A program made the translations under genes and the position numbers. Shown here in pieces: positions 1 through 64,000 of a DNA stretch of 64,000 nucleotides. This DNA comes from Halogeometricum rufum (GTDB taxonomy: Archaea > Halobacteriota > Halobacteria > Halobacteriales > Haloferacaceae). Under the pieces are notes generated by a model that did no database searches, was not told where the DNA came from, and saw only the letters and a program-made list of their open reading frames with translations. Each line of letters opens with the position of its first letter. Positions within the stretch are counted from its first letter, which is position 1. The DNA lies in assembly GCF_900112175.1 (NCBI RefSeq), contig NZ_FOYT01000003.1, positions 1-64,000 on the forward strand, read 5' to 3'.

Positions 1-1062
1 GGACACCTCGACGCTGCCGTACTCGCTCACCTTCCCGAGGTCGTTGCGTTCGAGGTCCACCAGCATCGCGTGTTCGGCGCGTTCCTTCTCGTCGGACCGC
101 AGGTCGCGTTCCAGTTCGGCGTCCTCGGCGTCGGTCGCCCCGCGCGGCCGCGTCCCGGCGATGGGTTCCGTGCGGAGGCGGTCGCCGTCCACGTCGAGGA
201 GGAGTTCGGGGCTGGCGCTGACGAGGTCGATACCGGGGAACTCGACGAGCGCGGAGTACGGCGCGGGGTTCACGCGCCGGACGGCGTCGAACGTCTCGAC
301 GGGGTGGACGGCGGCGGGCGCGACCAGTCGGTGCGAGACGTTCGTCTGGAACGTGTCGCCGTCGCGGACGTACCGCTTGATTCGCTCGACGCGGTCCGCG
401 AACGCCGCCGCCCCGCACTCGCTCTCGAACGTCGCGCGGTCGCCGGCGGTGCGAACCGGCGGAACGCTCCCGTCGCCGTCGACCGCAGACCGCGCCAGCG
501 ACGTCGCCCGCCGCACGCCGTCCTCGTACGCCGCCGCCGGCGAGTCGTCGACGGTCGGGCAGGCGGTCACGCGCAGTTCGACGCTCCCCTCGCGCGGTTC
601 CTCCCACGCCGCGACCTGGTCGAACACGCCCAGTTGCATGCGCGGGAGGCCGTCCGACTGCGTCGTCGACGGCAGTGACTCCAGTTCGCGGGCCACGTCG
701 TACGACAGCCACCCGAACGCTCCGCAGGGGTACGGGACGTCGCAGTCGCCACGAGCGAGGTGCTCGCGTTCGAGGAGCGACGACAGTTCGGCGAGACTCG
801 GGCTGTCGTCGCCCCGCGACGCCGCGTCGGCGCCCACGCGAACCCGTTCCACCGGGTCAACGCCGAAGTAGCCCCACCCCGACTGCCCGCCGGTCGTCTC
901 GTAGTAGAAGCCCTCTGTCTCCTCGTCGCGGGCGCGACGGTAGGCCTCGTAGGGGTCTTCGACGGTGACGCGGACCTCGACGGGCACGCGGGCGCCCGGC
1001 GGTGCCGCCCGGGCCGTCTCGACGAACGGTGCTCGCTCCGTGACGGTGGTACACTCGGTCAT
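1..1062 (-). CDS. pabB: Aminodeoxychorismate/anthranilate synthase component I-like chorismate-binding enzyme (3' end cut by window edge)
   Basis: Read from an ATG at 1062 the frame is open to base 1, giving 354 residues of a chorismate-binding enzyme. The C-terminal half carries family hallmarks: FQTNVSHR, PAPYSALVEF, ASPELLL, EPIAGTRPRG and DEKERAEHAMLVDLERND, with the acidic metal and chorismate-binding residues. Enzymes of this family aminate chorismate with ammonia from a glutaminase partner, giving aminodeoxychorismate (folate) or anthranilate (tryptophan). I prefer PabB because folD lies head-to-head 327 bp away, but TrpE or an isochorismate synthase cannot be excluded without the missing C-terminus and its downstream neighbours. 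A TATA-like element lies near 1121-1127 on the minus strand. Confidence 0.82.
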   Translation of the reverse strand, partial: MTECTTVTERAPFVETARAAPPGARVPVEVRVTVEDPYEAYRRARDEETEGFYYETTGGQSGWGYFGVDPVERVRVGADAASRGDDSPSLAELSSLLEREHLARGDCDVPYPCGAFGWLSYDVARELESLPSTTQSDGLPRMQLGVFDQVAAWEEPREGSVELRVTACPTVDDSPAAAYEDGVRRATSLARSAVDGDGSVPPVRTAGDRATFESECGAAAFADRVERIKRYVRDGDTFQTNVSHRLVAPAAVHPVETFDAVRRVNPAPYSALVEFPGIDLVSASPELLLDVDGDRLRTEPIAGTRPRGATDAEDAELERDLRSDEKERAEHAMLVDLERNDLGKVSEYGSVEVS

Positions 1063-1388
1063 CTGTGAGGGGTCGCGGCGGGAGTCGTCGCCCCGCCTAC
1101 GTCGTGCCACACGCTCGGGTCGTCTCCGGCATAAAGCCTCGCGTAACCGGCGTTTCGGGGCGGTACGTGGCCGATTTCGCCGTCGGTCGACGCCGATTCG
1201 CCACCGGCGTTCCGCCGTCCACTTCAATGGGCGTACCATTCCACCTGCGGACCTATGTGGCTGGGTCGAGAGACGGTTTGCAGGATGGCGTCACGCGTCA
1301 CGTGCGGTCGGCGCGTCCGGTCGCGTCGCCGTTGGCGGTGCGCGCCGACCCGCGGACGTCCGCGTGACCATTCACGACTTCACTCACC
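1063..1388. other. Divergent intergenic region between pabB-like gene and folD
   Basis: This 326-bp spacer separates two divergent folate-related genes. It has a minus-strand TATA-like CTTTATG near 1121-1127 for the pabB-like gene. I see no convincing TATA box 26-28 nt before folD and no credible small gene; open frames here look like high-GC noise. Confidence 0.5.
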
Positions 1389-2282
1389 ATGACGACGATA
1401 ATCGACGGCAACGAGGTAGCCGACGGGATACAGGACGGGATAGCGTCGTGCGTCGAGACGCTCGCGGACGAGGGCGTCACACCGGGGTTGGCGACGGTGT
1501 TGATGAGCGACGACGACGCCAGCGAGACGTACGTGTCCATGAAACAGCGGACCTGCGAGGAACTCGGCATCGAGAGCTATCACCACGAGATAGCCCCCGA
1601 CGAACCGGCGTCGACGCTGTTCGACCGCATCGACGCGTTGAACGACGACCCGGCGGTTCACGGCATCCTCGTCCAGATGCCGGTTCCGGACCACGTGGAG
1701 AAGCGGGCGGTCCTCGAACGCATCGACCCGGCGAAGGACGTCGACGGCTTCCACCCGGAGAACGTCGGCCGACTGGTCGCCGGGAACGCCCGCTACAAGC
1801 CCTGCACGCCGCACGGCATCCAGAAACTTCTCGCCGCCTACGACGTGGAGACGGAGGGCGCGGACGCCGTCGTCGTCGGGCGCTCCGACATCGTCGGCAA
1901 GCCGATGGCGAACCTGTTCATCCAGCGTGACGCCGGCGGGAACGCAACGACCACGGTGTGTCACTCGCGGACGAAGAACCTCGCGGAGAAGACGCGTAAC
2001 GCGGACGTACTCGTGGCCGCCACGGGCGTCCCCGAGATGATAGACGGCGAGATGGTCGGCGAGGGCGCGACGGTCATCGACGTCGGCGTCAACCGCGTCG
2101 AGGCGGACACCGAGAAGGGGTACGAACTCGTCGGCGACGTGGAGTTCGAGAGTGCCAAGGAGAAGGCGTCGGCCATCACGCCCGTCCCCGGCGGCGTCGG
2201 ACCCCTCACCATCGCGATGCTGATGTACAACACGGTGAAGGCGGCGAGCCTCCAGTCGGGCATCGCCGTGGACCTCCCCTGA
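1389..2282 (+). CDS. folD: Bifunctional methylenetetrahydrofolate dehydrogenase/methenyltetrahydrofolate cyclohydrolase FolD
   Basis: This 297-residue protein has full FolD length and all family signatures. They include the catalytic-lysine motif YVSMKQRTC (K52), ILVQMPVPDH, DVDGFHPENVGRL, the Rossmann segment VVVGRSDIVGKPMA, and the C-terminal PVPGGVGPLTIAML. FolD oxidises 5,10-methylene-THF with NAD(P)+ and hydrolyses 5,10-methenyl-THF to 10-formyl-THF in the cytoplasm. This fits haloarchaea that use tetrahydrofolate as their one-carbon carrier. The start is the first ATG, giving the usual MTTIIDG N-terminus. A decayed copy of its 5' part lies at 3700-3969. Confidence 0.97.
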   Translation: MTTIIDGNEVADGIQDGIASCVETLADEGVTPGLATVLMSDDDASETYVSMKQRTCEELGIESYHHEIAPDEPASTLFDRIDALNDDPAVHGILVQMPVPDHVEKRAVLERIDPAKDVDGFHPENVGRLVAGNARYKPCTPHGIQKLLAAYDVETEGADAVVVGRSDIVGKPMANLFIQRDAGGNATTTVCHSRTKNLAEKTRNADVLVAATGVPEMIDGEMVGEGATVIDVGVNRVEADTEKGYELVGDVEFESAKEKASAITPVPGGVGPLTIAMLMYNTVKAASLQSGIAVDLP

Positions 2283-2533
2283 CACCCGCCGCCGCGGTCC
2301 GTATCTGGTACCCCCTGGGACCCCTGATTTCGTCTGTTACCGTCCCGACGCCGCCGCAGTCGCTGGTCGACGGCGCGTTCGGCGAGCGTTCGCCCGCCGG
2401 TGCTTCGGTCGACACTCCCGGCCGGCGCGTCGAGTCGACGCTCCGCACGAAACAGCACCTCTCAGAAAAGTCGGGAGTCGAGTTTCGAGTCGCAGACCCC
2501 CGCACCGGACTACCGGGGGTCCGCACCAGCGAC

Positions 2534-2734
2534 TCAATGCACCTCGACGGCGCCGCACTCGGGGCAGGTCACTTCGACCGCGTCCCGCGCGTCCGCCGCG
2601 TCCTCGACGAGTTCGTAGCCTCTCGCGCACTGTTCGTGGAGGAAGACCCGGTGGTCTCCGTGGTCCCCGAGGACGATGTCGTCCCGTTCGTCCGGGAGGA
2701 CTAACCCGTGGCAGAAGTAGCACTCGGCGTCCAT
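2534..2734 (-). CDS. Small zinc-ribbon protein (66 aa)
   Basis: This 66-residue acidic protein has an N-terminal CYFC pair (residues 5-8), a His/Cys segment HEQC in the middle and a C-terminal CPEC pair. That is the pattern of a small treble-clef or zinc-ribbon fold. Single-domain zinc-finger proteins of this size are abundant in haloarchaea and mostly uncharacterised, so no function can be given. It stands alone, convergent with folD and divergent from cysE 88 bp away. A minus-strand box in the cysE/zinc-ribbon spacer (around 2755-2762, TATCACGA) is only a weak promoter candidate. Confidence 0.72.
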   Translation of the reverse strand: MDAECYFCHGLVLPDERDDIVLGDHGDHRVFLHEQCARGYELVEDAADARDAVEVTCPECGAVEVH

Positions 2735-2822
2735 ACCGGTATATGGTGACTAATCGTGATATAACTGCCCCCGCGCGCCGGCGGCGTCCACTACTAAGAC
2801 GTTCGGCGGCGAACGCCGGAGC

Positions 2823-3692
2823 ATGGAGTACCGGTACACGGGAGAGGCGCACGAACGGTTGTACGCTTCCTACCGCGACGACGAGGACCCGTATCCGAAG
2901 CAGGCCCCGATGGAGTTCCCGACGCAGCGTCACAGTCGCGACGAAGTGGACATCCTGAAGCGACTGTTCTTCCCCACGTGCTGGAACGCGGCCAGCCTCG
3001 TGCGAGAGGAGTCGGCCATCCTCGACCACCTCGACGAACTCGGGACGCTGTTCTACGCGGGGATTCGCCCGTACACGGACGAGGACCCGGCGGCCACCGT
3101 CGAGACGATTCTCGACCGGCTTCCGGACATCCGCGCGCGCCTGAAGAAGGACGTCGAAGCCGCCTACAAGGGCGACCCGGCGGCGAAGACGTATCTGGAG
3201 ATAATCCGCTCGTACCCCGGCGTCCTCGCCATCCAGGTCCAGCGCGTCGCGCACGCGCTGTACGAGGCGGGTGCGGGAGAGTACGCCCGCGAACTCACCG
3301 AGTACGCGAAGACGCAGACCGGCATCGACATCCACCCCGGAGCCGAGATAGGCGAGTACTTCTTCGTCGACCACGGCACCGGCGTCGTCATCGGTGAGAC
3401 GGCCACCGTCGGCGACTGGGTTCGGCTCTATCAGGACGTGACCCTCGGAGCGCTCCACTTCGAGAAGGACGAGACGGAGGAACACAAACTCAAGAAGGGG
3501 TACAAGCGCCACCCGGACATCGGCGACCACGTCGTCATCGGGGCCGGCACGAAGGTGCTGGGGGCGATAACCGTCGGCGACCACGTCAGCATCGGGGCCA
3601 ACTCGTGGGTGTCCGAGGACGTGCCGGATCACACCACGGTCCTCGTCAGCGACCACCCCACGCAGGAACGCAAGAAGACGGACCGAACGTAA
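2823..3692 (+). CDS. cysE: Serine O-acetyltransferase
   Basis: This 289-residue protein has an alpha-helical N-terminal domain (about 1-170) followed by a left-handed beta-helix of hexapeptide repeats. Typical motifs are TGIDIHPGAEIGEYFFVDHG, VIGETATVGDWVRLYQ, DIGDHVVIGAGTKVLG and ITVGDHVSIGANSWV; the catalytic His lies in the FVDHGTG segment. The enzyme transfers acetyl from acetyl-CoA to L-serine, giving O-acetylserine, the substrate of cysteine synthase. The long helical N-terminus resembles EpsC/SATase-type enzymes rather than short sugar acetyltransferases. It is monocistronic here, with no cysK in the window. Its tail is extended by charged residues ending KKTDRT. Confidence 0.93.
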   Translation: MEYRYTGEAHERLYASYRDDEDPYPKQAPMEFPTQRHSRDEVDILKRLFFPTCWNAASLVREESAILDHLDELGTLFYAGIRPYTDEDPAATVETILDRLPDIRARLKKDVEAAYKGDPAAKTYLEIIRSYPGVLAIQVQRVAHALYEAGAGEYARELTEYAKTQTGIDIHPGAEIGEYFFVDHGTGVVIGETATVGDWVRLYQDVTLGALHFEKDETEEHKLKKGYKRHPDIGDHVVIGAGTKVLGAITVGDHVSIGANSWVSEDVPDHTTVLVSDHPTQERKKTDRT

Positions 3693-3699
3693 CCCGAGC

Positions 3700-3969
3700 G
3701 ACCGAATCGACGCTGATGCGGGCGAATCGCTCGCCGAGTCCGTCGTCGAGGGCGTCGAGTCGGACGCCGAGAGCCTGCGGGAGCGGAGACACACGGCGAC
3801 GCACGGAACGGTGTTGACGAGCGACAGCGAGGCCGACGAGCGGTTCACGACGACGAAGCACGAGCGCTGTGCGGCCGTCGGCATCGAGACGGAACGCGTC
3901 GACGTGACCGCACGGCAGGCCGGCTACGACGAGTTCGTCTGCGACGAACGAACCGCGTCTACGCCGTAG
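3700..3969 (+). pseudogene. Decayed folD 5' fragment
   Basis: One frame is open from 3700 to a TAG at 3967-3969 and has no start codon. Its middle, ATHGTVLTSDSEADERF followed by KHERCAAVGIE, aligns with the N-terminal region of FolD at 1389-2282 (LATVLMSDDDASETY, KQRTCEELGIE). Shared positions include TVL, SD, A, E, the lysine and the C-x3-GIE spacing. The match then runs into REARQ-like divergent sequence and stops, so only about the first quarter of FolD is represented. I infer a relic of a second folD copy or a displaced homologue. The alignment was done by eye. Confidence 0.6.
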
Positions 3970-4109
3970 ATACGCCGACTTCAGCCGCGTTCGGAGCCGG
4001 ATAGACGCCTTCTTTCGCGAGATGGCGCGAGTTCGGCCATTCTCTGACTCAGATTTGGCATATATGTATTCATAGAGACAGTACTGACAGTCATCTCAGC
4101 GATTCGAGA

Positions 4110-4170
4110 TGTAGAATCGCAGATAGAACGGAGGATAGAACGGAGGATAGAATCGCGGGTAGAACGTCGG
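4110..4170 (+). repeat. Imperfect 12-bp tandem repeat (GGATAGAACGGA-like)
   Basis: Four to five imperfect copies of a roughly 12-bp unit lie in a row here: GTAGAATCGCA, GATAGAACGGA, GGATAGAACGGA, GGATAGAATCGCG and GGTAGAACGTCG. They sit about 65-130 bp upstream of the aldolase gene, in the 270-bp gap after the folD relic. The unit has no coding potential that I can see. Confidence 0.75.
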
Positions 4171-4209
4171 GTGGGACGCCGGTCGAGTCGTCCGACGTCC
4201 GACCACGGC

Positions 4210-4217
4210 GTTTAAGC
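4210..4217 (+). promoter_or_regulatory. TATA box of the aldolase gene
   Basis: GTTTAAGC is centred 26 nt before the ATG at 4240. This spacing predicts a leaderless transcript and favours 4240 over the in-frame ATG at 4234. Confidence 0.6.
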
Positions 4218-4239
4218 GGGTCCTCTACGAGCGATGCGT

Positions 4240-4890
4240 ATGAGCCGAGAGACAGCGGCGCGCATCCGAGACAGCGGCGTCGTCGCCATCGCTCGCGGTA
4301 CCGACGCCGACGCCGTCGTCGACACCGTCGACGCCATCCGTCGCGGCGGCGTCCCCACCGTCGAAGTGACCGCGAACACCGACGGCGTCCTCGACATGAT
4401 ACGCGACGTGTCGTCGACGTTCACCGCTGACGAACTCACCGTCGGCGCGGGGACGGTCCTCGACGCCGAAACCGCCCGGGCGGCCATCCTCGCGGGCGCG
4501 GAGTTCGTCGTCACGCCGTCCTTCGACGAGGGCGTCGTGCGGACGGCGAACCGCTACGGGAAGCCCTCGCTGGTGGGCATCGCCACGCCGACGGAGGCAG
4601 TCGACGCGTTCGAGGCCGGCGCGGACATGGTGAAGGTGTTCCCGGCGGCGACCCTCGGACCGGGGTTCGTCTCCGCACTCGGCGGCCCCCTCGGTCACGT
4701 CCCGACGGTGCCGACGGGCGGCGTCGGCCTCGGGAACGTCCGCGACTTCTTCGAGGCGGGCGCGACTGCCGTCGGCGTCGGGAGCGCCATCGTGGACGCC
4801 GACGCCGTCGCGCGCGGCGACTTCGACGCCGTCGAGGCGAACGCCCGCGGGTTCGCCGAAGCGGTCGAAGACGTCCGTAACGGGGACTGA
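4240..4890 (+). CDS. eda: 2-dehydro-3-deoxy-phosphogluconate/phosphogalactonate aldolase (Eda family)
   Basis: This 216-residue TIM-barrel class I aldolase of the bacterial KDPG type has VEVTANT (catalytic Glu), VGAGTVLDAE, FVVTPSFD, MVKVFPA with the Schiff-base Lys132, and VPTGGVGLGNVRDF (phosphate loop). It cleaves KDPG or KDPGal to pyruvate and glyceraldehyde 3-phosphate. The neighbouring galactonate dehydratase makes KDPGal the likely substrate in vivo, after phosphorylation by a kinase not encoded in this window. ATG 4240 is chosen because the TATA box lies 26 nt upstream; 4234 is an alternative. A perfect hairpin terminator follows. Confidence 0.9.
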   Translation: MSRETAARIRDSGVVAIARGTDADAVVDTVDAIRRGGVPTVEVTANTDGVLDMIRDVSSTFTADELTVGAGTVLDAETARAAILAGAEFVVTPSFDEGVVRTANRYGKPSLVGIATPTEAVDAFEAGADMVKVFPAATLGPGFVSALGGPLGHVPTVPTGGVGLGNVRDFFEAGATAVGVGSAIVDADAVARGDFDAVEANARGFAEAVEDVRNGD

Positions 4891-4896
4891 ACCGCC

Positions 4897-4916
4897 CCCG
4901 GCCGAAGTCGGCCGGG
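4897..4916. terminator. Hairpin between convergent genes
   Basis: A 9-bp perfect inverted repeat, CCCGGCCGA / TCGGCCGGG, with a 2-nt spacer fills the gap between the aldolase stop (4890) and the convergent gene ending at 4920. It is placed to end transcription from both sides. No T-run follows, so termination is inferred from position only. Confidence 0.5.
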
Positions 4917-4919
4917 CGC

Positions 4920-5345
4920 TCAGGCCGACGATTCGAGGAGGAGGGTCGAGATGGTCGCCGCGGCCGTCTCGAACTCGTCCACGTCCATCGCGTCCGTCGT
5001 GAGGAGGACGCCGTGGTCGCCTTCGAGAATCCGGACGACGAAGCCGTCGCGGTGGAACCGGACGGTGAACTCGTAGTCGCCGATGCCGACCGGGTCCTCG
5101 GCCGCCAGCGCCGACCGAACCGGCGACTCCGCGAACCCCACCGTCTCGAAGTCCACGAGTCGCGCCTTCGCGGTGCGCGCCGCCTCGGGCGACTCGTACA
5201 GGTCGCTCCGGAGATAGACCACGTCGAACGCGGACGGCGTGAAGTAGACGACGCTTCGGAGCGTGTCGCCCAGACCCGTGCGCGCGGCGCCGATTATCCC
5301 CTCCGCCAACTCCGAACCGATTCCCGTGTGGTATTTGTCTGCCAT
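4920..5345 (-). CDS. Conserved haloarchaeal hypothetical protein (141 aa, DUF7522-like)
   Basis: This 141-residue soluble acidic protein has no transmembrane segment and no catalytic motif I recognise. It starts MADKYHTG and contains the segments RSVVYFTPSAFDVVYLRSDL and GDYEFTVRFHRDGFVVRI. Its size and pattern resemble a widespread haloarchaeal family of unknown function (I believe DUF7522; not checked). It is convergent with the aldolase and separated from the galactonate genes by about 125 bp, so membership in the sugar locus is uncertain. Confidence 0.75.
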   Translation of the reverse strand: MADKYHTGIGSELAEGIIGAARTGLGDTLRSVVYFTPSAFDVVYLRSDLYESPEAARTAKARLVDFETVGFAESPVRSALAAEDPVGIGDYEFTVRFHRDGFVVRILEGDHGVLLTTDAMDVDEFETAAATISTLLLESSA

Positions 5346-5469
5346 ACGTCCAGTACTGTCGCTCAGAGACTATCACCGTATCGTCAGACCGCGGAGAGCG
5401 TCCTGACGGCGAGAACGTCGGGAGGGGAACTCCGAAGAACGTCGAGGTGTGCGCCGGAGTCGGTCCGAG

Positions 5470-6282
5470 TCAGTCGCCGTCCCGGCGGCGTCGGTAGTCC
5501 GGGAGCGTGTCGTCCTGCATGACTGCGGCCCGCCCGCCGTCCGCGAGCAGGTTCGCGCCCGTGACGAACGCGGCGTCGTCGCTGGCGAGGAAGGAGACGA
5601 CGCCGGCGACGTCCGCGGGGGTTCCGAGTCGGCCCGTCGGGTGGATGGCTTCGAGTTCGCGGCGGCGTTCGTCGGACATCTCGCCGGTGGTTCGGTCGAT
5701 GGCGACCCAGCCCGGGTTCACCGTGTTGACGCGGACGTTCGGACCGAAGTCGAGCGCCATCGCCCGCGTCATGCCGTCGATGCCCGCTTTCACCGCGTTG
5801 TAGGGGAACTTCTCCGGCATCGTCAGCACGGCGTGGTTCGAGGAGACGTTGACGACGGCGCCGCGGTCCATCTCGGCGAACGCGTGCTTCGCACAGAGCC
5901 AGTACGACCGGAAGTCCGTCTCGAGGACGAACTCCCAGTCGTCCATCGTCGCCTCGTCCGCGGCGGTGTCCGTCTCGACGCCCGCGTTGTTGACGAGGAC
6001 GTCGACGCCGCCGAACTCCTCGACGGTGGCCTCGACGAGTGCCGCGACGTCGTCCGGGTCGCGCACGTCGGCGCGGACGAACCGGGCCGACCCGCCCTCG
6101 TCCCTGATTCGCTCGACGACTGCCTCGCCCGCCTCGGCGGTCCGGCCCGTGACGACGACGTTCGCGCCCTCGGCCGCGAGGCGTTCGGCGACGCCCGCAC
6201 CGATACCGCGCGTCGACCCCGTGACGAGGGCCGTGTCGCCGTCGAAGCGACCGGGGACCGGCGTCGGGTCGCCGCCTACCAT
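5470..6282 (-). CDS. SDR-family sugar 1-dehydrogenase (probable galactose dehydrogenase)
   Basis: This 270-residue short-chain dehydrogenase has the cofactor loop TGSTRGIGAGVAE, the structural NNAG motif, a catalytic Ser in NVSSNHAV, and Tyr161-x3-Lys165 in PYNAVKAG. The C-terminal FVTGANLLADGG is typical of the glucose 1-dehydrogenase group. The ATG at 6282 overlaps the end of dgoD by 7 bp, so the two are translationally coupled. The partner makes NAD(P)-dependent oxidation of galactose to galactonolactone the likely reaction. A later oxidoreductase step is the alternative, since SDR specificity cannot be read from sequence. Confidence 0.85.
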   Translation of the reverse strand: MVGGDPTPVPGRFDGDTALVTGSTRGIGAGVAERLAAEGANVVVTGRTAEAGEAVVERIRDEGGSARFVRADVRDPDDVAALVEATVEEFGGVDVLVNNAGVETDTAADEATMDDWEFVLETDFRSYWLCAKHAFAEMDRGAVVNVSSNHAVLTMPEKFPYNAVKAGIDGMTRAMALDFGPNVRVNTVNPGWVAIDRTTGEMSDERRRELEAIHPTGRLGTPADVAGVVSFLASDDAAFVTGANLLADGGRAAVMQDDTLPDYRRRRDGD

Positions 6283-7424
6283 TCGGCGACGCTCCCGTCG
6301 GGGTGTCGCCACACCGGGTTGTGCCAGTCGTCGTGCCCGGCGCGGTCCTCGACGACCGAGGCGTCGATGTCGACGCCGAGGCCCGGGCCCTCGGGGATGT
6401 CCACGAAGCCGTCGTCGTACTCGAACACCGAGGTGTCGGCGAGGTAGTCGAGCACGTCGGACGTCTCGTTGTAGTGGATGTCGAGGCTCTGCTCCTGGAT
6501 GAGGGCGTTGGGCGCGCAGGCGTCGACCTGCAGGCAGGCGGCCAGCGCGATGGGTCCGAGCGGGCAGTGCGGCGCGAGCGCCACGTCGTACGCTTCGGCC
6601 ATGCTCGCTATCTTGTTGACCTCGGTGATGCCGCCGGCGTGACTCACGTCGGGTTGGATGACGTCGACGACGCCCTGTTCGAACACCTGCTTGAAGTCCC
6701 ACCGAGAGAACATCCGTTCGCCCGTCGCTATCGGCGTGGTGGTGTGCTGGGCGATTTCGGCGAGCGCGTCGTTGTGTTCGGGCAACACCGGTTCCTCGAC
6801 GAAGAACGGTTCGTGTTCGGACAGCGCCTCCGCGAGGCGCTTCGCCATCGGCTTCGTCACGCGGCCGTGGAAGTCGACGCCGATGTCCACCTCCGGCCCC
6901 ACCGCCTCCCGGACCGCACCGAGTCGCTCGACGGCGCGCGCGACGGTGTCCGGCGAGTCGATTCGGCTGAGTTCCGACGTGGCGTTCATCTTCAGCGCCG
7001 TGAAGCCCGCGTCGACCTTCTCGCGGGCGGCGTCGGCGACGCCGCCGGGTCGGTCGCCGCCGATCCACTGGTAGACGCGGATGCGGTCGCGGGCCTTCCC
7101 GCCGAGCAGTTCGTGGACGGGGGCGTCGTAGCACTTCCCCTTGATGTCCCAGAGCGCCTGGTCGATGCCGGCGATGGCGCTCATGAGGACGGGACCGCCG
7201 CGGTAGAAGCCGCCGCGGTACATCGTCTGCCAGTGGTCTTCGATACGGAGCGGGTCCGTCCCGAGGAGGTAGGTGTCCATCAACTCCTCGACGGCGGTTC
7301 TGACGGTTCGGGCGCGTCCCTCGACGACGGGTTCACCCCACCCGACGAGACCGGCGTCGGTCTCGACGCGCAGGAACAGCCATCGCGGCGGGACGGCGTA
7401 GAGGTCGTAGTCGACTATCTTCAT
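6276..7424 (-). CDS. dgoD: D-galactonate dehydratase
   Basis: This 382-residue enolase-superfamily protein has exactly the length of bacterial DgoD. The signatures are near-diagnostic: DVDFHGR-like GVDFHGRV, the metal ligand Glu in FVEEPVLPEHND, GERMFSRWDFKQV, QPDVSHAGGITE, and the catalytic-His segment APHCPLGPIALAACL. It dehydrates D-galactonate to 2-keto-3-deoxygalactonate. I start it at MKIVDYDLY (ATG 7424); the upstream in-frame extension is Arg/Asn-rich and not family-like. It follows the ABC ATPase gene by 68 bp and overlaps the SDR gene, so the last two operon genes are the first two oxidation steps of galactose. Confidence 0.93.
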   Translation of the reverse strand: MKIVDYDLYAVPPRWLFLRVETDAGLVGWGEPVVEGRARTVRTAVEELMDTYLLGTDPLRIEDHWQTMYRGGFYRGGPVLMSAIAGIDQALWDIKGKCYDAPVHELLGGKARDRIRVYQWIGGDRPGGVADAAREKVDAGFTALKMNATSELSRIDSPDTVARAVERLGAVREAVGPEVDIGVDFHGRVTKPMAKRLAEALSEHEPFFVEEPVLPEHNDALAEIAQHTTTPIATGERMFSRWDFKQVFEQGVVDVIQPDVSHAGGITEVNKIASMAEAYDVALAPHCPLGPIALAACLQVDACAPNALIQEQSLDIHYNETSDVLDYLADTSVFEYDDGFVDIPEGPGLGVDIDASVVEDRAGHDDWHNPVWRHPDGSVAEW

Positions 7425-7492
7425 GCTGGGTCGGTCGTTGTGTTCGCTCTCATTTAGCTCTGCGTTCGACGTCCGCTGCGGAGGCGAGCGTC

Positions 7493-8614
7493 TCATTCGG
7501 TCGTCATCCTCGCGACGTCGCCGTCGACGGTGTCCGTCTTCGTCTTCAGGGCGTCACCGGTGTCGGGGTCGAAGAGGTAGAGCGCCTCCTCGCCGAACGT
7601 GAACCGGACCGTCTCGCCCGTCTCCGGACGAACGGCGCTGTCGATTCGCGCCGTCAACTCCCGGCCGGCGAGTTCGAGGTAGAGGAAGTTCTCGTTGCCC
7701 ATGTGCTCGGCCACGTTCACCGTCGTCGAGGTGCCGCCCTCGGGAACGAGTTCGACGTCTTCGGGGCGGAACCCGGCGCGGACGCGGTCGTACCCCTGAA
7801 CCGGCGACTCGTCCGACAGGTCGTACTCGAAGTCGCCCGGGCCGACGAGCGTCGACCCCTCCACGTCGACCGTGAGGAGGTTGATGCTGGGCGACCCGAT
7901 GAAGTCCGCGACGAACTCGTTCGTCGGCGACCTGTACACCGTCTCCGGCGCGCCGACCTGCTGGAGTTCGCCGTCGTTCATCACCGCGATGCGGTCGCCC
8001 ATCGCCATCGCCTCCGTCTGGTCGTGCGTGACGTAGACGGTGGTGACGCCGAGCGTCTGCTGGAGTTCCTGCAGTTCGGTCCGCATCTCCGAGCGGAGTT
8101 TGGCGTCCAGATTGGAGAGCGGTTCGTCCATCAGGAACACCTCCGGTTCGCGCACGATGGCGCGGCCGAGGGCGACCCGTTGCTGCTGACCACCGGAGAG
8201 CTCTTTCGGCTTGTCGTCGAGGAGGTCCTCGATGCCGAGCATCGAGGCGGCGTCCTCGACGCGCTCGGTTATCTCCGCCGTCGTGAGCTTCGTCGAGAGC
8301 TTCAGTCCGAACCCGAGGTTCTGTCGGACGTTCATGTGCGGGTAGAGCGCGTAGTTCTGGAACACCATCGCCACGTCCCTGTCGCGTGCCCGGAGGTCGG
8401 TCACGTCGCGCGACCCGAACGTGATGGTACCGGACGTCACGTCCTCCAGCCCCGCGACGCAGCGGAGGGTGGTCGTCTTGCCGCAGCCCGACGGTCCCAC
8501 GAGGACGAGGAACTCCCCGTCGCGAATCTCGAGGTCGACGTTCTCGACGGCGACTATCTTCTGTCCGCCCGATCCGAACTCCTTTCGTACCGCGTCTAGT
8601 TGTATGCTCGACAT
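7493..8614 (-). CDS. Sugar ABC transporter ATP-binding protein (MsmK/UgpC type)
   Basis: This 373-residue ATPase has Walker A GPSGCGKTTTLR, the Q-loop in VFQNYALYPHM, signature LSGGQQQRVALGRA, Walker B VFLMDEPLSNLD, and the H-loop in VYVTHDQTEAM. A C-terminal TOBE/MalK-like regulatory domain follows (about residues 240-360). It powers import by the two permeases encoded just upstream. It starts 4 bp after the downstream permease's stop. Together with the lipoprotein at 10550-11929 it forms a complete CUT1-type importer for a galactoside such as lactose, melibiose or raffinose. Confidence 0.95.
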   Translation of the reverse strand: MSSIQLDAVRKEFGSGGQKIVAVENVDLEIRDGEFLVLVGPSGCGKTTTLRCVAGLEDVTSGTITFGSRDVTDLRARDRDVAMVFQNYALYPHMNVRQNLGFGLKLSTKLTTAEITERVEDAASMLGIEDLLDDKPKELSGGQQQRVALGRAIVREPEVFLMDEPLSNLDAKLRSEMRTELQELQQTLGVTTVYVTHDQTEAMAMGDRIAVMNDGELQQVGAPETVYRSPTNEFVADFIGSPSINLLTVDVEGSTLVGPGDFEYDLSDESPVQGYDRVRAGFRPEDVELVPEGGTSTTVNVAEHMGNENFLYLELAGRELTARIDSAVRPETGETVRFTFGEEALYLFDPDTGDALKTKTDTVDGDVARMTTE

Positions 8615-8618
8615 TGGG

Positions 8619-9542
8619 TTACTCCTTGACGGACCCCGCGAGGATTCCGCTGACGAACTGTTTCTGGAGGAACAGGAACAGCACGAAGATGGGCACGATG
8701 GACAGCGTCGCTGCGACCATTATCTGGTCGTAGTAGACGCGCTGTGCGCCCACGAGCTGATTTATCGCCACCGGGATGGTGTACTTGCCCTGTTCGAGGA
8801 TGACCAGCGGGAACAGGAACAGGTTCCACTGGAACAAGAAGAGGATTATCGCCAGCGCCGCCAGCGACGACTTCATCGTCGGGAGCGCTATCTTGTAGAA
8901 CAGTTGGAACTCCGTCGCGCCGTCCATCCGCGCCGACTCCAGCAGGGCGTCCGGTATCGACCGCATGTTCTGACGCATCAGGAAGATACCGAGCGGGTTC
9001 GCCGCCCACGGGAGGATGATGGCCCAGTAGGTGTTGGTCATGTCCAGCCGGCTCATCAGCAGGAACAGCGGGATGACCAGCAACTGGATGGGGAGGATGA
9101 GCGTCGCCAGGATGGAGTAGAACATCGGCTTCTTGAAGCGGAACTCGTACTTCGCGAAGGCGAACCCGGCCATCGAACACAGCAGCAGCGACAGCAGGGT
9201 GTACACCACGGCGATGAAGATGCTGTTGGAGATGGCGCCGGGGTTCCACAGGTGCCAGAAGTCGTAGGCGAAGTACACCGGTCCGAGGTCGACGTACTGC
9301 GTCATCTGGCCGATGTGGCCGAGGAACTGGACGTTTTCGCGGGCCTGCAGGGACTGCAGGTTCGCGAAGAACTCGTCGCCGGGGAGCAGTCGGGGCGACG
9401 TGCTGGAGAGGAACTCCGACTCCGAGAGCGTCGAGGCGACGAAGATCCAGTAGAGCGGGACGAGCGTGAGAATCGACCCGAGGAGGATGAACGAGTACGT
9501 GAGGAACTGCCAGACCGCGTCTCGGCGCGTCTCCTCACGCAT
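8619..9542 (-). CDS. Sugar ABC transporter permease (MalG/UgpE type)
   Basis: This 307-residue membrane protein has six predicted transmembrane helices and the cytoplasmic EAA loop ESARMDGATEFQLFYKIALP that contacts the ATPase. It forms the channel with the upstream permease. The start is set at ATG 9542 because a strong Shine-Dalgarno GGAGGTGA (9549-9556, minus strand) lies at good distance; a GTG at 9551 in the same frame is part of that SD. The gene overlaps the end of the preceding permease gene by 8 bp, consistent with coupled translation. Confidence 0.93.
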   Translation of the reverse strand: MREETRRDAVWQFLTYSFILLGSILTLVPLYWIFVASTLSESEFLSSTSPRLLPGDEFFANLQSLQARENVQFLGHIGQMTQYVDLGPVYFAYDFWHLWNPGAISNSIFIAVVYTLLSLLLCSMAGFAFAKYEFRFKKPMFYSILATLILPIQLLVIPLFLLMSRLDMTNTYWAIILPWAANPLGIFLMRQNMRSIPDALLESARMDGATEFQLFYKIALPTMKSSLAALAIILFLFQWNLFLFPLVILEQGKYTIPVAINQLVGAQRVYYDQIMVAATLSIVPIFVLFLFLQKQFVSGILAGSVKE

Positions 9543-10542
9543 CGTCGTCACCTCCGACGCGGAGTTGGACCGCCGAGAGGACGCTCACCACGCCGATGAG
9601 GACGTAGGTGAGCGCGCTCGCGTAGCCGAGGCGGAAGTCGATGAACGCCGTCTGGTAGATGTACTGCACGATGGTGATCGTCGACTCCAGCGGCGCGCCA
9701 CCGCTGTTGATGATGACGGGCTCGCTGAACAGCTTGAACGTCCCGATGGTCGAGGTGACGAAGACGAACAGCAACACCGGACGCAGTTGCGGGACGGTGA
9801 CGTACCGGAACTTCTCGATGCGGTTCGCGCCGTCTATCTCGGCGGCCTCGTACAACTGCTGTGGGACGTTCTGCAGTCCCGCGAGGAGGATTATCATGTT
9901 GTAGCCGGTCCACCGCCAGGTGACCGCGCCGACGATGGTCATCCGCGACCAGAACCCGCTGGTGAACCACGGAATGGGGTCGAGGCCGATTGTCGTCAGC
10001 ACGTAGTTGACGAGCCCCGTATCCTGCATCATCAGCAGGAACACCGTCGAGTACGCGACGAGGTTCGCCGACACCGGCAGGGCGAGGACGGTGCGGAAGA
10101 CGCCCCGGAACTTGACGAACGACGCGTCCAGCGCCACCGCCAGAAGCAACGCGATGCCGACCATCAGCGGCACCTGCACGAGCAGGATGAACACCGTGTT
10201 GAACAGCGCCTGGTGGAACAGCGCGTCTGAGAACATCGCCGCGTAGTTCGACAGCCCCACGAACTCCAGTCGCGAGAGGCTGAGGAGCCTGAACGAGAAG
10301 AACCCCGTGTCTATCCAGAGCAGCGTCTCGCTGCCGACGCCCTGGAACCTGAAGAACGACAGGTACAGCGTGTAGAAGATGGGGAACGCGAGGAAGACGG
10401 TGAACAGCGCGATGGCCGGGAGCAAGAACAGGTAGCCGACGAGGCCGTCGCTGGCCGACGGCATCGCCGCCGAGACCGACTGCCGCCAGAAGCGGAGCGA
10501 GTCGCGGGCGTTCGAGAAGCGGGGTGAGTCTTGCGTCGCCAT
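9535..10542 (-). CDS. Sugar ABC transporter permease (MalF/UgpA type)
   Basis: This 335-residue membrane protein has a cytoplasmic N-terminus, six or seven hydrophobic helices and the EAA loop EAAEIDGANRIEKFRYVTVP. It has the long N-terminal region and periplasmic-side loop (about residues 65-105) common in MalF/UgpA partners. It follows the solute-binding protein gene by 7 bp and overlaps the second permease gene. Substrate specificity cannot be read here and is inferred from the adjoining galactosidases. Confidence 0.93.
   Translation of the reverse strand: MATQDSPRFSNARDSLRFWRQSVSAAMPSASDGLVGYLFLLPAIALFTVFLAFPIFYTLYLSFFRFQGVGSETLLWIDTGFFSFRLLSLSRLEFVGLSNYAAMFSDALFHQALFNTVFILLVQVPLMVGIALLLAVALDASFVKFRGVFRTVLALPVSANLVAYSTVFLLMMQDTGLVNYVLTTIGLDPIPWFTSGFWSRMTIVGAVTWRWTGYNMIILLAGLQNVPQQLYEAAEIDGANRIEKFRYVTVPQLRPVLLFVFVTSTIGTFKLFSEPVIINSGGAPLESTITIVQYIYQTAFIDFRLGYASALTYVLIGVVSVLSAVQLRVGGDDDA
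9549..9556 (-). promoter_or_regulatory. Shine-Dalgarno site deciding the permease start
   Basis: GGAGGTGA on the minus strand lies 6 nt before ATG 9542, inside the end of the preceding gene. It supports 9542 as the start. The presence of an SD inside the operon contrasts with the leaderless first genes nearby. Confidence 0.65.
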
Positions 10543-10549
10543 CAGGTGG

Positions 10550-11929
10550 TCACGCGAGTTCCCGATCCGTTCGGTCCGCGACCTGTTCTGCGGCGCGCTG
10601 GACCGCCTTCTCGGGCGAGATGTCGCCGCTCATCATGGTGCGGAAGTGCGTGTTGACGGCCTTCGTGACCTCCGGCGTGTCCGGCGTGTAGCGGTACGGC
10701 GGGATCTCGGGCGCGATGTCCGCGAACAGTCGGCCGGCCGGCTGACCGCCGAGGAACTCGTTCTCCTGGTCGAACGCCTCGCTCTCGTACGTCGTCTCGA
10801 GGGCGGGGAAGATGCCGTACTCGTTGTACATCTGAATCTGGTTCTCCTTGTTCGCCAGCGTGTACACCATGTAGTCCCACGCGCGCCGCGCGACGGGGTC
10901 GTCGACCTGGTCTGCGATGGTGACGTTCGACCCGCCCCAGTTGGTCGCGCGGGGGCCGCCCGATTCGAGCGCGGGCGGTTTGATGACCCCCCACTGGCCC
11001 GACGTGTCGGAGAGTTCGGCTTTCAGCGTCCCCTCCATCCACGCGCCGGCGGTGAGACTCGCCGTCGACCCGTTTCCGAACGCCGTGAACCACGACGACG
11101 ACCACGACGCGAGGTCGTTGGCGATGCCGGAGTTGTGGACGCGTTGGAGAATCTGCGCGACTTTCACGCTCTTGTCGCTGTGGATGTTGACCGCGCCCGA
11201 CTCGGTGAACGGTTGCCCGCCGAGTTGCCGGAACATCATCCGCCAGAGGCCGTCGTAGTCGTTCGGCGGCAGGTTGAGCATGTACTGGCCGTCCGGGAGT
11301 TTCTTGCCCTCCTCGATGAACTGGTCCCACGTCTCGATGCTCTCGGAGTCGATGCCGTGTTCGTCGTAGACGTCGCGCCGGTAGAACGTCCCGACGGGAC
11401 CGATGTCCCACGGGAGCGCGTACACGCCGCCGTCCTTCGTCAGCGGTTCCCACTTCCCGTCGACGAACTTGTCGCGGACGCCCGACTCCTCCAGCCACCC
11501 GGAGAGGTCGCGGAGGCCGCCCGTGGAGACCCACGCCGCCGCGTCCACGCTCTCCATCATCGCCGCCCCGGGCGCGCCGGACCCCGAGAGGAGCGTCGAC
11601 TTGAACTTGCTCTTCATGTCCGCCCGGCCGATCTGGGTTATCTTCACGTCGCCGCCGTGGGCCTCCTCGTACGGTTCGTCGATGAGGTCGAGCGACTTCG
11701 CCGCCACGTCCCAGCCCCAGACCTCGATGCTGTCGGCCATCTCCGGCCCGCTCTGGGTCGTCTGCGTCGCCTGGTCGCCGCCGCCGGACGTCGCAGTCGA
11801 CCCGCCGCCCTCCGTCGCCGTCGACGGCCTGTCGCCGGTGCCCGCACAACCGGCGAGGCCCGCCGCACCGGTGAGTCCGAGGTACTTGAGAAGCTGTCGC
11901 CGGTCGAGACTGCTGTCTGCTCCAGTCAT
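10550..11929 (-). CDS. Sugar ABC transporter solute-binding lipoprotein (Tat-exported)
   Basis: This 459-residue protein begins with a twin-arginine signal, DRRQLLKYLGLTGAAGLAGC, whose lipobox cysteine is Cys28. An Asp/Ser/Thr/Gly-rich linker follows (about 29-60), typical of haloarchaeal surface lipoproteins. The body is a type-1 extracellular solute-binding domain (bacterial SBP family 1) with features such as DLSGWLEESG and WDQFIEEGKKL. It captures the sugar outside the membrane and delivers it to the two permeases. It is the first importer gene, 126 bp after the beta-galactosidase gene. Confidence 0.93.
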   Translation of the reverse strand: MTGADSSLDRRQLLKYLGLTGAAGLAGCAGTGDRPSTATEGGGSTATSGGGDQATQTTQSGPEMADSIEVWGWDVAAKSLDLIDEPYEEAHGGDVKITQIGRADMKSKFKSTLLSGSGAPGAAMMESVDAAAWVSTGGLRDLSGWLEESGVRDKFVDGKWEPLTKDGGVYALPWDIGPVGTFYRRDVYDEHGIDSESIETWDQFIEEGKKLPDGQYMLNLPPNDYDGLWRMMFRQLGGQPFTESGAVNIHSDKSVKVAQILQRVHNSGIANDLASWSSSWFTAFGNGSTASLTAGAWMEGTLKAELSDTSGQWGVIKPPALESGGPRATNWGGSNVTIADQVDDPVARRAWDYMVYTLANKENQIQMYNEYGIFPALETTYESEAFDQENEFLGGQPAGRLFADIAPEIPPYRYTPDTPEVTKAVNTHFRTMMSGDISPEKAVQRAAEQVADRTDRELA

Positions 11930-11963
11930 TGGTGCTCGTCCTTGAGTCAGTATGAGGAAAGAT

Positions 11964-11971
11964 ACTTATAG
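11964..11971 (-). promoter_or_regulatory. TATA-like element upstream of the importer operon
   Basis: The minus strand reads CTATAAGT here, about 39 nt before ATG 11929. This would give a short (about 12-nt) leader. It suggests the importer operon has its own promoter in addition to any read-through from the beta-galactosidase gene. Confidence 0.5.
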
Positions 11972-12054
11972 ATAACGATTGGTGCAGGTTCGAGCGCGGA
12001 GAGAGGAAGTGAGCGGGAGAGGCAGTGAGCGAGAGAACCGTCGCGACGCCGGCC

Positions 12055-14061
12055 CTACGGCGAGCGTCGTACCGAGAGGTCGCTCGCGGCCGCCTCGACG
12101 ACTGCCGCGTCGAACCCGTCGAGCGACGACTCGCCCACTCGGAAGTCGGCGTCGTCCGGGGCGTCGACGGCGACGGGGTCGCTCGTGAAGTTACTCACCC
12201 ACGTCAGGCCGTCGCGTTCGTTCACCCGGACGCCGTCGGGGAGGCGGTCGGTCGTCGCGACGCCCGCCCGGGAGAGGACGCCCGAGACGAGTTCGTCCGC
12301 GAGGTCCGCGCCGGGCCAGACGCCGCAGTAGACGACCGACCCGCCGTCGGTCGGCGCGCGCGTGACGGCGGGCGTCCCCGCCGCGAGGTCCGTCGTGTGC
12401 GTCGCCACCGTCTCGGTGTCCTCGTCGGGGACGAGCCACTCGGACCAGACGGAGACGGCGCGGGACCCCGCGTCCGTCTCGACCGCGAGGTCCACGTCCG
12501 CGGGGTAGCTCTCGTGTTGGTCGACCCGAACGCCCGCGAGGTCGGCGAACGGGCCGGGGGCGAGTTCCTCGTGGAGTTGGTTGGAGGGGGTCTTCACGCC
12601 GGAGCGAGCGCCGAGGAGCAGTTCGCCGCCGTCCTCGACGAACTCGCGCAGGTGCGCCGCGCGCTCGTCGTCCGCGAGGTGGAGCGACGGCGCGACGACG
12701 GCGGCGTAGTCCGAGAGGTCGGTCTCCGGGTGGACGAGGTCGACCTGCACACCGCGGGCGCGGAGCGCGCGGTAGTAGGTCCGGGCGTGCTCCCAGTAGT
12801 CGAACTCGGGCGCGTGGGGTTGCGCGTCTATCGCCCACCAGTCGTCGTAGTCGTGCAGGAGTGCCACCGGCGCGTCGACGTGGGCCGCGTCCACGTCGGC
12901 GAGTTCGGACGCCGCGGCGACGGCGTCGCGATAGCCCCTGTCCGGACTGCCGTCCTGCTTTCTGAGGCCGGCGTGGTACTGCTCCTGCCCCTGCCTGCAT
13001 CGTCGCCACCGAAAGTAGAGGACGGCGTCCGCGCCGTGGGCCGTCGCGTGGTGCGCCCACAGGCGCATCGCCCCCTCGCCGGGTTGCGGGCAGTGCGGCG
13101 GCCAGTTCACGTCGCCGGGTTGCTGCTCCATCACCCAGAACGGCGCGTCGTTCGTGCCGCGGTAGAGGTCGTGGTTCATCCCCACCTGGTCGGGGTCGCC
13201 CGCGCGGAGTTCGTCCATCGACGGCGCGCCCGCGCGCCGGTCCTGCACGAACCCCGTCGGGTACGAGTCCCACGTCACGAGGTCGAGGTCGTCGGCGACG
13301 GCGTGGGCGTCCAGCGTCTCGAAGTCGCCCATGAAGTTGTGCGCGACGAACCAGTCGTCGTCGCGGTCACGGAGTATCTCGGCGTGGACGCGGTTGTAGT
13401 CGACGACGCTGTCCGACGAGAAGCGTCGGTAGTCGAGCAGGTGGGAGGGATGGTGTTCGGCCGGCGTCGGTCGCGGCGGGTCGACCGCCTCGAACGAGTC
13501 GTACCGCTGGCTCCAGAACGTCGTCCCCCACTTCTCGTTGAGGTCATCGACATCGTCGTACGTCTCCCGAAGCCAGTCCGAGAACGCCGCCGCGCAGTCG
13601 TCGCAGTAACACCGGACCGTCCGGTGACAGCCGAACTCGTTGTCGGTCTGCCAGCCGACGACGGCGTCCTCGTCGGCGTACCGGTCGGCCATCTCCGAGA
13701 CGACGCGACGCGTCTCGCGACGGTAGACGGGGGAGTTGAAGCAGTAGTGACGGCGAGAGCCGAAGTGGCGGGGCGTGCCGTCGGGGTCCGCCTGCAGAAT
13801 CTCGGGGTGGCGGTCGACCAACCACTTCGGCGGCGTCGCCGTCGGCGTACACAGGACGACCTTCAAGCCGTGGTCCGCGAGTGTCGCTATCGCCTCGTCC
13901 AACCAGTCGAACTCGTAGACCCCGCGTTCGGGTTCGAGGACGGCCCACGAGAACTCCGCCAGCCGGACGTACTCGATGCCGGCCTCTGCCATCTGTTCTG
14001 CGTCGCGCTCCCACCGCTCTCGCGGCCAGTGTTCGGGGAAGTAGCACACGCCGATAGTCAT
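12055..14061 (-). CDS. bgaH: Beta-galactosidase, GH42
   Basis: This 668-residue protein is close in length and sequence style to haloarchaeal BgaH. It has a TIM-barrel start (VCYFPEHWPRERWERDAEQM), the acid/base Glu142 in WQTDNEFGCH, and the nucleophile Glu312 in WVMEQQPGDVNW. Both positions agree with the known GH42 pair (141 and 312 in the Thermus enzyme). A Cys cluster, CYCDDC, near residue 148 is a GH42 zinc site. It has no signal peptide, so hydrolysis of lactose-like beta-galactosides is intracellular after ABC import. It heads the minus-strand operon and is divergent from the alpha-galactosidase gene. Confidence 0.96.
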   Translation of the reverse strand: MTIGVCYFPEHWPRERWERDAEQMAEAGIEYVRLAEFSWAVLEPERGVYEFDWLDEAIATLADHGLKVVLCTPTATPPKWLVDRHPEILQADPDGTPRHFGSRRHYCFNSPVYRRETRRVVSEMADRYADEDAVVGWQTDNEFGCHRTVRCYCDDCAAAFSDWLRETYDDVDDLNEKWGTTFWSQRYDSFEAVDPPRPTPAEHHPSHLLDYRRFSSDSVVDYNRVHAEILRDRDDDWFVAHNFMGDFETLDAHAVADDLDLVTWDSYPTGFVQDRRAGAPSMDELRAGDPDQVGMNHDLYRGTNDAPFWVMEQQPGDVNWPPHCPQPGEGAMRLWAHHATAHGADAVLYFRWRRCRQGQEQYHAGLRKQDGSPDRGYRDAVAAASELADVDAAHVDAPVALLHDYDDWWAIDAQPHAPEFDYWEHARTYYRALRARGVQVDLVHPETDLSDYAAVVAPSLHLADDERAAHLREFVEDGGELLLGARSGVKTPSNQLHEELAPGPFADLAGVRVDQHESYPADVDLAVETDAGSRAVSVWSEWLVPDEDTETVATHTTDLAAGTPAVTRAPTDGGSVVYCGVWPGADLADELVSGVLSRAGVATTDRLPDGVRVNERDGLTWVSNFTSDPVAVDAPDDADFRVGESSLDGFDAAVVEAAASDLSVRRSP

Positions 14062-14159
14062 CGTCTATCTCCCCTCTCTCCGGCCGAAGAGAAAAGCGTT
14101 CCCCGACGACGCGTCCGGTGCCGGCGGCCCGGTGTCGGCGCATCCCTCCACCCGGCACG

Positions 14160-14166
14160 CTTATAT
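14160..14166 (+). promoter_or_regulatory. TATA box of the GH4 alpha-galactosidase gene
   Basis: CTTATAT is centred 27 nt before ATG 14190, predicting a leaderless mRNA and deciding the start against an in-frame ATG at 14118. Confidence 0.7.
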
Positions 14167-14189
14167 CTCCCTCACTGCACCTGCGTACC

Positions 14190-15497
14190 ATGCCGACGAT
14201 TACGTTCATCGGAGCGGGCAGTATGGTGTTCGCGCGGAAGTTGATCGGAGACGTGCTCTCGTTCCCGGCACTCGCCGACAGCGAGATTCGGCTGATGGAC
14301 ATCGACGAACGCCGCCTGTCGCAGACGGCGCGCGTCGCCGAAGCGATGGTCGAGAACGAGGGTCTCGACGCGACGGTTCTGGCGACGACGGACCGCCGGG
14401 AGGCCCTCGACGGCGCGGACTACGTCCTGAACATGATCAACGTGGGCGGGGAGGAACCGTTCGAGAACGAGATTCGAATCCCCGAACGGTACGGCGTCGA
14501 ACAGGCCATCGGCGACACCGCCGGCCCCGGCGGCATCTTCCGCGCCCTCAGGACCATCCCGACGATGCTGGACATCGCCCGGGACGTGGAGGAGTGCTGT
14601 CCCGACGCCCTCTTCATGAACTACACGAACCCGATGTCGATGCTCTGCCGGGCGATGTTCGAGGCGACGGACGTGGAGACGGTGGGTCTCTGCCACTCCG
14701 TCCCGCACACCGCGGAGGCGATTGCCGACTACCTCGACGTGCCGCAGGACGAACTCGACTACTGGGTCGCCGGCATCAACCACTTGGCGTGGTTCCTCGA
14801 ACTCGAACGCGACGGGGAGGACCTGTATCCGGCGCTCCGAGAGGCGATGACGACGGAGTCGGTGTACCGCCGCGACACCGTCCGCTTCGAGATGCTGAAG
14901 CACTTCGGCGCGTTCGTCACGGAGTCGAGTCACCACGTGAGCGAGTACCTGCCGTACTTTCGAACCGAGGCGGAGACGATAGCGGCGATGCACGGCGAGG
15001 GCTACGCCGAACGGATGCCCACGGGGACGTACCTCGAAGGCTGGACCGCCCGTTCCGCGTCGCGGGACGAACCGACTATCGAGGAGAGTCTGGACGAGGT
15101 GGGCGTCGAACGGTCCGAAGAGTACGCCTCGCGCCTGATTCACTCAATCGAGACGGACACCCCCCGGCGATTCAACCTCAACGTCTCCAACGAGACGGAC
15201 GCCATCGCGAACCTCCCGAACGACGCCTGCGTCGAAGTCCCGTGCGCCGTCGACGGGGCGGGGGTCCGACCCTGTTCGGTGGGCGAACTCCCGACGGAAC
15301 TCGCCGCCTTCGACCGACAACACGTCGCAGTGTACGAACTCGCGGTGGACGCCGCGCTAGAGAACGACCGAGAGAAACTGCACCGCGCGGTCAAACTGGA
15401 CCCCCTGACGAGTGCCGCGTGCACGCTGGACGAAATCCACGAGATGACCGAGGAACTCCTCGACGCCAACGACGCGTACCTCCCGCGGTTCGACTGA
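14190..15497 (+). CDS. melA: Alpha-galactosidase/glycosidase, GH4 (NAD+ and Mn2+ dependent)
   Basis: This 435-residue GH4 enzyme has an N-terminal Rossmann nucleotide-binding loop (FIGAGSMVFARKLIGD), MNYTNPMSMLC, the metal-binding Cys168 in GLCHSVPHT, and His198 in VAGINHLAWF. These are the residues that hold Mn2+ in GH4. Such enzymes cleave alpha-galactosides by a redox-elimination mechanism with bound NAD+. MelA/AglA-type alpha-galactosidase fits the locus best; alpha-glucosidase or alpha-galacturonidase are the alternatives in this family. It is intracellular. It is divergent from the GH42 gene across a 128-bp spacer and has its own leaderless promoter. Confidence 0.93.
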   Translation: MPTITFIGAGSMVFARKLIGDVLSFPALADSEIRLMDIDERRLSQTARVAEAMVENEGLDATVLATTDRREALDGADYVLNMINVGGEEPFENEIRIPERYGVEQAIGDTAGPGGIFRALRTIPTMLDIARDVEECCPDALFMNYTNPMSMLCRAMFEATDVETVGLCHSVPHTAEAIADYLDVPQDELDYWVAGINHLAWFLELERDGEDLYPALREAMTTESVYRRDTVRFEMLKHFGAFVTESSHHVSEYLPYFRTEAETIAAMHGEGYAERMPTGTYLEGWTARSASRDEPTIEESLDEVGVERSEEYASRLIHSIETDTPRRFNLNVSNETDAIANLPNDACVEVPCAVDGAGVRPCSVGELPTELAAFDRQHVAVYELAVDAALENDREKLHRAVKLDPLTSAACTLDEIHEMTEELLDANDAYLPRFD

Positions 15498-15519
15498 CCG
15501 TTCGCAATCGGCGAACGGT
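15497..15519 (+). terminator. Hairpin after melA
   Basis: A 9-bp perfect inverted repeat, ACCGTTCGC / GCGAACGGT with a 5-nt loop, begins at the last base of the melA stop codon. Its position suggests a transcription end or mRNA 3' stabiliser. There is no long T-run. Confidence 0.55.
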
Positions 15520-16179
15520 TCGAGCACCGCGGGCCAGTTCGTCCACGCCACGCGGTGTAAAGCGCCGCCAGCCGAGATATCCGGCCGTCAGACGACTCGA
15601 ACAGGAGTTCCGGCCAGCGAGAGCGTTCGCCCACGAAGAACGGTTCGCGTGACACCGCCCGGCGAGCGCACAATTTTTGTTGGAACTTTCGTGATATACA
15701 ATTTTCCGCGCTTTGATGGGCGGATATATCGGCCTGCGCCGGCTTCCGGCGTCGGCGTTCTCAGTGAGTTAACGATTGACTTCGTCCGTCGCGCGAGGTT
15801 CGGATTTCCGTTACAATGATATACTCGTAACGCGAGTCCGAATCGAACGCTCGTGCCACCGGCCGGAATTCGCCCGGTCACGGTGTCTCTCGGGTGACCG
15901 GCCGCGTCCCCCCTCGGCCGTCGTCGAACTCGTCCTCCACACAGCGGTCTGTACGTGCGGTATTCGGTGAGAGCGGCGCTCTCGACGCCGACAGTTCGGC
16001 GGCGGGCACGACGGGAGTTCGACGATGAGGACGCACGCCGACGTGCGCACGAAAGGTATATGGGAATTCCATCACGAACTATACTCTATGTTCACTCATC
16101 GAGAACGCACGTCGGGCCGGGTCGCGAAGGGGCCGTCGAAGCGGCGTTCTGCCTCGAGGACGCGGGAGGAGACGGGACG
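15520..16179. other. 660-bp intergenic region before the IclR gene
   Basis: I see no credible gene here. The stretch 15668-15720 is unusually AT-rich for the region. At 15823-15836 there is a small palindrome, ACTCG-4 nt-CGAGT, which is a possible operator. A TATA-like CTATACT at 16079-16085 lies about 100 nt before the regulator start. The regulator frame is open upstream to 15955, but that extension is Arg-rich and not family-like. Confidence 0.5.
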
Positions 16180-16929
16180 ATGACCGAGGAGTATCCGGTG
16201 AAGGCGACGTACACGAGCGTCCGGGTGCTCAGAGCGGTTCGGGCGAGCGACGGTATCGGCGTCTCGGAACTCGCGCGACGGTTGGACCTCTCGAAGAGCG
16301 CGGTCCACAAGCACGTGCAGACGCTCTCGTCGCTCGGCCTGCTCGCCCGCGAGGGCGACGACTACTACGTCGGACTCGGCCTGTTCGAACTCGGCACCGC
16401 GGCGCGGGACCGCCTCCCGACGTACGAGGCCGCACTCCCGGCGGTCGAACGACTCGCCGACGTCTCCGGTTGCGTGGCGACGCTCCTCGTCTACGAGTCC
16501 GGTCGGGGCGTCGTCGTCGCGCAGACGCGGGCGAACGAGTCGATGTCGCCGCCGTTCGGCGAGGGGGACACGGTTCCCCTGCACGCGACGGCGGGCGGGA
16601 AGACGATACTCGCGTACCGACCCGGCGAAGAGGTCGACCGGTGCGTCGCCGACGGACTCGACGCCATCACGGAGAAGACGATTACCGACGGCGAACGCCT
16701 CCGTCGGGAACTCCAGTCCATCCGCGACCGGCGCGTCGCGTTCGACCGGGAGGAGAACGCCGCCGGGTGGCAGAGCGTCGCCTCGCCGATTACCGACTCG
16801 CGGCAACGCGCCATCGCCGCCGTGAGCGTCTCCGGTCCGATGGAGCGGATGTCGGGGAAGACCCTCGAAGAGGACATCACCGGTCTGGTCGTCAGCACGG
16901 CGAAGTCGGTGGAGAACGACCTCCTGTGA
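16180..16929 (+). CDS. IclR-family transcriptional regulator of the galactoside locus
   Basis: This 249-residue regulator has an N-terminal winged HTH (GIGVSELARRLDLSKSAVHKHVQTL, about residues 22-50) and a C-terminal IclR effector-binding GAF-like domain with LHATAGGKTILAY and VASPITDSRQRAIAAVSVSG. The start MTEEYPVKATYTSVRVL matches the usual N-terminus. It follows the glycosidase genes in the same orientation and is the only regulator among the sugar genes, so it probably senses a galactose-derived sugar acid. Whether it activates or represses cannot be told. Confidence 0.9.
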   Translation: MTEEYPVKATYTSVRVLRAVRASDGIGVSELARRLDLSKSAVHKHVQTLSSLGLLAREGDDYYVGLGLFELGTAARDRLPTYEAALPAVERLADVSGCVATLLVYESGRGVVVAQTRANESMSPPFGEGDTVPLHATAGGKTILAYRPGEEVDRCVADGLDAITEKTITDGERLRRELQSIRDRRVAFDREENAAGWQSVASPITDSRQRAIAAVSVSGPMERMSGKTLEEDITGLVVSTAKSVENDLL

Positions 16930-17498
16930 GGGGGCGCACCGAGCGTTCCGAACGTGAGCGTCGTCGGCTCGACCTCTCCAAGCGTCTCGTGTCCGGTATC
17001 GAACGCCGATTAATCCTATCGAGTGACAGATACACCCGGTCCGAAGTTCGATTTGGAATATTGAATACATATCTCACCGTCAGGGCCGTATCAGGAACTA
17101 CTTTGCCGGCAGTGAAGTTCAGTCCGGTCGATTACCGGCGTCGATTCGGTGACGTCGTCCGTCGAGGGTCGAACGTGGACGGTTCGGGTAGGACGGGCAC
17201 CTACGTCTGATTTAGCCGGACCGACAGTTCCCCCGCGGAGAGACGGCCTGTGACGCCCGGGCGACGACGGCCGGTGGCGGTGTGGACGGCCACTTCGTAT
17301 CAGGATTTTTGTATGATGTGTTCTGGCGTGACGGCCGGGCGGGGTGACTATCCGAGTCGGCCGAACCGCCACGAAGGGGCGACAGAGACCAGTTCGGGCG
17401 CTACGGCGTCGAACGACCGACAGACGGAAGCCCGCTCGATGTCACCTCACGAGTAGATTTATTATCGCGACCGACGACCGTGTTACATACGGTATCAA
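16930..17498. other. Intergenic region before the formate dehydrogenase operon
   Basis: A 569-bp stretch with no convincing gene. It contains AT-rich patches at 17054-17075 and 17300-17315, and a TATA-like ATTTATTA at 17456-17463 that could drive the operon or the short frame that follows. Confidence 0.4.
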
Positions 17499-17654
17499 AT
17501 GACACTCAGCACCAGCGAGAGCGGAGTCGTCGTCCGATTCCACAGTTGCGGGCGGCGGGTCTACGGCGTCGACAGTCGGCGGCAACCGCCCGGGAGACGG
17601 GGCCGGACGAACGGCCGTCGCTCGACTCGGGAGGGGTCGCGAGATGAGTTCTGA
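17499..17654 (+). CDS. Possible 51-aa leader peptide upstream of the formate dehydrogenase operon
   Basis: An ATG at 17499 opens a 51-codon frame starting MTLSTSESGVVVRFHSCG and ending after SRDEF. It overlaps the first 11 bases of the Fe-S subunit gene. The first 25 residues look plausible, but the second half is Arg/Gly-rich like non-coding high-GC sequence. I keep it only because it starts 36 nt after a TATA-like element and overlaps the next start. Confidence 0.25.
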   Translation: MTLSTSESGVVVRFHSCGRRVYGVDSRRQPPGRRGRTNGRRSTREGSRDEF

Positions 17655-18624
17655 CCGGCAGACGGCGACCGACGCGCCACCGTTGACCGAGGAGATTGCG
17701 CCGGGGACGGCGTCGGACCCGCCGGTCGGCAGCGACGACGCCGCCGTCGTCACCGTCGACGGCGTCGAGGTGTCCGTCGAAGCGGGCGGAACGCTTCTCG
17801 ACGCCGTCGAGGCCGTCGAGACGGACGAGTACGTCCCGGCGCTCTGTCACTACGGCCGGCAGGACATCGGCCCGCGGAGCGAGTGCCGGACGTGCATGGT
17901 CGAGACGGCGTCGCACGGCGTCGTCCCGGCGTGTAGCTACCCCGTCGAAGACGGGATGGAGGTCCAGACGGACGCCTCGGCCGCCGCCGAGGCCCGCAGC
18001 GTGAACCTCGATTTGGTCCTGTCGGACCACAACCTCCGGTGTACGACCTGCGGGAAGAACGGCCGGTGCGAACTGCAGGACGCCTCCATCGAACAGGGCG
18101 TCGAGGAACCGCGGTACGGCGTCCTCGACGACCGAGACGAGTACGAACCCATCGACGACACGTCGTCGTTCATCCAGATCGACCGCAACAAGTGCATCCT
18201 CTGCAACCGGTGCGTCGAGGCGTGCAACGACGTGCAGGTCGAGGGCGTCCTCAGACTGGAGGGGTCGGGACCGGACACCCGCATCGGCTTCCAGAACGGC
18301 GCGGCGACGATGGAGGACTCGACGTGCGTCTCCTGCGGGCACTGCGTGACCGTCTGTCCGACGGGGTCGCTCGTCGAGAAGGGAATCGAGGACGCGACGA
18401 CCCTCCCCCTCCCCGGCTTCACACAGAAGAACAGCATCGGCAAGACGTACCAGCGAACAGGGCAGTCGAAGGGACCGATGACGCCGAAGAAACGGGACGA
18501 ACGAACGGAGACGACCGCACCGAGCACCGCGAGCGCAACCGGCGAGATGTCCGCCGAGACGGCGGGCGAAGAGTCCGACGAGTACGACTTCTTCGAGGAC
18601 GCGACCGGAGGTGACTGGCCGTGA
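17644..18624 (+). CDS. NuoG/HoxU-like Fe-S electron-transfer subunit of formate dehydrogenase
   Basis: This 326-residue protein has a plant-type [2Fe-2S] domain (about 35-120) with the cysteines of ALCHYG, ECRTC and VPACSYP. A His-Cys3 [4Fe-4S] segment follows (DHNLRCTTCGKNGRCELQ), then two ferredoxin-type [4Fe-4S] clusters (CILCNRCVEAC and CVSCGHCVTVCPTG). This is the N-terminal Fe-S module that NAD-linked formate dehydrogenases carry fused to their Mo subunit; here it is a separate polypeptide. An acidic, flexible tail (about 275-326) ends in EYDFFEDATGGDWP. Its stop overlaps the FdhA start by 4 bp (GTGA), so the two are translationally coupled. Confidence 0.9.
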   Translation: MSSDRQTATDAPPLTEEIAPGTASDPPVGSDDAAVVTVDGVEVSVEAGGTLLDAVEAVETDEYVPALCHYGRQDIGPRSECRTCMVETASHGVVPACSYPVEDGMEVQTDASAAAEARSVNLDLVLSDHNLRCTTCGKNGRCELQDASIEQGVEEPRYGVLDDRDEYEPIDDTSSFIQIDRNKCILCNRCVEACNDVQVEGVLRLEGSGPDTRIGFQNGAATMEDSTCVSCGHCVTVCPTGSLVEKGIEDATTLPLPGFTQKNSIGKTYQRTGQSKGPMTPKKRDERTETTAPSTASATGEMSAETAGEESDEYDFFEDATGGDWP

Positions 18625-20894
18625 GCGACGAGGAGTTGGCCGGCGTCGCCGGCTACATGCAACGGGCGAAGGAGCAGGCGATGCAGAACGTCGAACACGT
18701 CGCCGAGGGCGTCGCCGCAGACACCCTCTCGGAGGGGAAACTGTTCGAGATAGCGCAGGCCGTCGGCGACAAACGGCTCGAAGACCTGAACGTCGCCGAC
18801 ACCACCTGCGGGTACTGCGCCGTCGGCTGTCGATTCGACCTCTACTCCGACGGCGAGGAGATTCTGGCCGCGCGGCCGACCGAAGACGAGGACGCCCCGG
18901 TCAACGGCATCTCGACGTGCGTGAAGGGCAAGTTCGGCTACGACTTCGTCAACTCCGACGACCGACTGACGACGCCCCTCGTGCGGGACGAGAACGACGA
19001 GTTCCGCGAGGCGTCGTGGGAGGAGGCGTTGGACCGCGTCGCGGAGGGACTCGGCGGGATTCGCGACGAACACGGCGGCGATGCGCTGTCGGTCATCGCC
19101 TCCTCGAAGGCGACGAACGAGGAGAACTACCTGATGGGCAAGTTCGCCCGGCAGGTGCTCGGAACGAACAGCGTGGACAACTGCAACCGCCTGTGTCACT
19201 CCTCGACCGTCGCCGGACTCGCCGCGACGTACGGCTACGGGGCCGCCTCCATCAGCGTCGAGGACCTCGAACTCGCCGACTGCATCCTCCTGACGGGGTC
19301 GAACACGACCGAGGCCCACCCGGTGCTGGCCACGCGCATCAAACAGAACGTCCGCGACGGCGCGGACCTCCTCGTCTTCGACCCGCGCGAGGTGCAGATA
19401 GCCGAGTACGCCACGCAGTACAGCCGCGTCAAACCCGGCTACGACGCCGTCTGGATAAACGGCATCACCCGGTACATCGTCAACAACGACCTGCACGACG
19501 AGGCGTTCGTCGAGGAACGAACGACGGGGTTCGAGGACGTGAAGGAGGCCGTACAGGAGTTCACGCCGGAACGCGTCGAGGAGGTAACGGGCGTCCCGCG
19601 CGAGGAAATCGTCTCCGCCGCGGAGACCATCGCGGAGGCCGACACCTGCGTGTTCGGGTGGACGCTCGGCCTGACCGAGCACTCCCACGGGACGGAGAAC
19701 GTGATGGCGATGGCGAACCTCGCGGCCGTCACCGGCAACCTCGGCAAGCCGGGGACCGGCGTCTCGCCGTTCCGCGGACAGAACAACGTGCAGGGCGGTG
19801 GCGGCGACATGGGGCCGCTACCGGACAACTTCCCGGGCTACCAGGACATCGCGGACGACGAGATTCGCGCGAAGTTCGAGGAGGCGTGGGACTGCGACAT
19901 CTCGCCGGAGTACGGCCACTACACGACGCAGATGTTCCTCGCCGCGGACGACGAACGCGTCCGCGGGATGTACATCATCGGGGAGAACGCCGCGCTGTCG
20001 GAACCCGGCGTCAACCACGCCGAAGAGATTCTGGCGGACCTCGACTTCCTCGTCGTGCAGGACCTGTTCGTCAACGAGACGGCGCAGTACGCCGACGTGG
20101 TGCTTCCCGCGTGTTCGTTCGTCGAGAAGACGGGCACGTTCACGAACACCGACCGCACCGTGCAGATGGTCAAGCAGGTGATGGAGCCGAAAGGCGACTC
20201 GCGGCCGGACTGGAAGATACTGCAGGACCTCGCGAACCGGATGGGCCGCGACTGGGACTACGGCTCCACCGCGGAGATTATGGAGGAGGTGAACTCGCTG
20301 ACGCCGCTGTACGGCGGCGTCTCGCACGCCCGCGTCGAGGCCGAGGGCGGCCTGCAGTGGCCCTGCTGGGACAAGGACCATCCGGGGACCGAACGGCTGT
20401 ACACCGAGGAGTTCAACACCGACGACGGGAAGGCGCAGATGCAGGCCATCGGCTACAGCGAACCCGCGGAACTGCCGGACGACGAGTACCCGTTCACGCT
20501 GACGACGGGGCGCGTCCTCTACCAGTACCACACGGGGACGATGACCCACCGCGAGGAGGGCATCATGCAGTACACGCCGAGCGACTTCGTGGAGATTCAC
20601 CCCGACACGGCCGTCGACTACGGCATCGAGAGCGGCGACATGGTCCGCGTCGAGTCCCGGCGCGGCGAGGTGACGGTGCCCGCGCAGGTGACCGATCGGG
20701 TCGGCAGGGACAACCTGTTCGTCCCCATCCACTTCGCCGAGAGCGCGGTGAATCGCCTGACCGACGAGGAGCACCTAGACCCGGCGGCGGCGACGCCGGA
20801 GTTCAAGGTGTCCGCCGTCCGCATCCGCCCCGTCAAGGGGGAGGCCGAACCGGTTCGGCGCGCGGACGTCGAAGCGAGCACGGGGGACGACTGA
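18621..20894 (+). CDS. fdhA: Formate dehydrogenase catalytic (molybdopterin) subunit FdhA
   Basis: This 757-residue Mo/W-bis-MGD oxidoreductase starts with GTG. After a helical extension of about 60 residues it binds one [4Fe-4S] (CGYCAVGC and STCVKG). The active-site pair is Cys192-His193 in NRLCHSST, and Arg385 lies in PFRGQNNVQGGGGDMG. The Cys-to-Arg distance of 193 residues equals that between Sec140 and Arg333 of E. coli FdhF. It uses Cys rather than selenocysteine. There is no Tat signal, so it is cytoplasmic. It oxidises formate, passing electrons to the upstream Fe-S subunit. The final acceptor (NAD+ or ferredoxin) is not evident because no flavin subunit is encoded here. Confidence 0.93.
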   Translation: MSDEELAGVAGYMQRAKEQAMQNVEHVAEGVAADTLSEGKLFEIAQAVGDKRLEDLNVADTTCGYCAVGCRFDLYSDGEEILAARPTEDEDAPVNGISTCVKGKFGYDFVNSDDRLTTPLVRDENDEFREASWEEALDRVAEGLGGIRDEHGGDALSVIASSKATNEENYLMGKFARQVLGTNSVDNCNRLCHSSTVAGLAATYGYGAASISVEDLELADCILLTGSNTTEAHPVLATRIKQNVRDGADLLVFDPREVQIAEYATQYSRVKPGYDAVWINGITRYIVNNDLHDEAFVEERTTGFEDVKEAVQEFTPERVEEVTGVPREEIVSAAETIAEADTCVFGWTLGLTEHSHGTENVMAMANLAAVTGNLGKPGTGVSPFRGQNNVQGGGGDMGPLPDNFPGYQDIADDEIRAKFEEAWDCDISPEYGHYTTQMFLAADDERVRGMYIIGENAALSEPGVNHAEEILADLDFLVVQDLFVNETAQYADVVLPACSFVEKTGTFTNTDRTVQMVKQVMEPKGDSRPDWKILQDLANRMGRDWDYGSTAEIMEEVNSLTPLYGGVSHARVEAEGGLQWPCWDKDHPGTERLYTEEFNTDDGKAQMQAIGYSEPAELPDDEYPFTLTTGRVLYQYHTGTMTHREEGIMQYTPSDFVEIHPDTAVDYGIESGDMVRVESRRGEVTVPAQVTDRVGRDNLFVPIHFAESAVNRLTDEEHLDPAAATPEFKVSAVRIRPVKGEAEPVRRADVEASTGDD

Positions 20895-20895
20895 G

Positions 20896-21633
20896 ATGGC
20901 GAAACCGCAGGACACCTACCCGGAGACGGCGACGAACGGCGCGCGGAAGGAACGGGCCGACCCCGCGGGCGAGGCGGCGGTCCGCGAGGCGGTCCGCGAG
21001 AACGGCGACCGACTCGCGGCCGCACTCGACGCGTCGGACGAGGTGGACGACGCCCTCACCACGGCGATACTGATGCTCGCCACCGCCGACGAGGCGGAAC
21101 TCGAACACGTCACCGAGTCCTCGGCGAACCTCGTCGAGGCGGCAGATGGACTGACGACGGAGGGAGCGGCCGCACTCGCGAACGACGTCGGCGAGAACGC
21201 CGAGGACCTCTCGGAGTCGCTGGAGACGGTCCTCGAACTCCAGCGGCAGGGTCACCTCGAAGACCTGGTGACCATCGCGACGGCGTTCTCCGAGTCGCTG
21301 TCGCCCGAGGAAGTCGAGGAACTCGCGACGATGCTGGAGGAGAACGGGACGGACATCGTGGAGGCGTTCGACGTCGTTCTCGAACTCCAGCAGGAGGGGC
21401 ACTTGGAGGACCTCGTGGCCCTCGCGAAGACGCTCTCGACGCTGGACATCGACGACGACACCGCCGCCGGAATCGACACCGTCCTCGGCGCCGTCGGCGA
21501 GGCCCAGCGCACGGCGCGACCGGTCGGCGTCCTCGGACTCTTCAGCGAACTCCGGAGTCGGGACGCCCGCGCCGGCATCGGCTACCTCGTCGCCCTCCTG
21601 AAGGCGCAGGGGCGGCGCATGAGGAAGCGATAA
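20896..21633 (+). CDS. DUF1641 protein of the formate dehydrogenase operon
   Basis: This 245-residue protein is Ala/Glu/Asp-rich and almost all-helical. It has an internal near-duplication, LELQRQGHLEDLVTIATAF and LELQQEGHLEDLVALAKTL, about 45 residues apart, and ends in a basic tail (GRRMRKR). DUF1641 proteins (for example Bacillus YrhD) regularly sit beside FdhA-type genes, and their role is not established. It starts 1 bp after the fdhA stop and lies 12 bp before the second molybdopterin subunit, so it is an integral operon member. I infer a structural or maturation role. Confidence 0.85.
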   Translation: MAKPQDTYPETATNGARKERADPAGEAAVREAVRENGDRLAAALDASDEVDDALTTAILMLATADEAELEHVTESSANLVEAADGLTTEGAAALANDVGENAEDLSESLETVLELQRQGHLEDLVTIATAFSESLSPEEVEELATMLEENGTDIVEAFDVVLELQQEGHLEDLVALAKTLSTLDIDDDTAAGIDTVLGAVGEAQRTARPVGVLGLFSELRSRDARAGIGYLVALLKAQGRRMRKR

Positions 21634-21645
21634 CGTGGTGTCGCC

Positions 21646-23700
21646 GTGACCGACCAGCCGTCCGAGTCGGCCGGGGAGGGTACGGCGGACACGTCCGAGC
21701 GGACGCCGTCGGAATCGGCGCCGGACGAGCAGACCGAGACGGTCTGCCCGCTCTGTGCGGTCGGCTGTCACCTCGAACGGGGAACGGACCGGACGCGGGC
21801 CGTCGGCCGCGAGGGCCCCGCGAACCCGAACGGCCGCCTCTGCCGGAAGGGCCTCCGCGCCTTCGACGCCGTCGCGGCGGACGACCGACTCACGCGACCC
21901 GCGATTCGTCGCGGCGGCGACCCCGAACCCGTCTCGTGGGAGGCGGCGCTCGACCACGTCGTCGAGCGCTTCGAGGGAGTCCTCGACGCGCACGGCCCGG
22001 ACGCACTCGCGTTCCTCGGCGCGCCGCACTGCACCACCGAGGAGAACTACCTCCTGCAGAAACTCGCTCGGTCGCTGGGGACGAACGACGTCGACAACCG
22101 CGCGCGCCTCTGCCACGACGCGACCACCCGCACGCTGGCCGACCGCCTCGGGTGGCCGGCGACGACGAACGGTCTGTCGGACCTGCGCGAGGCGGACGTC
22201 GTCGTCGTCGCCGGCGCGAACCCCGCGGCGCGGCAACCCGTCGCGTTCGACTCGTTCGTCCGCCCCGCGGTCAACGACGGCACCACGCTCGTCCACGTCG
22301 ACCCCGTCGGCAACGAGACGACTCGCCTCGCGGACGTTCACCTGACGCCGCGGCCGGGGACGGACGCGCTGGTGTTCGACCTCCTGTCCGCGCTGGTCTT
22401 CGACGCCGACGGCGTCGACTCGGGGTTCGTCGGGTCGCGGACGCGGGGCTACGACGACTTCGCGGCCGCGATGGCGGAGTTCGACCGGGAGCGAGCGCGG
22501 GGCGTCGCGGGCGTCGACGCCGACGGAGCCGAACGCGTCGCCGAACTCGTCGCCGACGCCGACCGGGTGGCGGTGCTCACGGGGACCGGAATCGAGGGCG
22601 GCGCCGCCGCCGGCGACGCCGCGGCGCCGGACTCGATACTCAACCTCCTCCTCGCGTCGGGCAACGTCGGTCGTCCGGGGACCGGCTGGTTCGTCCTCCG
22701 CGGCCTCGTCAACGAACAGGGCGCGACGGACGCCGGGTGCGTGCCCGACAGACTCCCCGGACACCGGGCCGTCACCGACGAGACGGCGCGGGCGCGCGTC
22801 GCCGACGAGTGGGGCTTCGAACCGCCGTCGTCGCCGGGCCGTGACGCGCGGGAACTGCTCGCGGCGTTCGGCGACGAGATTCGGGGCGCACTCGTCGTCG
22901 GCGAGGACCCGGCCACCTCGAAGCGGACGACCGAGTGGCTGGGCGACCGACTGGGCGGCCTCGACGTGCTGGTCGTCTTGGAGGTGGCCGAGAGCGACAC
23001 GACGCCGTACGCCGACGTCGTCCTCCCGGCGGCGACGGGCGTCGAGAAGGACGGGACGGTCACCAACCTCGAACGCCGCGTCCAGCGGCTTCGAGCGACC
23101 GGGTCTCCGCCGGGCGAGGCCCGCTCCGACTTCGCCATCCTCGCGGAACTCGGGCGGCGACTGGCGGACGACGAACGTCAGTTCGACTACGACCACCCGG
23201 GCGAGGCGTTCGACGAACTGACGCGCGTCGCGCCGACGCACGCCGGCGTCTCGTACGACGAACTGGGGGCCGAGGGTCGGCAGTGGCCGTTCGGCGGCGA
23301 GTCCGTCCTCTACCGGGAGGCGTTCGACACCGACGACGGGCGCGCGCCGTTCCGCCGCCCCCGACCGATAGTCGCGTCCGAACGGGGCGACGGCCTCCGA
23401 CTCGTCACCGGCGGGCGGGCGAGCGACTTCCTCGACGACCGTGCGGCGAACGACCCCGTCGTCCGGATACACCCCGCCGACGCGGACGAACAGGGGCTGA
23501 ATCCGGAGGCGCCGGTGGTCGTCCGTGCCGCAGAGCGCGACGACGAGGCCGCCGAGAGGACGGCCCTCGAACTCGCGGTGCAGGTGGACGACGGCGTGCG
23601 ACGGGGGACGGTGTACATGCACGCGGCCGTCGCGGACCCGCTTCTCAGGCGCGACGTGGAGACGGTCGTCGTGGAGTCGCAGTCGTCGCTGGGCGGGTAG
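21646..23700 (+). CDS. Second molybdopterin oxidoreductase subunit, FdhA paralogue
   Basis: This 684-residue protein starts with GTG and has its own [4Fe-4S] site (CPLCAVGC and GRLCRKG). Cys156-His157 lie in RARLCHDAT, and an Arg352 in VLRGLVNEQG occupies the position of the catalytic arginine. Thus all three FDH residues are present, though the surrounding loops differ from FdhA. The Gly-rich GQNNVQGG signature becomes GLVNEQGATDAG, and GSNTTEAHPV becomes GANPAARQPV. It lacks the N-terminal extension of the first paralogue. It could be a second catalytic subunit with another substrate, or an electron-transfer partner for the first. Confidence 0.85.
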   Translation: MTDQPSESAGEGTADTSERTPSESAPDEQTETVCPLCAVGCHLERGTDRTRAVGREGPANPNGRLCRKGLRAFDAVAADDRLTRPAIRRGGDPEPVSWEAALDHVVERFEGVLDAHGPDALAFLGAPHCTTEENYLLQKLARSLGTNDVDNRARLCHDATTRTLADRLGWPATTNGLSDLREADVVVVAGANPAARQPVAFDSFVRPAVNDGTTLVHVDPVGNETTRLADVHLTPRPGTDALVFDLLSALVFDADGVDSGFVGSRTRGYDDFAAAMAEFDRERARGVAGVDADGAERVAELVADADRVAVLTGTGIEGGAAAGDAAAPDSILNLLLASGNVGRPGTGWFVLRGLVNEQGATDAGCVPDRLPGHRAVTDETARARVADEWGFEPPSSPGRDARELLAAFGDEIRGALVVGEDPATSKRTTEWLGDRLGGLDVLVVLEVAESDTTPYADVVLPAATGVEKDGTVTNLERRVQRLRATGSPPGEARSDFAILAELGRRLADDERQFDYDHPGEAFDELTRVAPTHAGVSYDELGAEGRQWPFGGESVLYREAFDTDDGRAPFRRPRPIVASERGDGLRLVTGGRASDFLDDRAANDPVVRIHPADADEQGLNPEAPVVVRAAERDDEAAERTALELAVQVDDGVRRGTVYMHAAVADPLLRRDVETVVVESQSSLGG

Positions 23701-23790
23701 CCGACGGCGACTCGGTCCACGCGTCGGAGCCGGCCCGCCAACAGAAACTATTGTCACGGTGACGGGAGTAGAGTCTCCCGAAGGAGCCCG

Positions 23791-26409
23791 ATGGACTGGC
23801 ACGCACGCGATACCGAGACGGTGTACGAGGAACTGGACACGACGGCGGAGGGGCTGTCTCCCGAGGCGGCCGCCGAGCGACTGGAGCGTGTCGGTCCGAA
23901 CGAGATAACCGGCGAACAGCGACGCGGCCCCCTGCGCATCTTCCTCGCGCAGTTCTCCAGCGCGCTCATCTGGGTCCTCCTCCTCGCGGCCGTGCTCTCG
24001 TTCAGCATCGGCCACGCCGTCGACGCGATTCTCATCGGCGTCATCCTCCTCGCGAACGGCGTGTTCGGCTTCGTTCAGGAGTACCGGGCCGAGCAGAGTC
24101 TGGACGCCCTCCGCGAACTGACGACGCCGGAGGTGACGGTTCGCAGGGACGGGGAGGAAGAGCGCAGAGAGGCGACTGAACTGGTCCCCGGCGACGTCGT
24201 CGTCTTCTCGCAGGGCGACGTCGTGCCCGCCGACTGCCGACTCGTCGAGGCGAACAACCTCGAAGTGGACGAGGCGGCGCTGACGGGCGAGAGCGTGCCG
24301 GTGACGAAGCGAACGGAGCCCGTGGCCGACGACGCCCCGCTAGCCGAACGGGAGAGCATGGTGTACAAGGGGACGAACGTCACGCGCGGGCGCGGCGTCG
24401 CCGTCGTCGTGGGAACGGGGATGGACACCGAAGTCGGCGGTATCGCCGAGGAGTTGAGCGGCGCCGAGACGCTGGAGACGCCGCTTCAGCGCGACCTCGA
24501 CCGACTCGGCCGCCGCCTCGGAATCGGCGTGGTCGCCCTGTCGGCGGTACTCGTCCCGTTGCTCGTCTTCGTCGGCGGCCGGTCGCTCGTCCAGTCGGCG
24601 CTGACGGCCGTCTCGTTGGCCGTGGCGGCGGTCCCCGAGGGGTTGCCGGCCGTCGTGACCCTCACGCTCGCGCTCGGCGTCCGGCGGATGGCCGACGAGA
24701 ACGCCCTCGTCCGGACGCTCCCCGCGGTGGAAGCGCTCGGCGCGGTGGACGTCGTCTGCACGGACAAGACGGGGACGCTGACGGAGGGCGAGATGCGCGT
24801 CCGAGCGGCGTGGGTGTACGACCGGACGTTCGACGTCGGCGAGGACGAAGACGACGACGCCATCGAGGACGAGCGGTTCGACCGACTCCTCGAAATCGGC
24901 GCGCTCTGTAACGACGCGACCGCAGACGACGGCGACCCGACCGAACGCGCCCTCGTGAGGGCCGCGAACCGACGGTTCGACGTCGACGGCCGGCGGGAGG
25001 CACGTCCGCGGCGCGACGAGAAACCGTTCTCCTCGGAGCGAAAGCGCATGGCGACGATACACGACGACCAGGTGTACGTGAAGGGTGCGCCCGACGAGGT
25101 TCTGTCTCGTGCGACGCGAATCCTGACCGAGGACGGCACCGAAGAGTTGACCGCGGAGCGACGCGAGCGGATAGACGACCAGATAGACGACTTCGCCGAG
25201 AACGCGCTTCGGGTCCTCGCGTTCGCGTTCAAGGAGCGAGACGACGACGGCGGCTCGGAGGAGAACCTGGTGTTCGTGGGCCTGCAGGGCCTCATCGACC
25301 CGCCCCGGAAGGAGGTTCGCGACGCCATCGAGGACACCCAGCGCGCGGGCATCGACGTGAAGGTCATCACCGGCGACCACCCGACGACGGGGCGGGCCAT
25401 CGCCGCACAGGTCGGGGTCGAGTCGGACGTGCTGACCGGTGCCGAGGTGGCGTCGATGGACGAGGACGAACTCCGCGAGCGAGTGGAAGAGATAGACGTG
25501 TACGCGCGCGCGGAGCCGTCGCACAAGGTCCGGATTCTCAAGGCGTTGCAGGCGAACGGCCACCGCGTGGCGATGACGGGCGACGGCATCAACGACGCCC
25601 CGGCGCTGAAGAACGCCGACGTCGGCATCTCGATGGGCGTCCGCGGGACGGACGTCGCGAAGCAGGCCAGCGACATCGTCCTCCTCGACGACAACTACTC
25701 GACGATTCGCAACGCGATCCGGCGCGGTCGGACCATCTTCGACAACATCTGGAAGTTCGTCGCCTACCTGCTCAGCGCGAACTTCGCGGAGGTGCTGGTG
25801 GTGTTCGTCGCCTCCCTGTTCGGCTACCTCATCCTGCCGGCGGTCCAGTTGCTGTGGATAAACCTGCTCACCGACGGCCTGCCAGCGTTGGCGCTCGGGG
25901 CCGACCCCTCGGGCGACGTGATGGACCGAAGCCCCCGCGAACGCGTGACCGGCATCATCGACCGCCCGATGCTCGAACTCATCGCCGGCGCGGGCCTGAC
26001 GGTGACGGTGCTGATGCTGGGCCTGATGTTCTACGTCCTCGACGGCGCACCGGCCGTCACGCCGTACGCCATGACGATGGTGTTCACTGGCTTCGTGCTG
26101 TTCGAGTTCGTCAAACTCTACGTCGTGCGGTGGACGAAGGGGACGCCGACGCTGTCGAACGCGTGGCTCGAAGTCGCCGTCGCGGCGTCGTTGCTCCTCC
26201 AGTTGGCCGTCCTCTACACGCCGCTCAGGACTTACTTCGGGACCGTTCCGCTGGGTCTCGCCGACTGGGGACTGCTCGGCGGCGTGGTCCTCCTCGGCTC
26301 CCCGGTGCTGCTCTCCGTGGGCTGGCTGGTCAAGCGCCGCGAGACGGGCCGCCGCCCGGCAAAGACGGTGCAGTCGACCGAACCCGAACCGGACCCCGGT
26401 GACGACTGA
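23791..26409 (+). CDS. P2-type cation-transporting ATPase (Ca2+-ATPase-like)
   Basis: This 872-residue P-type ATPase has the N-terminal cation-ATPase domain ([18 protein letters not shown]), the actuator loop LTGESVPV, and the ion-binding helix motif [21 protein letters not shown] typical of P2A/P2B pumps. It also has the phosphorylated Asp325 in [18 protein letters not shown] in the nucleotide domain, [13 protein letters not shown], and a C-terminal cation-ATPase domain (about 690-850). It lacks the heavy-metal CPx motif. It probably exports Ca2+ or a similar cation; Mg2+ or Na+/K+ are alternatives. An SD-like AAGGAG precedes the ATG at 23791. It is convergent with a VIT-family gene 14 bp away. 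Confidence 0.92.
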
Positions 26410-26423
26410 ACCGGCCACGACGC

Positions 26424-27002
26424 TCAGTTCGGCAGGAGGACGTTGATGACGGCGACGACGAGGCCGGCCAGCGCCATCCGGAGCGCCGAGACGTACCACC
26501 GCTGGCCGGAGATGGACCCCATGTACGCGCCGAACGCCGCGAGGATTCCGGTTCCGAGGGCGACGCCGGCGACGCCGGCTTCGGCCATCGAGAACACGGA
26601 CCCCTCGAACAGGAACGGGACGAGAGGGACGAGGATGCCGATGAGCGGGCCCAGTCCGCTCATCGTGGCGTGGACGAGTCGCGCGCCTCGTTGCTTGCGT
26701 TCGACCTGCGTGTCGTCCAGGTCGACCAGCATGGACCGTTCGAGCCTGAGAATCTCGGCTCTCGTCTCCGCGCGCTCTATCTCCCAGACGCTCCAGACGG
26801 CCGACGTGCCCAACCCCACGGCCGCGCCGACGCCTATCTTCACCACGGTGAGTCCGTCGGGGACGCCCGAGAGCACGGCGCCCACGATGACGCCGATGCT
26901 CGTCAGCGTCCCGTCGAACCCGTTCGAGACGAAGTACCGGCGAGCGATGGAGACGACGTCCTCGTCGCGGAGGAGGCGCAGAAAGCGGTTGCTCGAAGAC
27001 AC
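26424..27002 (-). CDS. VIT1/CCC1-family membrane protein
   Basis: This 192-residue protein has five hydrophobic segments. An N-terminal RRYFVSNGFDGTLTSIGVIVG matches the first helix signature of vacuolar iron transporter (VIT1/CCC1) relatives. A charged central stretch (EIERAETRAEILRLERSM) lies where the VIT cytoplasmic metal-binding helices would be. It may move Fe2+ or Mn2+, by family resemblance only. It starts with GTG 6 bp after the DUF211 stop, so the pair is an operon. Confidence 0.78.
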   Translation of the reverse strand: MSSSNRFLRLLRDEDVVSIARRYFVSNGFDGTLTSIGVIVGAVLSGVPDGLTVVKIGVGAAVGLGTSAVWSVWEIERAETRAEILRLERSMLVDLDDTQVERKQRGARLVHATMSGLGPLIGILVPLVPFLFEGSVFSMAEAGVAGVALGTGILAAFGAYMGSISGQRWYVSALRMALAGLVVAVINVLLPN

Positions 27003-27008
27003 GTCGCG

Positions 27009-27299
27009 CTACCCGTCCTGTAGCGTCAGCCGTTCTTCGACGATGTAGTCGCCGAACGCGACTTCGTCCACCGAGTGGATGGTGCCACCGAGGTCCTCCA
27101 CGGCCGCCTCGACGGCGTCGTAGTCCAGCGACGACCCTTCGAGGGTCAGCTTGACGTTCTGGACCTCTTTGTCGAGTTCGATGAGCGAACCGGATATCGC
27201 CTCCACGCTCTCGGTGTCGGCGACGTCGGCGGTGAACGCTACCAGCGGGGGGTCGTGCGGTTTCAACACGTCGAGTACGAGTCGGCGGACGTCGGCCAT
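27009..27299 (-). CDS. DUF211 protein
   Basis: This 96-residue soluble protein starts MADVRRLVLDVLKPHDPPLV, the characteristic DUF211 opening. It continues with a ferredoxin-like alternating pattern (VQNVKLTLEGSSLDYDAVEAA, VEDLGGTIHSVDEV). DUF211 proteins are small oligomeric archaeal proteins of unknown function, sometimes suggested to be regulatory. Here it is the first gene of a two-gene unit with the VIT-like membrane protein, so it could modulate or sense the same metal. That link is inference from context. Confidence 0.88.
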   Translation of the reverse strand: MADVRRLVLDVLKPHDPPLVAFTADVADTESVEAISGSLIELDKEVQNVKLTLEGSSLDYDAVEAAVEDLGGTIHSVDEVAFGDYIVEERLTLQDG

Positions 27300-27393
27300 C
27301 AGGTGGACGCAACGGCGGGGACGGCCTTAGTATGGTGGGGACCGAGTCGATTCGGCGAGACGACTTATGTCGGTGCTGACCCAACGACGCCCT

Positions 27394-27981
27394 ATGTCTC
27401 TCAGTTCACTTGCGCGCAGCGAACGGGCGAACGCCGCGCTGGGGTGGACGTTCACCGGCGTCACCGCCGCGGTCGGCATCGCGGCCGTCGTCGCGGGGTC
27501 GCTGGCGTGGGCGGGGCTGTGGTTCCTCCTCTCGGTCGTCGTCGCCGCGCCGGCGGTCGGGACCGGAGACTGGAAGGCGCTCGTTCCGTGGCCGCTCCCG
27601 GCGATGGCCGCGGCCGCGGCCGTCGTCCAGAGCGTCGGGCTGTATCCGGAACTCGCGGGGTACGTCGCCGTCGCGGGCCTCGCTCTCGTCGTCGTCGTCG
27701 AACTCGACGTGTTCAGTTCCGTCGAGATGAGTCGCCGCTTCACCGTCGTCTTCGCGGCGATGACGACGATGGCCGTGCAGGCGTGGTGGACCGTCGTCCA
27801 GTTCGTCTCCGACTGGTGGTTCGGCACGGCGTTCCTGCGCTCGCAGACCGAACTCCAGTGGGACATCGTCGCCGTCACCGCCGTCGCAGTCGTCGCGGGG
27901 GGCTTCTTCGTCTGGTACTTCGACCGAATCGACCACGCCGGCGGACGCGGGTACGCCGTCGAGTCGGGGGGGTCCTCGTGA
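27394..27981 (+). CDS. Haloarchaeal integral membrane protein (195 aa)
   Basis: This 195-residue protein is mostly hydrophobic, with about six transmembrane helices and no recognisable motif. The start is the ATG at 27394; a TATA-like ACTTATG sits about 28 nt upstream. An in-frame ATG at 27367 would add nine residues. Its stop overlaps the GTG start of the following membrane-protein gene by 4 bp, so the two are co-translated and may form a complex. Function unknown. Confidence 0.75.
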   Translation: MSLSSLARSERANAALGWTFTGVTAAVGIAAVVAGSLAWAGLWFLLSVVVAAPAVGTGDWKALVPWPLPAMAAAAAVVQSVGLYPELAGYVAVAGLALVVVVELDVFSSVEMSRRFTVVFAAMTTMAVQAWWTVVQFVSDWWFGTAFLRSQTELQWDIVAVTAVAVVAGGFFVWYFDRIDHAGGRGYAVESGGSS

Positions 27982-28619
27982 CGCTATCCGAGACGCTCGG
28001 ACTGGGACAGCGATGGGAACGACGCCTCGTCCGCCTCTTGCAGGCGGGACTCGCCGGTCTCGTGCTGTACGGACTGGCGACGTTCCGCCTCGGGATGGCC
28101 GCCAACGGCGCGCTGGCGCTCTCGGTGACGCTTCTCCCCGCGGCGTTGCGACGGGAGTACGGGTACACGATGGACGCCGGACTCGTGCTGTGGATCACCC
28201 TCGCCATCGTCCTGCACGTCGCCGGGTCGCTCGGCGTCTACGCGGAGTTCTCGTGGTACGACGAGATAACGCACACCGTCTCGGCCACCGTCGTCGCCGG
28301 CGCCGGCTACGCCGCGCTTCGCGCCGTCGAGCGCCACTCGTCGGCGGTGGAGGTGCCGCCGCCGGTCCGGTCGGCGTTCGTCGTCGTGTTCGTCCTCTCG
28401 TTCGGCGTCGTCTGGGAGGTGTTCGAGTTCGGCGCCGTCGAACTCTCGCGAGCGCTCGGGTTCGACTCCCCCGTCACCGTGTACGGCATCGACGACATCG
28501 TCACCGACTTCGTGTTCAACACGGTGGGCGCCGTCCTCGTCGCACTCTGGGGGGCCGACTCCGTCGGCGGCTTCGTCGCGTTTCTCGGCCGGCGACTCGG
28601 GTCGAACCCGGGAGAGTGA
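27978..28619 (+). CDS. Haloarchaeal integral membrane protein (213 aa)
   Basis: This 213-residue protein starts with GTG in a GTGA overlap with the preceding gene. It has five or six transmembrane helices. Conserved-looking polar features are FSWYDEITHTVSATVVAG, WEVFEFGAVELSRALG and YGIDDIVTDFVFNTVGAV. These resemble the acidic-helix pattern of a family of archaeal and bacterial membrane proteins often called DUF2238/YjdF-like; I have not checked this. Function unknown. Confidence 0.75.
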   Translation: MTLSETLGLGQRWERRLVRLLQAGLAGLVLYGLATFRLGMAANGALALSVTLLPAALRREYGYTMDAGLVLWITLAIVLHVAGSLGVYAEFSWYDEITHTVSATVVAGAGYAALRAVERHSSAVEVPPPVRSAFVVVFVLSFGVVWEVFEFGAVELSRALGFDSPVTVYGIDDIVTDFVFNTVGAVLVALWGADSVGGFVAFLGRRLGSNPGE

Positions 28620-28668
28620 GACGCGTTCGGCCTCCCTCCCGCGACGGGGCGCGTGCGGCGACGACGGC

Positions 28669-29124
28669 TCAGTCCCGCGACCCGGCCCAGACGCCGAGCG
28701 TGAGTCCGTACATCAGGTGGCCCGCGTGGAACACGGCGGACTCGTCGGCGGCGAGGCGTTGACCGACGAGGTGTCGGAGGACGACGCGTTCGCCGACGAC
28801 CGAGAGCGCCGCCCCGTACGCGGCCCCGGCGACCAGACCGGCCGTCTCCGGTCGATCCGACCGCTCGATGCGACGCTCGCAGCCGAGTGCGAAGAGGACG
28901 CCGGCGACGACGCCGTAGCCGAAGTGGAGCGCGAGGGACGAGACAGGGTAGTCGTCCGGCGCTCCGCCGACCCACCGACCGAGAAACTCGGCCGTCGGCG
29001 GGAGCGACTTCGCCGTCGGGAGGCGGAAGACGGTCATCACGAGCGTCGCCAGCAGTCCGCCGACGGCGCCGACGGCGGTCCGGGAGGCGCGTCCGTCGCG
29101 GGTCGATTCGTCCGTCTCGGTCAT
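28669..29124 (-). CDS. Small membrane protein (151 aa)
   Basis: This 151-residue protein, from ATG 29124, has four transmembrane segments (starting VGAVGGLLATLVMTVFRLP). It contains polar motifs in ALHFGYGVVAGVLFALG and VFHAGHLMYGLTLGVWAG that resemble haloarchaeal DUF6789/DUF1440-like membrane proteins. I do not assign a function. Its start overlaps the stop of an upstream minus-strand frame by 4 bp (ATGA), which suggests a former or present operon with the 29121-29475 fragment. Confidence 0.7.
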   Translation of the reverse strand: MTETDESTRDGRASRTAVGAVGGLLATLVMTVFRLPTAKSLPPTAEFLGRWVGGAPDDYPVSSLALHFGYGVVAGVLFALGCERRIERSDRPETAGLVAGAAYGAALSVVGERVVLRHLVGQRLAADESAVFHAGHLMYGLTLGVWAGSRD

Positions 29125-29475
29125 CGGTTCGGGAGGGGACACGAGCGGTTGTGGTCGACACACGACCCCGACGTAACCGTGGTGGCTCCGTGCGGGGGGC
29201 CGGCACCGGACCCGAGCGATTCGGGCGGCGTCCCGGCCAGCGACTCCCTCGGAGCGGAACTCGCGCCGGGGTCGCCGACGGACGTGTACCGCACCGACAC
29301 CGAGGCTTGTCTACCGGTACGTCGCTCGATTCCGCGTTCGAGGGTCTCCGGGAGGTTCGGATACGACCGCCCGGCCGGCGTGCGAACGCTCACGACGACG
29401 CCGGTCGGACCCTCGTCCAGTCCGGGGACCAGCGTCTCGTGGTCGCCTTCCAGTCCGTATACGCGAATGTCTCGG
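29121..29475 (-). pseudogene. C-terminal fragment resembling DUF389/TIGR00341 membrane proteins
   Basis: The minus strand here encodes a protein-like stretch: VYGLEGDHETLVPGLDEG, GVVVSVRTPAGRSYPNLPE and RGIERRTGRQASVSVRYTS. It then has a Pro/Ser-rich tail ending at a TGA that overlaps the next gene by 4 bp. The pattern YPxLxxxLxxxIxxRTGRxVxVxVR recalls the C-terminal domain of haloarchaeal DUF389 proteins. No ATG exists in the frame and the region upstream is the start of the 29514 gene, so the N-terminal membrane part is missing. I read it as a 5'-truncated relic; a short gene starting at a GTG near 29390 is the alternative. Confidence 0.4.
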
Positions 29476-29484
29476 AACGGAAAA

Positions 29485-29491
29485 TTTATAT
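29485..29491 (+). promoter_or_regulatory. TATA box of the ASST-like gene
   Basis: TTTATAT is centred 26 nt before the GTG at 29514. This fixes that GTG as the leaderless start and rules out the long upstream extension. Confidence 0.72.
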
Positions 29492-29513
29492 CGAGTAGCA
29501 GATAGCCAGAGAT

Positions 29514-30866
29514 GTGAGAAAGAAGCGGAAACTGATAGTTCGAACCTTCTTCGCTCTCGTTCTCGTCGGTTCGGCGGCGTTTCTCGGACTCAGCGCGACC
29601 GCCGGGGCGACGGGCGACTCGTCGGTCGACCAGCGGACGATAGCGGGCGACTACAGTGGGACGACGGTCATCACTGCACACGGCGACACCGAGAAGTCGA
29701 AGCTGTTGGTGTACGGCCCGGACGGCGGCGTCCAGTACGTGAACAGCACGTACGACCGGTACTTCGACGTCGACCCGGAACCGGGGACGAAGAACACCGT
29801 GACCTACACCGCCGCGATGCACGTGTACGGCGCTCCCTGTCAGGCCGGTGAGAAGTGCAGTTACAGCGTCATCGAGCAGTTGAACCTGACGACGGGGGAG
29901 ACGAACGTCCTCTACAAACAGTACCGGCCGAACATCCACAACTCGCGCTGGCACGACGCGGACCGAATCGACGAGGACCGCTGGGTCGTCGCCGACATCG
30001 CCTTCGACCGCGTGTTCATCGTCAACACGACGACGGGCATCGTCGAGTGGTCGTGGAACGCGCAGAACCACTTCGACATGAAGACGGGGAACCCCTACCC
30101 CGAAGACTGGACGCACATCAACGACGTCGAGGTGACAGAGGGCGGTCAGATAATGATCAGCGTCCGAAATCAGGACCGCATCGTGTTCTTGGACCAGAAG
30201 ACGGGCGTCGTCGAGGACCGAACGCTCGGTGAGGAGGACAACTACAGCGTCCTCTACGAACAGCACAACCCCGACTACATCGACGCCGAACGCGGCGGCC
30301 CGGCGGTGCTGGTCGCCGACTCGCACAACAACCGTATCGTGGAGTTCCAGCGCTCGAACGGCCGGTGGATGCAGACGTGGGAGTGGACGGACGCCGAGAT
30401 GCAGTGGCCTCGCGACGCCGACCGACTCCCCGACGGGAACACGCTGATCAGCGACTCGTCCGGAAACCGCGTCCTCGAACTCGGACCCGACGGCGACGTG
30501 CTGTGGTCGGTCACGGTCGACACGCCGTACGAGGCCGAGAAACTGGGCACCGGCGACGAGAGCGCCGGTGGACAGACCGCTCAGGCGCTGGGTCTCCCCT
30601 CGAAGACCACGGACGGGACCGCCGCGGAGAGCCAGTCGTCCGGCCGACCGCTGACGTTGCAGTTCCTCCTGTTCGTGCGTAACCTGCTGCCCGCCCTCGC
30701 GGTGAACGCCGTACTCTACGTGCTGCCGACGTGGGTCCACTTCGCCGAGTTGGCCGTCATCGGCGGACTGGGTCTGGTGGTGCTCTCGTGGGCGTACCTC
30801 GAATACCGGTGGTCGCGGTACTCGCTTCGCTTCGGCCGGCCCGTGCGCCTCGACCGGGGCGACTGA
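29514..30866 (+). CDS. Arylsulfotransferase (ASST)-like membrane-anchored beta-propeller protein
   Basis: This 450-residue protein starts with GTG and has an N-terminal signal/anchor helix (about 8-30). A repeated beta-propeller body follows, with motifs such as HDADRIDEDRWVVADIAFDR, DWTHINDVEVTEGGQIMISV, LVADSHNNRIVEF, WPRDADRLPDGNTLISDSSG and NRVLELGPDGDVLWSV. Two C-terminal transmembrane helices span about 380-430. The propeller blades match the arylsulfotransferase/PQQ-like family of haloarchaea. The His residues in DWTHIND and NQHN-like segments could be catalytic, but true aryl sulfotransfer is unproven. The propeller should face outside the cell. It is monocistronic. Confidence 0.82.
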   Translation: MRKKRKLIVRTFFALVLVGSAAFLGLSATAGATGDSSVDQRTIAGDYSGTTVITAHGDTEKSKLLVYGPDGGVQYVNSTYDRYFDVDPEPGTKNTVTYTAAMHVYGAPCQAGEKCSYSVIEQLNLTTGETNVLYKQYRPNIHNSRWHDADRIDEDRWVVADIAFDRVFIVNTTTGIVEWSWNAQNHFDMKTGNPYPEDWTHINDVEVTEGGQIMISVRNQDRIVFLDQKTGVVEDRTLGEEDNYSVLYEQHNPDYIDAERGGPAVLVADSHNNRIVEFQRSNGRWMQTWEWTDAEMQWPRDADRLPDGNTLISDSSGNRVLELGPDGDVLWSVTVDTPYEAEKLGTGDESAGGQTAQALGLPSKTTDGTAAESQSSGRPLTLQFLLFVRNLLPALAVNAVLYVLPTWVHFAELAVIGGLGLVVLSWAYLEYRWSRYSLRFGRPVRLDRGD

Positions 30867-30971
30867 AGTCCGACCAGCGAAAGATTCGGAACTCACCTTC
30901 TCGACGAGCGATTCACCGCGACGAGACGGTCGGAAGCGACGACGCCGGCTATCGGCGGTGTCGCTCGGCTC

Positions 30972-32081
30972 TCACTCTTCGTCCAACACGTCGCTGACGG
31001 CGTCCCCTCGTTCGGACGCATCGATGTGGGAGTACGCCTCTTTCGTCGTGCTGAGCGACTTGTGCCGAAGGACGTCCTGAGCGAGTCCGCGGTCGGTCCG
31101 GAACAGTTCGTCGCCGAGGCCGCGCCGGGCACCGTGCGGGAGGGGCGGCTTGCCGTCGATGTCGACGTCGGCCGCGTCGGCGACTCGTTCGAGGACGCGT
31201 CGCGCGCCCTCGGTCGTGATGGCGGGCGGCGCGATGGCCTCCTCGCGGAGGACGTCGTCGACGTCCGCGCCGTCGAGGCGTGCGTCCCCCGCGTCGGCAC
31301 CGAGAGCGTCGCGGACGACGCCGTACTTCGACGGCGCGTGACTCGTCGGGAAGACGGGCCAGTCCGCCGCCGGCGGGTCGAGGACGGTCTGCCACCGTTC
31401 GATGGCGTCTCGCGCCTGCTCGGGGACGGAGACGTCCTCCCACTCCTGCGCCTTCCCCCAGACGCGGAACGTCCACGCCTCCGTGTCGACGCGATCCCAC
31501 GTGAGTCCCTGTCTGCCCTCTCGGTCGTCGCCGCTGACGCGGAACACCTCGGCACCGCGGACGCCCGTGAACGCGAGGACGTGGACGAGAGCGCGGTCAC
31601 GGACTTCGGCCCGCGCGTCCATCCCCTCGTCCTCGATGGCCTCGTACGCGACTTCGTTCGTGTGTCGAACGAGTCGGCGTCGCGCCTCGCGGGTCCAGAA
31701 CTGCTGGCTGTGGTCCTCGTCGTCTCGCGGCAGGGGTTCGCGCGCCCGGTCGGCGAGGGCGGGGTTCCGCGTGAGGTCGCCGTCCCGGACGCAGAATCCG
31801 AGGAAGCCTGAGATGACGTTGTAGTACGTCTGCGCCGACGACGCCGAGATGCCGCCCGCCTCGACACGCTGAGCGAGACGGTCGGCGTACCGGCGGAGAA
31901 TCTGCTGTCCCTCGGTCTCGAACGCCTCGAAGGAGTTCTTCCCGCGGCGGCGGAGCCACGTCTCGAACTGCGAGAGGACCGACTCGGCGGTCGACCGGTA
32001 CTGCGCGCTGGTTCCGTTGGCTCGAAGGTATCGGCTCACGGCGGCGGCGACTTCGGACTCGTCTGGTTCCGACGCGGTCAT
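30972..32081 (-). CDS. Tyrosine recombinase/integrase (XerC/D-like)
   Basis: This 369-residue protein has an N-terminal SAM-like DNA-binding domain (about 1-115) and a C-terminal catalytic domain. The catalytic residues are Arg175 (TGVRGAEVF), a Lys in VWGKAQEW, His316-x2-Arg319 (PHGARRG), His in VLRHKSLSTTKEAY and the nucleophile Tyr350. The set is complete, so the enzyme is probably active. ATG 32081 lies 29 nt downstream of a TATA box. It sits at the border between GC-rich backbone and the AT-richer relic region. I see no tRNA target or att repeats beside it, so it could equally be a resident haloarchaeal recombinase. Confidence 0.9.
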   Translation of the reverse strand: MTASEPDESEVAAAVSRYLRANGTSAQYRSTAESVLSQFETWLRRRGKNSFEAFETEGQQILRRYADRLAQRVEAGGISASSAQTYYNVISGFLGFCVRDGDLTRNPALADRAREPLPRDDEDHSQQFWTREARRRLVRHTNEVAYEAIEDEGMDARAEVRDRALVHVLAFTGVRGAEVFRVSGDDREGRQGLTWDRVDTEAWTFRVWGKAQEWEDVSVPEQARDAIERWQTVLDPPAADWPVFPTSHAPSKYGVVRDALGADAGDARLDGADVDDVLREEAIAPPAITTEGARRVLERVADAADVDIDGKPPLPHGARRGLGDELFRTDRGLAQDVLRHKSLSTTKEAYSHIDASERGDAVSDVLDEE

Positions 32082-32106
32082 TGGAGTCGCGTACGGCGAC
32101 GCCCCC

Positions 32107-32115
32107 CATAAATCC
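32107..32115 (-). promoter_or_regulatory. TATA box of the integrase gene
   Basis: The minus strand reads GGATTTATG, centred 29 nt from ATG 32081. It supports the leaderless start. Confidence 0.6.
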
Positions 32116-32125
32116 ACTTGGCTTT

Positions 32126-32143
32126 ACTAAGTTAAAACTAAGT
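32126..32143. repeat. Direct repeat ACTAAGT-4 nt-ACTAAGT upstream of the integrase
   Basis: Two identical 7-bp copies with 11-bp centre spacing (one helical turn) lie just upstream of the integrase TATA/BRE region. This is a geometry expected for a dimeric repressor or activator site. Confidence 0.45.
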
Positions 32144-32238
32144 GCAAGCATCAAACACCGATTCACCACAGAGAATACCTGCAGTGCCAGTATTCGACGT
32201 TTCAAGGGAAAACCAACCAGCCATACACTTTATAACGC

Positions 32239-32478
32239 TATACCAAAACTCCAGACACAGCAATCCCCACAACCTCGGAGGATGATTCGATTCTGGTCCA
32301 GTTCCTCCGCGAATCGATCTCAGATGGGACCGATTACGAGCGTATAATCCTTTTCTTGATCGATGCTGCGCTGTATATCACCAAAACAGCAAGCAACGTT
32401 CGTCTTTTGACGATGTTGCCACTCAGAACGGGCACATCAGAGAGTGATCCAGTCTCAGTCAGGGGGCGGAAGCGTTGA
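32239..32478 (+). pseudogene. Transposase-like relic (plus strand)
   Basis: A start-less frame of 79 codons reads YTKTPDTAIPTTSEDD and IILFLIDAALYITKTASNVR, then RLLTMLPLRTGTSES, ending at TGA 32476-32478. The hydrophobic -D-ALY- strand followed by an -LPLRTG- turn recalls the DDE segment (ADSALYT...RVP) of IS1634-like haloarchaeal transposases. It lies in AT-richer DNA beside the integrase. The assignment is by eye and tentative; both ends are missing. Confidence 0.35.
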
Positions 32479-32620
32479 GGAGACCAATTCGACGTTCGCC
32501 AGCAGTCAATACCGGCGCATACTCTATCTCTTCACCCACAGAGGCTTTCAGCAAGAAGTCCGTGGAACGCCAGATATTGTGCAGTAGCTCCGCGAAGACG
32601 AACGACGGGGTTGGAACCGA
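32459..32620 (-). pseudogene. Transposase-like relic (minus strand), C-terminal end
   Basis: The minus strand encodes SFVFAELLHNIWRSTDFLLK, then EEIEYAPVLTAGERR, ending at 32459. This resembles the C-terminal end of haloarchaeal DDE transposases, where an F-A-x-L-L-x-N-x-W-R helix is followed by a Y-A-P-x-L-T-A-G-E tail. Upstream sequence is not recognisable. It overlaps the tail of the opposite-strand relic, so at least two element fragments are nested here. Confidence 0.4.
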
Positions 32621-33285
32621 GACACGTCGCTCCGTAGACAGCGTATTGATCGACGGTATCAGCATTTTCAGTACAATAATAAGACTGTAACGGTAGGGCC
32701 CCGGTCGTGTCACGGAGATATCAGCAGGCAGAATGGACTTTACCGTGGGGTAACCGTTGCTCACGTCCCGCTTGACAGAACGGTCCTCATCTTAGTTTGT
32801 ACAGGAACCGAGACGGAACGACGATGTCAGCAGACCCGGCCGCGAACGATCACACACGACTCCTCGCGCCTCGCCGCGCACCGACGTTTCGGCCGGCCGG
32901 GAGACGCACATCTGACAAACCGGTGGCTTGATGCGACGGAGAAAAAGTGTTTCTGTGTCGCCGGTCGGTGACTCGTCTTGTACCTCCACTCGATTCCGAG
33001 ACAGTTGTCGCGCGTCCGCTACGTGCAGCAGTTATCTTATCTGTTCGACGGAGTTCAGTCCTCCCCGAGGCGTTCCTCCCTCGAGAACGGCTCTCGATAG
33101 AGTGAACTCAACAGCTACTATCGGAGACCGTTCAGACACGAAATCGAACCGACTCTTTGATCGACGCGACGTTACAGACCCGTTCCCGACCCACTCGTGC
33201 CCCTCACGAGTCTCCTGATTCGGTGTCTGTGTCGAACTAGTGGGGGTGTCGTAAGAACCGAGCCCGTTTCCGCATGGAGAACAAA
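32621..33285. other. Intergenic region between transposase relics and the IclR gene
   Basis: This 665-bp stretch is less GC-rich than the flanks and has many stops in all frames. I see no gene. It ends with the promoter of the IclR gene at 33286-33293. Confidence 0.5.
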
Positions 33286-33293
33286 ATTTAAGA
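33286..33293 (+). promoter_or_regulatory. TATA box of the uronate-island IclR gene
   Basis: AATTTAAG is centred 28 nt before ATG 33317, predicting a leaderless mRNA. Confidence 0.65.
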
Positions 33294-33316
33294 GCCTCCG
33301 AAGGTACTGCTGTTAC

Positions 33317-34081
33317 ATGCCCGAAAAAACGCGGCGAACTGTCGGCGCCGTTAGAACCACGTGTGAGATACTCAACGTGCTCCAAGACCGGCGACAGGCG
33401 GGTGTCACGGAAATCAGCGAGGAAGTCGGTCTCGCGAAGGGGGCGGTCCACCGACACCTGACGACGCTCACGGAGTGTGAATACGTCGTGAACGAGGACG
33501 GCCAGTACAGGTTGAGCCTCCGATACCTCGACATGGCGAACCAGGTGAAGGAAATGGTCGGTAACTACGACGTCATCGTGAATGAACTCCAGAATCTCGC
33601 CGAGGACCTGGGCGAGATAGCGCAGTTCGCGACCGAGGAGCACGGGTGGGTGACCTACGTGTACAAAGCGAACAGCGAATCGGGGATCCAGACGGCCTCC
33701 TCCGCAGGGAAGCGCGAGTACATGCACTCCACGTCTCTCGGCAAGGCGATGTTGGCCGAGATGGACGAGGACCGCGTGAACGAGATCCTCAATAAGAACG
33801 GGATGCCCCAGAAATCGGATAAGACCGTCGCCAGTCGCGAGGAACTGTTTGACGTACTCGAACAGGTCCGCGAACGGGGTTACGCGGTCGACAACGAGGA
33901 GAACATCAGGGGACTCCGCTGCGTCGGAACACCGCTCATCGACCCCGAAACAGGGGTGTTCGGAGCGGTGAGCGTCTCCGGCCCCATCAGTCGCATCACC
34001 GAAGACCGCATCGAAGGTGAGATCGTCAACGCTCTCACCCGCACGACGAACGTCATCGAAATCAACTCGAAGTTCGCCTGA
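33317..34081 (+). CDS. IclR-family transcriptional regulator of the sugar-acid island
   Basis: This 254-residue regulator has an N-terminal winged HTH (GVTEISEEVGLAKGAVHRHLTTL, about residues 27-50) and a C-terminal IclR ligand domain with MHSTSLGKAMLAEM, RGYAVDNEENIRGLRCVGTP and GAVSVSGPISRIT. It begins MPEKTRRTVGAVRTTC. It stands at the left edge of the island, convergent with the long minus-strand gene array ending at 34450. It is the only regulator in the 33-52 kb region, so it probably senses a uronate or 2-keto-3-deoxy acid and controls both arms. That role is inferred from context. Confidence 0.9.
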   Translation: MPEKTRRTVGAVRTTCEILNVLQDRRQAGVTEISEEVGLAKGAVHRHLTTLTECEYVVNEDGQYRLSLRYLDMANQVKEMVGNYDVIVNELQNLAEDLGEIAQFATEEHGWVTYVYKANSESGIQTASSAGKREYMHSTSLGKAMLAEMDEDRVNEILNKNGMPQKSDKTVASREELFDVLEQVRERGYAVDNEENIRGLRCVGTPLIDPETGVFGAVSVSGPISRITEDRIEGEIVNALTRTTNVIEINSKFA

Positions 34082-34449
34082 GGCCCTCACTCGTCAAGCG
34101 ACGTCCCAGGTTCTGTTCTCGGCGTCTCTTCCCGGTTTGTCCGCGCTGCCGTACAGGTATCTCTCCGGCGAGTTCTGTATCTCGTAGGCCGGGGGTCCTC
34201 CACGTCGCGGGGTCTGTATCTCTGATGCGCGTCGTGAGAGCCGACGTCTTCGAGACGATACGTGGACCTGTGTCTCTCTTCCTCTTCGACTTTTACGTTC
34301 AGCCTGTTTTGGTGCATCGACAACCGGCGACTGCCTCTACGCGACCGACCGAAACGAGCGTACCGTGCCCGTCTGTAGTGGATGACGGACGCTAGACGAG
34401 CACGCGGCTGTTCTGGAAGAGAGATGTCCCGCTCAGCACACAAGTCGTG
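34082..34449. other. Intergenic region between convergent genes
   Basis: 368 bp between the IclR gene and the UlaG-like gene, which end towards each other. The open frames here look like Arg-rich noise and I see nothing else. Confidence 0.4.
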
Positions 34450-35304
34450 CTACAGGTGGATACGGTCACCTATCTGGGCGAGTTCTAACTTGCGCGGGTA
34501 CGAGAACGAGCGGCTGTGTGCACGAATCGACTCCGGGTCGCCGCACAATCCTCGCCAGAGGTCGTAGTGAGACGGGAGCAAACGGTCGAGTTGAAGCATG
34601 TTCGCTGCGGTCACGACTTGATCTTGGTCGTTGTACCACTGAACGGTCCTGGGCTTGTCCTCTTCCGGGAACTGAATTCGTCCTCTGGTGCCGAACGCGA
34701 GTACCCCGAGATCGATATCATACGTCTCTCCTATCTTCGTGAACCCCTCGCACGGAAGGCTATCTCCACCATGGAAGAACGTCCCGCTCTCGTGTTCTAT
34801 CACGTACGAAACCGGGTCTACGCAGTTCGGATCGCGTGCCTCGTGTACGTTGATAGTGAACTCACCGACGGTGACCTTATCTGCTTCCGAGACGGTGTTG
34901 AGCTGGCTCGGTGAGATGTCCCACGAGTCTTGCCAGCGTTCTGTTTCGATGAGACGAATGCTCTCTTCGGGTGCATAGAGCTGAGCAGCCGTCCGCTCCA
35001 ACATCGGTGCCTGACTGGCTTCGTGTCGATGGTCCGAGTGTTCGTGACTGATGAGCAACGCGTCGAGCGAGGACACGTCGTTCGGGTCGAACGGGACCGG
35101 AATCATTCGGATAGTCCGCGGTCTCGATGGGACGTGCAGGTCACCCGTCCCGAGGTACGGGTCGATATAGATGGTGGTTCCGGTCCGGTCCTTCAACAGG
35201 AATCCGTTGCCACCTAGAAACCAGACGGCAACGCCGTCCGTCGTTGCGTTCCTCACTCGACGCAGTAACCAATCTCCCCAATCGCTGTGAATCGTCGGCG
35301 TCAT
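34450..35304 (-). CDS. UlaG-like metallo-beta-lactamase-fold hydrolase (possible lactonase)
   Basis: This 284-residue MBL-fold protein has a metal site His87-x-His89-x-Asp91-His92 in ISHEHSDHRH, a further ligand in FFHGGDSLPCEG, and a late His in LLPSHYDLWRG. It resembles UlaG (L-ascorbate-6-phosphate lactonase) relatives rather than beta-lactamases or glyoxalase II. In this island the attractive substrate is the aldarolactone released by the uronate dehydrogenase at 44190, but no sequence feature proves that. It is the last gene of the minus-strand array, 64 bp beyond the UxuA-like gene. Confidence 0.82.
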   Translation of the reverse strand: MTPTIHSDWGDWLLRRVRNATTDGVAVWFLGGNGFLLKDRTGTTIYIDPYLGTGDLHVPSRPRTIRMIPVPFDPNDVSSLDALLISHEHSDHRHEASQAPMLERTAAQLYAPEESIRLIETERWQDSWDISPSQLNTVSEADKVTVGEFTINVHEARDPNCVDPVSYVIEHESGTFFHGGDSLPCEGFTKIGETYDIDLGVLAFGTRGRIQFPEEDKPRTVQWYNDQDQVVTAANMLQLDRLLPSHYDLWRGLCGDPESIRAHSRSFSYPRKLELAQIGDRIHL

Positions 35305-35368
35305 ATGTTCTGATTGTGCGGTTTATCGCATTCGCTTCGTGGACAATCTGGGAACAGGAGTGTGGATG

Positions 35369-36451
35369 TCACGATTCGTCCGTCGTGGTTCCCTCTCGAT
35401 CGATATTTCTGAGCAGCCCTCGAATGTACCCCGCGGTGTACGCCCGGGCACGAGGGCCGCCCTTCGGATACCCGTCCATCGATTCCGAGTTCGGCTCGTC
35501 CCAACTCACATCCCCGTTCACACGAGGGACGTGGTCTGGATTGACCGAACCCTTGAACCCGACTTCCTTGAGCGCCCTGATGACTGACGTCTCGTCGTAG
35601 TTACTCCGCGGATCGTCCAAGAACGTCTCCGTGAATCGGGGGACGGTTCCGATAACATCTCGGAAATGAACGAACACTATCTCGTCTCGTTCTCCGAAGT
35701 GGCGAACGACGTCTACGACGTCCTCGCCCATCTCCGAGAAGCACCCCAGACAGAGTTTTATCCCGTGACTGGGGCTTTCGGTGATGTCCATCGCCCGTTC
35801 GAAGTGGTCGCGATTCCGGAGCAGTGATGCCGTTCCGTCCAGTTTCTCGTAGAGTGGTGGGTCAGCGGGGTGGACTGCCAATCGTACGCCTTCCTCTTCG
35901 GCGACGGGGACGATTTCGTCGAGGAACATCTGGTAGTTTCTCCACAGTTCCTCTTCGCTGACGTCGTGCTTCGTCTTTTCGTCGTTCCTGACGGTGTCCT
36001 CCTCGTCGAAACTCGCCGCACGGGCACCGCCTCTGACACGTTCTTCGTGGGTGGTCCTCTGAACCTCGCCCGCCATCCACTTATATCCGAGTATCGGGAT
36101 ATCCGCCCGCCCAAGATTTCGCGTGAGTTCGACGAGCGAATTCATCTGATTCCACTTTCCGGGTTCGTCGAACAGTATCTTATCGTACGCCGAAATCGGA
36201 ATCGAGTGGAGTCCGGAAAATCGCAGGCCGGCGTCCGTCAAGCGTTGGTTCAGCCTCTCCAGTCTCTCGACGGAAGGGACGTGGTCTTCGCCGAACTGTA
36301 GGGTTTCAGGGCTCGAACCGGCCGGTTCCGGGTCGACGTACACGTCAGAAACGCCGATCTGTCTTAAGTAAGCGAGGCGCGCGTCCGTGAGAACCTTTGT
36401 TCGCATCCCCAGTCGAATCGACTCTTCTGCTCTCATCGAATCAGCTCCCAT
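35369..36451 (-). CDS. Mannonate dehydratase-like protein A (UxuA fold)
   Basis: This 360-residue TIM-barrel protein resembles UxuA. The metal ligands are recognisable: His in LAVHPADPPLYE, Cys in GIKLCLGCFSEMGEDV, His in IVFVHFRDV and Asp in NPDHVPRVNGD. Classical UxuA has LCxGxLG and PDHG at these places, so this is a divergent clade. It probably dehydrates an aldonate or epimerises a related acid. Start ATG 36451 is fixed by a TATA box 26 nt upstream; an ATG at 36436 is the alternative. A paralogue with the same motifs is at 45091-46152. Between residues about 148 and 185 is a charged insertion. Confidence 0.83.
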   Translation of the reverse strand: MGADSMRAEESIRLGMRTKVLTDARLAYLRQIGVSDVYVDPEPAGSSPETLQFGEDHVPSVERLERLNQRLTDAGLRFSGLHSIPISAYDKILFDEPGKWNQMNSLVELTRNLGRADIPILGYKWMAGEVQRTTHEERVRGGARAASFDEEDTVRNDEKTKHDVSEEELWRNYQMFLDEIVPVAEEEGVRLAVHPADPPLYEKLDGTASLLRNRDHFERAMDITESPSHGIKLCLGCFSEMGEDVVDVVRHFGERDEIVFVHFRDVIGTVPRFTETFLDDPRSNYDETSVIRALKEVGFKGSVNPDHVPRVNGDVSWDEPNSESMDGYPKGGPRARAYTAGYIRGLLRNIDREGTTTDES

Positions 36452-36473
36452 AGCGAGATGTTCCCCTGAACGA

Positions 36474-36481
36474 TATATAAA
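36474..36481 (-). promoter_or_regulatory. TATA box of UxuA-like gene A
   Basis: The minus strand reads TTTATATA centred 26 nt from ATG 36451. This strong box decides the start of the gene. Confidence 0.72.
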
Positions 36482-36593
36482 TCCCCACTCCATCGTTCCA
36501 CTCGAATGTACCACGTATATTCGAGACTATCGCCTCTCAGCGGCGGAGGTCTGGAGTCTCTGACCCGTTTCTTGGTCCGGAACGAACATATGA

Positions 36594-37064
36594 TCAGAGC
36601 GAACTATCGCGCTCGATCGGCGGTTCGAGCGGGTAACCTCGACCTTCGTAGTCGAATCCCCCGAGTTCATGACGGTCTAGGTCAGGACTCTGTGGTGCCG
36701 CGTAGTAGGCTCTGATCTCTCTGATGAGGCCGGTTTCGGGGTCGAACTCGTACCACTCGTCTCCCCGAAGCACCGTCCCCTCTTTCGTCTTGAAGTGCGT
36801 CCATTCCATTACCGCCTTCGCGTTCTCGGGGTCGGTCAGGACGCTGTCAACCGTCCAGACGGACCCGATGGTCTCGACGGCCTCCGACCAGCGTTCGCCG
36901 ATCGTCCGTCCTCCCTCGAAGGGCCCTCTGTACATCCCCGGAGGAAAGTAGTGGACGGCGTCGTCGGTGAAGTACGACGCGACGGCCTCGACGTCGCCCG
37001 CGTTGCAGGCTTCGAAGTAGTCGCGCATCGTCTGTTCCATCGTCTCGTGCGTGAGTTCGGTCAT
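36594..37064 (-). CDS. SnoaL-like/NTF2-fold protein
   Basis: This 156-residue protein has a cone-shaped NTF2 fold pattern: an N-terminal helix pair with YFEACNAGDVEAVASYFTDD, then VHYFPPGMYRGPFEGGRTIG, KAVMEWTHFKTKEG, and a C-terminal EIRAYYAAPQSP. SnoaL relatives include polyketide cyclases, isomerases and dehydratases, so it could act on a small hydroxy-acid or lactone intermediate. It lies between the DapA-like and UxuA-like genes of the island. The exact reaction cannot be read. Confidence 0.8.
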   Translation of the reverse strand: MTELTHETMEQTMRDYFEACNAGDVEAVASYFTDDAVHYFPPGMYRGPFEGGRTIGERWSEAVETIGSVWTVDSVLTDPENAKAVMEWTHFKTKEGTVLRGDEWYEFDPETGLIREIRAYYAAPQSPDLDRHELGGFDYEGRGYPLEPPIERDSSL

Positions 37065-37140
37065 CGTTATCGTGTCTGAATTGTCGTCGTTCTGGTCGTT
37101 TCCCGTTACTGTGCGGCAGATTCGGTCGGAGTCGGTCGTC

Positions 37141-38070
37141 TCAGAGCGTATCGTCGATGAACGATTCGAGGTCCTCGTAGAGGTCTCTCGCGCGTTCGTA
37201 CTCGCGGTCTGAGAGCTCGACGAGGGGCTCCCGGACGCGACCCCCGGTGAGTCCGGCGAACTCCATCCCCGCTTTCACCGCCGGGATGCTGTTTCCGACG
37301 GGGAGCGTGTTTCCCTCTCCGGGTTCGTGGCGAAACCGCATGTATGGCGATGTCGCGTCTCGAATCCGGCGTGCCAACCCCGTGTCGTCGCGTTCGAGTG
37401 CGTCGAAGAGGGCGCGCCCGATTCTCGGCTCGAAGTTCCCGATTCCCGACGCCATCCCTTCTGCGCCCTCGTAGTAGAGGGCGATCGCGTGCAGTTCACC
37501 CAGTCCGTTTATCCAGACGACGTCGTCGCTCCCCGCTTCGACGGCCGCCGAGAACGTGGGAAGGTCCTCCAGCGTCCATTTGATGCCGATGACGCTCTCC
37601 AGTTCCGTGAGGTCGGCGAGGAAGCCGACCGAGGGGTCGAATCCCCGAATGTAGGGGACGAGCGGAATATCGACGGCCTCGCCGATTCGACCGTAGTACG
37701 AGAGCAGTCCTCGTTCGTGTTTGTACGTGTGGTGCGGCGGCATTACGAGGAGGACGTCCACGCCGACGTCCTCGAACTTGGCTCCGAGTTCCCTCGCCGC
37801 CTTCGTGCTGCCTCCGACACCGGCCATCACGCAGGCGTTCGCGGGAAGCGCGTTCACGCTCGTTTCCGTTACTGCGATACGCTCCTCGTGTGACAGCGAG
37901 TGGTACTCGCTGACGTTCGAGCAGGCGAACAGCGTGTCGATGCCCTGCTCGGCGATCGCGTGCGCGTTCGCCGCGAGTGCGTCGTGGTCGACCGAGAGTG
38001 AGTCATTGAACGGCGTCACGAGCCCGGTTATCGCGTCTCGCAAGTGGTGTCTGACTTCGTTCCTGTCCAT
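37141..38070 (-). CDS. DapA-family lyase A (dihydrodipicolinate synthase-like)
   Basis: This 309-residue TIM-barrel protein has the class I lysine Lys164 in VIGIKWTLED and Tyr140 in VPYIRGFDPS. The substrate loop that reads GTTGE in DapA and AGGTGEF in KDG dehydratase is here CSNVSEYHSLS. It therefore belongs to a divergent branch, shared with the protein at 49140-50078 (41 ANISEYHALS-like loop and YVRGFDPS). In context it should dehydrate/decarboxylate or cleave a 2-keto-3-deoxy acid. Leaderless start at 38070 is supported by a TATA box at 38092-38100. Confidence 0.87.
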   Translation of the reverse strand: MDRNEVRHHLRDAITGLVTPFNDSLSVDHDALAANAHAIAEQGIDTLFACSNVSEYHSLSHEERIAVTETSVNALPANACVMAGVGGSTKAARELGAKFEDVGVDVLLVMPPHHTYKHERGLLSYYGRIGEAVDIPLVPYIRGFDPSVGFLADLTELESVIGIKWTLEDLPTFSAAVEAGSDDVVWINGLGELHAIALYYEGAEGMASGIGNFEPRIGRALFDALERDDTGLARRIRDATSPYMRFRHEPGEGNTLPVGNSIPAVKAGMEFAGLTGGRVREPLVELSDREYERARDLYEDLESFIDDTL

Positions 38071-38091
38071 GTACGGTATGTGTGAGCATGT

Positions 38092-38100
38092 GACTTAACG
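38092..38100 (-). promoter_or_regulatory. TATA box of DapA-like gene A
   Basis: The minus strand reads CGTTAAGTC, centred 26 nt from ATG 38070. Confidence 0.6.
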
Positions 38101-38182
38101 TTTGATGTAGTCCCGCGCGCCGTCGAGGTGGCACGTGGCGCGCCGCCGTGGCAGACTCTCGGAAACGAGATGGAGAGGCGGG

Positions 38183-39013
38183 TTACGACATGGCGAACGC
38201 GTTACCGATGTACCGACGAGCGATTAGGTAGAGTACGAGCGGCGGCGTCCCCATGATTATCGTCGCGGCCATCATGCGACTCCAGAGAATCTGTTCGCCT
38301 GAGTGGACCGTCTTGTACAGCGCGACCGGGGCGGTCTTCGGTCCGAGGTTGTTGGTGAGGACATTCGAGAACAGGAAGTCGTTCCACCCAGAGAGGAACG
38401 ATAGGAAGCCGACCGCTATGATGGCTGGCCCCGCAAGCGGGAGGATCACCCGGATGAACGCCTGAAACTGGGTGAGTCCGTACATCTGAGCCGCCTCTTC
38501 GAGGTTGTCAGGAAGCCCCTCGAAGAAGTCGCGGAGGACCCAGAGTGCGAACGGTGTGACGAACGCCTGATAGGCCACCCAGAGCCCCGGAATCGTGTTG
38601 TAGAGCCCGTACTGAATCCACCAGTCGGTGTACGGAATCACCAGAATGATGTACGGGAACAACAGCGACCCGATTATGAGGTAGAACCCGAGTTCCTTCC
38701 CCGGGAAATCCTTCCGTCCGAACGCGTACGCGCCCGGAATCGAGATGAGAAGCGAGAGGACTGCCGTTCCCAGTCCCACGATGAAACTGGTGATGAGCGG
38801 CCCCCCTAGGTCGGCGAAAGCGTTCTCCCACGCCGTCAGCGTCGGGTTCACCGGAATCAGGTTGTAACTGCTGAAGATGGCCTCCGGAGACTTGAACGAC
38901 GAGAAGACGACGATGAAGTACGGTATCAGTATTATTCCGACTAGGAAGAGGATGACCGCGTAGCTCGAAGCGGTCCAGAACCAATCGGACGCGGACCGGT
39001 TGTGAGCGCTCAT
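38183..39013 (-). CDS. Sugar-acid ABC transporter permease (MalG type)
   Basis: This 276-residue protein has six transmembrane helices and the EAA loop EEAAQMYGLTQFQAFIRVILP. It is the second permease of a CUT1-type importer; its start overlaps the preceding permease stop by 4 bp (ATGA). Companion genes are the other permease (39010), the lipoprotein (40062) and the ATPase (41706). The adjoining uronate genes suggest uptake of uronates or short oligouronides. Confidence 0.92.
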   Translation of the reverse strand: MSAHNRSASDWFWTASSYAVILFLVGIILIPYFIVVFSSFKSPEAIFSSYNLIPVNPTLTAWENAFADLGGPLITSFIVGLGTAVLSLLISIPGAYAFGRKDFPGKELGFYLIIGSLLFPYIILVIPYTDWWIQYGLYNTIPGLWVAYQAFVTPFALWVLRDFFEGLPDNLEEAAQMYGLTQFQAFIRVILPLAGPAIIAVGFLSFLSGWNDFLFSNVLTNNLGPKTAPVALYKTVHSGEQILWSRMMAATIIMGTPPLVLYLIARRYIGNAFAMS

Positions 39014-39945
39014 GCGACCTCACCTCCTCGCTGCTGTCGGAACTCACGGATGAACACGAACGTGAACCCGATAGTGAGGACGAACAAGATGACTCCGACG
39101 GTGAACGCCAGTCCGAGGTCCCCCTGCGTGAGCGTGAACCGGTACAGGAGGATAGCAAGAATCGACGACTCGTACCCCGGTCCGCCCTGCGTCATCTGGA
39201 GCGGCTGAGAGACCTTCACGAGGTTCCGGATGATTCGGAGGCTGATGGCGATGAGCATCGCGCTTTTCATATAGGGGAGGGTGACGTACCGGAAGCGCTG
39301 GAGCCGGTTCGCGCCGTACACCTCGGCCGTTTCGTAGTGTTCGTCCGGGATGCTCTGTATCGACGCGATGAAGATGAGATACATGAACTGCCAGAACGTC
39401 CACGACCCGACGAGAGTGACGACGGTGATGGCCGACGACCCGTCGATTCCCCAGTAGATGGGGCTGTCAAGGATACCCCAGCTCGTGAGCCAGCCGAACA
39501 CTGGGCCGTAGTTCGGGTTGAGGATGTATAGCCAGATGGTCCCGGTCACGACCGGCGGCATGGTGTACGGGATGAGGAACATCCCGTCTGCCAAGTCGTC
39601 GAATCGCTTGAGCTTCCGAACGGACAGCGTCGCCGCGAGTGCGAGCGCGAACTGGATTATCGTCATCGACATGTAGATGAGTGTCGCTCGCACCGACACC
39701 CAGAACGTGTCCCACTCGAAGACGTAGACGTAGTTGCTGAGACCGGTCCACTCGTGCTGACCGAAGGCTGGCCAGACGTGGAAACTCATCCAGATGCCCC
39801 GCAGGAACGGGAACCATACGACGAGTAGTAAGAACAGGAGCGTCGGTGCGAACAGGAGATACGAGAGCCAGTGCTCCTGTACCGCGTCCCGAGCGGTACG
39901 GTACGATTCGCGAGGTAGGCCGATTCGTGTGAACGTCTCTAACAT
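39010..39945 (-). CDS. Sugar-acid ABC transporter permease (MalF/UgpA type)
   Basis: This 311-residue protein has six transmembrane helices and the EAA loop ETAEVYGANRLQRFRYVTLP. It pairs with the MalG-type permease through a 4-bp gene overlap. It lies 116 bp downstream of the solute-binding protein gene, without a clear promoter of its own, so I place it in the same transcript. Confidence 0.92.
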   Translation of the reverse strand: MLETFTRIGLPRESYRTARDAVQEHWLSYLLFAPTLLFLLLVVWFPFLRGIWMSFHVWPAFGQHEWTGLSNYVYVFEWDTFWVSVRATLIYMSMTIIQFALALAATLSVRKLKRFDDLADGMFLIPYTMPPVVTGTIWLYILNPNYGPVFGWLTSWGILDSPIYWGIDGSSAITVVTLVGSWTFWQFMYLIFIASIQSIPDEHYETAEVYGANRLQRFRYVTLPYMKSAMLIAISLRIIRNLVKVSQPLQMTQGGPGYESSILAILLYRFTLTQGDLGLAFTVGVILFVLTIGFTFVFIREFRQQRGGEVA

Positions 39946-40061
39946 GTTATCAGTCTGAAATACAGCGGGGGTTACCCCACTCCGAATACGTGTTCTGCGT
40001 GCGTTTCGATGTCATACCACAATGTGTCTCCTGGTCACGGACTAATAAATGTGGAGGTCCC

Positions 40062-41558
40062 TCACCGACTGAAGACCTGTTGTCGGATCTGGCTTGCGGC
40101 CTGATTGCACGCTTCCTCGGGCGAGAGTTCGCCTGTCATCGCCTGCTGGAATATCGGACCGGAGATGTTGTACTGGACGGCGGCCATCTCGGGGAACGCC
40201 TGCCAGCCGTACTCCGACTCCTCGGCGATGGCAATCCCCGCTTCCACGGCGTTGTTCTTCAGCGTCGGGCTCTCTTCCCACGCGTTCCGGTTGAACGGGA
40301 GCAGACCCCACTTCGTGAACGCCTTCTTCTGCACTTCGGTACTCAGCATCGTGTCGATGAACTCGATACCGGCCTGTCGTTGGCGTTCCCACTTGGCGGA
40401 CGACACGTTCGGCGGCTTCGAGCCCAGAGCCAGCGCCGTGGCGTTGAACTCGCCGCGGAACCCGGACTCGCCTTTCCAACTCGCGCCGTACCGCAGCGTC
40501 CCGTTTTCGAGCATGTCGGGTGCCAAGTTCGAGAGCAGACCGTAGTTGAGCATCCCGACCTGACTCATGCTCGCCCTGCCGTCGGCGAGGAAGCGACAGG
40601 CGTCCTCGTCGGACGTCGTCGCCGAGTTCTCCGCGGAGAGACCCATCTCCCGGTATATTTCGACCTGTCGGCGCAGGGATGTCTTCCACGCGTCCGAGTC
40701 GAGGTGCGTGTCCGACCAGTCGGCGTTGACGTACAGTCCCTGCTCTCCACCGATCGCGTGAGCCCACGTCGGCGATATCTCGTCCATCAGGTCACCCGGC
40801 GCACCGTGGACCTGGAACCCGATGTCACCCGGCCCGTCCTTCTGGAGCGTTTTCGCGATGTCGATCAGTTCGTCGTAGTTCTTCGGCGGGAAGTCGGTCT
40901 CGATGTCGAGTCCGGCTTCCTCGAAGTGGTCCGCGCGGGCCACGAACGGTTCTTGCATCACGAACCCGAGAAGCGCCGTCTTGAGTTTGTTGTCCTCGAA
41001 GCCGCGGTAGATGTTCTCGACGACGGGCTGTGCCCACTCGGTTCCCGACACCACATCGTCGCTCAACTGGTCGAGGACCGATCCCCATGGCGTGACGTAC
41101 CCTGCGTCGATGAGACCTCCGATTCGAGAGGGTGCGGTCTGGTACAGCGTCGGAATCTGGCCCTGCGCCATCCGCTGTCGCCAGTTCCCGTTCTGGACGT
41201 TCGAGACGGTCTCTTTGATCCACTGGACGCTGTTGCCGGTTCGCTGCTCGTACGCCTTGATGGTCTCGTCCAGGAACTGCTCTGCGACTTTGGACTGCCC
41301 GTGCAAGGTTGTCCACAGCGTTATCGTGGTCCCGTTCGCGTTCTTCTCGCTCCCGCCCGTGGTGGCAGTTCCTCCGCCCCCACTGGCGTCTGTCGTCCCA
41401 CCGTTACCGCTACCGCCGTTCCCTCCGGCGCAGCCGGCGAGCCCCGCAACGCCCGCCACACCGAGAGACTTCAACGCTCGACGACGTGAGATGCCGAGCG
41501 TGGCGTTGGTCGAGTTGCTACTGTATCCGGTCGCCTCACTGTTGCCATTGTTTGGCAT
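40062..41558 (-). CDS. Sugar-acid ABC transporter solute-binding lipoprotein (Tat-exported)
   Basis: This 498-residue protein carries a twin-arginine signal (GISRRRALKSLGVAGVAGLA) with lipobox Cys43, then a Gly/Ser/Thr linker (44-75) and an SBP family-1 domain. The longer N-terminal region before the RR pair (24 residues) is unusual compared with the galactoside lipoprotein at 10550. Its promoter box TTTTATTAATG lies 28 nt upstream. It should bind the imported uronate-containing sugar at the cell surface. Confidence 0.93.
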   Translation of the reverse strand: MPNNGNSEATGYSSNSTNATLGISRRRALKSLGVAGVAGLAGCAGGNGGSGNGGTTDASGGGGTATTGGSEKNANGTTITLWTTLHGQSKVAEQFLDETIKAYEQRTGNSVQWIKETVSNVQNGNWRQRMAQGQIPTLYQTAPSRIGGLIDAGYVTPWGSVLDQLSDDVVSGTEWAQPVVENIYRGFEDNKLKTALLGFVMQEPFVARADHFEEAGLDIETDFPPKNYDELIDIAKTLQKDGPGDIGFQVHGAPGDLMDEISPTWAHAIGGEQGLYVNADWSDTHLDSDAWKTSLRRQVEIYREMGLSAENSATTSDEDACRFLADGRASMSQVGMLNYGLLSNLAPDMLENGTLRYGASWKGESGFRGEFNATALALGSKPPNVSSAKWERQRQAGIEFIDTMLSTEVQKKAFTKWGLLPFNRNAWEESPTLKNNAVEAGIAIAEESEYGWQAFPEMAAVQYNISGPIFQQAMTGELSPEEACNQAASQIRQQVFSR

Positions 41559-41580
41559 GCTATCGTGTCTCTTTCGTGCA

Positions 41581-41591
41581 CATTAATAAAA
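41581..41591 (-). promoter_or_regulatory. TATA box of the solute-binding protein gene
   Basis: The minus strand reads TTTTATTAATG centred 28 nt before ATG 41558, consistent with a leaderless mRNA. Confidence 0.65.
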
Positions 41592-41705
41592 CTATCTGAA
41601 ATATATCTTATATTCGGCGAACAGACGGAGGCGGCAACGGAGTGGCGGTGTTCGCGAGCGCGCAGTCGAAGAAGGGGCAGGGGTCACGGAGCGTCGACTC
41701 GGCGG

Positions 41706-42845
41706 TCAGATAATTCGCTGTCCCCGTTCGTCGAATAGCCAGACGTTCTCGCGGTCGATGTCGACGGAGACCCGATCTCGCTCGCCCGACAGAACACCCT
41801 GATTGACCGTCGCTGCGAGGTTGATGCCGGACTCGGTGAGGTACACCGCGTCACGGGCGCCGTGCGGTTCGACCAGTTCGACGTCCGCTTCGAACAGCGA
41901 CGTCTCCGGCTGGAGGTCGAGGTGTTCGGGGCGGACAGCGAGCGTCAACCGGTCGCCTCGACTGACGTTCGCCGACTGCGCTGCGCTTTCGGCGAACTCG
42001 ACGTCGAACAGGTCTGTCGAGACGACGAGGCCGTCCGACGTGTCGGTCACGCTACCTTCCAGTTCGTTGATGGAGGGTGAGCCGATGAATCGGGCGACGA
42101 ACACGTTCTCCGGGTCGTTGTATATCTCGTGTGGGTTGCCGACCTGCTGGATGTGACCGTCGTCCATGACGACGATTTTGTCACCCAGCGTCATCGCCTC
42201 TTCCTGGTCGTGCGTGACGAATATCATCGCCGTCCCGAGTTTACGCTGGAGACGCTTCACCTCGGTCCGCATCTGGTCGCGCAGTTGGGCGTCGAGCGCC
42301 GAGAACGGTTCGTCGAGCAGGAACGCGGCCGGGTTCATCACCATCGCTCGCCCGAGACTGACGCGCTGTTGTTGCCCTCCCGAGAGCGCTGACGGCTTTC
42401 TGTCGAGCAGTTCACCGATGTCCAGCATCTCCGCCACCTCCTCGACTCGTTCTCGTTTCTCCTCCTTCGAGAGGTCGGTCTTCATGTCGAGCCCGAATCG
42501 GATGTTCTCACGCACGCTGAGGTGCGGGAAGAGCGCGATCGACTGAAAGACGAACGCGAGGTCCCGGTCTTTCGGTTTGTCCGTCGTCACGTCCTCCCCG
42601 TCGATGCGAATACTCCCGTCATCGGGTTGTTCGAGTCCGGAGATACAGCGGAGCGTCGTCGTCTTCCCGCATCCCGACGGGCCGAGGAACACGACGAACT
42701 CGTCGGCCGCGATGTCGAGAGAGATGTCCTCGCACGCGACGACTTCCCCCTGATTGAAGGTCTTCCGTATGTTGTCGACCTCGATTCGACTGTCGGTAGA
42801 CTGTAGACTCGTCTGAGACCCGGACTCTGTTTGTTCTGCCGCCAT
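41706..42845 (-). CDS. Sugar-acid ABC transporter ATP-binding protein
   Basis: This 379-residue ATPase has Walker A GPSGCGKTTTLRC, Q-loop VFQSIALFPH, signature LSGGQQQRVSLGRA, Walker B FLLDEPFSALD and H-loop FVTHDQEEAM. A MalK-like C-terminal TOBE domain follows (about 235-375). The start is ATG 42845, 26 nt after a TATA box; a TTG three codons upstream is less likely. It is transcribed first in the minus-strand array and is divergent from the enolase-superfamily gene. A second importer ATPase, at 7493, serves the galactoside locus. Confidence 0.94.
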   Translation of the reverse strand: MAAEQTESGSQTSLQSTDSRIEVDNIRKTFNQGEVVACEDISLDIAADEFVVFLGPSGCGKTTTLRCISGLEQPDDGSIRIDGEDVTTDKPKDRDLAFVFQSIALFPHLSVRENIRFGLDMKTDLSKEEKRERVEEVAEMLDIGELLDRKPSALSGGQQQRVSLGRAMVMNPAAFLLDEPFSALDAQLRDQMRTEVKRLQRKLGTAMIFVTHDQEEAMTLGDKIVVMDDGHIQQVGNPHEIYNDPENVFVARFIGSPSINELEGSVTDTSDGLVVSTDLFDVEFAESAAQSANVSRGDRLTLAVRPEHLDLQPETSLFEADVELVEPHGARDAVYLTESGINLAATVNQGVLSGERDRVSVDIDRENVWLFDERGQRII

Positions 42846-42866
42846 AGTCGACAAGTCTCCTCATCG

Positions 42867-42875
42867 TTACTTAAG
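42867..42875 (-). promoter_or_regulatory. TATA box of the island ABC ATPase gene
   Basis: The minus strand reads CTTAAGTAA, centred 26 nt from ATG 42845. It decides that start. Confidence 0.6.
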
Positions 42876-42957
42876 TTTTGGCTCCGGCGTACCCCGCAGG
42901 TCGTCGGGTCGGAGCGTCACCGTCGCGGCTGATTGTCTGTCGACTGGACCCGACCAA

Positions 42958-42965
42958 AGTTATTT
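42958..42965 (+). promoter_or_regulatory. TATA box of enolase-superfamily gene 1
   Basis: AGTTATTT is centred 28-29 nt before ATG 42990. With the minus-strand box at 42867-42875 it makes a compact divergent promoter of about 145 bp. Confidence 0.6.
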
Positions 42966-42989
42966 CTCCGCATAGCATGAGGCCAACGC

Positions 42990-44150
42990 ATGGTAATCGA
43001 ATCAGTCGAAGCGATTCCGCTCGAGTACCGACTCCCGGACGGCCGTCGGTTCGGCGGTTCGCGGGGTATCACAGGAACTCGAAACGCGACGCTCGTACGC
43101 GTCGAAGCCAGCGACGGAACGGTCGGATGGGGTGAGGCGTTCGCGCCGCCCCGGTCGGTCGCCACGGTGGTCGAAGAAGTCGTCGCGGACTACGTCGTCG
43201 GGCGTGACCCCCGCAACGTCGAGACGTTGACGGCGGACGTCTACGCCGGTAGCTACCACTTCGGACGGGGGCCGCTCGTACACAGCGCCGTGAGCGGCGT
43301 GGACGTCGCGCTCTGGGACGTCATCGGCAAGCAGACCGGCCGCCCGGTCCACGAACTCCTCGGGGTGACCGAAGGCGTCGAGTTTCTGGAGGGGCGCGAC
43401 GCCACCTCGGTCGTTCCCTACGCCTCGACGATGTACATTACCGAGTGGGGAGAGGACCCCGCGGAGCCGATTCGTGACGCGGTGAACGAAGGGTTCGACG
43501 CGGCGAAGATCAAGATCGGACGCGGACTCGAAGACGACGTCGAGCGGGTGAAGACCGCGCGTGAACACCTCGGCGACGACGCGGACCTCATGGTCGATTT
43601 CAACGGCAACTACCGACCAAAGCAGGCTGCGCGCGTCATCGAGGCGCTCGAACCGTTCGACCTCACGTGGGTCGAAGAACCGGTTCCGCCGGAGAACGTC
43701 TCGGGATACCGCGACCTCGCGCGGTACACGAACGTTCCCTTGGCGGCGGGCGAGGCACACTACAGTCGCTTCGAGTTCAAACGGCTCGTCGACGACCGAC
43801 TCGTTGACGTCGTCCAGCCGAACATCGGCCACTGCGGTGGGTTCTCCGAGGCCAGATTCATCGCGAAACTCGCGACGACTGAGAACGTCACCGTCCGCCC
43901 CCACGTGTGGAACTCCGGCGTCGGGGTCGCGGCGGCCGTCCAGTTCGCCGCGAGCGTACCGACTTACCCGCACGCGGGCGCCAATCCCGACCCGATGCTG
44001 TTCGAATTCGACCGCAGCGAGAACCCGCTTCGCCACGAAATTCTCGAGGACCCCCTCGATCCGTCCGGCGGGGAACTCGCCGTCCCCGACGACCCCGGTA
44101 TCGGCGTGACCGTCGATACTGACGCCGTCGAGAGGTACCGCGTAGACTGA
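42990..44150 (+). CDS. Enolase-superfamily enzyme 1 (mandelate racemase/muconate lactonizing type)
   Basis: This 386-residue protein shows a full set of active-site residues: Lys173-x-Lys175 (AAKIKIG), metal ligands Asp203 (MVDFNGNY), Glu229 (WVEEPVPPEN) and Glu255 (AAGEAHYSR), and His305 (RPHVWNSG). The two lysines and the His fit a dehydratase, racemase or cycloisomerase on an acid sugar. Directly upstream of the uronate dehydrogenase gene, it is a good candidate for aldarate (glucarate or galactarate) dehydratase or aldarolactone cycloisomerase. It starts MVIESVEAIPLEYRLPD with a leaderless promoter. Confidence 0.88.
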   Translation: MVIESVEAIPLEYRLPDGRRFGGSRGITGTRNATLVRVEASDGTVGWGEAFAPPRSVATVVEEVVADYVVGRDPRNVETLTADVYAGSYHFGRGPLVHSAVSGVDVALWDVIGKQTGRPVHELLGVTEGVEFLEGRDATSVVPYASTMYITEWGEDPAEPIRDAVNEGFDAAKIKIGRGLEDDVERVKTAREHLGDDADLMVDFNGNYRPKQAARVIEALEPFDLTWVEEPVPPENVSGYRDLARYTNVPLAAGEAHYSRFEFKRLVDDRLVDVVQPNIGHCGGFSEARFIAKLATTENVTVRPHVWNSGVGVAAAVQFAASVPTYPHAGANPDPMLFEFDRSENPLRHEILEDPLDPSGGELAVPDDPGIGVTVDTDAVERYRVD

Positions 44151-44157
44151 CCCAAAC

Positions 44158-44165
44158 CGTTATCT
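44158..44165 (+). promoter_or_regulatory. TATA box of the uronate dehydrogenase gene
   Basis: CGTTATCT, centred 28 nt before ATG 44190, lies in the 39-bp gap after the enolase-superfamily gene. The downstream gene can therefore be transcribed on its own. Confidence 0.5.
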
Positions 44166-44189
44166 GGGCGTCCCCGGAACAGTTCTTTC

Positions 44190-45041
44190 ATGCGCGTACT
44201 AATCACCGGTGCGTACGGTCGCTGTGGAACCGCGCTCATCGACCACCTCGACGACGGCGGCGAACACGAGTTCACGTATCTCAACCGCTCGGACCGTCCT
44301 GACGACCATCCGTACGGCAACCACGACACGTATCTGGCCAACGTGGCCGACTACGAGGCGATGCACCCGGCGTTCGAGGGGCAGGACGCCGTCGTCCATC
44401 TGGCCGGCCACCCGTCCGTAGACGGGCCGTGGCCGGACATCCTCGAATCCAACATCGTCGGGATGTATAACGCGCTGGAGGCCGCCCGAGAGCACGACGT
44501 CGGGACGTTCGTGTTCGCCTCGACGAACCACGTGATGGGGATGTACGAGACGGAGTTCGCCCCCGAGTTGTACGAGCCCGGGTTCGATCTCACCGTCGAC
44601 CACACCGACCCAGTCCGTCCGGACTCCTACTACGGTACCTCGAAGTCCTTCGGCGAGGACCTCGGCCGCTACTACGTCGAGAATTACGACGCGCCGACGA
44701 AGTTCTACGCCCTCCGCATCTGTAGCGTCCGCATGCCCGAGTACGACCATCCCTACGGCGACGCGGAGTACGGCGTCGAGAACGGGGAGTTCGAGCGGGG
44801 GAGCGACGCCTACGTGCGCGAAGTGAAGCGAATGAAATGTACGTGGCAGTCCCGGCGGGACTTCGCCCACCAAGTTGAGCAATGCCTCCGTGACGACGAT
44901 GTCCAACACGGCGTCTTCTACGGCGTCAGCGACAACGACCGCCGGTGGTTCGATATCGAACACGCCCGCGACGTCATCGGGTACCAACCGCAGGACAACG
45001 CCGAAGACTGGGACGAACCGCCCGCCGGGTCGCTCGATTGA
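44190..45041 (+). CDS. udh: Uronate dehydrogenase (NAD-dependent, SDR-extended)
   Basis: This 283-residue Rossmann protein has the cofactor loop ITGAYGRCGTALIDHL, the catalytic Tyr148-x3-Lys152 in SYYGTSKSFGED, and VVHLAGHPS and FASTNHVMG segments. These resemble bacterial uronate dehydrogenase (about 265 aa). It oxidises D-glucuronate or D-galacturonate with NAD+ to the aldarolactone. It follows the enolase-superfamily enzyme by 39 bp in the same direction, matching a uronate, aldarate, keto-deoxy-aldarate order. An ordinary NAD-dependent epimerase is the alternative. Confidence 0.85.
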   Translation: MRVLITGAYGRCGTALIDHLDDGGEHEFTYLNRSDRPDDHPYGNHDTYLANVADYEAMHPAFEGQDAVVHLAGHPSVDGPWPDILESNIVGMYNALEAAREHDVGTFVFASTNHVMGMYETEFAPELYEPGFDLTVDHTDPVRPDSYYGTSKSFGEDLGRYYVENYDAPTKFYALRICSVRMPEYDHPYGDAEYGVENGEFERGSDAYVREVKRMKCTWQSRRDFAHQVEQCLRDDDVQHGVFYGVSDNDRRWFDIEHARDVIGYQPQDNAEDWDEPPAGSLD

Positions 45042-45090
45042 CGCCGCCGAAGAGCGTACCGTCGTCTGCGGTGGTCGGGTCGGAGTCGGG

Positions 45091-46152
45091 TCACCGCTCG
45101 GTTTCCACCGTATCGACGACACCCCGGAGATATCCCACCGTAAACGACCGGGCCCGGTGGCGCCAGTCGTCGTCGCCCACCATCTCCGGGACGTGGTCCG
45201 GGATGACGACGCCGTCGTAGCCGACGTCGTACAGCGTTCGCACGACGTTCGCCGTGTCGAAGTTCCCCTCGTCGACGAACGTCTCGTGGAACTTCGGCAT
45301 CGTCCCAACGACGTCGCGGAAGTGGATGAACACGATCTGGTCGCGTTCGCCGAACCGCCGAAGCACCTCGTGGACGTCCGCCCCCATCTGCGAGAAACAG
45401 CCGAGACAGAGCTTTAGCCCGTGGTTGTCGCTCGGGACGAGTTCCATCGCTCGCTCGAAGTTCTCGACGTTGCGAAACAGTCTCGGGATGCCCCCGAGCG
45501 ATTCCAACACGGGCGGATCGACGGGGTGAAGCGCGAGGCGGACCCCCGCCTCCTCTGCGACCGGAAGCACCGTCTCCAGAAACCACTCGTAGTTCTCCCA
45601 GAACTCCTCCTCCGTGTAGGCGCGGTCCAGTCCCGGCGCGAGTTCGTCGGGGTCCGAAATCTCGTCGAGGTCGAAGGCCGTTCCGACGGCCTTCCCCCGA
45701 AGTTCGACCGGCGTCGTCCGCATCGGGACGACGCCGCGGGGGTTCCACTGGTACCCGAGTATCGGAACGTCGGCCGCACCGAGATTCCTGATGAGGGTGG
45801 TTATCTGTTCGAGTGCCTCATCGGCCCCCTCGCGGTCGAACATGATGTCGCCGTATAGCGAGTACGGCAGCGACTGGATGCCTATGAAGCTGAGCCCTTC
45901 TGCTTCGAGGCGAACCTTCGCCGCCTCCAGTTCCGACACTGTCGGTATCGAGTCGCGCCCGACAGCGATGGTGTCCGCACCCTCCCGGTCGTTGAACTCA
46001 TCCGGTTCCTCCTCTGTGTCGGCGTGGTCGACGAAGACGTCCGTCGCGCCGAGCTGGCGGATGAACCGGAGGCGGTCGGTCGCGAGACTCCGTGTTCGGA
46101 CACCCACGCGAACCGCACCGTCAGTCTCGTCTCTCGTTCGGCCTTTTGGCAT
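45091..46152 (-). CDS. Mannonate dehydratase-like protein B (UxuA fold)
   Basis: This 353-residue paralogue of the 35369-36451 protein has the same motifs: LALHPVDPPVLES, LKLCLGCFSQMGADV, VFIHFRDVVG and IPDHVPEMVGDDD. Around residue 150 it has its own charged variable region. Both therefore form one divergent UxuA-like clade. It stands convergent with udh and divergent from the aldehyde dehydrogenase gene. A leaderless promoter box lies 27 nt upstream of ATG 46152. It may act on an epimer that the other paralogue does not. Confidence 0.84.
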   Translation of the reverse strand: MPKGRTRDETDGAVRVGVRTRSLATDRLRFIRQLGATDVFVDHADTEEEPDEFNDREGADTIAVGRDSIPTVSELEAAKVRLEAEGLSFIGIQSLPYSLYGDIMFDREGADEALEQITTLIRNLGAADVPILGYQWNPRGVVPMRTTPVELRGKAVGTAFDLDEISDPDELAPGLDRAYTEEEFWENYEWFLETVLPVAEEAGVRLALHPVDPPVLESLGGIPRLFRNVENFERAMELVPSDNHGLKLCLGCFSQMGADVHEVLRRFGERDQIVFIHFRDVVGTMPKFHETFVDEGNFDTANVVRTLYDVGYDGVVIPDHVPEMVGDDDWRHRARSFTVGYLRGVVDTVETER

Positions 46153-46175
46153 GGCTCTTACTCAGAGGAGTGGGG

Positions 46176-46183
46176 CTAAATTA
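46176..46183 (-). promoter_or_regulatory. TATA box of UxuA-like gene B
   Basis: The minus strand reads TAATTTAG, centred 27 nt before ATG 46152, giving a leaderless mRNA. Confidence 0.6.
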
Positions 46184-46296
46184 CTACTGGTGATTCGCCC
46201 CGTTCGTCCGGCCCGGCCGGTGTGGACGATGCGGCAGAAGCCGCAATAACCACCGATACACGAAGAAGAGTGTAGACGGACGCCGAACCGTCACTC

Positions 46297-47745
46297 GTGG
46301 TAGACAGTAGCCGTAACTACGTCGACGGACAGTGGAGCGAAACGAGAACCGGGGACACGGTGGACGTCGTCAACCCCGCGAATCCGACCGAAACTATCGC
46401 GCGGTATCAGCAGTCGGGCGTCGCGGACGCGAACGAAGCCGTCGAAGCGGCGTCGAAGGCGGCCGAAGCGTGGGCGAACACCGCTGGACCCGAACGCGGG
46501 GCGGTGCTCCGCGAAGCCGGGAAGCGTCTGGACGCCCGGACGGACGAACTCACGGACCAGTTAGTGGCCGAGGAGGGGAAGGCCCGGCCGGAGGCGGCGG
46601 GCGAAGTTCAGCGCGCGGTCGATATCTTCTACTACTTCGCGGAGAAGGCGTCCGACCTCGGTGGAACGGTGAAGGGGCCGAGCGGACGGAACACGAACCT
46701 CTACACGCGGGAGGAGCCCGTGGGCGTTGCTGCGCTCATCACACCGTGGAACTACCCCATCGCCATCCCGGCGTGGAAACTCGCGCCCGCCCTCGCCGCG
46801 GGTAACACCGTCGTCCTCAAGCCTGCTTCCCTCGCCCCCGGCCCGGCACTCGCCCTCGCAGAGGCACTCGACGAGGCGGGCCTGCCCGACGGCGTCTGCA
46901 ACGTCGTCACCGGCCCCGGAAGCACGGTGGCGAACGCGTTCGTCCAGCACGAAGCCGTGGATGCCGTCTCGTTCACCGGTAGCAGTCACGTCGGCGAGAT
47001 GGTGTACGACCAGGCGACCGACGAGGGGAAACGCGTCCAGACGGAGATGGGCGGGAAGAACCCCACCGTCGTCGCCGCGTCGGCCGACCCCGCGGAGGCG
47101 GCGGAAATCGTCGCCGCGGGCGGGTTCGGCACCACCGGGCAGTCCTGCACCGCGTGCTCCCGCGCCATCGTCCACGAGGACGTGTCCAACGACTTCGTGG
47201 CCGAACTGGTCGACCGCGCCGAGTCCGTCGACGTCGGCCCCGGCCTCGAACACGAGATGGGGCCGCACGTGAGTCAGGACGAACTCGACTCGACGCTCGA
47301 ATACGTCGACGTCGCGCAGAACGAGGGTGCGACGCTCGCCTCCGGTGGCGGCGTCCCCGAGGGCGAGGCCGTCGAAGACGGCTACTTCGTGGAACCGACG
47401 GTGTTCACCGACGTGGAGTCGGACATGCGCATCGCTCAGGAGGAAGTGTTCGGCCCCGTCGTCGCCGTCATCGAAGTGTCGGACTTCGAGGAGGGAATTG
47501 AAGTCGCCAACGACGTGCCGTACGGGCTTTCGGCCAGCGTCGTCACCGACGACCACACCGAGGCCAATCGGTTCGTCGACGAGGCCGAAGCGGGCGTCGT
47601 GAAGGTGAACGAGAAGACGACGGGCCTCGAACTGCACGTGCCGTTCGGCGGGTTCAAACGCTCCTCCTCCGAGACGTGGCGCGAACAGGGCGACGCCGGA
47701 CTCGACTTCTACACCATCGAGAAGACCGTCTACGACAACTACTGA
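46297..47745 (+). CDS. Aldehyde dehydrogenase, probable alpha-ketoglutarate semialdehyde dehydrogenase
   Basis: This 482-residue ALDH has the catalytic Cys284 in TTGQSCTACSRA, Glu250 in QTEMGGKNPTVV, and the C-terminal PFGGFKRSSSETWREQG that recalls haloarchaeal alpha-ketoglutarate semialdehyde dehydrogenases of pentose pathways. It would turn alpha-ketoglutarate semialdehyde, the product of keto-deoxy-aldarate dehydration/decarboxylation, into alpha-ketoglutarate. The start is GTG 46297; no clear TATA box was seen at the standard distance. It sits among uronate genes, which fits the last step of the oxidative pathway. Confidence 0.86.
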   Translation: MVDSSRNYVDGQWSETRTGDTVDVVNPANPTETIARYQQSGVADANEAVEAASKAAEAWANTAGPERGAVLREAGKRLDARTDELTDQLVAEEGKARPEAAGEVQRAVDIFYYFAEKASDLGGTVKGPSGRNTNLYTREEPVGVAALITPWNYPIAIPAWKLAPALAAGNTVVLKPASLAPGPALALAEALDEAGLPDGVCNVVTGPGSTVANAFVQHEAVDAVSFTGSSHVGEMVYDQATDEGKRVQTEMGGKNPTVVAASADPAEAAEIVAAGGFGTTGQSCTACSRAIVHEDVSNDFVAELVDRAESVDVGPGLEHEMGPHVSQDELDSTLEYVDVAQNEGATLASGGGVPEGEAVEDGYFVEPTVFTDVESDMRIAQEEVFGPVVAVIEVSDFEEGIEVANDVPYGLSASVVTDDHTEANRFVDEAEAGVVKVNEKTTGLELHVPFGGFKRSSSETWREQGDAGLDFYTIEKTVYDNY

Positions 47746-47785
47746 CGGGCCGGGGCACCGTCGCTGGTGCCGAACGCGGTGGCGG

Positions 47786-49009
47786 TCACTCCTCGTCGTA
47801 GTGGAACTCCGTCCACGGACCTTCGATGTACTCGTACTCGTCGAGTATCGACTCGTTTATCTCGACGCCGAGCCCGGGACTGTCGGACAGTTCGAGACAG
47901 CCGTCGTCCACCTCCAACGTCGAGACGAGGACATCCTCTGCGAGTGGGAACGGGTACATCGCCTCGACACCGTCGCCGAAGACCGGGTACTCGAGTCGGA
48001 CGTCCTCCGGCGACGCCGCCACGAGATGAGCGTTGGCGACGAGACCGAGGTTCGTGCCGAAGTTGTGCGGGACGAACGTCACGTTCTCGCGATCGGCGCA
48101 CCGTTCGACGCACTCCCAGCATCCGGTGAATCCGGCGTGGTGGCGGACATCCCCCTGTAGGAAGGAGACTCCAGTGTCCGAGAGTCGCCGAAGCCCCGCG
48201 ACAGACTCCTCACTCTCGCCGCCCGCGAGGGGAAGGGTCGTGTCGGACGCCAGTCTCCGGTACGCGCCGTAGTCCATCGGTTCGACTGGCTCCTCTATCC
48301 AGAAGGGTTCATACGCCGCGAACCGTTCGAGCAACTCGACGACTTGGTCGTACGAGTACGATCTGTCGCCGAGTTTCCACCAAGTGTGGGCGTCCACCAT
48401 GAGGTCCATCTCGTCGCCGACAGCCTCTCGGATGAGTCGGATAGTCCGTTCGTCTTCGTCCGGTCCGAGTCCGGGGCGGTACTTGTACGCCGAGAATCCC
48501 CGTTCCTGAAGGGCTTCGGCTTGTTCCGCGTATCCCTCGGGTTCCATATACATGCCCGCGCTCGCGTAGAGCTCGAGCGGGTCTGGTTCGACGCATGCGT
48601 CCGACAACAGCTCGTAGACCGGGGCACCCCGCTCCTTCCCGAGCAGGTCGAAGTAGGCGACGTCGACGACGCTGAGCGCTTCGGACTCCAGTTTTGTCGG
48701 CAGTCCGAGGGTGCGGATGGCTTCGTGAAAGTCTTCCGGCTTCGAGATTTCGACGCCGGCGAGCGCATCCCGCACGTGAGTCTTCAGGAGGTCGGCCAAG
48801 TCCTCTGCCGACGCTCCCTCGAAGTACTCCCGCATGGCGGAACTCGAAGCGGCGGCGGGTGCGTACCCCACTAGCCCGTCCGCCGTAGTAACCGTGGCGA
48901 GCGCGAAGTCCCGCTTCAACAGCCGTCGGACACCGCCGTAGAACTCGCGTTCTTGCGGGGGTTCGATAGCGGAGGACAGTGTGTGAACGTTAATATCGAC
49001 TACTCTCAT
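47786..49009 (-). CDS. Enolase-superfamily enzyme 2 (MR/MLE type)
   Basis: This 407-residue protein has a first acid/base motif KYRPG instead of KxK, metal-ligand segments MVDAHTWWKLGD, WIEEPVEPMDYG and GGESEESVAGLR, and a His in FVPHNFGTNLG. The KYR motif points to a different reaction from enzyme 1 (K-x-K), perhaps a dehydratase with another chirality or a racemase. The start ATG 49009 is decided by a TATA box 26 nt upstream; a frame extension to 49099 is excluded. It is divergent from DapA-like gene B across 130 bp. Confidence 0.85.
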   Translation of the reverse strand: MRVVDINVHTLSSAIEPPQEREFYGGVRRLLKRDFALATVTTADGLVGYAPAAASSSAMREYFEGASAEDLADLLKTHVRDALAGVEISKPEDFHEAIRTLGLPTKLESEALSVVDVAYFDLLGKERGAPVYELLSDACVEPDPLELYASAGMYMEPEGYAEQAEALQERGFSAYKYRPGLGPDEDERTIRLIREAVGDEMDLMVDAHTWWKLGDRSYSYDQVVELLERFAAYEPFWIEEPVEPMDYGAYRRLASDTTLPLAGGESEESVAGLRRLSDTGVSFLQGDVRHHAGFTGCWECVERCADRENVTFVPHNFGTNLGLVANAHLVAASPEDVRLEYPVFGDGVEAMYPFPLAEDVLVSTLEVDDGCLELSDSPGLGVEINESILDEYEYIEGPWTEFHYDEE

Positions 49010-49030
49010 ACGGCATTCGTAACCACCCCG

Positions 49031-49038
49031 CATATTAG
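49031..49038 (-). promoter_or_regulatory. TATA box of enolase-superfamily gene 2
   Basis: The minus strand reads CTAATATG, centred 26 nt from ATG 49009. Paired with the opposite box at 49111-49116, it forms a divergent promoter. Confidence 0.6.
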
Positions 49039-49110
49039 TTGTTCCGCGTGACGCTTCGCTGTTCCGTTCGTCGATGCCGAACGACTTCGTTGGCTGCAAC
49101 CGGGGGTAGA

Positions 49111-49116
49111 TTTATA
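49111..49116 (+). promoter_or_regulatory. TATA box of DapA-like gene B
   Basis: TTTATA is centred 26 nt before ATG 49140, so the mRNA is leaderless. Confidence 0.65.
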
Positions 49117-49139
49117 CGATATCCCGGATAGGACAGAGT

Positions 49140-50078
49140 ATGCCACTGTCAGCCGACGGTGTCAGGAGTCATCTCCGTGGCGTTGCGGTCGGACTCCTCA
49201 CGCCGTTCGACGACTACCTCGAGATTGAACACGACAAACTGGCCGAAAACGCGAGGATGATCTCGAAAGAGGGAATAGACACGTTCCTCACGGCAGCGAA
49301 TATCAGCGAATACCATGCCCTCTCACAGGACGAACGCATCGCGGTCACGGAGACGAGCGTGAACGCCCTCTCCTCGGACGCGTGCGTCCTCGCTGGCGTC
49401 GGCGGCAGCGTCGACAACGCGACCAAACTCGTCGAGGCGTACGACAGAGTCGGCGTCGACGCTATGATGATCATGCCGCCGGACTTCACCTACCTCCACG
49501 AACGCGGACTCCTCGACTACTATCGGAAACTCGGCTCGGAGACGGAGACGCCACTCGTTCCGTACGTCAGGGGGTTCGACCCATCGACCGACTATCTCGC
49601 TGATTTGACGCGAATCGACGGCGTCGTCGGAATCAAGTACGCGCTCGAAGACTCGGTGAAACTCGGGGAGGGGGCGACTGAAGGAGCAGACGACGTGGTC
49701 TGGGTGAACGGACTCGCTGAACCGTTCTCGGTATCGCACTGGGCTGAGGGTGCCGAGGGATTCTCGGCGGGCGTGAGTAACTTCCGACCCGAGGTGGGCC
49801 TCGCGTTGTTCGACGCGCTGTCCGAGGGAGACTGGAGACGGGCCAGAGAGCTGCGGAACATCTGCATGCCATACCAGCGCTTCCGCGAAGAGACTGGCGA
49901 CGACAACGAGATAGAGGGTGCGGTTAGCGTCCCTGCCGTCAAAGCGGGTCTCGAACTCGCCGGCCTCCACGGCGGCAACGTTCGCGAACCGATTCGACCG
50001 TTGTCGGAGGCAGACCGAACGCGGGCCGAACGACTTTACGACCGACTAGACGCCGACATCGAACGTCTCATCGACTGA
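49140..50078 (+). CDS. DapA-family lyase B (dihydrodipicolinate synthase-like)
   Basis: This 312-residue paralogue of the protein at 37141-38070 has Lys166 in VVGIKYALED and Tyr142 in VPYVRGFDPS. Its substrate loop reads ANISEYHALSQDE where DapA has GTTGE. The two lyases share the same divergent loop, so they form one family branch. One of them probably makes alpha-ketoglutarate semialdehyde from keto-deoxy-aldarate, as KDG dehydratases do. The other may cleave a related acid. Its leaderless promoter is back-to-back with that of enolase-superfamily gene 2. Confidence 0.86.
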   Translation: MPLSADGVRSHLRGVAVGLLTPFDDYLEIEHDKLAENARMISKEGIDTFLTAANISEYHALSQDERIAVTETSVNALSSDACVLAGVGGSVDNATKLVEAYDRVGVDAMMIMPPDFTYLHERGLLDYYRKLGSETETPLVPYVRGFDPSTDYLADLTRIDGVVGIKYALEDSVKLGEGATEGADDVVWVNGLAEPFSVSHWAEGAEGFSAGVSNFRPEVGLALFDALSEGDWRRARELRNICMPYQRFREETGDDNEIEGAVSVPAVKAGLELAGLHGGNVREPIRPLSEADRTRAERLYDRLDADIERLID

Positions 50079-50505
50079 CATCGCACGCTGAAACTGAGTT
50101 CGCAGACCGAAGTCGCGAGCGCTGCCGCCGTCGACACGAGTGGACGACATCTCGTCTGTTCTCATCTGCCGGAACTGTTCGACCCGAGAGCGACCAGTTT
50201 CAGTACCTCTCTGCCGAGGCCTCGTTATTCGAGCACGCTGATTCGTTCTCTCTTCGGGAACGGATATCGTGCGGTCGAAATCATGTATACATGGTGAAAA
50301 ACACATCTAATCCACCAATATGGCTCCTCTCGGTCGTTCTCCATCGGAGAACTCGTCGCGAGACAGCTAATCATTACTAAACTAAAACTGTAATGCTTCG
50401 GGTCTGGAAAGGGGACCGTAAAAGCTCGACTCGCCTCTTCACCGAGGAATCGAACGAAGGCGTTTCCCACACGAGAACGGAGGGGTTGCGGAATTAGTGC
50501 TGGAG
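50079..50505. other. Intergenic region after DapA-like gene B
   Basis: 427 bp between two genes that end towards each other. It holds AT-rich patches around 50280-50310 and 50370-50395, but no gene or repeat I can recognise. Confidence 0.4.
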
Positions 50506-51180
50506 TCAGTTGAACCGTAGACGCCCGAAGTACTCCGGCGAGTGGTACGCTGGTTTGGACTTCTCTATGCGGTTCCAGGTCGCCTTCTGAGAGTCCGACT
50601 GAACACCACTCCGGTAGAAGTTCCCCCGCCAGCACGTGCCTTTCGACGGCGCGAGTTCGATGCCGGTCAGTTCGGTGAGAACCGAGAACGGAATCTCGGC
50701 GGCGAGCCACCAAGACTCGTCGTCGTGCTTCGGTTCACGTGTCTCTCTCGGAACCGACGTCTCGACGGCGACGCTCGCCGCGAGGTCCGAGGAGATAAGG
50801 TCACGGTCGATGCCTCGTTCCTGCCACCCGGGTCCCTGCCAGGCGAGTTTGAACTGACCGCAGCAGTTCGCCTCGAAGTTGAAGTACTTCTCATTGCTCT
50901 CCGGGTCCGGCCTCGAAAAGAACTCCACGGAACTGTCGCGGTATGTCGGCCCGTTCAGTTCCGTTACAGTGGCCTCGATGTGGTGGTCCTCGACGTCGAA
51001 CCAGAGGTAAAGTGCGTCCGCGTCGTAGAGTACGCGGCCGATGGTCCGGGGTTTCGGTCCCGACTCATGCCAACTGAAACTGTTCACCTCGAACTGGTTC
51101 GCCCGCTCCCACGGCGTCTCCTCGTGATTAGCCGAGAGTGGAACTGGCCGGTCTGCACGCTTGACGACATACTCTTGCAT
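50506..51180 (-). CDS. CBM9-like carbohydrate-binding protein
   Basis: This 224-residue protein has the features of the CBM9 beta-sandwich: an N-terminal strand EYVVKRADRPVPLSANHEE, RVLYDADALYLWFDVED, YRDSSVEFFSRPDPESNEKY, YFNFEANCCGQFKL and a late W-AEIPFSVL segment. It has no signal peptide or membrane anchor, so it is intracellular as written. CBM9-like domains bind sugar ends or occur as stand-alone proteins of unknown function. A TATA-like TATTAGTAAC precedes the ATG at 51180. Confidence 0.75.
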   Translation of the reverse strand: MQEYVVKRADRPVPLSANHEETPWERANQFEVNSFSWHESGPKPRTIGRVLYDADALYLWFDVEDHHIEATVTELNGPTYRDSSVEFFSRPDPESNEKYFNFEANCCGQFKLAWQGPGWQERGIDRDLISSDLAASVAVETSVPRETREPKHDDESWWLAAEIPFSVLTELTGIELAPSKGTCWRGNFYRSGVQSDSQKATWNRIEKSKPAYHSPEYFGRLRFN

Positions 51181-51198
51181 AGATATCCGTAGACGCGC

Positions 51199-51208
51199 GT
51201 TACTAATA
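51199..51208 (-). promoter_or_regulatory. TATA-like box of the CBM9-like gene
   Basis: The minus strand reads TATTAGTAAC, centred about 24 nt from ATG 51180, slightly short of the usual spacing. Confidence 0.45.
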
Positions 51209-51382
51209 CAAATTTGTTTGCCTCTCAGTCACTCGGGCCGTCTGCGAGTACTCGTGTCGGAAAGTCACACGCCCCCGTGTGAAGAAGGGCCGACGGACAG
51301 AACGACGACACTGACGACCAGACACGACGCTCCTGACCGCGTCAACCCCTACGTTCTTGACCTTCCCTCGCGAGGTAACCAT

Positions 51383-51808
51383 GTGGTCGAAGACACTCAC
51401 GTTCAGGACGTACTCGAACTGACACAACTGAAGCATCGCTACTGTCACGCCATCGACGACGGCGATTACGAGACGTGGGTCTCGCTGTTCGCCGACAACG
51501 GCTCTTTCGTCCGCGCCGGCGTAGACCGGTACGACGGTCACGACGAGATCCGGACGTTCGCGAACGATGTTTTCGATGCGGCTTTCTCGTACTCGGCGCA
51601 CATCGTGACGAATCCGGTCGTCGAGGTGAGCAACGAAACGGCGACCGGTCGCTGGTACCTTTTCTTGCCGTATCTCTCCTCAGAAGGGGAACGTGGCTGG
51701 AAACAGGGCGTCTACGAGGACACGTTTCGGCGGGAACACGACAAGTGGCGCTTCGAGACGGTCACAATCTCCATGCGCGAAGACCGCACTCTTGGAGGGA
51801 CCGGATAG
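51383..51808 (+). CDS. SnoaL_4/scytalone dehydratase-like NTF2-fold protein
   Basis: This protein of about 141 residues has ELTQLKHRYCHAIDDGDYE, WVSLFADNGSFV, SAHIVTNPVVEV and YEDTFRREHDKWRFETVTIS, the pattern of SnoaL_4-type dehydratase/isomerase proteins. The His/Asp residues in RYCHAIDDGD and SAHI could be catalytic. The start is uncertain: I choose GTG 51383 for normal family length, but the frame is open upstream to 51161, with GTG 51254 another option. It belongs to a different subfamily from the SnoaL protein at 36594. It is the last gene of the sugar-acid island. Confidence 0.65.
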   Translation: MVEDTHVQDVLELTQLKHRYCHAIDDGDYETWVSLFADNGSFVRAGVDRYDGHDEIRTFANDVFDAAFSYSAHIVTNPVVEVSNETATGRWYLFLPYLSSEGERGWKQGVYEDTFRREHDKWRFETVTISMREDRTLGGTG

Positions 51809-52624
51809 TTCTGCACTGCTCTCTCGGCCGCGGCCCCTCGAGTCGGTTGGCCAGTATTCGTCGCTGGTTTCAGTAGGTCCGGCTTCGTACATCTCCCTGT
51901 CGAGACGAGTGTCGGCATGTTCGCTATGGACAGCTACTGGTTCATGGCCTGCCGTCTATGACTCCCTCGACGAAGGAGAAACGGAATGGCAAAATCCACG
52001 TCGAACCGCGGGTGTGCGCACGACGTGGCTCCAAAGCGAATATTCGTTCCCATGTAAAACTAGATTGCTCGACTACTTCTCGATTCCGGCATTTAGATAC
52101 TAAAGACAAATAACCAATAATATATTTCTGAATACCTCAGTCAAATTTGGCGAAGTGGAATTTGATACTCGTTATTAGCTACAGCTAGCCAATATCCCCT
52201 GTGAAACTGTGTCCAAATAGTATCGAGTTCCGAAACTGGAGCATCGGAACTGGAGGGACGGCAACGAGTGGGTCAGTAATCAACTCAATGGGACCATCCG
52301 TCCGGTGTCGCTCTCGTCCCCGCTGCCCCCTCCGAACAGTTCCGTCAGAAGAAGTGAGAACCGATAGGGAAAACTTTCAACGGTTTTGCTGATTAAGTTT
52401 GGCTATACATTATTGATATCTAACTAATACAGAAAATCTTCGATTACAGCTCGCAGATCAGAAACGACGGCGTCGATAGTCACGAAATCCATCAACTTGG
52501 ACTCTGAGACAGTTTTACCTATCAACATTCTCTTTTTGTTAGGGTATTACGGATTGGTGTAGAGGAATAGGAATCAATCGAAGATAGTCCGTTCGGGAAA
52601 ATGTGGGATGACCAGACGTACTAC
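51809..52624. other. AT-richer gene-poor region
   Basis: This 816-bp stretch has clearly lower GC than the flanks and no convincing gene. Short frames near 52201-52392 (plus) and 52436-52535 (minus, MLIGKTVSESKLMDF) look partly protein-like but match nothing I know. It is likely decayed mobile DNA separating the sugar-acid island from the metal/stress genes. Confidence 0.45.
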
Positions 52625-53270
52625 TCATCCATCTCCTTGTTCGTCGCGCCAACCGCCGCTACTTGCGGCTTCCTGCTGGTAAGTCTCCATGCAACCTTCC
52701 GAACAGAATTTCAGCGTTTCGCCCCCGTCAGTCACCAGCGAGTACTCGTCTTTGCCTTCCATCCCGCAAGTTGGATCCTCAGTAATCCCTTGGTCGTGGT
52801 CGTGTTGATTCAGTTCCTCCCGTACTTGCTCGAAGAGGTTCTCTGGGAGGGTCAGATGGACGAGGACCGCCATCACGGCGATGAGAATGACGCCGCCAAG
52901 GAGTTCTGCAACGAAACTCCCACCCGAGGAGGATCAGAATCATCAGTCCGAGTTCGACGATGAGGTTCGTCGAGGCGAACATGAACGCGAGGAAGTTCAC
53001 CGTATGCGCTCCCTTCTTGAACAGCCCCTTCCCAATGGCGACCGCGCCGAAGCTACAACCACTACTTGCCGCGCCGAATACGGTTGCTTTCGTGAGGCCA
53101 CTCAGATTCCCCTCTCCGAGGACCTTGGCCATCCGCTCTTTCGAGACGTAAACCTGAACGAGACTCGTGATGACGAGCCCCATGATGATCGCCCACGCCG
53201 CCGTCCAGAGGACTCCGATGCCGATCCGTAAGGACTCGAGGATTCCGTCGGCCAGGGCGGCTTGCAGATC
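52625..53270 (-). pseudogene. DUF318/ArsP-type permease, frameshifted and 3'-truncated
   Basis: One minus-strand frame, from about 53270, encodes a normal permease N-terminal half: ILESLRIGIGVLWTAAWAII, VQVYVSKERMAKVLGEG, ATVFGAASSGCSFGAVAIGK and NFLAFMFASTNLIVELGLM. At an A-triplet near 52914-52916 the frame must shift by one base to continue as VAELLGGVILIAVMAVLVHL. It then has a cysteine-containing YHS-like segment (DPTCGMEGKDEYSL, FCSEGCMETY) and a stop at 52625, where the second membrane half should follow. No ATG exists at the expected N-terminus either. I read it as a dead gene. Such permeases are linked to arsenic or other toxic-ion export. Confidence 0.75.
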
Positions 53271-53588
53271 TAGACTATCGCAGCCATCTGTTTTGTTATT
53301 TTTTCTTAAGAAACCGGGGAAGTGGGCGGAGTGAATCTTGCATTCAAACGTGATTCGTGATATTCAGATGCGGTCAACCGTTCGAGGACTGCGTTCGCTC
53401 TCATCAGTTTTCGCGTGTCACTGATTCCAGTCGGTGGTTGCTCCTTGGTCTTCCGACGGACCGGCCACACAGCTATGGGGGTTGTACCGCTGTTTCCCCA
53501 CGGTATTCTTACTCCGTGTTACCAAGGGATCGGTCCCTTTCGAATTGTAAGAGAAACCCGATTGAAGGAGTAGAGCGTATCTCTAGTC
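53271..53588. other. Intergenic region with T-rich stretch
   Basis: 318 bp between the permease relic and the small membrane gene. The T-rich run at about 53291-53307 could terminate plus-strand or promote minus-strand transcription. A GGAG motif lies 20 bp before the next ATG. Confidence 0.4.
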
Positions 53589-53867
53589 ATGAGCACGACT
53601 ACCACAAACCAAGACGCGTACGAAACAGACTCCACGACCAACGTGGTGCATCTCGATTCGGTGGCACTGGCGGGCGCAGCAGCAGTCGTCTCTGCCATCG
53701 CGATGCTCCTGCTCGGTGTGTTCGGAGCGGTCGGCGTCTACGAGGGCGCAGTCGAAGCAATGGAGCAGTGGCACCTGTTCTTCGAACCGACCGTCGTCGG
53801 GACTGTGGCGGGCATGGTCGAGGCAGCGGTGATCAGCTTCGTCTTGATGTACGCCTTCGCATCATAA
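53589..53867 (+). CDS. Small two-helix membrane protein (92 aa)
   Basis: This 92-residue protein has a hydrophilic N-terminus and two transmembrane helices (about 25-48 and 66-90). A loop reading YEGAVEAMEQWHLFFEP separates them. The pattern is shared by short archaeal and bacterial proteins annotated as holin-like/DUF5676; I cannot confirm a function. It lies 16 bp before the SRPBCC gene in the same direction, so the two probably form an operon. Confidence 0.75.
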   Translation: MSTTTTNQDAYETDSTTNVVHLDSVALAGAAAVVSAIAMLLLGVFGAVGVYEGAVEAMEQWHLFFEPTVVGTVAGMVEAAVISFVLMYAFAS

Positions 53868-53883
53868 ATCAGGGAGTCAATTC

Positions 53884-54471
53884 GTGTACGTCACCGACAA
53901 AGCCGAAATCGTCATCGACGCATCGTCCGAAGAGATCTGGGAGTACGTAACCGACCCAGTCCATTGGACGGCGTCGAACCCCGAGGAACACTATGGGCTC
54001 GAATACGACACGCCCGATAACCGTCCCCGAGAGGGCGCAACGTTCCACCAGGCCGAAGAGGTCGCCGGAATGTACGCCGACCTGCATGGCCGATTCCAGT
54101 ATATCGACCATCCCAACGTGGCGGTCTGGACGGGGACTGCGTACTACCCGCTCTTTCGAGGACTCGTCACCGTTCGGATTCTCGAAGGAGGGACCATCCG
54201 ACTCGAAGAGACTGAAGACGGGACTCGGATGTCACACGCCGTCTGGATGGACTTCCCGAACAACCGACGGGGACGGGCGCTGAAATGGGTGTTCACGACT
54301 GCTCTCAATGGGAGGGCGAAGCTCTACGACCACACGAACAAGGAACTCGTCTTCTTCAAGGAGCGACTCGAATCCACGGCGACCACGCGGTGCGATCATC
54401 GACGCGCTATGTATAGGTGGTCGTTTTCGTCGAGGTCGCACATAGTGGTACAAACGGCGATGAGTGACTAA
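53884..54471 (+). CDS. SRPBCC/START-like ligand-binding protein
   Basis: This 195-residue protein starts with GTG. It shows the SRPBCC pattern: AEIVIDASSEEIWEYVTDPV at the N-terminus, central strands FQYIDHPNVAVWTGTAYYPL and IRLEETEDGTRM, and a long C-terminal helix from about residue 125 to 160. The family binds hydrophobic ligands. After residue 160 the sequence becomes Arg/Ser-rich (TTRCDHRRAMYRWSF), unlike the family, which suggests a small frameshift or late read-through at the end. Confidence 0.72.
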   Translation: MYVTDKAEIVIDASSEEIWEYVTDPVHWTASNPEEHYGLEYDTPDNRPREGATFHQAEEVAGMYADLHGRFQYIDHPNVAVWTGTAYYPLFRGLVTVRILEGGTIRLEETEDGTRMSHAVWMDFPNNRRGRALKWVFTTALNGRAKLYDHTNKELVFFKERLESTATTRCDHRRAMYRWSFSSRSHIVVQTAMSD

Positions 54472-54542
54472 AGCATCTCGGCGGGATACGCTTAGATTCC
54501 AAGTTTTGGGACACCTACGATCCACTAGTTCAAAGGGAAAAT

Positions 54543-54551
54543 CCGCATAAG
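54543..54551 (+). promoter_or_regulatory. TATA-like box of the metallochaperone gene
   Basis: CCGCATAAG is centred about 28 nt before the ATG at 54576, supporting that start over the in-frame ATG at 54564. Confidence 0.45.
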
Positions 54552-54575
54552 ACAGGGGAGCGTATGTATTCGTGT

Positions 54576-54773
54576 ATGTCATCGGCTATCACCGTCGAGG
54601 GAATGACCTGTGGCCACTGTGAACAGACCGTCGAAGAAGCGCTTCGAGAGGTGAGCGGTGTGACCGACGCGACTGCCGATCGAGAGGCCGAACAGGCAAG
54701 CGTCGATGGTGACGCTGACACCACAGCACTCGTTCAAGCCGTCGAAGACGCTGGATACACGGCACACGCCTGA
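54576..54773 (+). CDS. copZ: CopZ-like copper chaperone (HMA domain)
   Basis: This 65-residue protein is a single heavy-metal-associated domain: MSSAITVEGMTCGHCEQTVE with the metal-binding MTCGHC motif, then a beta-alpha-beta-beta-alpha-beta pattern ending LVQAVEDAGYTAHA. Such chaperones deliver Cu+ to P1B-type ATPases. The copper-ATPase gene follows 86 bp downstream, which supports copper. Start 54576 is chosen on the TATA spacing; 54564 would add four residues. Confidence 0.9.
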   Translation: MSSAITVEGMTCGHCEQTVEEALREVSGVTDATADREAEQASVDGDADTTALVQAVEDAGYTAHA

Positions 54774-54859
54774 AGCACTGTAGTCACACGTCACACCTGA
54801 CTCCCTGTCCCCTACATCCATCACTATTCGGCGCGTACTCTCAGAGACACCGATGAGCT

Positions 54860-57118
54860 ATGGACGACCACGAACACTCAGACGACGGCGACCACACCCA
54901 TCACGACCACTCCGACCCCGGCGCGAGTGACGAACCGAATGAGATAGCCGACGACCGGGAGGTCGACCGGGTCGAACAGAGAATACTCGAGGAGGAAGGG
55001 GAAGACGCCGAAAAAGCCGAAGAGGAGATCCACGAACGAACCGAACACGAGATGGCTCACGGAGCGGACGGTCACGGAGACGGTCACGACGGCCACGGCG
55101 GAATGCACGAGGGGCACGAGCAGATGTTCCGTCGGCGTTTTTTCGTCTCGACGCTTCTCTCAATTCCGGTCCTTCTGTACAGCGAAACCCTTCAGGGATG
55201 GCTTGGATTTACGGTGCCGGCGTTCCCGGGCAGCGAGTGGATCAACCCCGTCTTCGCGGTGATCGTCTTCGCCTATGGTGGCTTCCCGTTCCTCCGGATG
55301 GCCGCTCCGGAACTAGAGGATCGCTCGCCCGGGATGATGACGCTCATCTCGATGGCGATCACCGTAGCGTTCATCTACAGCCTCGCGAGCGTCGTCTTCC
55401 CCACGCAGTCGGCGTTCTTCTGGGAGTTGGTGACGCTGATCGACATCATGCTATTGGGCCACTGGATCGAGATGCGGTCCGTGCGCCGAGCTTCGAGCGC
55501 CCTCGACGAGCTGGCGAAGCTCATGCCCGACACGGCAGAGCGGATCACTGAAAGTGGGGATACCGAGGAGGTGCCGGTGAGCGAGCTGTCGGAGGGTGAC
55601 CTTGCCCTCGTGCGCCCCGGCGCAAGTGTCCCGTCCGACGGCGTCGTCGAGGACGGTGACTCCGACGTGAACGAGTCGATGATCACCGGCGAGTCTAGAC
55701 CCGTCTCGAAAGAACCTGGCGACGAGGTCATCGGCGGCACGGTCAACGGCGACGGAAGTCTCCGGGTCCGAATCGACGCAACAGGTGACGAGACGACGCT
55801 CGCGGGCATCATGCGCCTCGTCGAGGAGGCTCAGGAGAGCAAGTCCAAGACCCAGGTACTGGCCGACCGCGCGGCAGGCTGGCTGTTCTACGTCGCCGTT
55901 GCGGCGGCAGCCGTGACCGCGATTGCGTGGACGGTCGCGATCTCGTTCGATGCGACGGTAATCGAGCGTGTCGTGACCGTTCTGGTCATCGCGTGCCCAC
56001 ACGCACTCGGGCTCGCTATCCCGCTCGTCGTCGCGATCAACACGTCGCTTGCAGCCCGGAACGGTATGCTCGTCCGAGACCGGATTGCCATGGAGGAAGC
56101 CCGGAACCTCGACGCAATCATCTTCGACAAGACCGGGACACTCACCGAAGGCGAACACGGCGTGGTCGGGATGGAGACCATCGACGGCGTCGACGAGGAG
56201 GACGCCCTATCCCTAGCAGCAGCCGTCGAAAGCGACTCGGAACACATGATTGCGCGGGCGATCCGGCAGGCGGCCGACGAGCGGGGGATCGACGCGCCCG
56301 ATGCTGATGACTTCGAGGCGATGAAAGGGCGCGGCGTCCGGGCGATGGTAGACGATGACGAGATATACGTCGGCGGCCCGAACCTCCTGAATCACCTCGA
56401 CAGTGACGTTCCGGGTACGCTCCAGACCTTTGCCAAAGAGGCCGGTGAGAACGCACAGACGGTCGTGTACCTGGTTCGTGAGGGTGAACTAATCGCCGCG
56501 TTCGCTATGGCGGATGTGATCCGCGAGGAGAGTTACCGGGTCGTCGACGCGCTCCACGAACTTGGCATCGAAGTGGCGATGTTGACTGGCGATTCCCAAG
56601 ACGTGGCCGACGCGGTGGCCGATGAGCTGGGCATCGACACGGTGTTCGCTGAGGTGCTGCCCGAGGATAAGGATGAGAAGGTTCAGGAACTCCAGGACCA
56701 GGGCAAACTCGTCGCGATGGTCGGCGACGGCGTCAACGACGCGCCGGCACTGACTCGGGCGGACGTCGGCATCGCCATCGGCAGCGGGACGGACGTCGCC
56801 GTCCAGTCCGCAGACGTCATCCTCGTCCAGAACAACCCGATGGACGTGGTCCGCCTCGTGAAACTAAGCAAGGCGAGTTACCGGAAGATGCAGGAGAACA
56901 TCGTTTGGGCCGCTGGCTACAACGTCTTCGCCATCCCACTGGCAGCCGGCGTCCTTGCACCGATCGGAATTCTGCTGTCGCCTGCAGTGGGCGCACTCCT
57001 GATGTCGCTAAGTACCGTCATCGTCGCGATCAACGCGCAATTGCTCCGGCGCGTCGATCTGTCGTTCCCAAACCTCCCAGAAGTATCACCACCTACTGAC
57101 GCTCAAACTGCAGACTGA
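54860..57118 (+). CDS. copB: Copper-exporting P1B-type ATPase, CopB subtype
   Basis: This 752-residue pump has a His/Asp-rich N-terminal tail (repeated HDH/DGH, about residues 1-75) instead of HMA domains, and the intramembrane CPH motif (Cys379-Pro-His) of the CopB (P1B-3) group. It also has actuator [17 protein letters not shown], phosphorylated Asp423 in [13 protein letters not shown], and [19 protein letters not shown]. The usual SEHP of the nucleotide domain is SEHM ([12 protein letters not shown]). It probably exports copper from the cytoplasm; Cu2+ specificity is reported for some CopB proteins. It follows the CopZ-like chaperone. Confidence 0.94.
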
Positions 57119-57243
57119 GATGTCCCCTTCTGCTCACGTCAGGAAGGGTTCTTTTTCGCGGACACCAATTTCTGGGCGTAAGATGCCTTTTTAACGACTC
57201 ACAATCAGCTAACCGGAGCACCGTCCATCGTGAAGAGGGCCAG

Positions 57244-57978
57244 TTAGTCGGCAGCCTGCTCAGATTGGCGGTTCTTTTCGACCTCTAATGGGTCTGCTGT
57301 CGATGTCGCTGTAACCAGTCGCAGGAACTGTCCCGCGTTCGTGAGAAGTTTGTTCTCCGCTTTCCGGAGGTGTTCTTCGTACGTCGAGCGAGCGACGGCC
57401 GTCTGGTCGGCCAGGTCACGGAGTGACGTCTTCCGGGGCTGTTCGTAGTAGCCACTCTCCAACGCCAACCGAAGTGCCGCCATCTGTCGTTCGGTCACGT
57501 CTTCGAACAACTGGTCGACCGGGGCCAGCATACTGTGTGGGATTCGTTGTTCGGTGATCGCCGTCTTCGAGAGAACTTCGATATCGCGGTCAGCTTCCAA
57601 CTCGTGAAGGAGAGTTCTAATATCACTCTCATCGAAGGCAATCACGGAGTAGTGCTCCCAGCCCTGACGATGAATCGTCGGTGGCTGGTACAGGCAATTG
57701 TGTGTCTCGAACCGTTCGATGATAGAATCCTCTAGTGAGCAGAGGCACGATTGTGTGACGACGTGGAGGCCAGTATCGTCGATTGACTCGTGAAGAATTG
57801 TTCCTAAGCGGTCGATCTCATCGAGGAGATCGTCAGTCGGAGTCCCCGGCGCTGTGATTTCGATCACTTGGCAGTCGTCCAGATACCACTCACGAATCGT
57901 GAGATCCGGATACCGCTCGGAGATCTCTCGATACGGACACTCGTGTTTAACCCGGAACGAGGCCTCGTAGAGACTCAT
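57244..57978 (-). CDS. Cys-rich bat-type HTH regulator (HTH_10)
   Basis: This 244-residue protein has an N-terminal sensor half with His/Cys clusters (VKHECPYREI, DDCQVIEI, VVTQSCLCSLEDS, THNCLYQP) and a C-terminal HTH_10 (bacterio-opsin activator) domain with VTERQMAALRLALESGYYEQ, TSLRDLADQTAVARSTYEEH and LRKAENKLL. The cysteines suggest it responds to a metal, sulfide or redox signal. It is divergent from the rhodanese-metallo-beta-lactamase gene across an 88-bp promoter region containing a palindrome, so that gene is the probable target. Confidence 0.87.
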   Translation of the reverse strand: MSLYEASFRVKHECPYREISERYPDLTIREWYLDDCQVIEITAPGTPTDDLLDEIDRLGTILHESIDDTGLHVVTQSCLCSLEDSIIERFETHNCLYQPPTIHRQGWEHYSVIAFDESDIRTLLHELEADRDIEVLSKTAITEQRIPHSMLAPVDQLFEDVTERQMAALRLALESGYYEQPRKTSLRDLADQTAVARSTYEEHLRKAENKLLTNAGQFLRLVTATSTADPLEVEKNRQSEQAAD

Positions 57979-57997
57979 ATAGACACATTCGTCTGTA

Positions 57998-58005
57998 CAT
58001 AATTA
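57998..58005 (-). promoter_or_regulatory. TATA box of the bat-type regulator gene
   Basis: The minus strand reads TAATTATG, centred about 24 nt from ATG 57978. Confidence 0.5.
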
Positions 58006-58009
58006 ACAG

Positions 58010-58027
58010 TGCCGGTCATGTCCGGCA
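58010..58027. promoter_or_regulatory. Palindromic operator candidate
   Basis: TGCCGG-6 nt-CCGGCA is a perfect 6-bp inverted repeat with a 6-nt centre. It lies exactly between the minus-strand TATA box (57998-58005) and the plus-strand one (58032-58038), over the upstream elements of both. It could bind the regulator encoded to its left. Confidence 0.5.
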
Positions 58028-58031
58028 GTGC

Positions 58032-58038
58032 CTATATT
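58032..58038 (+). promoter_or_regulatory. TATA box of the rhodanese-MBL gene
   Basis: CTATATT is centred 32 nt before ATG 58067, predicting a very short leader and ruling out the in-frame ATG at 58028. Confidence 0.55.
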
Positions 58039-58066
58039 CTACTACTACTCATACCGAATAACACTG

Positions 58067-59179
58067 ATGTCGGATATTTCCCCCGAGGAACTCGGTGAAC
58101 GACTGCAGGACAGCAAAAACAACCTGCTCGTAGTCGATATTCGCCACCAAAGAGAGTTCGATGACTGGCACGTTCCGGGTAGCGTCAACGTCGACGTCTA
58201 CGACGAACTGGCTGGCGACCCTGACGAAGCCAAGGCCGCTCTTTCGGACCTCCCAGAAGCGAAAGAGATCGTTACGGTCTGTGGTGCAGGACTCGCCGCG
58301 GAGACGGCAACGGAAGTCCTCCAAGAGATGAACTACAACGCGGAAACGCTCGAAGACGGAATGAACGGATGGAGTCGCGTTCACCGCCATGCGTCGGTCT
58401 CTGTCGACCTCGATGAAACGCTCGTTCAGATCGCACGACCAGGGAAAGGCTGTCTCTCACACGTGCTTGTCTCGGACGGTAACGCAGCCGTCTTCGACCC
58501 GTCGCACTACCTCGAGGAATACGAGGGAATTCTCGACGAGTACGACGCCGAACTCGTCGGTGTCTTCGACACGCACGCCCACGCCGACCACGTTTCAGGA
58601 GGTGCAGAACTGGCCGATCGACACGGCGTTCCCTACTACCTCCACCCGAAGGACGCACTTGCCATCGGTGCAACGCCCATTGAGGATGGACAGACTGTAG
58701 CGGTCGGCAGCCTCGATATCGAGGTCATCCACACGCCGGGACACAGCGAAGGAAGCGTCTCGTTCGATATCGAGGGGGCGGCACTGATTACGGGCGACAC
58801 GCTCTTCCACGAGAGCGTGGGTCGCGTCGAACTTGGCGTCGAAGCCGGAATTGAAGATTCCAACGTCGAGCAGAACGCCGCGACGCTCTACGAGAGCCTC
58901 CAGCGACTCCAAGACCGAGCAGACGACGCGTTCGTCCTGCCGGCACACGATCCCGGTTCGCCGGAACCGCCGGTGACCGCCACGCTGAGCGAGGTCCGAG
59001 AGCGGAACGAGGACCTCGGCCGCGACCGCGAGGAGTTCATCCAGGTGCTCGCGTCAGATATCCCGGATCATCCGCCGAACTTCGAGCGTGTCAAGCGAAC
59101 GAACGTGGGGCAAGAATCAGTTCCCGTCGACGAACTGGCCGAGCTCGAACTGGGCCCCAACAACTGCGCAGCGGAGTGA
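58067..59179 (+). CDS. Rhodanese-metallo-beta-lactamase fusion (persulfide dioxygenase-like)
   Basis: This 370-residue fusion has an N-terminal rhodanese domain (about 1-105) with active Cys72 in VTVCGAGLAAE, and a C-terminal MBL domain with the metal site THAHADHVSGG (His170, His172, Asp174, His175) and later ligands in HTPGHSEGS and LITGDTLFHES. The domain layout resembles bacterial persulfide dioxygenase/rhodanese fusions such as CstB and ETHE1 relatives, which handle glutathione or low-molecular-weight persulfides and thiosulfate. In haloarchaea the thiol carrier would probably be gamma-glutamylcysteine. It is followed 3 bp later by an MFS transporter gene. Confidence 0.9.
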   Translation: MSDISPEELGERLQDSKNNLLVVDIRHQREFDDWHVPGSVNVDVYDELAGDPDEAKAALSDLPEAKEIVTVCGAGLAAETATEVLQEMNYNAETLEDGMNGWSRVHRHASVSVDLDETLVQIARPGKGCLSHVLVSDGNAAVFDPSHYLEEYEGILDEYDAELVGVFDTHAHADHVSGGAELADRHGVPYYLHPKDALAIGATPIEDGQTVAVGSLDIEVIHTPGHSEGSVSFDIEGAALITGDTLFHESVGRVELGVEAGIEDSNVEQNAATLYESLQRLQDRADDAFVLPAHDPGSPEPPVTATLSEVRERNEDLGRDREEFIQVLASDIPDHPPNFERVKRTNVGQESVPVDELAELELGPNNCAAE

Positions 59180-59182
59180 TCG

Positions 59183-60475
59183 ATGAGTACAGAAACTGAA
59201 CTCAAACAGGGCATCCGCGAGCACCTCGGGCAGTTCTCCCTGCACGTCCTGCTGGTGTTCGCCACCGGGCTGACGATCGGTTCCGAACGCGCCGTCGTGC
59301 CCGTGTTGGGTCGTGACGTCCTCGGCGTCGAGTCGCTGTTCGTCATCGGCTCGTTCGTCGTCTCGTTCGGCTTCGTCAAGGGACTCCTCAACCTCTACGC
59401 CGGCAAATGGGGTGGTGAATACGGCCGCAAGCCCGTGCTCATCCTCGGATGGGTGACCGCACTCCCACTCCCGATCATCCTCATCTTCGCGCCGAGCTGG
59501 GGCTGGATCACCGTCGGGAACATCCTGCTGGGCATCAACCAGGCGTTGACCTGGAGTATGGCCATCAACGCGAAGATCGACATCGCGGGGCCCGAACAGC
59601 GAGGGCTGGCCGTCGGTATCGACGAGGCCTTTGGGTACAGCGGCGTCGCCGTCGGTGCATGGGTCACGGGCGTCATCGCCGCCCAGACGAGCCTCCGACC
59701 TGAGCCGTTCTACTTCCTCGCCGTCGTCGTCGTGCTGGCGTTCCTCATCTCGGTCTTCCTGATCAAGGAGACGGTCCAACTCGCGGAGGCCGAAATCGAT
59801 GATGAAGACCACTATGACGCGAACCTCCCGTTCGTTGAGGTACTGAAGCGGGCGACCTACGGGGATAAGACGCTGTTCGCCGCGGCACAGGCAGGGCACA
59901 TCGAGAAGTTCGTCGATACGCTGTTCTGGCTCGCCGTCCCGTTGTATCTCACGAGCCAAGGGCTCGGAATCGCAGCGGTTGGGTTCATCGTCGGTGTCCA
60001 CAGCGCGATGTACTTCCTCCAGATCGCAACTGGAGGACTCGCCGACCGTATCGGCCGCCGTCCGCCAGTCGTTGCGGGGATGTTCCTCACCGGCGCAGGC
60101 GTTTTCGGGATGGTCCTCGTCGAAGGGTACCTCCCGTGGGCCGTGCTCTCCGGCGTGTCCGGGCTCGGGATGGCGTTGCTCTACCCCAATCTCATGACCG
60201 TCCCCGGCGACGCCGCCCACCCGACGTGGCGAGCGACCGGAATGGGCGTCTACCGAATGTGGCGCGACTCGGGGTATGGCGTCGGCGCAATCCTCATCGG
60301 CCTCTCGATGGAGTTCGTGAACGCCGAAGCCGCGTTCTACATGACCGCCGCCCTGATGTTCGTCTCCGGGGCGATCGTGTACGTGTGGATGGAAGAGACC
60401 CACCCCGAGTTCGGAACCCACGAACCACCTGCCCCTGCAGCCGAGCAACCTGCCCGGTCGGTGGCACAAGACTAA
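59183..60475 (+). CDS. MFS transporter
   Basis: This 430-residue protein has 12 predicted transmembrane helices and MFS loop motifs such as LNLYAGKWGGEYGRKPVLI and GGLADRIGRRPPVVAG. It starts 3 bp after the rhodanese-MBL stop, so the two are in one operon. Substrate is not readable; export of sulfur species (thiosulfate, sulfite or an organic thiol) would match the partner, but drug or metal export is equally possible. The C-terminus ends in a short Pro/Ala tail. Confidence 0.88.
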   Translation: MSTETELKQGIREHLGQFSLHVLLVFATGLTIGSERAVVPVLGRDVLGVESLFVIGSFVVSFGFVKGLLNLYAGKWGGEYGRKPVLILGWVTALPLPIILIFAPSWGWITVGNILLGINQALTWSMAINAKIDIAGPEQRGLAVGIDEAFGYSGVAVGAWVTGVIAAQTSLRPEPFYFLAVVVVLAFLISVFLIKETVQLAEAEIDDEDHYDANLPFVEVLKRATYGDKTLFAAAQAGHIEKFVDTLFWLAVPLYLTSQGLGIAAVGFIVGVHSAMYFLQIATGGLADRIGRRPPVVAGMFLTGAGVFGMVLVEGYLPWAVLSGVSGLGMALLYPNLMTVPGDAAHPTWRATGMGVYRMWRDSGYGVGAILIGLSMEFVNAEAAFYMTAALMFVSGAIVYVWMEETHPEFGTHEPPAPAAEQPARSVAQD

Positions 60476-61234
60476 CTCGGAAGAACAGCTGTTCCACCTT
60501 CAGAATATATCATCGAATAACACATAGCTGCTCCAAGTTCCTGACGCTGACAGACCAACAATCATATTTCCTATGATTCTATTCGAGATGGAAATCGAGA
60601 TTGTTAGAAAGACCGTCGTGCACTTTTCAGACCCAGTATTGCACGATCTGCGTTGAAAGAGCGGATTATTAGCGATTGTAGAAAATGTGCCGCTATTTGG
60701 CGTCAACCGGTATTGACTAAAATCGTTCTCAGGTTTCCCTCTATTCCCCGATTTCGCTGGTCTTAGCTACTCGTCAAACACAATTCTCGCCGATTGTCTC
60801 CGCTGTATCTCGTCGAGGACATCAATAGGGCCTTAGAACAGCCCGGCGAGCCTATCGCCAAATATGAACGTGTTTCAATTCTCCCTGCACCTTCAGAATC
60901 ATCCAAAGGAAGGCTAGGGTACACCGGTGCAAACGCCGCGGGTTCTCTCCGCCCGAGGGGGTATCAAACGACAAGTGTCTACAGCAGACATATCAGAATT
61001 CACTCATCGGATGGTGACGCGATTCGCGGTGGGTTTTCTCACCCCCCAAGAGGGGTGAGGAGCGCAGTGAGCGCCCATCGAACTACGATGTCTTCAGAAC
61101 ACGAGCGACAGCAATCGCGGCTACGTGGCTAACAGAGAGAACAATCAAGCGAAGCGCCGTGGGCGGATCTCGAACTGACGGTTCCCAACGAGAGAAGTCA
61201 GCTCTCCATCGTCTCATTTGTCGAGTGTGTCCTC
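60476..61234. other. Gene-poor region with a perfect hairpin
   Basis: 759 bp without a convincing gene. At 61038-61059 an 8-bp perfect inverted repeat (CTCACCCC / GGGGTGAG, 6-nt loop) is present. A minus-strand frame near 60500-60706 looks protein-like (RRSCNTGSEKCTT) but has no family I recognise. The stretch probably holds decayed insertion-element DNA. Confidence 0.4.
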
Positions 61235-61528
61235 GTGGAGCTCACCCACGAAGAGGTTGGTGCGAAGTACGTCTCTACGAACGTGTGGGGAGCGAAGCGA
61301 ACGCAGTTCATCTCCATCGACGACAACGGGGAGATATTTCGGAAACGACACTACGACGAACGACTTGGGTGGCACGAGTCGACGGTCAGTCGGCAGGCTG
61401 TTCGTGAGGATCTCATCACCCGGCTCACTCGGTCGTCGTCACAGGCAACTGATCGCAGTCACGGCGTGCCGGTCGACAAGCCAGATACGTTCAGCGTCAA
61501 ACCTGCTCGAAAGCTCCGGATGCACTAA
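61235..61528 (+). CDS. Hypothetical protein (97 aa)
   Basis: This 97-residue protein starts with a GTG and is hydrophilic. A middle part reads VGAKYVSTNVWGAKRTQFIS and a later part VSRQAVREDLITRLTRS. I recognise no family. The upstream frame is open for a few codons without an ATG. Lying in plasmid-like DNA, it may be a relic. Confidence 0.4.
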   Translation: MELTHEEVGAKYVSTNVWGAKRTQFISIDDNGEIFRKRHYDERLGWHESTVSRQAVREDLITRLTRSSSQATDRSHGVPVDKPDTFSVKPARKLRMH

Positions 61529-61685
61529 CCTGCGTGGGTTAACCAACAACTCTCTGAGTCCGGGCATACTGTTGGTTAAGGCCGTGCTCCTGTCGAAGCT
61601 AACCAGGCGGCACCCAGTACGCCCCACGTGTCGGGAAACTCTACCTCGAAGTAAGAACGATATTCGTAGCCCCGCAAGAACACGT

Positions 61686-61985
61686 ATGCCCGGCACAGTG
61701 TCCACGGACGGTCCCCCCTCTTTCGATGACCCATTTAGCGAGGACGACGTCGAACAGCGTATCTATGGAACCATCCTCCAGACTCGGGAACCAGCGACGG
61801 CGAGCGCTATCGCCGAACGGGCTGCCAGTGACCTGAAAACTGCTCGGAAGTACCTTAGCTGGTTCAGCGAACTCGGCATCGTCACACGCTATGGCGGTCA
61901 TCCGGCCACCTACGGGCGCAACGACGCGTACTTCGAGTGGCGACGCATCAACCAGCTCGTCGCCACTGATAAAGGGACACAATGA
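61686..61985 (+). CDS. Small HTH protein, DUF7342-like (99 aa)
   Basis: This 99-residue protein starts at an ATG preceded by GATATTCG 27 nt upstream, a weak TATA match. Its body reads SFDDPFSEDDVEQRIYGTIL, SAIAERAASDLKTARKYLSW and YGRNDAYFEWRRINQL, the pattern of a haloarchaeal winged-HTH family (I believe DUF7342). It ends earlier (KGTQ) than longer relatives I know, which continue with a helical region. Its stop overlaps the next start (ATGA), suggesting a two-gene unit. Confidence 0.65.
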   Translation: MPGTVSTDGPPSFDDPFSEDDVEQRIYGTILQTREPATASAIAERAASDLKTARKYLSWFSELGIVTRYGGHPATYGRNDAYFEWRRINQLVATDKGTQ

Positions 61986-62172
61986 GTACGTTCGATACAG
62001 TGATGGCGTCCAGCACCGATTCCTCGGCGACGGTCGACGAAGAAGTCCGCCGACTGTACGAGCGGTATCAGGCGGCCGAGAGCGACGCCGAACGCCACCA
62101 GATCGCCCTCGAGATGGGGGAAACTTGACGGATGCCGACGCGGAGATCTACGCAGCGCTCGAAGACGAGTGA
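61982..62172 (+). pseudogene. Small partner protein, probable frameshift in a G-run
   Basis: From ATG 61982 the frame reads MSTFDTVMASSTDSSATVDE, VRRLYERYQAAESDAERHQI and ALEMGET to a TGA at 62126. In the next frame it continues smoothly as NLTDADAEIYAALEDE to 62172. The switch falls at a run of five G (62116-62120), where one inserted G restores one open frame of about 63 codons. The joined product looks like a small acidic, helical antitoxin-like protein. It may be a real frameshift mutation or a sequencing error. Confidence 0.5.
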
Positions 62173-62396
62173 GTGAACAGGGTTCTCAGCCCCTCCGTAG
62201 CTATCGACGGCTGCTTTGCTACCCAGTGACGACGCCTCTTGGCCGACCGACCATCGCGACGGGCTGACGCTTGTCCTCGAAAAGATCGAAGAGCGGATCG
62301 TGGCCCCCTGGAGTGAGTAGGCGATCCAGCAGGTGTGACTGTTTATGCGCGCCAGTACGCGTGAGGCGCGCTCTCGCGCGTCCTGCGAGATCTATC

Positions 62397-62783
62397 ATGA
62401 CAGGCCCCGATGCATTCGACGACACGTCAGCCGACCACGAACAATTCGAAGCCAAACTCATCGCTCACGATCAGGATGCCGCCCGGGTCACGACAGCGGA
62501 CGTCGACCACGAAAGAGCCCGGCAACTCGTCAGTGACCTCGCCGACGCAGACATCATTATCCCAATCGCCGAAAAGCGCGTGTTCATCCACGAGCCGAGT
62601 CGTGAAGCGTTCGAATCAGTCATCCAACTCGCCGTCTTCCACCCTGACCGATTTTGTAGAACCAACAGTAGAGTCGCTCTCCGTTCGGTTACTAAACACC
62701 ACGACAGCCGTTCTATGACATCCTGTATCGTGGTAGGTTTTGGTCGGTGGGGTCAGAGGTCTGCGGCGGCAAAACGCCGGTAG
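62397..62783 (+). CDS. Hypothetical protein with probably replaced C-terminus (128 aa)
   Basis: The first 84 residues (MTGPDAFDDTSADHEQFEAK, RVTTADVDHERARQLVSDL, EAFESVIQLAVFHPD) are acidic and coherent. From about residue 85 the sequence turns Arg/Ser-rich (RFCRTNSRVALRSVTKHHD) and no longer looks like the same protein. It also overlaps the opposite-strand ABC-2 gene. I infer that the native 3' end was replaced, perhaps by an insertion or deletion near 62655. Confidence 0.5.
   Translation: MTGPDAFDDTSADHEQFEAKLIAHDQDAARVTTADVDHERARQLVSDLADADIIIPIAEKRVFIHEPSREAFESVIQLAVFHPDRFCRTNSRVALRSVTKHHDSRSMTSCIVVGFGRWGQRSAAAKRR
62690..62746. terminator. Hairpin near the end of the hypothetical gene
   Basis: ACCACGACAG and CTGTATCGTGGT around 62698-62736 can pair with one bulge. 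The position is between the hypothetical gene and the convergent ABC-2 permease gene end (62753), so it may end transcription on either strand. Confidence 0.4.
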
Positions 62784-63607
62784 CCGAACACCAGCGGAAC
62801 GACGAGCCAGACCACGAGGACGGTTACGCTAGCCCATCCCGTGAGGTAGAACGGGACCGGACCGCCCAACATCCCGCCGAGGCTCAGGGCTGCCGTCGTG
62901 CCGTCACCGAGGAACCACCCGAGCGCGTTCTGGTAGGCAGCGGACGGCGTGACGACGTTGAGGAAGGCGTACCACCCAGGGACCGTCGTGAGCCCTCCGA
63001 AAGAGAACCCGTTCACGACGAACATGACCGCCGGCGCGAGGAGGTCACCGAGGAACTCGAGGAGGACGAACACCCCGACTCCGAACGCCATCGCCCGTCC
63101 ACCGCTCCCGGTCGTCGCGGAGACGGCGACCATGATGCCCACGTACACGAGGGCGAACAGGAGCGTGACCCCGGCGAAGATCGCGTAGTCGACCGGGGAG
63201 AACGACGGGAACAGTGCGAGGATCACCGCCAGCGTGACCGCGAGGCCGACGAGAATGGCGACCGCGAGTACCGCGGTGCGTCCGAGGAGTTTTCCGAGAA
63301 CTACGTCCGCGCGGCTGTGGGGAAAGCCCAGCAGGAGCTTGCTTGAGCCGCGGTCGCGTTCACCGGCGATCGAGCCCGCCCCGATGACGATGGCCGCGAT
63401 GGAGACGAACAGCGTCATCACGGCCAGCAGGAGCGTCAGGTAGCCGAGGGTACTCAGTTCGCCGATATCCCGGCTGAGTTCCGGAACCGTCGCATAGAGG
63501 ACCGCCATCCCTGCCGAGAGGAGCACGAATGCGGCGGTGATGGCCCAGAGGGCTTTCGAGAGCCGCGCGTCCCGGAAATCTTTCCGGGCAACGACGACCC
63601 AGCTCAT
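62753..63607 (-). CDS. ABC-2 type transporter permease
   Basis: This 284-residue membrane protein has six hydrophobic segments and the ABC-2 exporter pattern: an N-terminal SWVVVARKDFRDARLSKALW, AIVIGAGSIAGERDRGSSKL with the characteristic polar loop before helix 3, and a C-terminal helix (VTVLVVWLVVPLVFGYRRF). It starts 4 bp inside the end of the ATPase gene (ATGA overlap). It forms an exporter with that ATPase; the substrate is unknown (NosY/copper- or drug-type exporters are relatives). Confidence 0.9.
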   Translation of the reverse strand: MSWVVVARKDFRDARLSKALWAITAAFVLLSAGMAVLYATVPELSRDIGELSTLGYLTLLLAVMTLFVSIAAIVIGAGSIAGERDRGSSKLLLGFPHSRADVVLGKLLGRTAVLAVAILVGLAVTLAVILALFPSFSPVDYAIFAGVTLLFALVYVGIMVAVSATTGSGGRAMAFGVGVFVLLEFLGDLLAPAVMFVVNGFSFGGLTTVPGWYAFLNVVTPSAAYQNALGWFLGDGTTAALSLGGMLGGPVPFYLTGWASVTVLVVWLVVPLVFGYRRFAAADL

Positions 63608-64000
63608 GCGCGCACCTCCTCGCCGCCAGCCGAGGGAGTCGCGGGCTCGGCTTCGCCGTCCTTGCTGCTCGTGTCCGTGTCGTCCTCCGTCGTGTAGGCG
63701 GCGAACATCTCCTCGAGGGACGTCTCCTCGATATCGAAATCGACGATAGTCTCTCCAGCCACTTCGACGGCGTGCATCACAGCCGTCTTCGTCTCGGGCG
63801 CACAGGTCACCGTCAGGCGAGTCTCGCTGTCAGCGTGGACGTCGGCGACACCCGGAAGAGCAGTAACCGCGTCGATCACGTCGTCGGTCACCGACTGGAC
63901 GGTGAGGACCAGTCGGGCATCAGTCCCGAGGGCATCTCGCAGTGCGTCGATCGTGTCGACGGCGACCAGTTTGCCGTTCCGGAGGATGCCAACGCGGTCA
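63604..64000 (-). CDS. ABC-2 exporter ATP-binding protein (C-terminal part, cut by window edge)
   Basis: The frame runs off the right edge; 131 residues of the C-terminus are visible. They start DRVGILRNGKLVAVDTID, the typical post-H-loop segment of ABC-2 ATPases. A dimer-like domain follows (VQSVTDDVIDAVTALPGVADVHAD) and then a FDIEETSLEEMFAAYTT tail. The catalytic motifs lie outside the window. The polypeptide ends with a Glu/Ser/Thr-rich stretch, APSAGGEEVRA-like. It is co-translated with the permease. Confidence 0.85.
   Translation of the reverse strand, partial: DRVGILRNGKLVAVDTIDALRDALGTDARLVLTVQSVTDDVIDAVTALPGVADVHADSETRLTVTCAPETKTAVMHAVEVAGETIVDFDIEETSLEEMFAAYTTEDDTDTSSKDGEAEPATPSAGGEEVRA

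Follow-up and report, generated by a model that had tools for sequence, protein, structure and literature searches.

The two enzymes analysed here belong to the enolase superfamily. As set out in the available part of PMC9835602, Lys 166 of mandelate racemase serves (S)-mandelate and His 297 serves (R)-mandelate. The accessible portion of PMC6353982 describes bacterial Gci as converting both lactones, galactaro- and glucaro-, to one product. The window, by which we mean the whole 64,000-nucleotide stretch of Halogeometricum rufum DNA that was analysed, contains two enolase-superfamily genes, E1 and E2. Judged by their residues, these distantly related enzymes have each retained a single one of the two arms with which the superfamily removes protons, so that E1 resembles a Lys-base enzyme and E2 a His-base enzyme. 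With one retained arm each, the two would probably act on sugar acids that differ or on mirror-image positions that are opposite. What is established directly comprises the genes, their residues and conservation, how closely they are linked, and the family to which the final enzyme of the pathway belongs. Taken as a whole, our explanation, a hexuronate pathway in which E1 would act through a Lys base and E2 through a His base from the opposite face, is about evenly balanced between right and wrong.

Active sites of E1 and E2

E1 (42990-44150, + strand) encodes 386 amino acids and E2 (from an ATG at 49009 to 47786, - strand) encodes 407, both in open reading frames. A longer E2 frame exists from a TTG at 49099; the orthologue alignments begin at the ATG. 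Both proteins match Pfam MR_MLE_N and MR_MLE_C (cut-offs of 22 and 29.4 bits), with 67 and 229.7 bits for E1 and 30.7 and 162.9 bits for the haloarchaeal enzyme E2. The active-site residues are K173-I-K175, D203-x-N205, E229, E255, N278 and H305 in E1, and K176-Y-R178, D206-x-H208, E239, E265, D287 and H315 (within PHNFG) in E2. The earlier note had read K-x-K plus His305 in the former and K-Y-R plus the PHNFG His in the latter. Both sets are present, and their conservation is beyond chance, the signatures K-K-D-N-E-E-N-H (E1) and K-R-D-H-E-E-D-H (E2) each being invariant in 30/30 orthologues, window copy included. Across the E2 orthologues, 128 of 407 positions are invariant. Three carboxylates, Asp/Glu/Glu, form the metal ligands and are kept in all 30 orthologues of each enzyme (D203, E229 and E255 in E1; D206, E239 and E265 in E2; D195, E221 and E247 in mandelate racemase numbering).

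The acid/base sets differ more sharply than had been claimed. N278 of E1 occupies the position of the superfamily's dyad Asp, and H305 is thus paired with Asn; in E2 the His-Asp dyad is intact (D287/H315) and the second Lys of KxK, the motif of the second strand, is replaced by R178. Neither N278 and D287 nor the contrast on the metal strand between D206-x-H208 of E2 and D203-x-N205 of E1 had been remarked on in the earlier note. By the mandelate racemase rule, keeping KxK and losing the dyad Asp, as in E1, and losing the second Lys and keeping the dyad, as in E2, should lead the two enzymes to favour opposite faces. On this analogy we consider opposite faces rather likely, in agreement with the different stereochemistry predicted by the earlier note.

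A wider alignment covered 56 loci of the best 80 of 108 confirmed. Among its 35 haloarchaeal E2-type rows, KxR occurs in 34 and KxH in one, and all 35 carry D-x-H and the His-Asp pair. Asn at the dyad position was found in 10 of 11 E1 rows and in no other row, the 35 E2-type rows included. One E1 relative from Haladaptatus YSMS36 (63% identical) carries Asp there, so that Asn is not fixed throughout. KxR instead of KxK is also seen in other superfamily members (rows L178, L179, L187 and L188), and the KxR/DxH signature is present in HdYS_MRb, another haloarchaeal paralogue. Relatives of E2 with at least 44% identity were exclusively haloarchaeal among the best 80 of the 108 confirmed loci.

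E1 and E2 are 29% identical and fall into separate clades of a 47-row tree. Left out of this tree were ten rows that were too short or degenerate (L163-L166, L168, L169, L175, L180, L185 and L193), two reference rows (Halarch_E2 and Hdap_E2) and, of the 35 locus rows of haloarchaeal E2 type, 25. Streptomyces, Jiangella and Halomonas-type proteins form a group with E1 (99/99), apart from two bacterial Gci stand-ins, which are Shinella and Pseudosulfitobacter proteins picked by their neighbours, the Agrobacterium sequence being absent from the tree. The Shinella relative, 40% identical to E1, adjoins annotated kdgD, kduI, kduD and amidohydrolase genes; at the E1 outgroup loci L170, L173 and L177, ten neighbouring proteins were scanned and gave no uronate hint.

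Curated NCBIfam models led us to reject several family assignments. Scores fell short for galactonate dehydratase (PRK14017, cut-off 311; E1 221.5, E2 90.4), L-talarate/galactarate dehydratase (NF047820, cut-off 500; 148.2 and 78.8), D-mannonate dehydratase ManD (NF043051, cut-off 550; 164.6 and 76.8), arabinonate dehydratase (cut-off 650; 182.5 and 74) and rhamnonate dehydratase (both enzymes under the curated cut-off). Glucarate dehydratase (TIGR03247, cut-off 828.7) was rejected for E1 at a score of 28, and E2 had no match to it at an E-value of 0.001. E2 was below the cut-off in every curated NCBIfam model that it matched.

Neighbouring genes and the proposed pathway

Downstream of E1 lies a short-chain dehydrogenase (SDR; 44190-45041, + strand) related to uronate dehydrogenases and predicted to convert hexuronate to aldarolactone. 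Three of its four PDB matches at 1e-15 are labelled uronate dehydrogenase (one a mutant; best 1.3e-32), and the fourth, 3ay3, is labelled epimerase/dehydratase; its best NCBIfam model is that of the relative Azf, at 195 below the cut-off of 400. The gene at 46297-47745 (+ strand) encodes a 2,5-dioxovalerate (alpha-ketoglutarate semialdehyde) dehydrogenase, with 879.3 bits against the NF052305 equivalog cut-off of 750. Two KdgD-like members of the DHDPS superfamily are 52% identical: KdB (49140-50078, + strand; Y142, K166), a predicted 5-keto-4-deoxyglucarate dehydratase/decarboxylase, and KdA (37141-38070, - strand; Y140, K164). PRK03620 (cut-off 278; KdB 142 bits, KdA 155.9) and the KdgD model TIGR03249 (cut-off 373.95; KdA 130.7, KdB 119.1) are their top-scoring models despite scores under the cut-offs. 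L-KDA dehydratase has Glu in place of that Tyr, according to the available part of PMC13398020, and was rejected for KdA and KdB, in which the Tyr is present.

The window also encodes two UxuA-like proteins, 47% identical to each other. UxB (45091-46152, - strand), a TIM barrel of the mannonate dehydratase family, scores 153.5 bits against PF03786 (cut-off 23.7) and 127.9 against an NCBIfam cut-off of 191; UxA (35369-36514, - strand) scores 156.5 bits against PF03786. A probable ABC importer (38183-42854, - strand) comprises, with roles judged by eye, two permeases, a solute-binding protein (40062-41558, - strand; no NCBIfam match) and a MalK-type ATPase (41706-42854, - strand). An MBL-fold hydrolase (34450-35304, - strand) shares 40% identity with its MBL counterpart in the pHTUR02 cluster, and a D-galactonate dehydratase, GalD, is encoded at 6276-7424.

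From this gene set we infer an oxidative, non-phosphorylated hexuronate pathway, which we regard as likely; the faces and substrates of its enzymes are likewise inferred. The SDR would oxidise hexuronate to aldarolactone, an enolase-superfamily enzyme would eliminate the beta-oxygen to give 2-keto-3-deoxy-hexarate, a KdgD-like enzyme would convert this to 2,5-dioxovalerate, and the dehydrogenase would yield 2-oxoglutarate. E1 would act as a cycloisomerase-like enzyme or a dehydratase, with the C5 proton removed by Lys175. By CIP descriptors worked out by hand, C5 is S in the lactones from D-galacturonate and D-glucuronate. Lacking an Asp partner, His305 of E1 would more likely be an acid or a binding group than a base. 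The narrower assignment of E1 as a lactone cycloisomerase falls, to our mind, a little short of an even case. E2 would attack the other face with His315-Asp287 as its base and H208 as its likely acid, and Lys176 and Arg178 may bind or polarise the carboxylate; galactonate dehydratase uses a comparable His as acid. Acting on the other face, E2 would meet an R-configured alpha carbon, which points to a C5-epimeric (L-idarate-type) substrate or, with galactarate or glucarate, to attack at the C2 end.

The suggestion in the earlier note that the pair could dehydrate two epimeric aldarates may hold for C5 epimers, or for the two ends of one aldarate, but not for C4 epimers. D-glucarate and D-galactarate are C4 epimers with identical C5 configuration, as worked out by hand. 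Attack from opposite faces would not tell these two apart, because C5 is shared and Gci gives one product from both lactones; what it could distinguish is a pair of C5 epimers (D-glucarate and L-idarate, for example) or the two ends of one aldarate. Mannonate, for its part, is an aldonate and not an aldarate. The adjoining uronate-dehydrogenase-like SDR suggests aldarolactones, besides free aldarates, as candidate substrates.

Pectin as the diet of this strain was rejected, its genome having no PF00544 or GH28 match; for the same reason, monomers or other uronates are likelier. The part of PMC9726719 available reports haloarchaeal isolates that carry pectinolytic genes and show no growth on pectin. 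Both observations count against the proposed pathway.

Occurrence across genomes and competing explanations

E1 was found in 31, E2 in 37 and both in 28 of 292 genomes of the class, at a distance of 4 kb or less in 23 of the 28. An SDR orthologue (at least 60% identity) accompanies E1 in all 31 genomes and occurs in 51 of the 292 overall, 20 of the 51 being without E1. Loci were mapped by tblastn at 49 places, or 46 once L104, L106 and L112 are counted as repeats of L083, L100 and L082. Pectinesterase, rhamnogalacturonan acetylesterase or pectate lyase is annotated in homologous clusters, among places chosen for holding E1 or E2 and with pectinolytic references themselves taken from L101, L104 and L112. 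No amidohydrolase was found in the examined haloarchaeal E1/E2 clusters, for which the PLSDB gene tables are incomplete.

Nine of the 37 E2 genomes are without E1, and three of the 31 E1 genomes are without E2. The nine 20-kb places of the genomes with E2 and no E1 hold DgoD-like (six), UxuA-like (four) and hydroxyacid-dehydrogenase-like (five) matches, and in Halorubrum CBA1229 E2 stands together with a UxuA-like gene and an aldehyde dehydrogenase (ALDH). These occurrences of E2 favour its being a hexonate (aldonate) dehydratase or an enzyme for some other sugar acid with the same transporter and lower pathway, clustered for breadth of diet and not as the stereochemical partner of E1, as does the match of its D-x-H and His-Asp set to galactonate dehydratase. 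We nevertheless think it unlikely, given the presence of E2 in 28 of 31 E1 genomes, the short distances and a galactonate dehydratase score of 90 against 311.

In Halarchaeum CBA1220, a cluster with E2 retains the SDR, a DHDPS protein, ALDH and pectate lyase; no E1 was found in the 23 kb mapped, and none of at least 57% among the plasmid matches listed. The E1-bearing plasmid of Halocatena marina RDMS1 has ALDH and no E2. Either enzyme alone may suffice, as would be expected if E1 and E2 were alternatives for one lactone or aldarate, kept together for regulation or kinetics. This is quite improbable, since the two are only 29% identical, belong to different clades and have invariant catalytic sets that are opposite; the earlier view that the two are unlikely to be redundant draws indirect support from their identity, their clades and their co-occurrence.

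It is very improbable that pentonates are degraded instead, with E1 and E2 as arabinonate/xylonate dehydratases feeding 2,5-dioxovalerate. The 2,5-dioxovalerate dehydrogenase family also serves pentose oxidation, and E1 and E2 each give a weak match to the arabinonate dehydratase model; however, they stay far under its cut-off of 650, uronate dehydrogenases make up three of the four solved SDR relatives, KdA and KdB keep the Tyr that L-KDA dehydratase replaces, and relatives have pectinolytic neighbours. Least probable of all is an epimerase role for E1 or E2 (a 1,1-proton transfer preparing the other's substrate), for which the proximity of the genes and the frequency of racemases and epimerases in the enolase subgroup speak, but each enzyme has lost a residue of one of the two arms on which a two-base epimerase relies, even if that function might be filled by an Arg or by a His that has no partner.

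Within the hexuronate pathway, it is possible, if doubtful, that haloarchaea have split the two-base site of mandelate racemase into a Lys-arm and a His-Asp-arm enzyme on parallel branches meeting at achiral 2,5-dioxovalerate. The branches would serve both C5 configurations (D-galacturonate/D-glucuronate and L-iduronate/L-guluronate) or both ends of a meso-aldarate. KdB copy counts give a weak hint of this: two or more KdB matches at 1e-40 were found in 21 of 28 two-enzyme genomes, in 0 of 3 genomes that have E1 alone and in 4 of 9 that have E2 alone. Seven of the 28 have just one such match, which counts against strict pairing, and the idea that E1 and E2 each go strictly with a DHDPS type of their own (KdB/KdC) was rejected, many two-enzyme genomes being KdB-type only.

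Comparison with known enzymes

If correct, the pathway would provide candidates for the genes of an oxidative hexuronate route in archaea, of which no description was found in a literature search whose scope left out most subscription journals. E1 and E2 would also be two natural families in states that mandelate racemase attains only through mutation, and a clean test of how either base sets stereochemistry.

The overall closest match of E1 in the PDB is Gci of Agrobacterium (4ggb/4hpn), a proposed galactarolactone cycloisomerase, in sequence (4.1e-71) as well as fold (Z of 46.9; 2.5 Å over 368 residues). KxK, D-x-N and the His are found in kdgD-adjoining bacterial relatives, and KdgD-like genes lie near E1. 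However, E1 is 38% identical to Gci, has Asn278 for the dyad Asp and does not share a clade with the two stand-ins.

For E2, the top PDB sequence match is the 3,6-anhydro-D-galactonate cycloisomerase of Zobellia (5olc; 2.1e-36, 30% identity over 347 residues), whose structure title implies a comparable ring-opening elimination. By fold, 3bjs (Z of 44.6), 3ozm (44.3) and 4hpn (43.9) outscore 5olc (41.5), and none of them marks itself out as a functional neighbour; with top matches tied and either unassigned or diverse, the fold gives E2 no assignment. GalD resembles E2 in having D-x-H and the His-Asp dyad without the second Lys, but shares 28% identity with it.

The substitutions of the mandelate racemase mutants D270N and K166R (1dtn, 1mra, 1mdl) have counterparts in the Asn of E1 and the Arg of E2, as mapped by motifs and multiple alignment. 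Whereas those mutants were made in the laboratory, E1 and E2 are natural families.

Catalytic residues of the two enzymes

Between 42990 and 49009, two full-length open reading frames encode the enolase-superfamily enzymes E1 (42990–44150, +, 386 aa) and E2 (47786–49009, –, 407 aa), which share 29% identity and each carry both MR_MLE domains above the Pfam cut-offs. The earlier note had assigned them distinct acid/base motifs, KxK with His305 in one and KYR with the His of PHNFG in the other. Both sets are indeed present, and invariant in alignments of 30 orthologues per enzyme, window copies included, identified by searching 292 genomes of the class (for E2, 30 loci drawn from 39 matches in 37 genomes). 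Conserved in 30/30 are K173, K175, D203, N205, E229, E255, N278 and H305 of E1, and K176, Y177, R178, D206, H208, E239, E265, D287 and H315 of E2. An in-frame stop lies away from the catalytic residues in one of the 30 E2 copies (G108), and a copy outside the 30 (G228) also contains one. Three features had been overlooked: the metal strand reads D-x-H in E2 versus D-x-N in E1; the E2 His retains its Asp partner; and the E1 His is partnered by Asn278, at a place where E1's bacterial relatives have Asp. The case is modest, well conserved and directly testable.

Relatives and active-site signatures

By sequence (4.1e-71) and by fold (Z 46.9, rmsd 2.5 Å over 368 residues, 38%; predicted model, pLDDT 86.3), the top match of E1 is 4ggb/4hpn, the proposed galactarolactone cycloisomerase (Gci) of Agrobacterium. 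A Shinella relative, 40% identical, adjoins kdgD, kduI, kduD and an amidohydrolase in the PLSDB annotation. In a 47-row tree, E1 and E2 form separate, strongly supported clades (100/99 and 100/100). E1 is grouped (99/99) with proteins from Streptomyces and Jiangella and of the Halomonas type, whereas the Gci stand-ins, from Shinella and Pseudosulfitobacter, are placed elsewhere. E1 may thus work in a Gci-like manner, though it falls outside the clade of these stand-ins.

E2 matches 5olc best by sequence (2.1e-36), and its predicted model (pLDDT 87.6) ties between 3bjs (Z 44.6), 3ozm (Z 44.3) and 4hpn (Z 43.9). It shares the D-x-H arrangement with the window's own galactonate dehydratase (6276–7424; 670 bits against an NCBIfam cut-off of 311). 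That gene lies, with an apparent ABC importer and an apparent β-galactosidase (12055–14061), both read by eye, in what is probably a separate galactoside cluster (4234–14061). A peptide-pattern scan of 84,980 species genomes confirmed 108 E2 relatives; among the best 80, which were kept, all with at least 44% identity are haloarchaeal and the others reach at most 34%.

Signatures (the two KxK-motif positions, metal-strand Asp and the residue two positions after it, Glu, Glu, dyad residue, His) were compared across 56 of these 80 loci and 28 reference rows. K-K-D-N-E-E-N-H marks E1 in 10/11 rows, and K-R-D-H-E-E-D-H marks E2 in 34 of the 35 haloarchaeal locus rows, the remaining one having KxH; one haloarchaeal paralogue beyond E2, HdYS_MRb, also carries the E2 signature. 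No dyad Asn was seen outside E1 in the 56 loci and 28 reference rows. An E1 relative from Haladaptatus YSMS36 (L105:12266-13399), 63% identical and placed within the E1 clade, has a dyad Asp versus Asn in 30/30 core orthologues; this natural reversal or independent change merits biochemical comparison. Three distant acidobacterial E2 relatives (L163, L165, L166) read K-E-D-R-E-G-D-G, in which Gly replaces both the third metal ligand and the His, and are perhaps non-catalytic or of different function. A strongly diverged enolase-like protein adjoining E2 in Halarchaeum (L101:9774-10901) has Gly at the dyad Asp position. Single haloarchaeal plasmids show a striking build-up of enolase-superfamily genes, with 18 E2-similar places on NZ_CP100455.1 and 16 on NZ_CP119783.1.

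Genomic linkage and neighbouring genes of a probable pathway

Among the 292 genomes, E1 (E below 1e-120) occurs in 31, E2 in 37 and both in 28 (Fisher p 5.5e-28, kinship ignored), leaving three with E1 without E2. Of the 28, 23 have E1 and E2 within 4 kb of each other (3.6 kb in the window), two have them 4–20 kb apart, and three have them farther apart or on separate contigs. Orthologues of SDR, a uronate-dehydrogenase-like protein (44190–45041, +), at a threshold of at least 60% identity, are present in 31/31 E1 genomes, 4/9 E2-only genomes and 51/292 overall, 20 of them without E1. Three of its four solved relatives at 1e-15 are labelled uronate dehydrogenase, and its best NCBIfam model, Azf, scores 195, below the cut-off of 400. 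The aldehyde dehydrogenase ALDH (46297–47745, +) exceeds the NCBIfam 2,5-dioxovalerate dehydrogenase equivalog cut-off (879 versus 750). The DHDPS-superfamily proteins KdA (37141–38070, –) and KdB (49140–50078, +) match PRK03620/KdgD best among NCBIfam models, with scores below cut-off, and both have the Tyr and Lys. A UxuA-like gene, 58–62% identical to the window's UxB (45091–46152, –), immediately adjoins SDR in Halomicrobium urmianum (L110:6821-8849), with a lactonase-family gene next, and the pair also stands side by side at G181:C2, G197:C3, G097:C43, G243:C8 and G265:C3. The UxuA-like protein is a possible alternative dehydratase in the same pathway.

Haloterrigena turkmenica pHTUR02 carries, in sequence, pectinesterase, E2, DHDPS, E1, universal stress protein, SDR, MBL-fold hydrolase (MBL), ALDH, with a rhamnogalacturonan acetylesterase close by. 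Halostagnicola larsenii has E2, DHDPS, E1, SDR, MBL and ALDH plus a pectate lyase, and in Halarchaeum a pectate lyase accompanies SDR, E2 and ALDH, E1 being absent from the stretch mapped. Matches to four pectinolytic reference proteins occur at 11/46 distinct mapped places, a count without a random-region control (L065, L066, L067, L079, L082, L083, L087, L091, L093, L095, L101), three of which are sources of the reference proteins or the same plasmid. PF00544 and GH28 gave no match in the window's own genome. One study reports no growth on pectin for haloarchaeal isolates with pectinolytic genes (PMC9726719), and another describes an isolate whose liquid cultures grew marginally or not at all on galacturonate and its polymers (PMC12343721).

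Stereochemistry and comparison with bacterial enzymes

The earlier note's proposal that the pair could dehydrate two epimeric aldarates is partly supported. Derivation by hand gives an S configuration at C5, numbered from the former aldehyde, for both D-galactarate and D-glucarate; bacterial Gci is described as accepting both the galactarate- and the glucarate-type lactone and giving one product (PMC6353982). The idea can therefore stand for C5 epimers only, and a Lys-base E1 suits the lactones that SDR would make from D-galacturonate or D-glucuronate. An R carbon would suit a His-base enzyme like E2; candidates are L-idarate-type substrates, galactarate or glucarate attacked at its C2 end, and a galacto- or gluco-type aldonate.

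In mandelate racemase, the two enantiomers are described as losing their proton to different bases, the (S) form to Lys 166 and the (R) form to His 297 (PMC9835602). By entry titles, the PDB contains K166R and D270N mutants of this enzyme; in sequence E2 resembles the K166R state and E1 the D270N state, a mapping made by motifs and multiple alignment rather than residue-level superposition. The haloarchaeal cluster parallels the bacterial oxidative route as outlined in PMC6353982, which runs from Udh through Gci and KdgD to a semialdehyde dehydrogenase.
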